A stretch of DNA of 37,147 nt from a virus: the IMG/VR virus record IMGVR_UViG_3300021963_000331, positions 1 through 37,147 of that record, one strand, 5' to 3'. Below are positions 1 to 37,147 of this stretch, one piece after another. The notes below the pieces were generated by a model. The model worked only from the letters and a program-made list of their open reading frames with translations. It did no database searches and was not told where the DNA came from. The first letter of the stretch is position 1; every line of letters begins with the position of its first letter. The translations under genes were made by a program, and so were the position numbers.

Positions 1-249
1 CTGGCGTCCTTCCATGAGGATCGCTTTACGATTGTTTAGAATGTGAAGAACTTTTTCCTTCTGACAATCATACAACTTAAATAGCTGTAGACCGTGGTCA
101 AGAGTAACAATCTGACAATAGTTCTCAATGAAATAAATTGGATCTTCCTGGCACTTTTCAATTTCTGCCAGTTGTTCTAAAGTAAAATTATGTTTATGAC
201 CAAGCGGCTTTAAGTTAATATTACCGTGATACGAGGATTCCTCACTCAT
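1..249 (-). CDS. gp17: Terminase large subunit, N-terminal part (cut by window edge)
   Basis: The first 83 residues of the packaging motor ATPase/nuclease. Seen: reading leftward from an ATG at 249 the frame stays open to base 1. It contains the segment DPIYFIENYCQIV, followed by LDHGLQLFKLYDCQ and NNRKAILMEGRQ. Known: this layout matches the start of the T4 gp17 ATPase domain, where an Arg-Gln pair begins the Walker A loop, so the window stops right at Walker A. The start overlaps the end of the gp16 gene by eight bases (ATGAGTGA), as expected for co-translated terminase subunits. The nuclease half lies outside the window. The gene is missed by ORF calling that requires both ends. Confidence 0.9.
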   Translation of the reverse strand, partial: MSEESSYHGNINLKPLGHKHNFTLEQLAEIEKCQEDPIYFIENYCQIVTLDHGLQLFKLYDCQKEKVLHILNNRKAILMEGRQ

Positions 250-706
250 GATCTATGACTTTTGCTTTCTCTGCTTTCAATGCTTTAAGTAAATCCGATG
301 TAGAACCAGAAAAGATGATATTGTTTTGTGTATCAATATTCTGTTTCTTGGGCTCTTCTTCACGCAATTTCTTTTTTGCATTTTGAAGGGCTAATAAATC
401 TTTAGCGGCATCGCCTTTGATCTTTAGTAGCTGACCTACAACTTCATATGCACGAGGACTATCACTGGCGAGAGCAACGTTCAACATGCCCTGTAATGCC
501 TGATCGGTTTGCTCTAGCGTAGAATTCAATTTGATTCTAGCCAAATTGTAATCGTCTTCAATATCGTCACCAGTAGATACGATTACTGGCACGGGTGGCT
601 CTTCTACCACTGCTGGTAATTTTTCTTCTTTAGAACTTAGGACTTCGTCCATATGTGTGCCAAAAATGGCATCTAATTTGTCGTATTGATTAGTCGAAGA
701 TTTCAT
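242..706 (-). CDS. gp16: Terminase small subunit
   Basis: A 154-residue protein between gp15 and gp17, the position and approximate size of T4 gp16 (164 residues), which regulates the packaging motor and forms rings. Seen: an acidic, proline-containing N-terminal part, a helical middle (DDYNLARIKLNSTLEQTDQA, then a segment with YEVVGQLLKIKGDAAKDLL) and a lysine-rich C-terminus ending KAEKAKVIDHE. The frame is open up to 883, but I place the start at 706 (MKSSTNQ). That ATG has a GGAG eight bases upstream and overlaps the gp15 end by only 17 bases. The upstream extension would lie antiparallel to no known family and just reads gp15 in another frame. Confidence 0.88.
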   Translation of the reverse strand: MKSSTNQYDKLDAIFGTHMDEVLSSKEEKLPAVVEEPPVPVIVSTGDDIEDDYNLARIKLNSTLEQTDQALQGMLNVALASDSPRAYEVVGQLLKIKGDAAKDLLALQNAKKKLREEEPKKQNIDTQNNIIFSGSTSDLLKALKAEKAKVIDHE

Positions 707-1466
707 CAAATTGCTCCACGTAATTCCAATCATCAAGATAAGACGCATCTTCCGGGGTATATGTTGCTTGATATCGAATCTTTTCCTGCGTGTCAGGTGA
801 TGGTTCGAGTTTAGCATATGTATTTGCAATGGCAGTTTTAATAAAGCCTTGCTGATCAACTGGCCCATAAAAATTAAGACCAAGTGTGAAGTTCATGTTC
901 CAGACAATAGATTGTCTTTGGGTGAACTCACCCTCATAGTTATCTTCATATGAGATATTATCTAGTATAATTTGTAAGTCCCTCTTGATACCCATCTCAG
1001 GTATATCTGTAATTGTTACACAGAAATCAGGATTAAAGAATGGTAAAATTTGTTCGATGATTTGTAGGCCATCGTCCTGGTTCTTTGTCATAATAAACAG
1101 AGAAATGCCTAGAGAATACGGAGTGCTAACATATTGCGTTCTTACTTTATTAGCATCATCTCCAACTCCTACGGCAGTATTCTTTTGTAGTATGGATAAT
1201 TTTTGATGAGGATTATATTCTAGATTAGTAATCTCAAAACCAATTCTAGGTAATGTCATAGCAGTAGAAGCTGGATCAATACCAGGTACCGCTGCAATTC
1301 TAGCTAAGAACTTTTGCTTAGGACCATATGCAAGCGGAACTCTAATAGATTGAGCAACTTCACCCGCAGAGTTTTTACGTTGAATAGTAAGTTGATTGAA
1401 TATAGTTCCGAAAGCAATGATAGCTTTTCGAATGTGTTGGTGATAAAAGTGTTGTTTCAAAAACAT
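690..1466 (-). CDS. gp15: Tail sheath stabiliser / tail terminator (neck) protein
   Basis: A 258-residue homologue of T4 gp15 (272 residues), which caps the finished tail tube and sheath and connects to the neck. Seen: the N-terminus MFLKQHFYHQHIRKAIIAFG, then a segment with QSIRVPLAYGPKQKFLAR and LPRIGFEITNLEYNP, all typical of the gp15 family. It follows gp14 through a TAATG stop/start overlap at 1466, and its 3' end overlaps gp16 by 17 bases. The order gp13-gp14-gp15-gp16-gp17 is that of T4, which makes the identification strong. No signal peptide, membrane segment or frameshift is visible. Confidence 0.93.
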   Translation of the reverse strand: MFLKQHFYHQHIRKAIIAFGTIFNQLTIQRKNSAGEVAQSIRVPLAYGPKQKFLARIAAVPGIDPASTAMTLPRIGFEITNLEYNPHQKLSILQKNTAVGVGDDANKVRTQYVSTPYSLGISLFIMTKNQDDGLQIIEQILPFFNPDFCVTITDIPEMGIKRDLQIILDNISYEDNYEGEFTQRQSIVWNMNFTLGLNFYGPVDQQGFIKTAIANTYAKLEPSPDTQEKIRYQATYTPEDASYLDDWNYVEQFDEIFD

Positions 1467-2218
1467 TATACAGCCCTAACCTGAACTTCACCGAATGGAT
1501 TGAATGCAGAGAAGTCTACAAATTCTGCCGCTTGTCTTTCAAAATCATCGGTCTGATCTAGAGGATCAACATTTGTAGTTGCACTTTCTTGAAGGATAAT
1601 ATTAGCTCCGGTGTGGTCTAACACATAATCTCCACTTTCCATAATAAGTTGCCAACCAAAAGTATCTTGAGTTTTACCAGCAATGATACTATCAATCTCT
1701 TGAATACCAGTATTAATGTTTTCAGAACTAAATTCAAATACTTGACAAGACATTCTATATGTATAAATCTTACCGAGTTGATAAAATGGATTTAGAAAAT
1801 CGACATAATCGATTTGAAAGAAAGTCTTGGTCTTAGGAAAGAATAGCAAATCGCCTTCTGCAGGACGTTCTGGTAACTGGAGATTGTCAGCGTTTCTACC
1901 CACAGATTCTTCCCAGCGGCGTCTTGCTACAACGAAAGTAGCATTAGAGCGAAACTCAAAGCCAAACTTAGTCAGTAATTCGCCTTGACCTTCGAAGCCT
2001 TCTGTATTCTCTAGATACATTTCTAGAGGATATGCTTGTGCGAAGAATGATAACGGATCTTCACCTAGAATAGGATCTTTATTAGCTATCGTTCTTGGCA
2101 GATAGTAAACATCATGTCCATATATCTTCATGCTTTCGATAATCAGGTCCTCCAACAAACGTTGTTCGTTTGTTGTGCCAGATGTATTTCCTGATTGAAA
2201 GTAGAAGTTAGTGGGCAT
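1466..2218 (-). CDS. gp14: Neck protein gp14 (head completion)
   Basis: A 250-residue homologue of T4 gp14 (256 residues), which joins the filled head to the tail together with gp13. Seen: MPTNFYFQSGNTSGTTNEQR, then DLIIESMKIYGHDVYYLPR and a segment with ILGEDPLSFFAQAYPLEMYL. These are the most conserved parts of the family. A central FEFRSNATFVVARRRWEE segment and a C-terminal acidic stretch (DPLDQTDDFERQAAEF) follow. It lies four bases downstream of gp13 and ends in a TAATG overlap with gp15, so the neck genes form a tight co-translated block. The gene is complete and unremarkable in length. Confidence 0.93.
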   Translation of the reverse strand: MPTNFYFQSGNTSGTTNEQRLLEDLIIESMKIYGHDVYYLPRTIANKDPILGEDPLSFFAQAYPLEMYLENTEGFEGQGELLTKFGFEFRSNATFVVARRRWEESVGRNADNLQLPERPAEGDLLFFPKTKTFFQIDYVDFLNPFYQLGKIYTYRMSCQVFEFSSENINTGIQEIDSIIAGKTQDTFGWQLIMESGDYVLDHTGANIILQESATTNVDPLDQTDDFERQAAEFVDFSAFNPFGEVQVRAV

Positions 2219-2222
2219 GATC

Positions 2223-3191
2223 TTATCCCACCATGAAATCTACAGGAAGTTCCGAACTCATTTGCATGTCTGCACGGATCATTCTGATTTCTTCTACTGC
2301 TTCATCATAGACTTGTTGGCCGTTCATAACAATACCGCCTGGTAGTTGCATGCCACCAAACTTCTTCATATTATCACCCCACTGCTTTTTGATTAGTGCG
2401 GTTGCATATTCTTTTAAGAAGCGGTCATCATAGACTTTAGAGTAAACGGTAGGATCAACAATACGATAGCATTCTACAATGATGTAGTCACCGGGATCAA
2501 AAACATCTTCCCAGTTACAATGAATTTCTAGCTTATCAGTCTTACGATTGTATGCAAATGATCTATCGCCTACGAGAAGCATATCTAGCATATCTAGATA
2601 TTGTTTCATTTGTGTATAATAAATCATATCCGCAGACAGAAGATTATACATATCATTCATGCGGAATTGATAGATAACATCAAACATATTGTTTGCGTTA
2701 TTCATACCAGAACTAGGACCATTAACTGGCAATACTCTGATAACACCAATTACTGCATCAGGAATAGAGACATATCCGTTTTGAATATCACCCGGTGTAT
2801 AAAAATCAGAAGATGCTAATGATCTACTGAATCCCGATTTTTCGCCGGTCATTATCTCACTGGCAACAAAAGTTCCAGATACTTTGCTTACCGATAGAGT
2901 TGTTCCTGTGATATCAACAACTTTACATTTTGCGCCTGATGTTGCACCAACAATGTTTTCTCCAATCTCAAAAGATGGAGCAGAAAGTCCAGAAACCTTT
3001 AGTGTAGCACCAGTTACTTTATGATGTAGATAGATTCTTTCTACGCCATCAAAATGAAACTCTTGGAAATATTGTAAGGCATCATCGATACGATCCTGAA
3101 CTTGATCATCATCGACATTGATTTCAATTACTGGAAATCCAAGTCTACGAAGACAGTAATCGATTAGCCCTTGTCTTGATGAAACCGTCAT
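2223..3191 (-). CDS. gp13: Neck protein gp13 (head completion)
   Basis: A 322-residue homologue of T4 gp13 (309 residues), partner of gp14 at the head-tail junction. Seen: the N-terminus with RQGLIDYCLRRLGFPVIEI and DRIDDALQYFQEFHFDGVER is diagnostic. The C-terminal half has the conserved EIHCNWEDVFDPGDYIIVEC and LKEYATALIKKQWGDN segments. Residues of about 58-125 contain a glycine-rich beta segment with two copies of a motif like E-N/M-x-(V/T)G-(A/E)-x-SG, of a kind common in phage tail beta domains. I see it as a possible inserted module, not proven. The start at 3191 has an AGGATAA ribosome-binding site seven to eight bases upstream. Confidence 0.93.
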   Translation of the reverse strand: MTVSSRQGLIDYCLRRLGFPVIEINVDDDQVQDRIDDALQYFQEFHFDGVERIYLHHKVTGATLKVSGLSAPSFEIGENIVGATSGAKCKVVDITGTTLSVSKVSGTFVASEIMTGEKSGFSRSLASSDFYTPGDIQNGYVSIPDAVIGVIRVLPVNGPSSGMNNANNMFDVIYQFRMNDMYNLLSADMIYYTQMKQYLDMLDMLLVGDRSFAYNRKTDKLEIHCNWEDVFDPGDYIIVECYRIVDPTVYSKVYDDRFLKEYATALIKKQWGDNMKKFGGMQLPGGIVMNGQQVYDEAVEEIRMIRADMQMSSELPVDFMVG

Positions 3192-3200
3192 TTTTTATCC

Positions 3201-3446
3201 TTATCCTGCTGCCTCAGTTACTAACCCAAAATCATAGGAAGTAACTGCAATGTCTGTCAAGTATCCGAAGTCTTGTGGAATAGAAGCCGATGTTTGACTA
3301 ATAAATTCCACTACCAAACCAGAACTATCTTTAGAGAAAATCTTTTTATCTGCTAAGTTAATTGCCAGCTCCCCTATCGCCAAATCAGCTGGCGATGGAA
3401 TGGCGTTTGGAGTCTCACTTCTTTTTACTTGAACGATGGTCGACAT
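3201..3446 (-). CDS. Small fibre/baseplate-attachment protein
   Basis: An 81-residue protein. Seen: the N-terminus MSTIVQVKRSETPNAIPSPA, with DLAIGELAINLADKKIFSKD next, is the same kind of module that opens the fibre encoded at 6831-8291 (MSTIIQIKRS). Known: this module is frequent at the N-termini of phage fibre proteins, where it probably docks the fibre to the tail. Here there is essentially no fibre shaft or receptor-binding end, so it may be an adaptor or a truncated fibre. Its ATG overlaps the stop of the upstream gene (TAATG at 3446), and it is the last gene before the neck block. The exact role is unknown. Confidence 0.7.
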   Translation of the reverse strand: MSTIVQVKRSETPNAIPSPADLAIGELAINLADKKIFSKDSSGLVVEFISQTSASIPQDFGYLTDIAVTSYDFGLVTEAAG

Positions 3447-3991
3447 TAGTTTAGAAGATTCCCTGATGCATCATAGATTGCAACGCGAGAGATAGAATAC
3501 CACTGTGTTGACGATGATGCCATTAATTCTATTGAACCATTTGCTGCGATAAGAATTGCAGCGTTCGCGGCTAATGCGTCGATTGTTCCGCCAGAAGCTG
3601 GATAAATCGAAAGAGCGTTTGCACCCTTGTTAACGATAATTATTCTACGACCAGCAGTGGCTGCAGGAAGAACAACACCAGAGCTGGCCGCAACTGTAGT
3701 GACCACATTGTAGTCTACGGTTAATGCAGTACCAGTTCCCTGTGTAGTGCCAGCTGCCGAAACTGCGTTATTATTGTTTACAGTTGCGCCATTCAGTGCA
3801 GGGGTAGTTAAAGTTTTATTTGTAAGCGTATCAGTTGTCGTTCTACCGACTAACGTATCTGTCGCTGCTGGTAATGTTAATGTGCCGGATGCGGCCGATG
3901 CGGCTTGAACGGTAGTCGTGCCACTTGAACTGCCAGATAATATGGCAGTGGGCGTAATAATCCCATTCTTTACCTTAAATTCGTTTGCCAT
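3446..3991 (-). CDS. Fibre-like virion protein with a shared C-terminal domain
   Basis: A 181-residue protein of fibre type. Seen: the N-terminus MANEFKVKNGIITPT, a Ser/Thr/Ala-rich beta segment with DTLTNKTLTTPALNG (the TLTNKTLT motif common in phage fibres), then a C-terminal domain of about 95 residues from YNVVTTVAASSGVVLP to the end, YDASGNLLN. The same domain closes the protein at 15816-16298 (YNLVTTVGSGAGVKLP to YDSSGTRLN), so the two are paralogous over that part. It sits between a hairpin at 4016-4037 and the 81-residue adaptor gene. No late promoter box is visible just upstream, so expression may rely on readthrough. A receptor-binding role is an inference. Confidence 0.75.
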   Translation of the reverse strand: MANEFKVKNGIITPTAILSGSSSGTTTVQAASAASGTLTLPAATDTLVGRTTTDTLTNKTLTTPALNGATVNNNNAVSAAGTTQGTGTALTVDYNVVTTVAASSGVVLPAATAGRRIIIVNKGANALSIYPASGGTIDALAANAAILIAANGSIELMASSSTQWYSISRVAIYDASGNLLN

Positions 3992-4015
3992 TTCGTTTCC
4001 CTATCCACGAATAAG

Positions 4016-4037
4016 AGGGGGAGGATTTCCTCCCCCT
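4016..4037 (-). terminator. GC-rich hairpin, likely transcription terminator
   Basis: A perfect nine-base-pair stem (AGGGGGAGG with CCTCCCCCT) and a four-base loop lie in the short gap directly after the 541-residue fibre gene. Read on the minus strand the hairpin is followed only by CTTATTCG, so the U-tract is weak and termination may be partial. It resembles the hairpin at 6800-6821 in stem length and loop size. Confidence 0.6.
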
Positions 4038-4046
4038 ATCTCAAAA

Positions 4047-5672
4047 TTAGATTGCAATCACTGTCTTTGTGATATTGATTGTAGCCGAAGTGGCTGAACC
4101 CATTGTCACTAATAGACGAACGTTACCAGTGCTGATATCGCTTGTAAATGTTGCAAGTGCGCCGTTTGTTTCAAGTGCGCCGTATTCAGTCATAGATGTT
4201 GTTGTGCCGTTATGGATCACAAGAATTTCAGAGAACTGATAGTTAGATCCCTGTGTGACTTGAACAAGATACTTAACAGAACGATATGAAGTGGCAGAAA
4301 ATGTATCAACTGCGGTTGCAGATGTAGTTGCAACTGTAGCCTGAACTACGTCTTGAACTGCAACAGTTGTACCACCAGAAGTCTGGCGAGTAATAGAACT
4401 CTTGATAGTTGGAGCAGTGCCGAATACTAGAGCGCCAGACCCAGTTTCATCTGAGATAACGCCAGCTAGTTCCGACGAAGATGTAGCAGCAAAGTCACTT
4501 AGCTTATTGCTTGTTGTTGCAAGAGTGCCTGACGATGGAACAGTAACAGATGAGCCGCCTGCTTGGGCAGTAAATGTTACGTTGCCTGTGTTGACGGTGA
4601 TTGTTCTACCACCATTGTTGACACCTGTACCACCATAAGTTGAGCCGATGACAGTAGCCTGCCAGGTACCAGTGCTTAGTGTGCCAACGCTAGTGAGCGA
4701 TGAGCCAGTAACACCTGAACCAAGGGTAGAACCAGACAGAACATCTGTACCATTGATCTTATATGTTTTACCCGATGCCAGATTGAATGTTTCGGTTGAA
4801 GTCCAGCCGTTAGTAGCACCCCAGGTAATTGTTTTATCTGTGGTACCCTTAAGGACAATACCACCACCAGCGGCTGTGATATCAGTAGGAGAAGCAACAG
4901 CACCAAGTTCCAGCGAAATGTCATCAACTGTAATAGTTGTTGAGTTAACTGTTGTGGTAGTACCATTTACAACAAGGTTACCAGTAACAGTAAGATCATT
5001 ATTAACAGTTGTAGTACCAGTTGATGCACCGATAGATAGCGATGTAGCTGCACCGAATGCGTTGATCGTAGTTGCCGTTGTATTAAATACTGCAAAAGTT
5101 GTCGATCCGGTTGTTACCGATGTAGTGAATGATGGCGATGTGCCAAAAACAACTAGACCAGATCCCGTCTCATCTGTCAGTGCAGAGAGAAGATTTGCAG
5201 AAGATGGTGTTGCAAGAAAAGTGGAAACGCCAGTGCCAAGACCAGAAACACCGGTCGAGATTGGAAGACCAGTAGCATTGGTTAATGTAACCGATGACGG
5301 TGTGCCAAGCGCTGGAGTTACAAGCGTAGGACTATTTGCAAACACTAGCGAACCTGTACCAGTTTCATCGGTAACTGCCGCAAGAAGGTTTGCCGAAGAT
5401 GGAGTAGCTAAGAAAGTTGCTACGCCTGTACCGAGTCCAGAAACACCAGTCGAGATTGGTAGACCCGTGCAGCTTGTTAGCGTACCAGAAGATGGTGTGC
5501 CAAGTGCGGGGGTTGTAAGTGTCGGACTTGTTAATGTCTTATTGGTTAAAGTCTGTGTAGCAGACAGTGTAACCACAACAGCAGTATCGACGGCCGCCGA
5601 TTGCAGCACACCGCTGTTGTTGAATACATCAACTGTCCCAATTCTCAGACCGTCTTTAATTTTAAATGCCAT
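4047..5672 (-). CDS. Tail fibre protein with tandem 65-residue repeats
   Basis: A 541-residue Ser/Thr/Gly-rich fibre protein. Seen: the N-terminus MAFKIKDGLRIGTVDVFNN (a common fibre start), TLTNKTLTSPTL, then two tandem copies of a 65-residue unit at about residues 50-114 and 115-179, with shared GLPISTGVSGLGTGV and LATPSSANLL. A partial third copy lies near residues 400-425 (ISDETGSGALVFGTAPTI). A segment NTTATTINAFGAAT is shared with the next gene upstream, and NGTTTTVNSTT with the 486-residue fibre. The C-terminal 110 residues are more varied and may bind the receptor. The start at 5672 has AAGGG upstream and a late promoter box 26 bases before the ATG. Confidence 0.85.
   Translation of the reverse strand: MAFKIKDGLRIGTVDVFNNSGVLQSAAVDTAVVVTLSATQTLTNKTLTSPTLTTPALGTPSSGTLTSCTGLPISTGVSGLGTGVATFLATPSSANLLAAVTDETGTGSLVFANSPTLVTPALGTPSSVTLTNATGLPISTGVSGLGTGVSTFLATPSSANLLSALTDETGSGLVVFGTSPSFTTSVTTGSTTFAVFNTTATTINAFGAATSLSIGASTGTTTVNNDLTVTGNLVVNGTTTTVNSTTITVDDISLELGAVASPTDITAAGGGIVLKGTTDKTITWGATNGWTSTETFNLASGKTYKINGTDVLSGSTLGSGVTGSSLTSVGTLSTGTWQATVIGSTYGGTGVNNGGRTITVNTGNVTFTAQAGGSSVTVPSSGTLATTSNKLSDFAATSSSELAGVISDETGSGALVFGTAPTIKSSITRQTSGGTTVAVQDVVQATVATTSATAVDTFSATSYRSVKYLVQVTQGSNYQFSEILVIHNGTTTSMTEYGALETNGALATFTSDISTGNVRLLVTMGSATSATINITKTVIAI
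5136..5525 (-). repeat. Two tandem 195-bp units in the fibre gene
   Basis: Reading leftward, bases 5525-5331 and 5330-5136 encode two 65-residue copies that begin PTL(T/V)TPALGTPSS and end near DETG(T/S)G. The protein copies are nearly identical; the third positions differ, so the duplication is not very recent or is maintained by selection on the protein. Confidence 0.85.
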
Positions 5673-5697
5673 TGTTTTTACCCTTTATCTTTTTTAT

Positions 5698-5705
5698 TAT
5701 TTATG
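5698..5705 (-). promoter_or_regulatory. T4-type late promoter box (CATAAATA)
   Basis: On the minus strand CATAAATA lies 26 bases upstream of the fibre ATG at 5672, the same spacing as the TATAAATA box at 8921-8928 to its gene. Known: T4 late promoters consist of a single -10-like TATAAATA recognised by the phage sigma factor gp55, and related phages tolerate changes at the first base. The predicted leader would be about 19 bases and would hold the ribosome-binding site. Confidence 0.55.
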
Positions 5706-5707
5706 TT

Positions 5708-6586
5708 TTAGATGACTCTTCTAAACTTAAAAACATAGTTTGCCGCAGAAGCATTGTCAGAATTTGAATAAATCTGTAGCTTCAATACGGTATTTGATCT
5801 ATAAGTTCTTAAATATACTCCGGCATCACTAGAGCCACCCGCTCTATGTAATTGAATTTCATCTGAGGGTAATTCCATAGACGAATTGGTAGAGCCAGAA
5901 AACCAGCTCATTGTACCAGAATAGTATTCATTGGTGTTAAATCCACCAGAGCCAGCATCATTCGCATATAGCTGAATGATATAAGTTCCTGTTGGGAGAT
6001 CCGTTCCTTGAATTCCAACATCTTGCCAGTCAGTAGTTAGCGTTAAACTTTTTGTTACTTGTGATATCTGGTCAATTTCAGTACCAGATGATGGAGATAA
6101 TCCACTATGAGTAAGTTTATTGTTAACTGTGGTTGTGCCAGTTGATGCGCCGATAGACAATGCTGTTGCTGCACCGAAGGCATTTATGGTTGTGGCAGTA
6201 GTGTTAAGAAGGTTAAAAGATGAACTTCCCGTTGTTATCGATGTAGTTACAACTGGGCTAGTTAGTGTCTTATTTGTAAGCGTTTCTGATCCGGTGAGAG
6301 AAACAAAATCATCACCTGATAGCGCCGCATTAAACTCTGCAAGTGTGCCGGTTAGTGTATTATCTGATAGATCGAATGTCTTATTAGCAAGAGTATTCGT
6401 TGATCCAGCAGTAACGGCAACAGTATTAGAAAGATCAGCAAGGGCAACTTCATACCCGCCAGCGGTAACACCATCGTGAACAACGAGCGTATTTTTAGAT
6501 GTATTGACGGTGATTTCGGCGATAGCACCAGTAAATGCACTATGCTCCGAAGTCGTTCCTCGTCTAAATTGAACTCTTGTTGCCAT
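5708..6586 (-). CDS. Tail fibre with major-tropism-determinant-like N-terminus
   Basis: A 292-residue fibre. Seen: residues 1-50 (MATRVQFRRGTTSEHSAF, then TVNTSKNTLVVHDGVTAGG) closely follow, from memory, the N-terminal domain of Mtd, the receptor-binding protein of Bordetella phage BPP-1, which trimerises and docks to the tail. A TLANKTFDLSDNTLTG and TLTNKTLTSPVV shaft and a segment shared with the 541-residue fibre (NTTATTINAFGAAT) follow. The C-terminal 130 residues are a distinct domain with Gly, Ser and Tyr (TGTYIIQLYANDAG; FRRVI at the end), probably receptor-binding. There is no C-lectin fold signature of Mtd, and no reverse transcriptase in the window. AGGACACC precedes the ATG. Confidence 0.8.
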   Translation of the reverse strand: MATRVQFRRGTTSEHSAFTGAIAEITVNTSKNTLVVHDGVTAGGYEVALADLSNTVAVTAGSTNTLANKTFDLSDNTLTGTLAEFNAALSGDDFVSLTGSETLTNKTLTSPVVTTSITTGSSSFNLLNTTATTINAFGAATALSIGASTGTTTVNNKLTHSGLSPSSGTEIDQISQVTKSLTLTTDWQDVGIQGTDLPTGTYIIQLYANDAGSGGFNTNEYYSGTMSWFSGSTNSSMELPSDEIQLHRAGGSSDAGVYLRTYRSNTVLKLQIYSNSDNASAANYVFKFRRVI

Positions 6587-6599
6587 CTAGGTGTCCTAT

Positions 6600-6782
6600 T
6601 TAATTGCTAAAGTCATTCGATGGCGTTTCTTCCGATGCCTGTTCGATAACTTTTTTCAATTCAACAATTTCTTCGTTTGCCAAAGTTAATTGTGTAGAAA
6701 GCATAACATTATCTAATGTAAGTGCTTTTAGTTTTTCAGCAAGATTATTAATATATTGATTGATTAACTTTGTCTGATCCAT
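6600..6782 (-). CDS. Short coiled-coil protein
   Basis: A 60-residue protein between two fibre genes. Seen: almost entirely helical with a heptad pattern (INQYINNLAEKLKALTLDNV, then LTLANEEIVELKKVIEQ) and a polar C-terminal tail. I start it at the ATG at 6782, because GGGGA lies six bases upstream. The longer frame starts with a TTG at 6794. In size and fold type it recalls T4 gp57A, the 79-residue coiled-coil chaperone needed for long and short tail fibres, but I see no clear sequence match, so this is only a suggestion. It could also be a small structural trimerisation piece. Confidence 0.65.
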   Translation of the reverse strand: MDQTKLINQYINNLAEKLKALTLDNVMLSTQLTLANEEIVELKKVIEQASEETPSNDFSN

Positions 6783-6799
6783 AATATTCCCCAAAAGTC

Positions 6800-6821
6800 G
6801 GGAGGGAATTTCTTCCCTCCC
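6800..6821 (-). terminator. GC-rich hairpin, likely transcription terminator
   Basis: A perfect nine-base-pair stem (GGGAGGGAA with TTCCCTCCC) and a four-base loop lie between the 486-residue fibre gene and the coiled-coil gene. On the minus strand it is followed by GACTTTTG, a short T run, consistent with an intrinsic terminator after the fibre gene. Confidence 0.65.
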
Positions 6822-6830
6822 TATTATTTA

Positions 6831-8291
6831 TTAGTATGTTCCACCATCAATATTGCCAAACGAAGGTGTTCCACCTGAACCACCAGAAAGTAGGACTTGG
6901 CCTGCAGTACCAACCGAGGTTGCTTGTAGTGCGCTAGTTCCGTTGCCGTATAGAATACCCTTGGCAGTAAATGTACCTGCGCCAGTACCACCGTCTGCTA
7001 CCGCGATTGCAGCCGATAGACCTGAAACTGTACCGCCTGACAGAGAACCTTCTAGATTAGCAACAAGAGTAGCTACAGTATAGCCTGTGCCGGCAGTGTT
7101 AACTGTAGTTGTTGGTGCAGTTTGTAGATCCTTGAAGAGCTTCCATTTGCCGTCAGATGCGTCACGGAAGATACCGGAATACTTGTCACCACTATTGTCA
7201 TACATACCGAACAGACCAAGGTCGACGGCATCTGTTGTGTTATTATCGTTACCAACAAATACTAGAGGGTCAGTAACACTTAGAGTTGTCGAGTTAACAG
7301 TAGTTGTTGTACCAGAAACAGTTAGGTTACCAGCAACAGTAACGTTCGCACCATCAAGGGTAAGTGCAGTTGTACCTGTGCTGTTCTTGATAGTGTTTGT
7401 TGATACGCTACCGAATGTTACATCCGAACTTGTGCCAACGTCCTGACCGATATCAACAGAAATTGCACCACTTAGACCTACCGAAGTGCTTACGCCTGTT
7501 CCACCATTTACCGAGAGAGTGTCGGTAAGAAGATCAAGTGTATCTGTTCCAGTGTCGGCCGCAATATCTAGAGAAGTTGCGATTGAGGCTGTGCCAGCCG
7601 CAGTAATACGACCCTGTGCGTCAACCGTAAAAGTTGCAACGTTGCTGCTATCACCATACGAGCCGGCGGTTACTGCCGTATCATCCAGATCAAAGGTTCC
7701 GTTTGAGTATGAAAGACCTGTTCCACCAACGAGATAGTTATCTACCGCAGATTCGACGCGGCTAGTTGTGAAGTAAAGATTGTTCAATCCTTCGTTTAGA
7801 TCGTCTGTGTCGAAATCAGCAAGAGAAACAGCGGCGGCGCTATAAGAGATTTCACCGGTAGAAGAGTTGTATGAAAGATCCCCGGATACGCTGATTGCGC
7901 TTCTTGCTCGGGCATCAGTGAAGTAAAGATTTGTCGATCCTTCATCTAGGGCATCCGTATCGTGGTTCGAAAGAGACGAAACTGTACCAGTTACGTCACC
8001 CGTAAGATCGGCAGTAATTGTGCCAGCAGAGAAGTTGCCAGATGAGTCGCGCTTTACAATAGTCGATGCAGTATTTGCGTTTGTAGCAGCATCAACCGCG
8101 GCAGTATATTTCTTACCACCGATAGCGTCAATAACCGCACCACCAACTGAGTTTACAGATTCGATATACAGAACACCAGACGAACCATTGTTGGCTGCGT
8201 CTTCTGCATATGCCATTTCACCTTCTAAGAGATCGGAAGTTGACGGCGCAGTAGAGCCAGAGCTTCTTTTAATTTGAATAATTGTTGACAT
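6831..8291 (-). CDS. Tail fibre protein
   Basis: A 486-residue fibre. Seen: the N-terminus MSTIIQIKRSSGSTAPSTSD and LLEGEMAYAEDAAN is the docking module shared with the 81-residue protein at 3201-3446. Then come two copies of a repeat built around (D/E)TD-x-L-x-EG-x-x-NLYFT, a motif common in phage fibre shafts, and a TVSGTTTTVNSTT segment shared with the 541-residue fibre. The C-terminus holds AVADGGTGAGTFTAKGILYG, a motif of many phage and prophage fibres, and ends IDGGTY. The small protein encoded just upstream ends with the same six residues. Receptor specificity cannot be read from the sequence. Confidence 0.85.
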   Translation of the reverse strand: MSTIIQIKRSSGSTAPSTSDLLEGEMAYAEDAANNGSSGVLYIESVNSVGGAVIDAIGGKKYTAAVDAATNANTASTIVKRDSSGNFSAGTITADLTGDVTGTVSSLSNHDTDALDEGSTNLYFTDARARSAISVSGDLSYNSSTGEISYSAAAVSLADFDTDDLNEGLNNLYFTTSRVESAVDNYLVGGTGLSYSNGTFDLDDTAVTAGSYGDSSNVATFTVDAQGRITAAGTASIATSLDIAADTGTDTLDLLTDTLSVNGGTGVSTSVGLSGAISVDIGQDVGTSSDVTFGSVSTNTIKNSTGTTALTLDGANVTVAGNLTVSGTTTTVNSTTLSVTDPLVFVGNDNNTTDAVDLGLFGMYDNSGDKYSGIFRDASDGKWKLFKDLQTAPTTTVNTAGTGYTVATLVANLEGSLSGGTVSGLSAAIAVADGGTGAGTFTAKGILYGNGTSALQATSVGTAGQVLLSGGSGGTPSFGNIDGGTY

Positions 8292-8323
8292 TCCCGTTTC
8301 CTTTTTCTAGTTATCTTTGTAAC

Positions 8324-8569
8324 TTAATATGTTCCACCGTCTATAGCACTTGGAATTACGCCAGTAGATGCATTCACTGCTTCCCATTTTCTAGTTTCGA
8401 TATTATAAATTAGCGTATAACCATCTTGAACGCCCTGCACATCGGTATCTGCTAGACCATCCAATTTTACGGCGGCTTTTTTACTTGCAATATTGGTATT
8501 TATAGAATTCGGCTGGTTGACTGTAGCTGAAATAGGTTTCGAGAGAGGAACAGAAACTTTTACACTCAT
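8324..8569 (-). CDS. Small virion-associated protein ending in IDGGTY
   Basis: An 81-residue protein. Seen: a basic Ser/Val-rich N-terminus (MSVKVSVPLSKPISATVN), then LDGLADTDVQGVQDGYTLIY and NIETRKWEAVNAS, and the C-terminal tag IDGGTY shared with the neighbouring 486-residue fibre. Known from memory: the LxDVD(V/T)xxxxxGxxLxYNxxxxxW motif occurs in many phage fibre proteins as one shaft element. Its start overlaps the stop of the gene before it (ATGA at 8566-8569), so the two are probably translated together. It may be a fibre component or tip cap; the function is unknown. Confidence 0.72.
   Translation of the reverse strand: MSVKVSVPLSKPISATVNQPNSINTNIASKKAAVKLDGLADTDVQGVQDGYTLIYNIETRKWEAVNASTGVIPSAIDGGTY
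8497..8504 (-). promoter_or_regulatory. Possible internal late promoter box (TATAAATA)
   Basis: A full TATAAATA on the minus strand inside the 81-residue gene, about 206 bases upstream of the 486-residue fibre start. It could give that fibre separate late expression. An eight-base A/T match can arise by chance here, so this is a weak call. Confidence 0.3.
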
Positions 8570-8895
8570 CTTGTAACTCCTGGATTTACTACAACGATGC
8601 CTTCTATGACGCGAATTGTTTCAATATCACTTGAAATTTCCACGTCATATACATATCTACCGGGTTTAAGATTATTAGTTTGATCCGAAGATAGAGATAT
8701 AGTAATCTCGCCCTCTAACGGCAAAGAGATATCTGCTATAAAATCTACTGCGGAAGTGGAATAATATGACTTTCTAAGTTGCCCGGCAACTGTATATTCG
8801 GTCAAATCTTTGATATCCCCGTATTGATCCGTAACATTCAACGATAGCGTGAACGTTGATCCCTGGTCGATATAAATATTCTGAACAGTTGCCAT
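8566..8895 (-). CDS. Small beta-rich virion protein, first gene of the fibre cassette
   Basis: A 109-residue protein. Seen: MATVQNIYIDQGSTFTLSLN, then VTDQYGDIKDLTEYTVAGQL, RKSYYSTSAVDF, and a C-terminal segment with LKPGRYVYDVEI and VIEGIVVVNPGVTR. From memory this arrangement is found in a conserved small structural protein of cyanophage-type T4-like phages and resembles immunoglobulin-like or baseplate upper-protein N-terminal beta sandwiches. I do not know a proven role. The ATG at 8895 has AGAGG upstream and a TATAAATA box 26 bases before it. The next gene starts inside its stop codon, making it the leader of the leftward fibre transcript. Confidence 0.75.
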   Translation of the reverse strand: MATVQNIYIDQGSTFTLSLNVTDQYGDIKDLTEYTVAGQLRKSYYSTSAVDFIADISLPLEGEITISLSSDQTNNLKPGRYVYDVEISSDIETIRVIEGIVVVNPGVTR

Positions 8896-8920
8896 GAAGT
8901 AACCTCTAAAGACTTTACTC

Positions 8921-8928
8921 TATTTATA
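8921..8928 (-). promoter_or_regulatory. T4-type late promoter box (TATAAATA)
   Basis: A perfect minus-strand TATAAATA in the 46-base divergent gap between the fibre cassette and the plus-strand glycosyltransferase island. It starts 26 bases before the ATG at 8895, the same spacing as the box at 5698-5705. The leader holds AGAGGTTA as ribosome-binding site. On the plus strand I see no equally good box for the island; its promoter may lie inside the 109-residue gene. Confidence 0.65.
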
Positions 8929-8941
8929 AAATGGAAACATT

Positions 8942-9628
8942 ATGAAAACGATCTTGATGCTGAAATACGGCACAAAATATTCTAAGGAAGATGTTGATCG
9001 TATTATTACTGCAACCGATGGTAAGTATAACTATGTGTGTATTACCGATGATACCAATCTTGATCCTAGAGTAAAAGTAATTCCTCTTCCAGAAGATGTA
9101 GATGGCACATTCATCAAAGTATGGATGTATGGATTAGAGGGTCTTGGCGATGTTCTTTACTTTGATCTTGATATAAGAATACAAAAAGATATCGATCATT
9201 TGTGGAATTATATTGACGAATGCCCTACAATATGCTATACATATTGGAAAGATATAGGTTGGGTAGATAAAACGGCTCGGTCTTATAGTGAACAATATTT
9301 GAGTAACTATAACTCCAGCGCCGTTCTATGGCGATCTGGTAGTCCAAAAGCTAAAGCGATATGGGAACATTTCGAAAAAGATATGGACTATTACATGATC
9401 AAGTATTGGGGTGACGATAGATTTCTATGGCATGAAAAGTTCGACTTCAAGTGGTTTCCTAAGGGAGAGTTTTACTCGTTTCTATATGGAGCAGATTATT
9501 ATGATCCAGAAAAAAGAATTGTGGATCGTTATCGACCAGAATACACCGTGTGCCTACTAAATGGCTTAGATTATTATCCAGGATACGACAAGAAATATGA
9601 TGAACTTTCTAACAATAAAATGGGGTAA
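8942..9628 (+). CDS. Glycosyltransferase-like protein, paralogue 1
   Basis: A 228-residue protein, first gene of the opposite-strand island. Seen: MKTILMLKYGTKYSKEDVDR, CITDD at 33-37, PLP at 48-50, and YFDLDIRIQ with the Asp-x-Asp motif at about 75-77. A YNSSAVLW segment and a GDDRFLWHEKF segment follow. Known: a hydrophobic strand followed by DxD is the metal and nucleotide-sugar site of GT-A glycosyltransferases, and families with K-W/Y-G-x-K-Y starts are annotated as putative glycosyltransferases in phages and bacteria. No signal peptide or membrane segment. GGAAA lies before the ATG. It is the most diverged and shortest-looping of the four. The acceptor is unknown. Confidence 0.75.
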   Translation: MKTILMLKYGTKYSKEDVDRIITATDGKYNYVCITDDTNLDPRVKVIPLPEDVDGTFIKVWMYGLEGLGDVLYFDLDIRIQKDIDHLWNYIDECPTICYTYWKDIGWVDKTARSYSEQYLSNYNSSAVLWRSGSPKAKAIWEHFEKDMDYYMIKYWGDDRFLWHEKFDFKWFPKGEFYSFLYGADYYDPEKRIVDRYRPEYTVCLLNGLDYYPGYDKKYDELSNNKMG

Positions 9629-10364
9629 AAAGTATTCTGGGCATTACGTCAGCCATATGTATAATATGGTCAAGAAGAACTACACCAAAGATTTTAGATT
9701 CATTTGTTACACCGATGATCCAGAAGATATTGACGAGAATGTAGAGATTGTTCCCATTCCAGATGATGATCTTTTGCACCCAAAATATTGGTTTGGCAAA
9801 GAAGACTTCTGCTTTGACCGCGCTAAGTTCTTGGTGTTTAACTCCGAAGAATGGCTAGACTGCGAACCAGAAGATAAGTTTTGTTATTTCGATTTAGATG
9901 TTGTCATTCAAGATAATATCGATGAAGTTGACTTTCTGGCCGAAAAGCCTAGAATACTCCATTCTCTCTGGCAACCAGAAGGCCAGATAGACGATAGATT
10001 CTTCATCGAAACTAGAGGCACATATTTCAATTCAAGTATGATGCTCTGGTCATATGGGCAATGCCGTCATATATATTATGACGTTTTCGAAGAGGGCGAT
10101 ATTGTCTTTAAGACTTTCTTCAAGGGAAGTGATAACTATCACTACTGGCGCCAAAGAAACTTCTGGACAAATATTCCTTATGACTGGGCATATTCATGGA
10201 ACAGAGGACGATATCATCCAGAAGATGTAGAGCGTTTCAAGTTTAGAGAAGATGCGAAAATCTGTCTGTTTAATACGGACAATGTTCCTCATCCATCGGC
10301 AAAGCAACACATAGAACTTAGCGAATGTAGTGACAGAAGAATAATTGATTTATGGACAAAATAA
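9597..10364 (+). CDS. Glycosyltransferase-like protein, paralogue 2
   Basis: A 255-residue paralogue. Seen: FLTIKWGKKYSGHYVSHMYN, ICYTDD at about 36-41, VPIP at 52-55, the insertion HPKYWFGKEDF, CYFDLDVVIQDNID with DxD at 99-101, FNSSMMLW, then a GSDNYHYWRQRNFW and WAYSWNRGR segment and KICLFNTDNVPHP at the C-terminal end. The island's four proteins share this order of motifs. Its start overlaps the end of paralogue 1 by 32 bases, with ATGATG as alternative first codons. It is closest to paralogue 3, sharing the HPKYWFG insertion, which suggests these two came from the later duplication. Substrate unknown. Confidence 0.78.
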   Translation: MMNFLTIKWGKKYSGHYVSHMYNMVKKNYTKDFRFICYTDDPEDIDENVEIVPIPDDDLLHPKYWFGKEDFCFDRAKFLVFNSEEWLDCEPEDKFCYFDLDVVIQDNIDEVDFLAEKPRILHSLWQPEGQIDDRFFIETRGTYFNSSMMLWSYGQCRHIYYDVFEEGDIVFKTFFKGSDNYHYWRQRNFWTNIPYDWAYSWNRGRYHPEDVERFKFREDAKICLFNTDNVPHPSAKQHIELSECSDRRIIDLWTK

Positions 10365-11179
10365 GAGTTAACTATATCTGTTGTAAATGGGGCACCAAGT
10401 ATGATGCCGAATTTGTCAATCGACTTTATCGAATGGCAAAGAAGCATACGCCAGATAATTTTGAGTTTCACTTCTATTGCTATACCGATAATAGTGAAGG
10501 TTTTGAAAATGAAATCCAGGTCATCGACTTTCCAGATATCCCCAATATCCACCCGAAATACTGGTTCGGTTCAGAAGATTTCAAATACGGCATGGCGCGT
10601 TGCTGGGACAGGCCCAAGACGTTCATCTTCAATACCCACAACTTCGCAGAGGATAAACCTACTGGAAGATTTGTCTTCTTTGACCTTGACGTTATTATCC
10701 AAAATGATCTATCGCCCATCATCACCTATGACTTCGATCATCCGACAAAGCTGAGGTCGTGGTGGCAGGATCCACGACCAATGAAATCTCGAAACTTCAA
10801 GCTGGCACACGGTGCATATACAAATGGTAGCTGCATGGTATGGTCAGATGATCAGACAGAATGCATCTGGCAAGACGTTCTAGAACATCAAGAACGTATC
10901 TGGTTTACATTTACAGACGGCACGGATAACTATCATAGTTGGCGGTGGGGTGAGTTTAGTAATACACCTCTGTGGAAACATTTTCCTAGCACATTTGCAT
11001 ACTCATATAATCGAGGAAGAGATTGGGAAGCAGATGATTTAGAAGTCGGAGTATATAGAAAAGATTGTATTCTATGCGTGTTTAATGTGGACTTGCTTCC
11101 CTTTCAAGACAATCGCAGAGGTAAAGTGAAACAGGAATCTCTGGTTGATCCTGATCTCCTAGAACATTGGAATGTATAA
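10352..11179 (+). CDS. Glycosyltransferase-like protein, paralogue 3
   Basis: A 275-residue paralogue, the longest. Seen: RVNYICCKWGTKYDAEFVNR, FYCYTDN, the HPKYWFGSEDF insertion as in paralogue 2, VFFDLDVIIQNDL with DxD at 111-113, an AHGAYTNGSCMVW segment in place of the FNSS of the others, GTDNYHSWRWGEF, FAYSYNRGR and CILCVFNVDLLP. These are the same GT-A-like landmarks, with small loops added. Its ATG overlaps the stop of paralogue 2 by 13 bases. Its own stop overlaps the next start (TAATG). All residues expected for metal and sugar-nucleotide binding are present, so it is likely active, but acceptor and donor cannot be read. Confidence 0.78.
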   Translation: MDKIRVNYICCKWGTKYDAEFVNRLYRMAKKHTPDNFEFHFYCYTDNSEGFENEIQVIDFPDIPNIHPKYWFGSEDFKYGMARCWDRPKTFIFNTHNFAEDKPTGRFVFFDLDVIIQNDLSPIITYDFDHPTKLRSWWQDPRPMKSRNFKLAHGAYTNGSCMVWSDDQTECIWQDVLEHQERIWFTFTDGTDNYHSWRWGEFSNTPLWKHFPSTFAYSYNRGRDWEADDLEVGVYRKDCILCVFNVDLLPFQDNRRGKVKQESLVDPDLLEHWNV

Positions 11180-11862
11180 TGATTAATATCTACACCGTAA
11201 AGTGGGGCTTCAAATATGGTCCTGAATATGTCAACAAAATATTTGAACAATGTAAAAAACACATTACCAGTGAATTTGAGTTCCATTGCATAACGGAACA
11301 TGCAACAGATTTAAATCCTGAAATAATTGTTGTTCCTATACCAGAAAATAACTATTATGAAAAATGGTGGAATAAACTATATCTGTTTGATCGCCACTTT
11401 ATTCGCAAGCAAGGCGAAAAACTGTTCTTTGATTTAGATATTGAAATTCAGAATAATATTGATTGTATCGTAGAGCATGATCCTGGTGATAAACTTACTT
11501 TCATTCGAACGCATTGGCATAATCTAAAGAAGATGAAGGACGATACTAAGGAAATTCCTCATAAGTATACAGACCTTAATTCAAGTGTATTGAGATGGAA
11601 TGATAAATTAGATGTTGACAAAATCACCAAGTTTGTTAGAGATTATCCTGATCAGATGTTTTTTTATTATCGCGGTCTTGATAATATGTTCGGTCATCAA
11701 AGAGAGCGCCTTCTAAAGATAGACTATTTTCCAGATGGCTGGGTATACAGTTACAATTATGGTTATATGTGGCCCACAGATACCAGAGAGCAAGTTCTTC
11801 GAGAAGAGCCACTAATTTGTTTATATGATTCAATGGAAAGACCACAAGATGCTAAACTATAA
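11179..11862 (+). CDS. Glycosyltransferase-like protein, paralogue 4
   Basis: A 227-residue paralogue. Seen: MINIYTVKWGFKYGPEYVNK, VPIP at 52-55, a NKLYLFDRHF helix that is typical of the family just before the DxD, LFFDLDIEIQNNID with DxD at 85-87, LNSSVLRW, GLDNMFGHQRERL and WVYSYNYGYMWP. I start at the ATG at 11179, which overlaps the preceding stop (TAATG). The frame can be extended to a TTG at 11167, but that is less likely. The CITEH at 37-41 replaces the CxTDD of paralogues 1 and 2. The next gene begins inside its 3' end. Confidence 0.78.
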   Translation: MINIYTVKWGFKYGPEYVNKIFEQCKKHITSEFEFHCITEHATDLNPEIIVVPIPENNYYEKWWNKLYLFDRHFIRKQGEKLFFDLDIEIQNNIDCIVEHDPGDKLTFIRTHWHNLKKMKDDTKEIPHKYTDLNSSVLRWNDKLDVDKITKFVRDYPDQMFFYYRGLDNMFGHQRERLLKIDYFPDGWVYSYNYGYMWPTDTREQVLREEPLICLYDSMERPQDAKL

Positions 11863-12502
11863 TTTTTTGAATAACTATCGTAATTGGGGTGATGGTCTAG
11901 AAAAGATCAGTCATGAGCTACCGTGGAAGCATGAAGACTTTCGAAAGTCGCTAAATCCTAACACCATGGATGCCGCGATTTGGCTAGTTGAAAATTTAAA
12001 AGATTTAGTTCAAACAAAAGAACTAGATATCACTATTCTAAATTCTTGGCTAGGATTTCCACTAGTACCACTTCTTTGCGAAAATCTAAGCGTAAAGAAG
12101 TTAAATCTAATCGATATTGACAAAGATGCATTGGAGTTGTCCAAAGTCTTTAATAGATATTATACCGAAAAGGATATTGAACTTAATCATCTTAATTGGG
12201 ATGTGCCATTTGCGTATCATGATATTAATGCACTAAATACAGATGTTGTAATTTCACTGGGATGCGAGACAATGTATCCTCTAAAGAATATGACTACTGC
12301 AAATAAAGACTGTATCTTTGCCTGTCAGTCATCTAATGTGTTTCGTGAAATGTATGGTATCAACTGTGTGCCAACACTAGAAGATCACATTGAAAATGTT
12401 GGAGTGAAGACCGTAATGTATGATGGAACTATCCAGCAATCTTATTGGTCTTGGGATGGTAAAGTAGACTTTGATAGATTTATGGTAATCGGAAAAAAGT
12501 AA
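11849..12502 (+). CDS. Class I SAM-dependent methyltransferase-like protein
   Basis: A 217-residue protein, last of the plus-strand island. Seen: an N-terminal helix region, DITILNSWLGFPLVPLLCE (position of the SAM-binding motif I, with a Ser-Trp-Leu-Gly loop instead of the usual Gly-x-Gly), then LNLIDIDKDALELSKVFNRY with the acidic residue expected to bind the ribose, and TDVVISLGCETMYPL as a motif IV-like strand. The order fits class I Rossmann methyltransferases, with a degenerate motif I. The start at 11849 has GGAAAG upstream and overlaps the previous gene by 14 bases. Its stop abuts the stop of the convergent gene with no spacer. Substrate unknown; sugar, protein or small-molecule acceptors are all possible. 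Confidence 0.65.
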   Translation: MLNYNFLNNYRNWGDGLEKISHELPWKHEDFRKSLNPNTMDAAIWLVENLKDLVQTKELDITILNSWLGFPLVPLLCENLSVKKLNLIDIDKDALELSKVFNRYYTEKDIELNHLNWDVPFAYHDINALNTDVVISLGCETMYPLKNMTTANKDCIFACQSSNVFREMYGINCVPTLEDHIENVGVKTVMYDGTIQQSYWSWDGKVDFDRFMVIGKK

Positions 12503-13150
12503 TTAAAGTTCGCTAAAATCCACACCCGAAATATCTTCAACCATTGATTTCCAGAGGTCCTCATGGGGAATGACATAACCGAGAGTGAGCCGCTTACTAC
12601 GGCTCCCAGCACAATGATAGAAGACCTTATCAGTCTCGCTACGCCTACCGAAGTAACCGAACTTGACAGACCAGCCCTTGGGGTCCCAAAGAGTGACCAT
12701 TTCTTTTGTTACTGGATCTAGATATCTAAAATAGCCAGCATTTTCTTCTGTGTTATATGTCAGAAGAATGTTGTAGCCGTGAGCATTCCAGTTTGTGTGC
12801 CAGCCCATGAAACCGTTTTCTGGGTAGAAAACATGGACTGCATTGTTTCTTGCGCCAAGAAACGAAATCAATTCTCGATTTAGCTTCTGTTGCTTTTCAC
12901 GGTGAGTTTTAGGCACAGAATCCACTAGACCGATATCGCAACAGAAAGCCGTCTCTGGATAGCCTTCATGCTCACCGTCTTTGCCGATGATTTCGCTCAT
13001 ATACTTTTCAGAGGTGCCGGTATCGATATCAAAACCGCGGCGTCTGTCTGGCTCTCTTAGACTATCATGATCTGTTTGTGAAAAGAACCAGTCGGTATAC
13101 GGTGTCAGAATCTCCAGAAGTTCTGGGTTGATGCTGTTAGAAACTTTCAT
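12503..13150 (-). CDS. Probable 2-oxoglutarate/Fe(II) oxygenase-like protein
   Basis: A 215-residue protein. Seen: GFMGWHTNWNAHGYNILLTY with His118 and Asn120, then NTEENAGYFRYLDP, and KVFYHCAGSRSKRLTLGYVI with His179 and Arg residues at 184 and 187. The order His-x-Asp/Asn, beta strands, His, Arg is that of the double-stranded beta-helix dioxygenases, which use iron and 2-oxoglutarate. The second metal ligand here is Asn, not the usual Asp or Glu, so activity is uncertain. T4-like phages of aquatic bacteria often carry such enzymes. I start at 13150 (MKVSNS), overlapping the preceding stop as TAATG. The frame open to 13246 just overlaps the neighbour. Confidence 0.6.
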   Translation of the reverse strand: MKVSNSINPELLEILTPYTDWFFSQTDHDSLREPDRRRGFDIDTGTSEKYMSEIIGKDGEHEGYPETAFCCDIGLVDSVPKTHREKQQKLNRELISFLGARNNAVHVFYPENGFMGWHTNWNAHGYNILLTYNTEENAGYFRYLDPVTKEMVTLWDPKGWSVKFGYFGRRSETDKVFYHCAGSRSKRLTLGYVIPHEDLWKSMVEDISGVDFSEL

Positions 13151-13848
13151 TATTTGTCCAATACGGATGGTGGTAAAGTGTAATGGTAGATGACAATATC
13201 TTGCCCTTGTAATTCTTCTTGGCGATATCCTATAACAAAATTCCATCTCGCATCTGGGTCTGGGAATCTAGCCGTCTTTACGCCCATATTACCATAAGTC
13301 AATAGACGCCACATTGTAAATGTGTCCCATTGAAGAGCATCTTTTGGATAGTGTTGTCTATCATAGCCAGGCTCATTCTGCTTACAGTATTCGCCCCACC
13401 AAGCCCTCATAAGTTCTAGTGTTTGAGGATTGTTTCGATATACAAATAGACCACAATGTTCTGTCATCTCTTCGGTGTCAGACAACTTAGTTAAAGCGGC
13501 ATTATAAGGTCGGTTTGCAGTAAAGATTACGTCAATATCTTCTGGAATTTGATCAAAGATTTTTTGAATATCTTCATGTTGGACTTCTGTATCGCAATCC
13601 ATATAAACTGTTACGTCATATGGTGTCTTGTCTAATGCCCAGAGCTTGGCTCTCTTATGATACGGAACGCCATCTGTGATGATGTTCTCAAAGATTTCAT
13701 AGTCATCTTCCTCTACCCACTCGGCGTGGGTGAAGAGTGTAATCTTTGCCTCTGGCCAATAATCTAAAAGAGACAGTGCAGAGTTTTTGGCGGCGCGATA
13801 GTATCCTCTACGAAGAGATGCTACATAAACGAAACCGTTATTCTGCAT
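13150..13848 (-). CDS. GT-A-type glycosyltransferase
   Basis: A 232-residue protein. Seen: MQNNGFVYVASLRRGYYRAA, then NSALSLLDYWPEAKITLFTH, VPYHKRAKLWALDKTPYDVT and VYMDCDTEV with a DxD motif at 84-86, then CGLFVYRNN, DTFTMWRLLTYGN and a C-terminal IVIYHYTLPP. This is the general layout of GT-A nucleotide-sugar transferases, and it is different from the four plus-strand paralogues, so it was acquired separately or diverged long ago. I start at the ATG at 13848, which overlaps the end of the preceding coiled-coil gene by 11 bases. The longer frame would run well into that gene. It is co-translated with the oxygenase-like gene, whose start overlaps its stop. Confidence 0.72.
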   Translation of the reverse strand: MQNNGFVYVASLRRGYYRAAKNSALSLLDYWPEAKITLFTHAEWVEEDDYEIFENIITDGVPYHKRAKLWALDKTPYDVTVYMDCDTEVQHEDIQKIFDQIPEDIDVIFTANRPYNAALTKLSDTEEMTEHCGLFVYRNNPQTLELMRAWWGEYCKQNEPGYDRQHYPKDALQWDTFTMWRLLTYGNMGVKTARFPDPDARWNFVIGYRQEELQGQDIVIYHYTLPPSVLDK

Positions 13849-14305
13849 TCTTTTCTTCTTCGATAATAAGCATCGTCGCATATGCCATAACTTCAAGAGC
13901 CGACTTCGAACGGCGAATCTTCGTCTTCAATGCCTTATTGGTTGAGTTCTTGATGATGGGAACTTCGAAGGCTTCTAACTTGGCTTCGAACAGGGCTTCG
14001 TCTTTACGGCGTTGCTGATCTACTTTTGATCTTTCCATGCGCTGGCGAACTTCTTCGGCGCGGCGCTCTTCCCGAAGACGAGTATTTTCATCGATATCTT
14101 CTTCGGTAAACTTTTCCATGATAGCAACATAATCTGGATTATCACCTTCACCCGATACGGATGCAGGCAATCTCTTACCGTCCGGATAGACGATAATAAC
14201 CATCACTTGCTTTAGTTCTTTATTCAGCCAAAATGGTTCTTCGTAATCTTTCGTTCCAGCATTAATAGCTGAATCCAATACGATGGCGTCTTCGTCCACG
14301 TTCAT
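13838..14305 (-). CDS. Charged coiled-coil protein of unknown function
   Basis: A 155-residue protein. Seen: an N-terminal globular part of about 65 residues (FWLNKELKQVMVIIVYPDGK), then a long charged helix (a run of about 45 residues rich in Glu, Arg and Lys, with EERRAEEVRQRMERSK) and a second helix at the C-terminal end with ALEVMAYATMLIIEEE. No catalytic motif is visible. It sits between the Arg-Thr-Tyr repeat fibre and the glycosyltransferase gene. From memory a similar small protein follows fibre genes in other T4-like phages, but I cannot name it. A fibre assembly factor is one possibility. GGAG lies upstream of the ATG at 14305. Confidence 0.65.
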   Translation of the reverse strand: MNVDEDAIVLDSAINAGTKDYEEPFWLNKELKQVMVIIVYPDGKRLPASVSGEGDNPDYVAIMEKFTEEDIDENTRLREERRAEEVRQRMERSKVDQQRRKDEALFEAKLEAFEVPIIKNSTNKALKTKIRRSKSALEVMAYATMLIIEEEKNAE

Positions 14306-14349
14306 TCAAATCTCCATAAAAAGAAATAATATAAAGTATATAGTATAGT

Positions 14350-15804
14350 TTAAGCGGTGCGAATCCAGAGAGATACTGTTGATACAGTGTCTTTAGTTGC
14401 CTGAATGGTATCACCAGCATATGTTCCAGAATACGAACCCGTATATGTTCTAGATCCAGAATACGAACCAGTGTATGTTCTCGACCCGGCATATGTGCTT
14501 GAATATGTGCCAGAATATGTTCTAGAACCAGCATAACTTGCTGAATAAGTTCTTGAGCCAGCATAAGGCGCCGAGACATATGTACCAGAATATGATCCAG
14601 AATATGCGGCGTTAGAATACGTTCTAGTACCAGCAAACGATCCGGCAAAGTTTTGTGATGCGGAAACATAGTTAGTCGAATACGTTCTGGAACCAGCAAA
14701 CGATCCACCAACGAAACCACCGTAGTATAGAATATATGTTGCTGAATAAGTTCTGGAACCAGCATATGGTCTAGTGCCAGCAAAGTTCGTTATGTATGAA
14801 CCAGTGTATGTTCTAGAGCCAGAATATGTATTAGTTCTAGATCCCGCAAACGATGAGGTATATGAGGTATTAGAATATGTTCTTGAACCTGCATATTGCC
14901 CTACGCCCGATGCGTAAGTTCTTGAACCAGCAAACGTCGATGTGTATGCAGCATTAGAATAGGTTCTAGTACCTGAATATGCAACATTTGAATATGTTCT
15001 TGTGCCACCATACGAACCAGTATAGTTTACAGATGCCACTTGCTCACGGGTGTCAGAGGCAGAACCCATGTTGACCCAAGTACCACCAACTGGCGATGAT
15101 GCTTGAAGTTTGTAAGTGCCGACATTTGTGCTAATAATGCGATTTCTGAAATAAGGAATCATTTCCTGTATTTCAGTATCAGACATTTGCTTGACACTAC
15201 CGCCACTAAATGCTTTCAGCGGAAGAAGATCGCCATTTGGCGATGAAGTAGCAGCCGTTTTCTGCCAGATATAATAGGTGGTGTTACCGCCATTTGCAAC
15301 GTCTGTGATCGTGTAACGAGCGGTCCATGTACCGCCAGATGGAGCGGTACCAGCAAGACGATATTGGCCAGCAGTATACGTCGATTCTGTAACCATTGCA
15401 GTGATTACTTTATCGATGATATCCGTATTGATCATAGAATCTGATAATTGTCTGATAGAGGTATCATAGCCGAGCGGACGATTTGTGATTGTACCAGTAT
15501 CAGTAGCAGTAATTTGCTTTGCGTAATATGTTACAGTGGCAGTTGCACCTGTTGCTGGGTGAGTACCAGTTGCTTCTGTTCTGTCGGTATCGGCAAACGT
15601 GCCGATTGCGGTACCAGAAAGAAGGTTAGCGGTATCAATATTAATATCGGCAGTATTAGAACCATTATTTGCCGCACCAGCAAATCCTACTGTGATCTTA
15701 TTAGCAATATAATTTGTAACTTCCGCATCCGACATGGCCTGCAAACCCTGAAAGTTTGCGGACGTTATCGGCGTACCAGATGCCTTGATCTTTAAAGGAT
15801 TCAT
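14350..15804 (-). CDS. Fibre protein with Arg-Thr-Tyr repeats
   Basis: A 484-residue fibre. Seen: residues of about 1-250 hold three copies of a module starting with Q(A/L/M)xSDxxI/V (LQAMSDAEV, IRQLSDSMI, VKQMSDTEI) followed by a beta segment, e.g. AGQYRLAGTAPSGGTWT and VGTYKLQASSPVGGTWV. Residues of about 258-465 are an irregular array of AGSRTYS/SGSRTYT motifs, twelve with Arg-Thr-Tyr and two with changes. The end is DTIQATKDTVSTVSLWIRTA. The array is Tyr, Ser, Thr, Arg and Gly rich with very few hydrophobics, so it should form an extended beta-solenoid-type shaft or a sticky tip. It lies next to a glycosyltransferase set. The receptor is unknown. Confidence 0.8.
   Translation of the reverse strand: MNPLKIKASGTPITSANFQGLQAMSDAEVTNYIANKITVGFAGAANNGSNTADINIDTANLLSGTAIGTFADTDRTEATGTHPATGATATVTYYAKQITATDTGTITNRPLGYDTSIRQLSDSMINTDIIDKVITAMVTESTYTAGQYRLAGTAPSGGTWTARYTITDVANGGNTTYYIWQKTAATSSPNGDLLPLKAFSGGSVKQMSDTEIQEMIPYFRNRIISTNVGTYKLQASSPVGGTWVNMGSASDTREQVASVNYTGSYGGTRTYSNVAYSGTRTYSNAAYTSTFAGSRTYASGVGQYAGSRTYSNTSYTSSFAGSRTNTYSGSRTYTGSYITNFAGTRPYAGSRTYSATYILYYGGFVGGSFAGSRTYSTNYVSASQNFAGSFAGTRTYSNAAYSGSYSGTYVSAPYAGSRTYSASYAGSRTYSGTYSSTYAGSRTYTGSYSGSRTYTGSYSGTYAGDTIQATKDTVSTVSLWIRTA
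14410..15030 (-). repeat. Irregular array encoding (A/S)G(S/T)RTY motifs
   Basis: About 14 units, of which 12 retain Arg-Thr-Tyr and two read SRTNTY or TRPY. On the plus strand the copies appear as variants of gttctagaaccagcatatg. Spacing between motifs varies from about 10 to 26 residues in the protein. The near-identical DNA units favour recombination within the gene, and therefore length variation between related phages. Confidence 0.85.
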
Positions 15805-15815
15805 TTTCTATAACC

Positions 15816-16298
15816 TTAGTTTAGTCTTGTGCCGCTCGAATCATATACCAACAGAGGAGTTAACGAATACCAGTCAGTAGCATCTTTAGCGATGAAAGTT
15901 ACCGCTGCTCCAGCCGCTAATGTGACGGCAGCATTTGCTGTTCCGCCGTTGATAGCATCTGACAGGTTAGGATAAACTAGCAGATTGGTAGCAGTCGTAT
16001 TAACTACAGTATAAGTTAGTTTGGCCGAAGCTGTTGGAAGTTTAACACCAGCACCAGATCCAACTGTAGTCACTAAGTTATATACGGCAGCAAGTTCTGT
16101 TGCACCCGACTGATTTGTGCCAGCTGCCGAAACTGCGGCAGCAATTGAAGGCTTGAAATCGCCAGTAAGCGTAACACTACCGAAAGTAGGACTATCACCC
16201 GATTGATACTTATCGGTATTAAGATTGTTGAAGTTGTTATCAACTTCTGTGTTTGTAAGTGGTGATCCCTTTACGGATCTAAGTGTAATAGTGGACAT
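15816..16298 (-). CDS. Fibre-like virion protein
   Basis: A 160-residue protein. Seen: MSTITLRSVKGSPLTNTEVD, NNFNNLNTDKYQSG (the LTxxEVDxNFxxLN motif of many phage fibre N-termini, used for attachment or trimerisation), SPTFGSVTLTGDFKPS, and a C-terminal domain of about 95 residues from VYNLVTTVGSGAGVKLP to YDSSGTRLN. That domain is shared with the protein at 3446-3991, which lies more than 11 kb away at the other end of the fibre region. The gene sits between the coiled-coil gene and the Arg-Thr-Tyr fibre, and may encode an accessory fibre or tip protein. Confidence 0.78.
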   Translation of the reverse strand: MSTITLRSVKGSPLTNTEVDNNFNNLNTDKYQSGDSPTFGSVTLTGDFKPSIAAAVSAAGTNQSGATELAAVYNLVTTVGSGAGVKLPTASAKLTYTVVNTTATNLLVYPNLSDAINGGTANAAVTLAAGAAVTFIAKDATDWYSLTPLLVYDSSGTRLN

Positions 16299-16300
16299 AG

Positions 16301-16534
16301 CTATCTACCTTGGTTCTGTAAGATTTGTTGCAACAGCAATTTAATATCTTGCATCTCTTGTTTAACAGTATTTATGTCAGTTTCAAACTGTCGAAGTTGA
16401 GTTGCTTGTTCTTTTTGATTATTCTTTTGCAGTTTATATGCATGGAGACCAGCGAGATCCGTGGATATAAGAGCTTTGGAATTACCATCTCTAACATATT
16501 TATTCGTATCATCCAGCTGATATCTCTGTGTCAT
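16301..16534 (-). CDS. Small coiled-coil virion-region protein
   Basis: A 77-residue protein. Seen: MTQRYQLDDTNKYVRDGNSK, ALISTDLAGLHAYKLQK, and a C-terminal coiled coil (TDINTVKQEMQDIKLLLQQI). From memory, a similar family with the motif RDxNSxALINTDxxALxAYKxxK and a C-terminal heptad helix recurs among T4-like phages; its role is unknown to me. I start at the ATG at 16534, immediately after the stop of the giant upstream gene (TAATATG), because the longer frame to 16585 merely overlaps that gene. Fits a co-translated accessory to the DUF4815-like protein. Confidence 0.7.
   Translation of the reverse strand: MTQRYQLDDTNKYVRDGNSKALISTDLAGLHAYKLQKNNQKEQATQLRQFETDINTVKQEMQDIKLLLQQILQNQGR
16369..16376 (-). 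promoter_or_regulatory. Possible late promoter box (CATAAATA)
   Basis: Minus-strand CATAAATA inside the 77-residue gene, 71 bases upstream of the start of the fibre-like gene at 16298. The spacing is longer than at 5698 and 8921, so it is only a candidate. Confidence 0.3.
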
Positions 16535-16535
16535 A

Positions 16536-19500
16536 TTACGCCTGCAATGCAATTGCACGAAGTTCGCGGCACTTAGGAACAACACAAGCCTTAGATGACA
16601 GAGGAACTACCTTAACTGCGAATGTTTTATAACCGGTATAAGTCACGCCGTTCGAAGTATATTCAAATACCCCGTTATTCAACGAAGTCGATGGAATATC
16701 ATATGAATATTCTACGAAGCTAGATGAAGTACCTGATGGGATAGTAGTAGTCAATTCTACCCAATCCTTTTCATCAAAACCTTCTGGATCGCTTTGATGT
16801 AAGAACTTACCGTATACCTTAACGTCTGTGCCTTCTGGCATATACTGACTTAGATATACTCTCAAGTCCTCTGCTTCCTGCCCATCATCTAGAACAACTT
16901 GGCGAGAAACATATTTCGATCTTGCGTTTCCGATACCGATATCTTCATTCGTTGCATCGTTGTTTACGTCATTAGCAACAACAATCATAGAACACTTTCT
17001 CAAGTCGATAACTGGAGAAACTGTAGAAGTTTGAGATACCATACCTAGCTTAATCTTGAATGACTTATCGCCACCAAGATCGGCTTGCTCATTTGAATAT
17101 GAACGAACAGCGGCATCAAATGTTAGTTCGGTTGTCTTATCGGGAACAAAGTTATAATAAGTTGTAGATGCTGCTGATTCGCTGCCAGTATTTGTTGTGG
17201 CCGAATATGACCAGATTAACTGACATGGTGTATGATCGAGGTAACCTACGTTAGCACCAAGAGCATTTAGAGCCTTGTCTTCAAGTTCTGCAATCGTAGC
17301 ATATGACGTTCCATTTCCTACAACATCATTGACTGCAAATTGTCCGCTGTCAACAAAAATCTTTGCAACATTATAAAGAGAGTCGTAGTTATGAACAAAG
17401 CCGGTATTCAGATTAACAGTGACGTTAGCATTAACACCGCTGCCACTGACAATTGTTAGGGTAGGATTACTTGTATAACCAGCACCCGGATTTGTAACTA
17501 CAACATTTGTTACAATGCCACCAGAAATGGTAACAGCAACAGTTGCGTTTGATGTAGCACCGCCACCGCTAAGTGTGTGTGAAATAGTTCCGTTAGTGTA
17601 GCCAGAACCAGCATTCACGATATCGAATGTGAAGCCATGGATCTTATCACCGGATGCAAAGGCTGAGCCTGAGAATGAATCGAATTTCGCATAGTCTACA
17701 TCAAATGTATTCAATGTGATATCTGCGGTAGCCGTAATATCAAAGTCTGCACGATTAAGTTCAAACTTGATATCTTCTGCCTGCCATGCTGTCCATGTTC
17801 TGTTATTTGCAGAAGTGAATAACACTCCAGCATTTGGCTGCTCTGAAATACGAGTAGTTGTATTCAGTTGATTTTCACCAATTTCTGAAACCCAGATTTC
17901 ATAGTTAGGATCATTACCTGCTGGTAGAAGAACAAAGCAATATTCCGTATTGTTTTGTAGATATACTGGTGATGGGAAAGTAAATGTAGTAGATGCAGCC
18001 GCGTTGGTCGCATCAACATTTACCTGATCTGGTGTCAGAATGACTTCACCAAAAGGAATAATCTTATTACCAGGATAACCATTCACAACTTCGCGAAGCT
18101 GTAAGGTAATTGGATTTGTTGTCGATTTCTTCTTGAAGTAGATATCAATAGAAGTCGTGTAGCAGCCAAATGGCATATCAGAAACCATAAATGTCTGCGC
18201 AATAGGATCCAGACTGATTCTTGGAAACTCAAAATTAAAATTGAACGCAGGTGGCGGCGCAGGATCTGGTGCCTGAACTTGCGTTACTTCTGTGACATTA
18301 GTAACGTTATTTGTAACATTAGTAATGTTTGTGTTGTTAACTACAGTAGTATTATTTGTTACTTCGGTAACATTTGTAATATCATTAACAGTAGTAAATG
18401 TATTATTAACTGTCACGTTTTGAACAACACCCACTGCTCGTTCGCCTAGGCGATTGACTGTGGTATTCGAATCCGAAGTTGTTCTGGAATCGAACACTGT
18501 ATTAGTAGCTAGATTTGCAACGCGAGTTGATACTACAGTATCTTGTACCGACTGAGACAATCCATTTGAGGAGAATGCCATCGATGCAGATGTAGTTACA
18601 AATTTTTCTCTATTGTTAATATCGTCCGCAAGACGGAATAGCTTTTGGCCTACGCGGAATGTGCCGGCGGGAATTCTGAATTGCCCATAGCATTCGCCCA
18701 AGTCATTTGTGATTAGAGCATCACCATAATCACCTGTAGCATTTGCGCTATTCAGAACGGAATTTTCTACACCACTAACAATACCAGACAATGGACGGCA
18801 GTGTTCTGCTACCGACATACCATCAAAGAATGGATAAACGCGAGTTTTCGGCTTCATTCTCTTTGCTGAGAATGTAACGACAATCGAGCGCATGAATGGA
18901 ATGATAGAAGTATTTGTTACTCTAGCACCAATTCGTTGAGTCTGAGTCTCAGGCGTTACATTCAGTTGAATGCCCTGTCTGGTTTGACGCTGTTCTGTTG
19001 TAGTTGTTACAATTGCAATATCTTCTTGGAAGAGAGTATCGCCACGAATTGCAGTGTTGCCAGCCGCAGTTTGTGTATCGGTTGTTACTCTACCCGTACC
19101 GAGATCCTGCCAGTCTTCCCACTGTGTACCATACGCATCGGCTAGAGTTTCCCACGCATCATAGTTACCATCGAAGTTGGCTGCAACGTCGGGAAGTGTT
19201 GTCGTGTCTGTCCAGTTATCTACTGGTGGATCCAGAGTAATTTCGCCGATGTAATTGAACAGAAGTTCGCCGGTGCAATTACGGAATTTTGATGCCTGAA
19301 GTTGGCTGATCATGGCTATCTCTGTATATGGCAGAGTTAGTAGATCACCGGTTTTTCTAACATTGCTTGATGCAGTCGAATTATATTGCAGGTCAATGTT
19401 TTCCATGAAGAAGAATGGACGCATTTCCTTGGCAACTGGATCAATAGCAATATGATATTCATTGCTCATCACATTACCAACGTTGTGACCAGTAAATGCA

Positions 19501-22406
19501 TCAACAAGAATACCATTCTTGAAGCGATTTAGTCCTGCGCCGTCAGTAATTGTTAGATCGGCCGCAGACTTCTCCAGAAGATTGAGCGAAGTATAATATT
19601 CTAGGCGATTTAGGCGCTGTTCAAGTGTGCCGATATCGCGCATTGTATAGCGGCGATTATCAATTGCTTTATACTTAACACCATAGTCTGGTCTTCCAGC
19701 GGCCTTTGCTACGTTTGGAGCAAGTGAAGGATATGGAGGAATATTGACTACTGCAATCGATAGAGCATTGTCTGGCTCAACTGGTTCAATTGGTGATAGC
19801 GAAGATACACCATATACAGAAGAGAACACACCCTGATCGTCCATGATGATACGATCTTTTCTTCCCAGATAATATTCAATATCTGTTGTAAACTGTTCTG
19901 TTGGAACTGGCGTAATAATTGCACCACCAGTTGGTCCGCTAGGCGAAGAGCCTACAGTCGGGTTGACAGTTGCCGTTCCTGGACTTGTAGTAAATGTGAT
20001 GGTGTCATCCCAGCGAGGACGGAAATCTAGTGTATCACGAAGATCATAACTTACGCCCGATGCGGTAGATGTATAGATTGGAATTTGTTCTGTTCTAATC
20101 GTACCAGCTGCACCGGTTTCATCATCAATCGGATACGAATTTACTGTATAGAAATTATATGCAGTAGTTGGCGATCCACCATGAGTGAAATAATCAAATG
20201 TTACTACTAGCTTTTTATTTGTTAGTGTAAGACTTGCACCTGGCTTTTTGACGATTCTAGCATTTGCGTAGAAGTTATCACGCTGACCAGTATCGAATGT
20301 AAATAGATCAGTAACATCGGTACCGCTAGTTTGAATGTCTGCGGCAGATGTTGCATAGTCTCCGATCTTTACGGAACGAAGTTTATAACCGTCAGATGCA
20401 CCCAGATTATATGTACCAGTTGTGTTGCCACTCGCATTCGTATCTAGAACAACAACAGCACTCTCTCTGAGAACTTTTGTTACCTGATTAGCATTAGCGA
20501 CTTGAACCTTGCAGTGAATACGAACGCCAGTTTGACCACTTACGTTAGCAATGTTATGCGGAACGGTAATTGTAATCTGTGAACCAGTATTTGTTACGGT
20601 GAAGCCAGATGCAGTAAGGTCAAGAACCTTACCGATAGGATAGCTCACATTGTTGATTGTGCAAGCAGCTTTAGTAGATACTACAATGTTTCCTAAGATT
20701 TCAGTTGGTGTTAGTGTTCCAACTGTGAATGGGAAACTTTCTGGGCTGCTTACAGAAAATGTAATAGTATTGTTGGTGTCTAGCGTATCGTCAAACTGCT
20801 TAGTATATTCGAAGCTATTATTTACCGAAGTTGGATTAGTAGTCTTCAATGCTTTAGCAGGGAACTTGAAAAGAAGATTGCTAAACTTAGATTCGTATAG
20901 ATATGCCTTACTGTCAACCAATACTACGTCGGCATGACCGTCTGCGGTTGTATCATAGTATACGCCAGCAACATCTTCGAAATTATATGAAGATGCCATT
21001 TGAATGTCATACAGATACATACGATAAATTGCTGCCGCTGTTCCTGGTGTGCCGCTTTCACGAACAATATAACGAACGCGGGCAGTACCTATTTGTGAAC
21101 CTGGTGCTATATGTGCAGAATAAGTTGTAGCAGTAATTGCGCCAGCTGCCGCACTTCTCAGAGAAACTGTATCTCCGGCGGCAATGTCCCAGTTACCACA
21201 AACTTCATTGACAAGAATGTAGCTGCCGAATGCAGTAGAAACTGGAATGTCATTAACTACATTCGTGGTGTTGCCCTTAGGAACGAATATGTATTCTGTC
21301 TGGCGTGTTTCGTATGAATAGCCGCGAACATATGCCTTACCTGCTTCAATACCAATTGCAAGAAGTGTTTCATCACCACCTGCCGCTGGATTCTCGACAT
21401 TGTAAGGAATAAGACCGCCGTTTGAGCCAGTATCAAGATGTTCTTTAATAAGAATAGGGAATGCTTTTACTGTATAGTTACCAGACTCGTCGTAAGTGCG
21501 CTTGGCCAGATTTCTACCTAAGTCCGCATAGATACGATCTTCTGTGACCGCTGTATTAAGCTGGCCATTTGTAATTACAAGATATTCGCTGAAATTGTCA
21601 CCGATTGTTTCATCAAATGCATACTTGACTAGTCCGGCTGTTGTGACATAACGGTCGGCACCAGGCGCCGCATAGTTGAATGTTCCTTGAGCTGGATCAA
21701 GTAGAGTTTGATCTGTCTCGTGAGTGACAATACTTTCTACAATCTCAAAACCAACATGGAAAGAAGGATAAGCATTATACTTTAGTAGCTCAATAGTAGT
21801 CTTGGCAAATGGTAAAAACTTACCATCTAAGAAAATAATACCATCGTCAAGCGTTAGGAATGATCCTCTACCAAAATAGTAGTCGCCCTCTACAAACGAT
21901 GAACCAACAACAAACGTATCACCGATTTGATTGCCGACTTCCGATTCAATTACTCGAATAGTTTCGTTTGCAAAAAAGTGAACGGCGTCGGTAGAGCCAT
22001 CACCGGTTAGGTAGCGAAAATATAGGGTGTTTAAGTTTGGAGCATCCGCTTCGGAGCCAGCGATTGCATAGATAATTTCTGCTTGAATAGATGAAGTTAG
22101 ACCAATGACTTTGGCGCCGACATAATCGGTGAGTCCAGTAACAGTGATTCCCGATGCATCGGTGTCTAAAACTTTAACAAAATCTCTGGCTGTATCTAGC
22201 TTGAAATCGCAGCCTGCAACAACCGATCCGTTCTTGAAAATATGGCCGCCAAATTTACCAACTTGGTCCTGAAGAACAGACTGGAGTTGTGTCAACTCTC
22301 TCGCTTGAACAGCATAGCCCGGCTTGAATAGAATTCTATTATAATTTTTTGCAATAGCATCCGCATAATCGTCATAATACGGGGATACATTTAAGTCCAA
22401 GGCCAT
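16536..22406 (-). CDS. Giant DUF4815-like baseplate/tail-periphery protein
   Basis: A 1956-residue protein, the longest here. Seen: the N-terminus MALDLNVSPYYDDYADAIAK, then ILFKPGYAVQARELTQLQ and a QVGKFGGHIFKNGS segment, which I recognise as the DUF4815 family of T4-like marine phages. Residues of about 1320-1375 are an Asn/Thr/Val run (for example VTNNTTVVNNTNITNV), followed by a Pro-rich hinge. A C-terminal domain begins FPRISLDPIAQTFMVSDMPF, and residues of about 1595-1660 hold two NAGSGYT/NPGAGYT units like those in gp8. By position it takes the place of T4 gp10/gp11, so a peripheral baseplate or fibre-docking role is likely. It is one uninterrupted frame. Confidence 0.82.
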   Translation of the reverse strand: MALDLNVSPYYDDYADAIAKNYNRILFKPGYAVQARELTQLQSVLQDQVGKFGGHIFKNGSVVAGCDFKLDTARDFVKVLDTDASGITVTGLTDYVGAKVIGLTSSIQAEIIYAIAGSEADAPNLNTLYFRYLTGDGSTDAVHFFANETIRVIESEVGNQIGDTFVVGSSFVEGDYYFGRGSFLTLDDGIIFLDGKFLPFAKTTIELLKYNAYPSFHVGFEIVESIVTHETDQTLLDPAQGTFNYAAPGADRYVTTAGLVKYAFDETIGDNFSEYLVITNGQLNTAVTEDRIYADLGRNLAKRTYDESGNYTVKAFPILIKEHLDTGSNGGLIPYNVENPAAGGDETLLAIGIEAGKAYVRGYSYETRQTEYIFVPKGNTTNVVNDIPVSTAFGSYILVNEVCGNWDIAAGDTVSLRSAAAGAITATTYSAHIAPGSQIGTARVRYIVRESGTPGTAAAIYRMYLYDIQMASSYNFEDVAGVYYDTTADGHADVVLVDSKAYLYESKFSNLLFKFPAKALKTTNPTSVNNSFEYTKQFDDTLDTNNTITFSVSSPESFPFTVGTLTPTEILGNIVVSTKAACTINNVSYPIGKVLDLTASGFTVTNTGSQITITVPHNIANVSGQTGVRIHCKVQVANANQVTKVLRESAVVVLDTNASGNTTGTYNLGASDGYKLRSVKIGDYATSAADIQTSGTDVTDLFTFDTGQRDNFYANARIVKKPGASLTLTNKKLVVTFDYFTHGGSPTTAYNFYTVNSYPIDDETGAAGTIRTEQIPIYTSTASGVSYDLRDTLDFRPRWDDTITFTTSPGTATVNPTVGSSPSGPTGGAIITPVPTEQFTTDIEYYLGRKDRIIMDDQGVFSSVYGVSSLSPIEPVEPDNALSIAVVNIPPYPSLAPNVAKAAGRPDYGVKYKAIDNRRYTMRDIGTLEQRLNRLEYYTSLNLLEKSAADLTITDGAGLNRFKNGILVDAFTGHNVGNVMSNEYHIAIDPVAKEMRPFFFMENIDLQYNSTASSNVRKTGDLLTLPYTEIAMISQLQASKFRNCTGELLFNYIGEITLDPPVDNWTDTTTLPDVAANFDGNYDAWETLADAYGTQWEDWQDLGTGRVTTDTQTAAGNTAIRGDTLFQEDIAIVTTTTEQRQTRQGIQLNVTPETQTQRIGARVTNTSIIPFMRSIVVTFSAKRMKPKTRVYPFFDGMSVAEHCRPLSGIVSGVENSVLNSANATGDYGDALITNDLGECYGQFRIPAGTFRVGQKLFRLADDINNREKFVTTSASMAFSSNGLSQSVQDTVVSTRVANLATNTVFDSRTTSDSNTTVNRLGERAVGVVQNVTVNNTFTTVNDITNVTEVTNNTTVVNNTNITNVTNNVTNVTEVTQVQAPDPAPPPAFNFNFEFPRISLDPIAQTFMVSDMPFGCYTTSIDIYFKKKSTTNPITLQLREVVNGYPGNKIIPFGEVILTPDQVNVDATNAAASTTFTFPSPVYLQNNTEYCFVLLPAGNDPNYEIWVSEIGENQLNTTTRISEQPNAGVLFTSANNRTWTAWQAEDIKFELNRADFDITATADITLNTFDVDYAKFDSFSGSAFASGDKIHGFTFDIVNAGSGYTNGTISHTLSGGGATSNATVAVTISGGIVTNVVVTNPGAGYTSNPTLTIVSGSGVNANVTVNLNTGFVHNYDSLYNVAKIFVDSGQFAVNDVVGNGTSYATIAELEDKALNALGANVGYLDHTPCQLIWSYSATTNTGSESAASTTYYNFVPDKTTELTFDAAVRSYSNEQADLGGDKSFKIKLGMVSQTSTVSPVIDLRKCSMIVVANDVNNDATNEDIGIGNARSKYVSRQVVLDDGQEAEDLRVYLSQYMPEGTDVKVYGKFLHQSDPEGFDEKDWVELTTTIPSGTSSSFVEYSYDIPSTSLNNGVFEYTSNGVTYTGYKTFAVKVVPLSSKACVVPKCRELRAIALQA

Positions 22407-22420
22407 GTGTAACTTCTCTC

Positions 22421-23986
22421 TTAAAAGTTAATAACTGTTTTAATCTTTTCTACCTGATCAACTTGTCTATTAATGGGCAGGCGATTTTCAATATAAAGAA
22501 TTTCGCCGGTAGTATTAACAACATCAGGATCAGTCAGACTATTTATAGTCAATCCAGTAGTGCTTGTTGTATTATTTGTTAATACTGATTCTGCATTAAT
22601 AATAGGAATTACTGGTAGAAGGTATATCTGATTTACATCCGATTTAATTTGGGCAACGATAAATCTGCCGCCACCATCTGTCCAGATTTCATCATCATTT
22701 GAGTATTGTGTTGTGTCATCAACTTCAACAACGTAACAGGTAGTTCCTGTATCATCGCGGAAATTTATTAGATCCATGTCTAACGGATTTTTAAGTATTC
22801 CAAGTTGACGATAATCGTTGTTATAGAAGTAATCGCTAGTATCGTTGGTAAGATTTACCGATATACAGACGGTCTTTGCGAGAAGTTCTTTTACTGGATT
22901 TGCACCATGGCCATAATACGGCGAAACAACGGCTGTAGCAGTAGCGCCAGAACCTATTCCCAAGATATTTGTGAAAGATACATTCGCAAACGTATACCCA
23001 GTGCCAGGATTTGTAACATCAACTCTTTCAATTCTTCCGAATTCATTGACAAATGCAACTGCTTCGGCCCCAGTTCCATCTCCAGAGATTGTTACTAAAA
23101 CGTCACCTGCAGAATAGTTATCGCCGATTGTATCGACGGTAATTCTATCTACAGTACCCGGCACAGCGGCGGCTTCAATTGATTCTTGAACTAATGAAAC
23201 AGGAATATGACCAAGATTCGCTGTAGCAGCCGCTCCAACACCAGTATCATTATCAACTATTACGATATACGCAAAAGTATAGCCGTGACCCTGAGTAACA
23301 ACATTAATTTGTGAAATTTGATTCGTTTCAGCATCTACAACTGCTTCTGCCGTTGCGCCTACTCCATCACCGTGAACCAATACAGTTGGAACATTTTCTG
23401 AATCGTATCCAGAACCACCATCATCAACTGTAATTGAATCTATTTCACCATTAATATCGTATAAAGGAACACCAACACCTGCCATCTTGCGAACAGGAAT
23501 AAAGTCTGTAGATAGAAACTTCAACTGATCCGATGCTTCAATCTTAAACATATACTTCCATACGTATCCATCCGGTAGAACAAATGCGTTTGCAGTATCC
23601 GTGCTTGTTGGCTTATTATAACTAGGAGAATTATAATTGTTGTTTAGGCACTTATAGACTCTCATATCATCTGTAAGAACATAAAAATCTTTTGTCGAAA
23701 GATTGTCTACGTCATCATAGTGATCATATACAGTACCTGCAACCCAATCAATTCGACGAGCCATCATGACCACGTCAGGTGATTGAATACGCTTGAGAAA
23801 CATTATATTTCTATGTGTTTGACCATTATATGCCTCTGTATCCAACGGAGTTTCTGGTGTACCAACCGTTGGCCATTCTGTGGTTTTACCCACAAACAGA
23901 TAGAATAAGTCATTCTCGTTTACAACATCACGATAGAACCCTCTAGCGAGTTCGTTTCGTGCAAGTGTTCTTAGTAATAAAGCCAC
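22421..23986 (-). CDS. gp8: Baseplate wedge protein gp8
   Basis: A 521-residue protein, longer than T4 gp8 (334 residues). Seen: LLRTLARNELARGFYRDVVN, NDLFYLFVGKTTEWP, DFYVLTDDMRVYKCLNNNYN and a DGYVWKYMFKIEASD segment, which follow the gp8 family. The extra length includes about residues 180-360: four to five tandem glycine-rich modules such as DDGGSGYDSEN, TQGHGYTFAY and NPGTGYTFANV, each with a GDG(V/T)GA(T/E)A turn. Similar modules occur in the 922-residue wedge gene and the DUF4815-like gene. T4 gp8 is a wedge dimer that bridges gp7, gp10 and gp6. The added modules would project from it and could carry fibres. Confidence 0.82.
   Translation of the reverse strand: MALLLRTLARNELARGFYRDVVNENDLFYLFVGKTTEWPTVGTPETPLDTEAYNGQTHRNIMFLKRIQSPDVVMMARRIDWVAGTVYDHYDDVDNLSTKDFYVLTDDMRVYKCLNNNYNSPSYNKPTSTDTANAFVLPDGYVWKYMFKIEASDQLKFLSTDFIPVRKMAGVGVPLYDINGEIDSITVDDGGSGYDSENVPTVLVHGDGVGATAEAVVDAETNQISQINVVTQGHGYTFAYIVIVDNDTGVGAAATANLGHIPVSLVQESIEAAAVPGTVDRITVDTIGDNYSAGDVLVTISGDGTGAEAVAFVNEFGRIERVDVTNPGTGYTFANVSFTNILGIGSGATATAVVSPYYGHGANPVKELLAKTVCISVNLTNDTSDYFYNNDYRQLGILKNPLDMDLINFRDDTGTTCYVVEVDDTTQYSNDDEIWTDGGGRFIVAQIKSDVNQIYLLPVIPIINAESVLTNNTTSTTGLTINSLTDPDVVNTTGEILYIENRLPINRQVDQVEKIKTVINF
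22540..22547 (-). promoter_or_regulatory. Possible late promoter box (TATAAATA) for the giant gene
   Basis: A perfect minus-strand TATAAATA near the 3' end of gp8, 134 bases upstream of the DUF4815-like gene start. It sits in the inverted repeat GACTAT-ATAGTC. A location just ahead of a 5.9-kb structural gene is suggestive but not decisive. Confidence 0.35.
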
Positions 23987-23995
23987 GATCTATCC

Positions 23996-24442
23996 TTAGT
24001 TGATAGTCACAGTCCATGTGATAGTCATGCTGTCCGATGCGCCCTTGTTAATTACAGAAAAGACTGTGCGGCAAAGCATTGTACCTGTTGTTGCGTCATT
24101 GAAGACACCGGCTTCTGTAAGAGCGCCTGTACCATTACCAGCTGCAAATGTGGCTACATATTGCACGGTGTTGGTTGAAGGTGTTGTAGAAGTTAATGCT
24201 GCACGATAGACTTCTGTACCGAGAGTTGTGTTGCCAACAGCAGCGGCAGTGTTATTTGTACCAACTGCCATGTGCGACATAACAGCAGATGATGTACCAG
24301 CCATACGAGAAGCAATAAATGTCTTACCAGCGGTTGTTACAATATTAGGAACAGTGTATTCTTCTTTGATGTTACCGCTCTCATCACGGAGAACGATATT
24401 AAGACTACCTGTCATCTTTTCGGTTACATCTTCGAATTTCAT
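23996..24442 (-). CDS. Small tail-associated protein
   Basis: A 148-residue protein between the 922-residue wedge gene and gp8. Seen: MKFEDVTEKMTGSLNIVLRD, then NIVTTAGKTFIASRMAGTSS, MSHMAVGTNNTAAAVGNTTL and a C-terminal TEAGVFNDATTGTMLCRTVF and MTITWTVTIN. From memory this domain (NLVVTAGK...MSHMAIGTG) recurs as a small tail or fibre protein in many unrelated tailed phages. It is probably a beta-sandwich that binds to the tail or helps adsorption. AAGGAGT directly ahead of the ATG is one of the strongest ribosome-binding sites in the window, which suggests high copy number. Confidence 0.75.
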   Translation of the reverse strand: MKFEDVTEKMTGSLNIVLRDESGNIKEEYTVPNIVTTAGKTFIASRMAGTSSAVMSHMAVGTNNTAAAVGNTTLGTEVYRAALTSTTPSTNTVQYVATFAAGNGTGALTEAGVFNDATTGTMLCRTVFSVINKGASDSMTITWTVTIN

Positions 24443-24464
24443 TAGTTATACTCCTTGGTTTTAA

Positions 24465-27233
24465 TTAGATTGCGTAATCTGTTCCAGCATAATCGCCTAC
24501 GTCCGCTACGCCTGATGTATAGTCATATGCCCAATAATTTTGAATATTTATATTACCTGATTCTGACCCTGTTGTAGAATCTGAAATAACCTTGCTAAAG
24601 GTAATAACATCTACAGTTTCAGATGATGTAATTGTTTCCGATACAACTTTATCGAACGCCACAATTGAAGTTTCTGTGGTACTTGACGTAGAATCTGTTA
24701 CCAGTTTTCCATATGATATGAATGAATCGTCAGTTGTGGATGATGTGGAATCTTCAACTGCTTTTTCATAAGCTACTGCGGCAGCTTCTGACATTGTAGA
24801 TGTTTCACCAAATTCTCTAGTTTGACCTATGAGAAGTTCTTCGGTAACTGTTACGGAATCTGAAAGTGATTTGCTAAACGAGACACTAGTATCATCTGAA
24901 GGTGCTGAGATGGAATCACTGAGAACTTTACCGAATGATACGTTTGCTTGATCGGTAGGTTCAGATGTAGAGTCCGTAAGAACTTTACTGAAACTTACAC
25001 TTGGCGCGTCTGTTGGAGCCGAGATAGAATCCGTCAGTCCCTTATTGAAGCTAATACCGAATTGTGCAAGTGCGGTATCGACCATAGTGACTGTTTCATC
25101 AAAGAATTCAAAGAAGTCAATAGGCTGTCTTGCGACTTCGAACGATGCACCCAAATCTATCGTATCAAGAATAAGCAATTCACTGAATACTGCCATACCT
25201 ACAGGGTGAACAGTATTCTTTACCATTGTCATCCAGTTAGATGACGGTACTCTTGAACGTAAAACATATGAATAATTTTGATAGTAATAATTATCTTGTA
25301 GCTTATTAACATCGGATAGCATACCCTGGTGATTTAGATATCCTTCTTGGATAGATGCTATCGCGCCAGTTGTAAATCTTAGAGTTATTGTTCCTGCGCC
25401 AGTATTAGATGTTATTGTTACCGTAAATGTTTCAGCTTCAAAGCCACCGCCTGTTGCAAAAATTCTAACCTTTGTAGGTAGACCATCAGCATCAACCGCA
25501 TCAATAATAACACTAGCATTATTATCTACACCAATTTTTACATAATCACCAGAGAAATAATTCAATGCGGTATTAGGATAAGTATAAACATACTGCCCAG
25601 CAGAACCCGATTCCGTAATCGCATAAATTTCACCTGCTTTAAATCCATAATTTGGAGTTCCGGTGTGATCTATGATGGTGACAGTATCGGTAATAATACG
25701 ATCAATGTAACCATACTTATTGGTAATATCATCAATGAATACGAACGAACGAATATTATCGGTGTTAAATTCTACTACAGTTGATGTATCTTCGTAACCA
25801 GTGCCACCGGCTGTTACTGTTACATATTCAACTCCACCGGTGTCATTTAAGAATGCTGTTGCTGTTGCACCAATACCATCACCATCAGAAATGAATCTTA
25901 CTTCTGGTATGGCCTTATAGCCGCTACCAGTTGCATCCATTGCATCGATGATGCGCTGTTCGCTGTCAACACCTGGCTGTTGGAAATTAATGAAATATTC
26001 TTTAGATAGAACGTGATAGTTACCTTCGCCCTGAGACGTTAAATTGATTTCATTATATGTTGAGATTGTTACATAGTCTTCCGCGAAGAAATCTTCCGAA
26101 CAATATCTTGGATCGGAATCGAGTAAATTTTCTGCCAGTTTAATATGATTGGCATCAACTTTGATTATGTAATATACTTTACCATCTGTTAGACCGCCGA
26201 TGCCAACTGCATCTGCATAATAGATTACCATGTCTCCAGTAATGAAACCGTGGTTAGCAATAGTAATTTTATTATATGCTACATCGACATTACTACTTTT
26301 AACAAAGGTTTTAGTAGAGATTTGTTTTAATGCAACTTTGTCGCGATAGAGTCTAATGTAATTAGCATCAATTACTTTGACATAATATTGTCTATATGCT
26401 ACTGTTCCACCAAGAACTTCACCGCCTTGGGGATCGTAGATGACACAATCACCGGTGGTAAAACCGTGAGAAGGAATATGAATCCACGCGAAGTCGTATC
26501 CAAAATCTGTAGCAGTATCAAAGTTTCGTGCATGAAATTCTGGATCACCAGTTACCGCTAGAATAGTACCATCTTGTACCAGCAAGCGGGCATTTGCGCC
26601 CGCGCCAGGAAGAATGATGTAATCATTTTCTTCGTGCTTTACATATAGTTCATATGTCGGTTCTGTTGCATATGCAATTCTTGTAACATCTTGAATTGTG
26701 ATATCATGATATTCTTGTGTGGCAATATTTCCAAGATTTTTATGAGAATATATCTTGGCTCTTTTACCTTTAAGATCGAAAGGATCAAGTGTTATTGTAT
26801 CGTCTGTGGTAATTTTAAGTTTTTGTCTTTCTACCCAAATACCATCTGATGCTTTTAGAATATATTGTGATGGGTAGATGATATCAACATGTTCATTGAA
26901 GAAAGTTCTGAAAATAAAGTGAATGCTTTCTTCCGAACCCTTCGCTTCATAAAACTCTCGAATAAACTTTATGAGACGGCGATCATCCAGTAGAGAACCT
27001 TGCGGAAACATCTGGAGATATTGTTCGCGAAACGAGGGAAGAAATAAGTCTAGGGTTTTATTAATGTCGGAAAATGAGGCAGCATTCAATAGAACATTAT
27101 TTACCTCTCCGTCCTGATCTAGAAATGCATAATACTTTTCTAAAAATAGAACGAATTGAGGAAATTCATCTCTGATATAATCTGGAACTTGATTTGCAAT
27201 CAAATATGCCAGAGAATTTTTAAAATCCGACAT
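24465..27233 (-). CDS. Large baseplate wedge-type protein (gp7 position) with 19-residue repeats
   Basis: A 922-residue protein in the position of T4 gp7 (1032 residues), between gp6 and gp8. Seen: the N-terminus ANQVPDYIRDEFPQFVLFLE, then a segment with SLLDDRRLIKFIREFYEAKG and FIFRTFFNEHVDIIYPSQYI, found in baseplate proteins of T4-like aquatic phages. Residues of about 255-370 hold two copies of a beta domain (HGFTTGDCVIY and HGFITGDMVIY, each ending with a YY(V/I)(K/I)V(I/D)DAN motif), and about 434-480 a GSGY/GTGY module. The last 200 residues hold eight Ser/Thr-rich repeats such as FSKVLTDSTSEPTDQANVS. I call it a gp7 counterpart by position only; homology to T4 gp7 is not shown. Confidence 0.75.
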   Translation of the reverse strand: MSDFKNSLAYLIANQVPDYIRDEFPQFVLFLEKYYAFLDQDGEVNNVLLNAASFSDINKTLDLFLPSFREQYLQMFPQGSLLDDRRLIKFIREFYEAKGSEESIHFIFRTFFNEHVDIIYPSQYILKASDGIWVERQKLKITTDDTITLDPFDLKGKRAKIYSHKNLGNIATQEYHDITIQDVTRIAYATEPTYELYVKHEENDYIILPGAGANARLLVQDGTILAVTGDPEFHARNFDTATDFGYDFAWIHIPSHGFTTGDCVIYDPQGGEVLGGTVAYRQYYVKVIDANYIRLYRDKVALKQISTKTFVKSSNVDVAYNKITIANHGFITGDMVIYYADAVGIGGLTDGKVYYIIKVDANHIKLAENLLDSDPRYCSEDFFAEDYVTISTYNEINLTSQGEGNYHVLSKEYFINFQQPGVDSEQRIIDAMDATGSGYKAIPEVRFISDGDGIGATATAFLNDTGGVEYVTVTAGGTGYEDTSTVVEFNTDNIRSFVFIDDITNKYGYIDRIITDTVTIIDHTGTPNYGFKAGEIYAITESGSAGQYVYTYPNTALNYFSGDYVKIGVDNNASVIIDAVDADGLPTKVRIFATGGGFEAETFTVTITSNTGAGTITLRFTTGAIASIQEGYLNHQGMLSDVNKLQDNYYYQNYSYVLRSRVPSSNWMTMVKNTVHPVGMAVFSELLILDTIDLGASFEVARQPIDFFEFFDETVTMVDTALAQFGISFNKGLTDSISAPTDAPSVSFSKVLTDSTSEPTDQANVSFGKVLSDSISAPSDDTSVSFSKSLSDSVTVTEELLIGQTREFGETSTMSEAAAVAYEKAVEDSTSSTTDDSFISYGKLVTDSTSSTTETSIVAFDKVVSETITSSETVDVITFSKVISDSTTGSESGNINIQNYWAYDYTSGVADVGDYAGTDYAI
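24545..24552 (-). promoter_or_regulatory. Possible late promoter box (TATAAATA) for the small tail gene
   Basis: A perfect minus-strand TATAAATA near the 3' end of the 922-residue gene, 103 bases upstream of the strong ribosome-binding site and ATG at 24442. This would allow the small tail protein to be made at a higher level than the wedge protein. Confidence 0.4.
24560..25070 (-). repeat. Eight 57-bp units encoding a 19-residue Ser/Thr-rich repeat
   Basis: The C-terminal part of the 922-residue protein holds repeats of exactly 19 residues that start with F/Y-x-K-x-(L/V) and contain DS(I/T)S followed by Thr/Asp. Six copies keep 19 residues. One (SKSLSDSVTVTEEL) is expanded to about 36 and one is cut short at the end. 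The units are diverged at the DNA level. Confidence 0.8.
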
Positions 27234-27236
27234 GTA

Positions 27237-29096
27237 TTAAGTTCCAATTATATTGATAGTTGTGCCTGAAATATAATTTCTTTCCGGTGTTCTTGTCGAG
27301 GTATCTTGTGCTAACACCAGACTGTTATTTACAGTGGGTATTGTAGCATATGTATATGTGTCCATTTCATTTACTGGCACAAGAATAATATCAGGTGATG
27401 AACCCTGAGGTTGAATATAAACTCTCAAGTAAAGATCATTTACTATAGACGCAATGTATAAGCTAGAGATAAAGATTTTACCACTAACATAATCCACGGT
27501 GCCAACCGCAGTTGATAGTAAAGTATTTGTATCATCATATAAGTCTAGAGTACCAGTGGTTGCATTATCAACATAACTATCTCGTAGATAACAGTTGATA
27601 GTTTTACCAGAAGCTAATACAGTGGTAAATGTATTTGATCTAATAGTATTAGGCGCAATAGTTGTGTTATAGTTCAATACAATTCTATTGTTCTGACCAA
27701 GATATGGTTCAAATGCGCGATGTAAATTCAACTCAATATTAGTTGAGTAAATCGAAGGCGATACCGAATTAAGAAGTTCTAACAGTTCCGAATAGTAAAA
27801 GTTCTTTTTTACTTTAGACGTTGTATTAATAAAATAGCTTGATAGATAGTTTCTCATCGTGCTTTCGATAGTAGATGCCGATGCAGAAGTATTCTTCTTC
27901 TGATATCTTGATGTAATATTGAAACTTACATAGAGATATGTTGGATCAACAAATATTGGTTGAATACCGATTACCCCACGAGGCTTTAAAACGTCTCTAG
28001 CAATTGCTGTCTTATCTGTTTCCGTGATAACGCTATTTGGAAGAGGCTCAATAGCGATAAAAACTTTACCGTAAATAGGAGGATCATTGTCCTCGCCGCC
28101 CCATACTGAAATGGAATTAATGTTTCCGTATTGACTTTCAATCAAAGCATTATAGTCATCGGCAGTTACTGCACGATTTTTAGTTGCGTTGAATTTAGGG
28201 GCAATAAAACGAATAGAGTCTGTTGTCTGTGCGGCTGAACCACCATATGATCCTAGGGAAGAAATGCTTACAACTTCTCCGGTTCCAGTAATAGTAGACT
28301 TAGTTGCAACTCCTGTAATACCATTGGCCGCAGCACCGCCACTTACCATATAATCTACAGAAACTATATTACCAACAGCTAACTTAGCACCCAATACGTC
28401 ATCACCAAATACAAGTTCTGTTTCGCCGGTAGAGTTTTCTTCTACGAAAAATATTTTAGATTCATTTGTTAATGTAAGAATATCAGAACTATGTGTATAT
28501 GTGGTAAACTCTAATTCAGTATTAGACTTTTGAACTTGAACTTTAATTGTCGAAGTATCAACATTACCATTGATTAATTTAAACGGACCCGAAGTAGTTT
28601 CGCTACCAACCACAAATGTATTATTAGTTGGCTTACCCTCTACTAAAGTAACATTAAATGTAAATACGCCGCCAATCTTTTGTGCAGTGACGTCCTCAAC
28701 TGGATAAAATACATACGAGTTTCCATCAATACCTGATCCAGAAAAACCAATTGTTTTACTTAATGTCAAAGATGGAGATGTATAGTTGTTAGAAGGTGTA
28801 ATCGTAATTGTTGCATCTATTTTAGCAGACTTGATTGAACGTGGAGTATAACCCAGTGACTTTGCAATAGATACTACTGATCCGCGTTTAACCGCGCTAT
28901 CAATAAACATTTCGTTAGAAAGAAGATGTGCAAGTGTTGCATTATAATGTGTATTATATGCCAGCAGATCGATAAGAACAGATAAACCCGCACCGTCAAA
29001 GTTATAATCAGAAAATTCTGCTTGACCTTGGAGATAAGTTTTTAGATTGTCTCTGATACCAAAAAAATCTAATTCTGTGACATTTAATTGCGTCAT
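27237..29096 (-). CDS. gp6: Baseplate wedge protein gp6
   Basis: A 619-residue homologue of T4 gp6 (660 residues), which forms the inner iris ring of the baseplate and switches it between the high- and low-energy states. Seen: the N-terminus with FGIRDNLKTYLQGQAEFSDY and GLSVLIDLLAYNTHYNATLA, EMFIDSAVKRGSVVSIAKSL, GYTPRS, and a middle with ENSTGETELVFGDDVLGAKL and APKFNATKNRAVTADDYNAL, all typical for baseplate J-like/gp6 proteins. The C-terminal domain carries SYVDNATTGTLDLYDDTNTL. It follows gp25 and precedes the wedge gene by three bases. Confidence 0.93.
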   Translation of the reverse strand: MTQLNVTELDFFGIRDNLKTYLQGQAEFSDYNFDGAGLSVLIDLLAYNTHYNATLAHLLSNEMFIDSAVKRGSVVSIAKSLGYTPRSIKSAKIDATITITPSNNYTSPSLTLSKTIGFSGSGIDGNSYVFYPVEDVTAQKIGGVFTFNVTLVEGKPTNNTFVVGSETTSGPFKLINGNVDTSTIKVQVQKSNTELEFTTYTHSSDILTLTNESKIFFVEENSTGETELVFGDDVLGAKLAVGNIVSVDYMVSGGAAANGITGVATKSTITGTGEVVSISSLGSYGGSAAQTTDSIRFIAPKFNATKNRAVTADDYNALIESQYGNINSISVWGGEDNDPPIYGKVFIAIEPLPNSVITETDKTAIARDVLKPRGVIGIQPIFVDPTYLYVSFNITSRYQKKNTSASASTIESTMRNYLSSYFINTTSKVKKNFYYSELLELLNSVSPSIYSTNIELNLHRAFEPYLGQNNRIVLNYNTTIAPNTIRSNTFTTVLASGKTINCYLRDSYVDNATTGTLDLYDDTNTLLSTAVGTVDYVSGKIFISSLYIASIVNDLYLRVYIQPQGSSPDIILVPVNEMDTYTYATIPTVNNSLVLAQDTSTRTPERNYISGTTINIIGT

Positions 29097-29097
29097 A

Positions 29098-29496
29098 TTA
29101 TCTGCTTCTTCTTAGAATAGTTGAAAATGTGACAGGTCCCTCGACTCCGATAACCTGGAATGTTAAGTTAACTCTAAACGCATTTTCATCATATTCCGGA
29201 ATTACTTCAATATCTTGCGTTACAACTCTTGGTTCATACTTACTAATCAAAATATCAAGTTCAATCTGCAATCTGTTTGCTGAAATGATATCTATATTTT
29301 CGAACAGCATAGCATAAATCGGAGAACCCAGCTTGGGTTGAAAAGGTCTTTCATAGAACCTAGTCAAGATCAAGGTTTTCAAAGATTGCTTTACTGCATT
29401 AACGTCATACTTCTTCGCAAGGTCCCCCGTCACGGGATTAGCCGCGAAAGACAGGTCCAAGTCCGAATATATTCTGTTTACTTTTTTTATGTCCAT
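29098..29496 (-). CDS. gp25: Baseplate wedge protein gp25
   Basis: Exactly 132 residues, as T4 gp25, a lysozyme-like-fold protein that anchors the sheath to the wedges with gp6. Seen: MDIKKVNRIYSDLDLSF, YERPFQPKLGSPIYAMLFEN and YEPRVVTQDIEVIPEYDENA, the family hallmarks. The (E/S)RPF and YEPR motifs fit the W_gp25 domain. It is followed one base later by gp6. The 30-base gap upstream holds AGG before the ATG and a TATAAATA box, which lies too close to the ATG to make a normal leader. Confidence 0.94.
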   Translation of the reverse strand: MDIKKVNRIYSDLDLSFAANPVTGDLAKKYDVNAVKQSLKTLILTRFYERPFQPKLGSPIYAMLFENIDIISANRLQIELDILISKYEPRVVTQDIEVIPEYDENAFRVNLTFQVIGVEGPVTFSTILRRSR

Positions 29497-29501
29497 AAAC
29501 C

Positions 29502-29509
29502 TATTTATA
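29502..29509 (-). promoter_or_regulatory. TATAAATA box ahead of gp25
   Basis: A perfect minus-strand TATAAATA in the gap between the SGNH-M15 gene and gp25. It ends six bases before the gp25 ATG, so a T4-type transcript would begin at about the start codon and lack the AGG in the gap. Either it yields a leaderless gp25 message, or it is a chance match. Confidence 0.25.
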
Positions 29510-29526
29510 TAGATTGTATCGATGAA

Positions 29527-30867
29527 TTATTTTTTCAATCGAGGAAATTGACAGAAACTACCAGCAGTGCCAATGCCATGGTCGTTCCAGAATGTTCTGG
29601 CCAATGGCGCTCTTCCTCCTGGCGATGATGGCGCTCGAATACCGATGTGAACCCAGGGTTCGCTAGTTCCTCTAGGTTGGCGATCTGGTGCAAACTCATA
29701 AAGTAACTGATCGTATGGAACGAACTTAGCAATATCTTCTGCCACGCGAATTAGTGTACCAGAACCATTTGGATAATTTGGATAGAATACCATATCAGCC
29801 GCCCAGCCCACATCATGGGCAGATGTTGACGAGCCACCACCAGGAACTGTTCCATTTCTAAAACAAGAATTAATTGCCATATAAGGATATTTGTGCTTGA
29901 TTGGATCAAGACATAATACAGCAAGTTCTCTCAAATTACTTACTAGCTCATATGCCGACCATCTTCTATTACAGTGAGTTTTTCCTCCCATAGGAATTAC
30001 GGCACCACCACATCTTGTATGTAGAACATCATACAGGGTGTAATAGTGAGATAGTCTAATGCTCTTAGCCGCATTATTATAATCAATATTTTTTGGTATA
30101 GGAGGTAACTCTTGATTTGTGATATATTCTTTATTCGTGGGTTTTAGACCTTTAGCCGGAGGAAGAGGATCACCCGATGCCGTGGCTGGAACAGAATCAC
30201 TGCCCTCGCCAGCAGTAAAATTAGGACTTCCATCGCCCTGATCACAGCCACCATAATTACTATCTGGCGTGGAATCACCGCCCGTTGTGGGTGTTGCGCC
30301 ATCAGTCGCAGTTGGAGTATCTCCACCAGCTACACCACCAACAATACCTTTAATCTTTTCAACAATTGCACCAGTACCTTTTGCACCCATATCAGGATGA
30401 AGACCATCAGAAGTCGGATAGTTATCTAACTCAATTACTGGGTCATTTTTTTCTGCGGCAACTTTTCTAACAAGTGCCGCAGCCTTCTGCATATTGGCGA
30501 GAACTGCTTGTTCTGGTTTGCCATTACTTTGCTTAGTATATGGAACTATCCAGATAACTTTGGGAGAATTGAAAGATGCGCGTAATGCTCTAAGATTACT
30601 TTCTGTTTTTTGACCACCCTGATCATTTGTACCGGCGGAAATAACAGTATATCTAGAGCCGCTTTGACCTTTGTATGAGGACAGTATCTTATTAGTATCG
30701 TAACCTACAGTAGCATGAGAGCTTCCTGTTCCTGTTTTCTGATCGCTGGCTATTCCGCCTTGGCCCGATGCTGCACCAATTCTAACAGCAATGCTATCGC
30801 CAACATACGAGCCACCTGAAATAGGATTTACATTAGAATTTGATGATGGTGGATTTGTATCAGCCAT
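29527..30867 (-). CDS. SGNH hydrolase-M15-type peptidase fusion
   Basis: A 446-residue bifunctional enzyme candidate. Seen: N-terminal SGNH/GDSL domain, residues of about 20-178, with GDSI (Ser25), SAGTND (Asn81, Asp82) and DGLHPD (Asp154, His157), matching blocks I, III and V. A Gly/Pro/Thr/Asp linker (about 180-245) follows, then a C-terminal domain with INSCFRNGTVPGGG, STSAHDVGWAADM (His351, Asp358) and PWVHIGIR (His407): the zinc-ligand pattern of M15-type DD-/L-Ala-D-Glu peptidases. The SGNH part may de-esterify O-acetylated or other glycans; the peptidase could cut cross-links. It starts inside the stop of the preceding gene (TAATG at 30867), so it is part of the baseplate operon. No signal peptide. 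Confidence 0.85.
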   Translation of the reverse strand: MADTNPPSSNSNVNPISGGSYVGDSIAVRIGAASGQGGIASDQKTGTGSSHATVGYDTNKILSSYKGQSGSRYTVISAGTNDQGGQKTESNLRALRASFNSPKVIWIVPYTKQSNGKPEQAVLANMQKAAALVRKVAAEKNDPVIELDNYPTSDGLHPDMGAKGTGAIVEKIKGIVGGVAGGDTPTATDGATPTTGGDSTPDSNYGGCDQGDGSPNFTAGEGSDSVPATASGDPLPPAKGLKPTNKEYITNQELPPIPKNIDYNNAAKSIRLSHYYTLYDVLHTRCGGAVIPMGGKTHCNRRWSAYELVSNLRELAVLCLDPIKHKYPYMAINSCFRNGTVPGGGSSTSAHDVGWAADMVFYPNYPNGSGTLIRVAEDIAKFVPYDQLLYEFAPDRQPRGTSEPWVHIGIRAPSSPGGRAPLARTFWNDHGIGTAGSFCQFPRLKK

Positions 30868-33800
30868 TAATCGTGTACCTCTCCAAGACTATCTCTTCCG
30901 ACATTTTTGCCGCCGCCAGCAGAGTTGATTGGTCCTCCTCCGCCACCGGCACCAGTTGTTTGTTTACCATCGATGCCAGCGACAATAGGTGATGCTGAAA
31001 TTGATACTGGTTTTTCAACTGGAATTGGATTTGCGAGTGTTGCAATCTTAGCGCCAGTTGCTTCGCTTGCTGGATCAGCCGAGTTTGCCGCAGCCGCAGT
31101 TGCGGCAGAACCAGGTGCAGTGACAGAAGCACTACCCTTGATATTCGTGACATTTTGTGTGCCGCCTTGAGCATCATCACCCTTGAGATTTGTAGTTTGT
31201 GCATTCAATGTAGTAACGTCAATTGTTGGTGCATTGAAGTCGGACGAAAGAACCTTCGCAGCCTTCAGACTTGTATTACCAGCCGCTTCTGTATTGATTG
31301 CAGCGCCAGACTTAATGTTTGTATTATTTGCCGATGTTGTATTAATTGCATTACCAGACTTGATGTTAATCGAGTCTGTACCTTCAACATTAATAACATT
31401 TGCGGACTTGACATTGGTTGATGCGATGGATTCTGTATTGATAGCACCGGCGGACTTGATATTAGTATTACCAAGAGATTCAATATTTGTATGAGTACCT
31501 GACTTACTATCAATTGTCTCTGCGGCCTTATTAAGAATTGAGCCATCAGTGTCCTGATTGATATTACCAACAGATGTATGATATGAAATACCAGCAACCT
31601 TAACGTGATAATCACCCTTAGATGTTACTCTATAGCCACTTGCTGTTAGATTATGTGTTCCGTCAATCGTAGAGTTAAAGTTGCCCGCACCATGAACTTG
31701 CATATCACCCTTGTTATCGTGAGAGAATACACCATCGTTGCGAATAAAGATACCACCGCCTACAGATAATCCAAAGTGACCGGCAACGTTTAGATTGAAG
31801 TCGTTGTGAACGTCCATGTTAACTTTACCATTCATGGTAAGATTTGCATCACCCATGATCATAACATTACATTCACCAGCAACGTGAACGTTAGCTCTAC
31901 CTTCAATTAGAATATAACCATTACTATCAACAATCGTATAATTGTCACCGACAATACGAGTTACTTGAGTACCATCTGGTCCGATTTCTTGGAATGTACC
32001 AGACTTGTGGGCAGTATGAAGTCTTTCGGCGCCAGGTGTATCATCGACTTCTGTAACGTGACCAGATTCCGATGCAGTTACTTTATTATATGGATATTGC
32101 GCCGCATAAGGCGTTTCAGGCTGTGACCATGACCCACCATGTCTACCGGCTTTTGGAATATCTTTCTTACGAAGCGCATTCTTCGCAACTGGCGATGACC
32201 CTGCGCTAAGTGTTTCTTGTCTTGCACCTTGTGAGGTTGGATCATTTTGAATATGTGTCGAGTTGATACCGACTGCCAGCGGATTAGTATCTGGTTTGCC
32301 GTCCTGACTTGGCTTAGGATATTTACCACCGGGATCATTGAAGCCACTACCAGGATCAGCGATATTAGAATCTGGTAATTGATTTACATCCGGTGGAGCC
32401 TGAGAAACTGAATGTCCAGAATCGTGGGCTGGATGTTGAACGGTATCATTAGAATGAGGATTAGTATTTGGCGCAGGAGTAGCAATCGGAGGAGCAACTC
32501 GTGTGACTTCCTTCTGAGAAGTTGCAAAGCCCTTCTGATCTTCAACAATAGTTGTTTTGACTACCGAGCCATCGCCATACTTTTCTGTAACAGTCGTAGT
32601 AGTTGTGCCGTCCGTATTTGACTTGCTTGGACCCTGTGCCGCAACTGGCGTATTATTTGAAAATGTCTTCTTGACTTTTTCGAGATTTGTAGTATATTCA
32701 CCAGCAATACCAACTTTAGCAGAAGCCAAATCTGTTGACAATGGCGTATCAGGACCAAGAGGTGGATTATTAATCTTTCTTGCCCACTCATTATATTGAT
32801 ATAAAATATCTTTATATTGCCTGAGTAATCCTACTAGAACGTCCTTGTATGCTTCCGCACTTGGCAAATCCCATTTAGCAATGCTTCCCGTAGGATCGGC
32901 AGTAGCTTCTGTTTGAAATTGCTGAATGTCTTCTGTTACATACTTAATTTCTCTAGTTAATTGAGTCTCTATATCTTCTGTTCCTTGAGGACGTTCGATT
33001 ATGAGAACATAATTTTTACTATAACTTTTATAATTGATCAGATCAAGACCATCAATTTCAATTGCATGGCCGCCGCCAGCAAAATTTTCAAGAACATTCG
33101 CATACAAGTCTTTTGCATTGAGAGGCAGTTGTCCTCTTTGCTGTGGAAAATAATACGTTCCCAACTTATATGTAAACTTCTTAGGAACAGGCGGTTTGTA
33201 ATTATTGATACGTTCTTGTTTGATAGCACCATCAATAGCAGCAATTAAAGTTGCATACTGTGGAGTTTTGATATCTGTTTTATCAATCAAATTGACAGAA
33301 GCAATAGGTATATTCTTAGACGATACTGTAACAACACCGTTTGATGCAGTCCATTGATAGGCAACTTCAACTGATCCATATGTCGTTTTCATTGGATTTG
33401 GATCAACAGGCGGTGTAGATGCTTGAGTAGAACCACCCACCGCAGCGGCAATCTGAGTTGCTGGCAGTGCAGGAACAGCTTCTGCCGATGCCGTGCCTGT
33501 CGATGGTGTAGGAGGCACTGTAGCAGGAGTTACCGGCAGATATGATGAAACAATTTGACCTTCTGCTGGAGCTTCTGTTGCAGTGGGTGAAGAGCTATCT
33601 AAAAGTCCAGTAACATTCGATGCAGCCGAAGACAATGCTCCACTAACTGCTCCTGATACTGAATTCAATGCGCCTTGTGCATTACCGGCAATACCAGCAA
33701 CTGCGCCCGCGGCATTTGATGCTGCTCCTGTTACATTAGATACAGCCGATGCACCTAATGCGGCTGCGGCGGCTGTCGCATCTTTTGCACCTGCAACCGC

Positions 33801-36035
33801 AGTAGTAAGATTATTTGCTAGATTTAATCCAGATACAACAGTAGTCGATGTTGTTAGTAGACTATCCGCTGCCTTAGTTGCCTGATCTTTCAGGGTATTG
33901 AGTGTGCTTGTTCCTGCCGCGCCGATAAGACCAGTAAGTTCAGGCTTAGTAACACCAATCGCACTAATCGCGGCCGCTTTAGCTTGTTCAAATTTATCTA
34001 AAAGACCTGGCTTTGCGCCAGTCTGTTCGATAAGTTTGGTGTTGAGAGCTGGAATAGCTGCACCAACATTACCCATCTTACTAGTTTCAGCGGCAATTAA
34101 ATCAGAAATTTTTGCTGGATCAGTTACGCCATCAATTGATGCTCGAAGAAGTGCAGTAGAGCCGGGAGGACACATACCTCTTCTATTCAATTCATTAATA
34201 ACCGCAGTCTGCGGATCATTAGCTAGACCAAAACCAGACTTCAAGGATTCGCCAATAAAACTTAGTGATGCTGGATCTACTTTACCGCTGGCACCAATAG
34301 CACCAACTGCCGTACCAACAGCTTCGGTCGCAGTATTTTCTATTTGAGTTGCAAGAGAAGTTATTTGTTTCGTTAATGAAGTTGCACTATTTACCGATGT
34401 AGGTAAAGAGACACCCACCTTAGATGCTACACTACTAATAGATGCAACCTTACTTGTTGCACCAGTTACTGCCGACGAGATACTAGAAATAGATTTTAAT
34501 GCGGATGTTGTATTTGCTGGTAATACGCTGGACGCTTTAGCTAATGCATCCTTAGCTTTATCAATTTCAGCTAATTTGTCTTTAATAACCGATGCTGCAA
34601 TACCGAGCCCAGCATTAATAATTCCACCAACATCTGCTGGAATGATACCATTACTGATTAGACCTGAAACAACACCGTTAACATTTTTGCCTGACATAAC
34701 ATCGGCTAAATCTTTAGCAGTTTCTATGAGAGCTTTAGTGCTAATTTCTGTTGTGGGTGGGCGAACACCAGCTTTTAATAGAGGCTCTTCGCTATTACTG
34801 GCCTTTGGAGTTTCAGCAAGTGAATTCCATCCTGCATCGTACCAGTATTTCGAATTGATACCATCTGCATTTGTTTTAATTACACCCTGAGAAAAGCGAA
34901 TGGCATCATCTAGCTTTGCACATAGAGCAATTGCCAGAAAGCCAGCAATCGTAGCTTTCGTAGTATTCTCATTAATAATTTTAGCATTACTTAAATCTAC
35001 AAATGCTTTTTTAAGATAATAGTAGGCTGCCTTATCTTGCATTTCTTCGTTTGTAATTAACGAGATCATGCTTCTTACCGCAGCATCTTGCTCTATGGGA
35101 ATAGGATTATACAAGAAGAAATATTGAAGATTGTTTGCGGCTTCTCTTTTATATGGCGCAAAATCATAGTCGCCATTGGTTTCTTGAACTGCTTCCGCGT
35201 AAGTCTTAATTCTTTCGGCCGCGCCTGGACCAGTTGGGTGAGAATGAATGCAATCTTCTGCCCAATCTTGAATTGATGACTTTAGGAATCCTATATCAAC
35301 AAGTTGTGAAACTGTCAATCTATATGCGCCGTATTCACCTCTGTTATGAACTTTACGCCAGTTATTTCTTTTTCCATTGACAACATACTTTTTATGAATT
35401 GCCATTTGACAGGCTTTAAGTAGTTTTACAGAATCTTCTTTTGTCAGAATACCAAGAGTACCAATATTGGGTATAACATCTACCGTGGTTTCATACCCAG
35501 AATTGGCTTTCGATGTTTGTAGTGTAGAAGGAACTGCGCCCATAACTTCGGCAGCCGCTTTTGCGACATTAGTAGAAACGCCAGCTAACTTCAATGCACC
35601 AGTAATGACTCCATTAATATTTTCATCCGAGGCTGCATTAATAATGCTAAGACCATTTGATAACAATTTAGAAGTTGCGGGATCTATCACACCAGATTTT
35701 GTAAGAGTCGCCAATAGCTTATTCGCATTTGCGGTGACATTGCTTCCTAGAGATGAAGATGCCACATTGATGCTTTTATCTAAAGTCTTAGCATCTGTTT
35801 TTGATATAACGCCAGTCGCAGATAAAGCAGAAGTGACTGATCCTAACGAAGGAGTATGGCCAGCTTCAATTGAGTTTGCAATATTCAATCCGGCTTTAAC
35901 AACAGTAGCTTCATCCTTCGAAAGAACGCCAGCAGAAGAAAGAGCATTTACCGTCGTCGCTAAATCGGGAAGTTTACCCGTTTTTAGAGACTTTACCGCA
36001 GAATTGATCAGACTGGTAGATTGTAATAATGACAT
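30867..36035 (-). CDS. 1722-residue protein with the gp5-type needle domain
   Basis: A giant protein with a gp5C-like end. Seen: residues 1-190 hold three to four helical repeats (NALSSAGVLSKDEATVVKAG, SALSATGVISKTDAKTLDKS). About 195-415 is a separate globular domain with YGAYRLTVSQLVDIGFLK. About 430-860 is long, Ala/Ser/Thr-rich and probably helical, 880-1105 globular, then a Pro/Gly linker. From about 1315, YNKVTASESGHVTEVDDTPG and GTQVTRIVGDNYTIVDSNGY are clearly T4 gp5 C-terminal domain, followed by beta-helix rungs with VNMDVHNDFNLNVAGHFGLS and four 16-residue NIKS/NVKS repeats. Gly-rich tail. The rest of gp5 is encoded by the preceding gene. The N-terminal 1300 residues have no match I recognise. 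Confidence 0.8.
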   Translation of the reverse strand: MSLLQSTSLINSAVKSLKTGKLPDLATTVNALSSAGVLSKDEATVVKAGLNIANSIEAGHTPSLGSVTSALSATGVISKTDAKTLDKSINVASSSLGSNVTANANKLLATLTKSGVIDPATSKLLSNGLSIINAASDENINGVITGALKLAGVSTNVAKAAAEVMGAVPSTLQTSKANSGYETTVDVIPNIGTLGILTKEDSVKLLKACQMAIHKKYVVNGKRNNWRKVHNRGEYGAYRLTVSQLVDIGFLKSSIQDWAEDCIHSHPTGPGAAERIKTYAEAVQETNGDYDFAPYKREAANNLQYFFLYNPIPIEQDAAVRSMISLITNEEMQDKAAYYYLKKAFVDLSNAKIINENTTKATIAGFLAIALCAKLDDAIRFSQGVIKTNADGINSKYWYDAGWNSLAETPKASNSEEPLLKAGVRPPTTEISTKALIETAKDLADVMSGKNVNGVVSGLISNGIIPADVGGIINAGLGIAASVIKDKLAEIDKAKDALAKASSVLPANTTSALKSISSISSAVTGATSKVASISSVASKVGVSLPTSVNSATSLTKQITSLATQIENTATEAVGTAVGAIGASGKVDPASLSFIGESLKSGFGLANDPQTAVINELNRRGMCPPGSTALLRASIDGVTDPAKISDLIAAETSKMGNVGAAIPALNTKLIEQTGAKPGLLDKFEQAKAAAISAIGVTKPELTGLIGAAGTSTLNTLKDQATKAADSLLTTSTTVVSGLNLANNLTTAVAGAKDATAAAAALGASAVSNVTGAASNAAGAVAGIAGNAQGALNSVSGAVSGALSSAASNVTGLLDSSSPTATEAPAEGQIVSSYLPVTPATVPPTPSTGTASAEAVPALPATQIAAAVGGSTQASTPPVDPNPMKTTYGSVEVAYQWTASNGVVTVSSKNIPIASVNLIDKTDIKTPQYATLIAAIDGAIKQERINNYKPPVPKKFTYKLGTYYFPQQRGQLPLNAKDLYANVLENFAGGGHAIEIDGLDLINYKSYSKNYVLIIERPQGTEDIETQLTREIKYVTEDIQQFQTEATADPTGSIAKWDLPSAEAYKDVLVGLLRQYKDILYQYNEWARKINNPPLGPDTPLSTDLASAKVGIAGEYTTNLEKVKKTFSNNTPVAAQGPSKSNTDGTTTTTVTEKYGDGSVVKTTIVEDQKGFATSQKEVTRVAPPIATPAPNTNPHSNDTVQHPAHDSGHSVSQAPPDVNQLPDSNIADPGSGFNDPGGKYPKPSQDGKPDTNPLAVGINSTHIQNDPTSQGARQETLSAGSSPVAKNALRKKDIPKAGRHGGSWSQPETPYAAQYPYNKVTASESGHVTEVDDTPGAERLHTAHKSGTFQEIGPDGTQVTRIVGDNYTIVDSNGYILIEGRANVHVAGECNVMIMGDANLTMNGKVNMDVHNDFNLNVAGHFGLSVGGGIFIRNDGVFSHDNKGDMQVHGAGNFNSTIDGTHNLTASGYRVTSKGDYHVKVAGISYHTSVGNINQDTDGSILNKAAETIDSKSGTHTNIESLGNTNIKSAGAINTESIASTNVKSANVINVEGTDSINIKSGNAINTTSANNTNIKSGAAINTEAAGNTSLKAAKVLSSDFNAPTIDVTTLNAQTTNLKGDDAQGGTQNVTNIKGSASVTAPGSAATAAAANSADPASEATGAKIATLANPIPVEKPVSISASPIVAGIDGKQTTGAGGGGGPINSAGGGKNVGRDSLGEVHD
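31262..31480 (-). repeat. Tandem 48-bp units encoding 16-residue beta-helix rungs
   Basis: Four in-frame units encode 16-residue repeats of the type xxxTN(I/V)KSAxx-INxEx, plus a degenerate fifth (AGNTSLKAAKVLSS). Sixteen is twice the eight-residue period known for the T4 gp5 beta-helix. They follow directly on the gp5C-like domain and would extend the needle. Confidence 0.75.
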
Positions 36036-36047
36036 TTAATAATCCTA

Positions 36048-36986
36048 TTAAGGTAATTGACCGTTTTGGAATAGAGCAGCTTCGGCATTTCTGCGCTTCA
36101 CTAGACCAGCTAAAACACCCATTCCTTTACCACTTTTAATTCCTCGGTTTCTAATCACGTCGGCCGCAGCTTTAATATCTCCACTCATGATAGCGCCGCT
36201 GAGACCGGCATTCATAAGTCGTTTAGTTGCCCCACCGCCGCAGTTATATGTGTAGGATATGATTGCCGCTTTTTGATTATCATTCATCTTGTCCCATGCA
36301 GCGCCAGATGCGGCCTTTGCTGCACCACCATATTTTTTCTGTAGATCGGATGCAAGAAGTGTTAGTGCCTGTGCTTTGGTAATTCTAGTTCCCGCGCCGT
36401 TTGCAGATGCCAATTTAAGTTTTGTACCATCTCCAAGATCGACATAACCTGTCTTAGCTTCCGCCGGAAAGATAACGTGACCAGCACCTAGAGTTATTTC
36501 ACCATCACCGATATTCTTTGCAGGATCACAAATTCCTTCGAAGTAAGCAATAAATTTAGCAGCAACCTCTAAGAACGGACCACTTGCGATGCCACCGCCT
36601 CCGGTATCACCGGCACCATCACTCGTAGAATTACCTCCTGATGGCGCGCAAGGATCACCATATGGTCCACCAGGAACAGCACCCACTGTACCGAAGAACA
36701 TAGGATGTTGTCCATCAGAACCGTCAGCAAAGAACCCTACAACCCATGTTCCGTTTACTACGCCATTAGCAGATGAACCCGTACCAGAAATCGACGGATT
36801 ATTTGCTGGCATGATAGGAAATGCCCATGGCAAATCTTTTGTGGGCAGCAATTCTTTGCTATCTATGTGATAGCCCATAATACGGATACGGCATCTACCC
36901 ATGCGTAAAGGATCGTCGCGGTCTTCAACCACTCCGAACCACCAGTAAAACTGGCCTACGTTATTGGTAGTTCTATTATCCATCAT
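36048..36986 (-). CDS. gp5: Baseplate hub protein gp5: OB fold plus lysozyme
   Basis: A 312-residue hub protein that should lie at the base of the needle and degrade peptidoglycan during injection. Seen: residues of about 12-105 are the gp5 OB fold (FYWWFGVVEDRDDPLRMGRC, PTKDLPWAFPIMP, SGTGSSANGVVNGTWVVGFF). A Ser/Gly linker follows, then a lysozyme domain, 138-308, with Glu150 and the TLGAGH motif, Thr165. In T4 lysozyme, Glu-x8-Asp-x5-Thr is the catalytic set. Here Glu-Thr spacing is kept but the Asp is at 161, two residues late. The protein ends where T4 gp5 continues into its needle, which is instead found on the next gene, 12 bases away. GGAGA precedes ATGATG. Confidence 0.88.
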   Translation of the reverse strand: MMDNRTTNNVGQFYWWFGVVEDRDDPLRMGRCRIRIMGYHIDSKELLPTKDLPWAFPIMPANNPSISGTGSSANGVVNGTWVVGFFADGSDGQHPMFFGTVGAVPGGPYGDPCAPSGGNSTSDGAGDTGGGGIASGPFLEVAAKFIAYFEGICDPAKNIGDGEITLGAGHVIFPAEAKTGYVDLGDGTKLKLASANGAGTRITKAQALTLLASDLQKKYGGAAKAASGAAWDKMNDNQKAAIISYTYNCGGGATKRLMNAGLSGAIMSGDIKAAADVIRNRGIKSGKGMGVLAGLVKRRNAEAALFQNGQLP

Positions 36987-37005
36987 GATGCAATATCTCC
37001 ATTAT

Positions 37006-37147
37006 CTATTTAGTTGGTTTTGCAGGAAGAGAATTAGTTGTCTTTGGCTTCTCTGCGGGAGAATTCGTTGTCTGTGGTTTTACAGCAGGAGGATTTGTTG
37101 CTTGCTCTGGTGATTTATTTTCAGGTGGTTTCTCTCCGCCACCATCA
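37006..37147 (-). CDS. Partial protein with Pro/Lys/Thr-rich C-terminus (cut by window edge)
   Basis: An open frame entering from the right edge and ending with TAG at 37006-37008. Seen: 47 residues with four short repeats resembling K-P-x-T-T-N-S-P-A-E and A-T-N-P-P-A-V, ending LPAKPTK. It is low complexity and looks like an extended, disordered tail. The stop lies about 20 bases before the gp5 start. In other T4-like phages gene 53 (a baseplate wedge protein) precedes gene 5, so this could be the end of gp53 or an inserted gene. The body of the protein is outside the window and I cannot name it. Confidence 0.6.
   Translation of the reverse strand, partial: DGGGEKPPENKSPEQATNPPAVKPQTTNSPAEKPKTTNSLPAKPTK

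Follow-up and report, generated by a model that had tools for sequence, protein, structure and literature searches.

The central spike of phage T4 is a textbook cell-puncturing device, kin to the VgrG spike of the T6SS. Its gp5 is a single polypeptide that is cut between lysozyme and needle during assembly. The locus described here raises the question of how such a spike is built when the modules of gp5 lie in neighbouring reading frames. We analysed a virus record of 37,147 nt (IMG/VR IMGVR_UViG_3300021963_000331), referred to as the window. Its minus strand encodes, in order, a 312-aa OB and lysozyme protein, a 1722-aa needle protein, a 446-aa SGNH and M15 protein, gp25 and gp6. The first three genes comprise the following features.

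36048-36986 (-): 312-aa protein, OB fold plus GH24 lysozyme (Gp5_OB and Phage_lysozyme)
36663..36986 (-): residues 1-108 of the 312-aa protein, OB fold; the portion of gp5 predicted to bind the gp27 hub
36081..36542 (-): GH24 lysozyme cassette, residues 149-302 (Phage_lysozyme, PF00959, 3.2e-14, over the cut-off)
30867-36035 (-): 1722-aa needle protein (C-terminal part of phrog_430; full-length homologues on IMG/VR contigs)
35496..36035 (-): residues 1-180 of the needle protein, Ala/Ser/Thr-rich, with helical-hairpin repeats of ~43 aa read by eye
34776..35495 (-): residues 181-420, putative lysozyme-fold (lytic transglycosylase-like) domain lacking a conserved catalytic Glu
33396..34775 (-): residues 421-880, Ala/Ser-rich spacer, probably helical, judged from sequence only
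32676..33383 (-): residues ~885-1120, fast-evolving beta/helical domain, fold without assignment
32046..32354 (-): residues 1228-1330, comprising the linker that follows the OB fold in gp5 (GFNDPGGKYPKP...DTNPLAVG) and the segment ahead of the needle (SWSQPETPYAAQYPYNKV...)
31176..32045 (-): residues 1331-1620, gp5C-type triple-stranded beta-helix needle (T4 gp5 alignment, 8-residue periodicity)
30867..31175 (-): residues 1621-1722, low-complexity C-terminal tail, which in relatives runs into a fused M15 domain
29527-30867 (-): 446-aa protein, SGNH/GDSL-like domain plus M15/VanY-like peptidase (PF13472, phrog_894)

The 312-aa and 1722-aa ORFs are separated by 12 nt, and the stop codon of the needle gene overlaps the 446-aa gene by 1 nt. 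At its N-terminus the 312-aa protein matches Gp5_OB (PF06714) over the cut-off (5.8e-11), residues 8-103 of T4 gp5 align with its start by phmmer, and the N-terminal part of phrog_430 (gp5) matches it as well. A Gly/Ser-rich linker joins this OB fold to the GH24 cassette, whose PF00959 match predicts murein hydrolase activity, and the Pfam matches confirm the sequence-only reading that the chain ends after the lysozyme. Positions 310-487 of phrog_430 match residues 1287-1467 of the 1722-aa protein (3.6e-47), as does T4 gp5 349-461 with residues 1275-1388 (5.4e-19), so that the alignment with T4 gp5 (1pdl/1k28) is distributed over residues 13-104 of the first protein and 1275-1388 of the second. 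The motif DDTPGAERLH is at residue 1331, close to the position of about 1315 at which the gp5C signature had been placed, and the pre-needle stretch YPYNKV is at ~1314. The needle lies near the C-terminus behind a very large extra N-terminal part, as had also been proposed. The needle columns show a mean identity of 0.126 at a period of 8, as expected of the beta-helix assigned here, and only 0.071-0.081 when any other period between 5 and 12 is used; a Pfam search with the 1722-aa protein alone gave no match at E 0.1. The first protein is hence the gp5 OB fold with a C-terminal GH24 domain, and the second carries the linker followed by a gp5C-type needle. OB fold, hydrolase and needle, one polypeptide in a T4 gp5-type spike, are here found in two ORFs that are separate across relatives; judged by homology, this family of uncultured T4-like phages needs two genes for the spike that T4 makes from a single one.

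Could a broken reading frame, or a complete gp5 elsewhere in the genome, explain the division? Large needle proteins are encoded on 28 IMG/VR contigs at 67-82% identity, the complete ones measuring 1685-1743 aa. In every case in which such a contig also covers the upstream OB gene, that gene is a separate ORF, with a 1-nt overlap or about 9-12 nt apart. A sequencing or assembly error was rejected on these grounds. The survey for the same split, which had been proposed beforehand, found the two-gene layout across dozens of IMG/VR contigs, and the wider set found by profile is likewise split; its needle proteins measure about 740 to 2003 aa, apart from one of 250 aa. No complete gp5 was present in four relatives of 117-172 kb, each of which has exactly one OB domain and one needle, the window record itself being only a 37 kb fragment of its phage genome.

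In order to place the break, we compared the needle protein with gp5 proteins that consist of one piece. Residues 1228-1275 correspond to the gp5 post-OB linker, matching positions 74-122 of the Gp5_OB profile (E 1.1e-4 in the whole-record search); the equivalent match in phage Melnitz reaches 2.7e-6. The motif GFxDPxGxYP...DTNxLAxG, at residues 1230-1258 of the needle protein, follows the OB fold in T4-type gp5 (9f4a, residues 112-137, a weak stretch of the alignment), and the linker and pre-needle columns are conserved in alignments A3 and A5. One-piece relatives in the lineage are arranged as OB-hydrolase-linker-needle-M15 (BUCT-ZZ01, L161, L169). The hydrolase is GH19 in BUCT-ZZ01, as read from its sequence, and VgrG3-C in L161 and L174, and L169 joins OB fold, intact transglycosylase (KESGG), linker, needle and M15 in a single chain. 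Therefore the gene break is located after the hydrolase and ahead of the linker. In T4-type gp5 (9f4a) the linker precedes the lysozyme, opposite to the order in these relatives. An early idea, that the hydrolase was merely hung on the C-terminus of the OB protein, was revised in view of these one-piece forms. Homology thus shows that a one-piece gp5 of this kind is OB-hydrolase-linker-needle-M15, and that related phages are split upstream of the linker.

This position bears on the proposal that gene separation replaces the T4 cleavage, with a stop and a start in place of the Ser351/Ala352 cut (PMC3004832) and the extension being a newly fused, unrelated tail protein. The alignment of residues 1275-1388 with T4 gp5 349-461, which starts near the T4 cut, would suit such an origin, as would the fact that T4 gp5* and gp5C remain together non-covalently after cleavage (PMC3004832). 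We nevertheless regard it as unlikely: the post-OB linker sits in the needle protein, with the break upstream of it, so that the split is not simply the T4 cut made genetic; moreover, the one-piece relatives carry their hydrolase before the linker, unlike T4, and the extension holds a gp5-type hydrolase fold. The N-terminal part is indeed large, but it is not wholly unrelated to gp5, given the gp5 linker at residues 1228-1275 and the gp5-type lysozyme fold predicted for residues 181-420.

The lineage contains a natural before-and-after pair: L158 and its kin are split as OB-VgrG3C and linker-needle-M15, L161 and L174 have the VgrG3-C version in one chain, and both are neighbouring groups within a clade that has 98% support. 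Parsimony on the needle tree gives five changes between split and unsplit forms, two of them forced by well-supported branches; branches are long and the exact number is unsure.

The evidence for a lysozyme fold within the needle protein came from profiles and from structure prediction. By hhalign, residues 181-420 match the hydrolase-like domain that the needle half carries in phiM9 and OLIVR5 gp5, with 96.2% probability over 163 columns. An HMM built from window relatives only scored 56.6 bits in L155, 36.9 in phiM9, 31.5 in OLIVR5 and 16.9 in L169, compared with a best score of 9.6 bits among 20,000 shuffled decoys. An AlphaFold2 model, for which the sequences of L155, phiM9, OLIVR5 and L169 were excluded from the input alignment, reached pLDDT 79.7 and pTM 0.77. 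VIA-align of this model against the PDB gave middling scores with MltC (Z 8.6) and MltE (Z 8.4) on top, all entries being lytic transglycosylases, GH124 or a chitinase-like protein. Foldseek against the viral library (BFVD) ranked the Atu_ph04 'baseplate hub + tail lysozyme' highest (E 3.4e-5), followed by a one-piece gp5. Plain Foldseek of residues 150-440 against the PDB gave only E values of about 1, with MltE heading the list. Similarly, tblastn of residues 1-423 against phage records reached only E about 0.6, to Pootjesviridae gp5, a match later backed by profile and structure. Each structural score is middling, and together with the profiles they make the predicted lysozyme-fold assignment a good one.

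We then asked whether this domain is likely to be catalytic. The catalytic Glu is intact in L169 (KESGG), OLIVR5 (RESGG) and phiM9 (KESSG) and is replaced by Val in L155, which is arranged as OB-GH19 in one gene and a transglycosylase with the Glu to Val change and an insertion in the other. In residues 181-420 of the window protein the Glu is lacking where the first long helix ends, and across 19 window-type sequences no conserved acidic residue is found in window residues 202-244. Because no conserved acidic residue stands where the catalytic Glu is expected, we infer loss of catalysis. The domain could instead be active with a shifted catalytic residue, in which case the spike would bear a second or even a third wall enzyme (GH24, transglycosylase-like, M15). 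Such activity would account for a conservation of 71-86% within the window clade, which puts residues 181-420 among the best-conserved parts of the extension and above expectation for a decaying relic; it seems improbable to us, as the 19 sequences share no acidic residue in or just after the expected Glu helix and the L155 homologue has Val at the Glu position. As far as we found, a retained and apparently inactive lysozyme inside a needle protein is new.

Long insertions interrupt the lysozyme-like domain in L150 (4100-9097) and L155 (2455-5541), about 250 residues in the latter, and both halves are still recognisable. A related transglycosylase-like domain also occurs in cyanophage S-WAM1 (L088, 3850-6945), in a protein annotated as hypothetical that is encoded a few genes before gp5; it matches the OLIVR5 gp5 domain with E 1e-4.

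The enzyme on the OB protein behaves differently from the OB fold that carries it. The OB fold is 71-94% identical in relatives. Between L017 (GH19) and L022 (GH24) the OB domains are 99% and the needle proteins 95% identical, and the enzymes are unrelated; between L010 (GH19) and L022 the values are 98% and 92%. Across split relatives the OB C-terminus bears GH24, GH19, SleB-like, PF18013/Phage_lysozyme2, VgrG3-C or VanY-like domains, the SleB assignment being weak (PF07486, 0.034 in L125) and partly read from sequence, and in Pootjesviridae the same OB-linked site is occupied by NlpC/P60. Replacement of the gp5 lysozyme is already known from CBA120 (PMC3184105). OB domains up to 99% identical that carry unrelated enzymes, next to needle proteins ~95% identical, are new as far as we found.

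The remaining extension offers fewer clues. Residues 1-180 evolve fast, with 33% identity in L065; no match to them was found in L067 or L077, and the region is absent from L067, L077 and L118. Residues 421-880 are 76-81% identical within the window clade. For residues 870-1345 the AlphaFold2 model had an overall pLDDT of 61, with about 70-90 for the ~885-1120 part, and structural comparison found nothing, either with Foldseek at E 0.001 or at Z 8; tblastn of residues ~882-1185 gave no match. That the 1722-aa protein is mainly a structural part of the tail tube or baseplate dome, possibly processed, whose hydrolase likeness at 181-420 has nothing to do with gp5 history, would agree with its size, its long Ala/Ser-rich stretches and a pre-needle stretch whose length in the split relatives from IMG/VR lies anywhere between about 285 and 1340 residues, and is quite improbable against the presence of the same type of domain inside the gp5 of L169 and the needle half of Pootjesviridae gp5.

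The third gene of the cluster shows a further rearrangement. In Melnitz, BUCT-ZZ01, L065, L067-L077, L118-L125, L142 and L150-L165, where these are complete, the needle protein continues at its C-terminus into an M15 peptidase; in the window clade this peptidase is a separate gene. That a peptidase fused to the needle in relatives stands as its own gene here is again new as far as we found. The 446-aa protein matches the phrog_894 endolysin (4.5e-10) and PF13472 (1.1e-5, below the cut-off). In close relatives the M15 protein stands alone, with 261-295 aa and without SGNH; among the relatives examined, the window alone combines SGNH and M15 in one protein. A similar SGNH domain (36-37% identity) ends an upstream tail protein (phrog_350) in L066-L075.

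Split spikes as a kind are already known, 'split T4 gp5' being in print for Atu_ph04, phiM9 and P10VF (PMC6630229). Like these, the window has OB fold and needle in different genes and a homologous lysozyme-like domain in the needle protein, and Pootjesviridae (phiM9, OLIVR5, Atu_ph04, P10VF) likewise keep the OB and hydrolase gene apart from the needle gene. In contrast to the 12 nt of the window, ~35-40 kb lie between the two genes of phiM9 and of OLIVR5. Pootjesviridae further differ in that their OB protein bears an NlpC/P60-like domain instead of GH24, their lysozyme-like domain lies just before the needle and has kept its Glu (ESSGD/ESGGD), whereas the window domain is without a conserved Glu, and the N-terminal ~300 residues of the needle protein are unlike those of the window. 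The Methylophilales phage Melnitz EXVC044M and its variants share the adjacent two-gene split upstream of the linker, an OB protein with a C-terminal enzyme and a needle protein ending in M15, but the enzyme is VanY-like, only ~33 residues precede the linker, a PAAR-like ORF comes next and the M15 is still fused. In this cultured isolate the layout had gone unremarked, and since Melnitz is split without the long extension, a divided spike can do without it. A PAAR tip is present in Melnitz and BUCT-ZZ01 and was found in none of four window-type records. BUCT-ZZ01, a Synechococcus phage, has the same modules, OB-GH19-linker-needle-M15, but in a single chain of 939 aa with no lysozyme-like extension, and CBA120/ViI-like gp5, in which the lysozyme is likewise replaced by another hydrolase (CHAP/NlpC-P60; PMC3184105), is in one piece. 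T4 itself (1K28/1PDL/5IV5) has the same OB fold, lysozyme and gp5C beta-helix, with the mature N- and C-terminal parts as separate chains; it has one gene, OB-linker-lysozyme-needle, cut after the lysozyme, and the window has two genes that part upstream of the linker, ~1200 additional residues and an M15 peptidase. We found no description of the window-type architecture in the open-access papers that the search covered.

Taken together, we consider it likely that the locus encodes a two-gene T4 central spike, with a relic hydrolase in the needle gene and a swappable enzyme on the OB gene. According to this reading, the embedded transglycosylase-type hydrolase would, in the window lineage, have been retained as the front part of the needle gene, lost its catalytic Glu and become a structural or wall-binding part. 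Before or after these changes, the OB gene would have gained a new C-terminal hydrolase, swapped repeatedly since. By analogy with T4, three OB-lysozyme chains would cap the gp27 hub and three needle chains would form the beta-helix, the OB ring and needle being held non-covalently via the linker and the needle top, like T4 gp5* and gp5C. The gp27 Pfam model gave no match in six records, the isolates Melnitz and BUCT-ZZ01 included, and the hub partner is therefore assumed. The other N-terminal helical parts probably serve as spacers or pack against the outside of the hub or the length of the spike, and the M15 peptidase, needle-fused in relatives, would be made separately in the window clade. 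The split would permit exchange of the wall enzyme with the needle untouched. We propose only tentatively that the two-gene spike has evolved as an exchange platform, with a replaceable enzyme on the hub gene and a dead lysozyme in a new job, e.g. holding on to peptidoglycan or fastening spike and hub together.

The layout suggests that a covalent link between OB fold and needle is dispensable. Hub adaptor, enzyme and needle are separated into interchangeable pieces, with closely related unsplit forms at hand for comparison, and they document clearly how enzymes have been exchanged at a single fixed position, besides a lysozyme fold that seems to be retained for a role other than cutting. For annotation, caution is needed, as pipelines label either half 'baseplate hub and tail lysozyme'.

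Other genes of the window were also recorded. A 1956-aa protein (16536-22406, minus strand) with strong matches to phrog_358 and phrog_877, of unknown function, adjoins the baseplate wedge genes. A block of overlapping plus-strand genes (8942-12502) stands amid the minus-strand structural genes, and its first gene (8942-9628) matches a glycosyltransferase family (phrog_1962). Finally, a plus-strand open frame of 355 codons (4648-5715), mostly antisense to a virion structural gene (4047-5672, minus strand), is probably due to chance but long.
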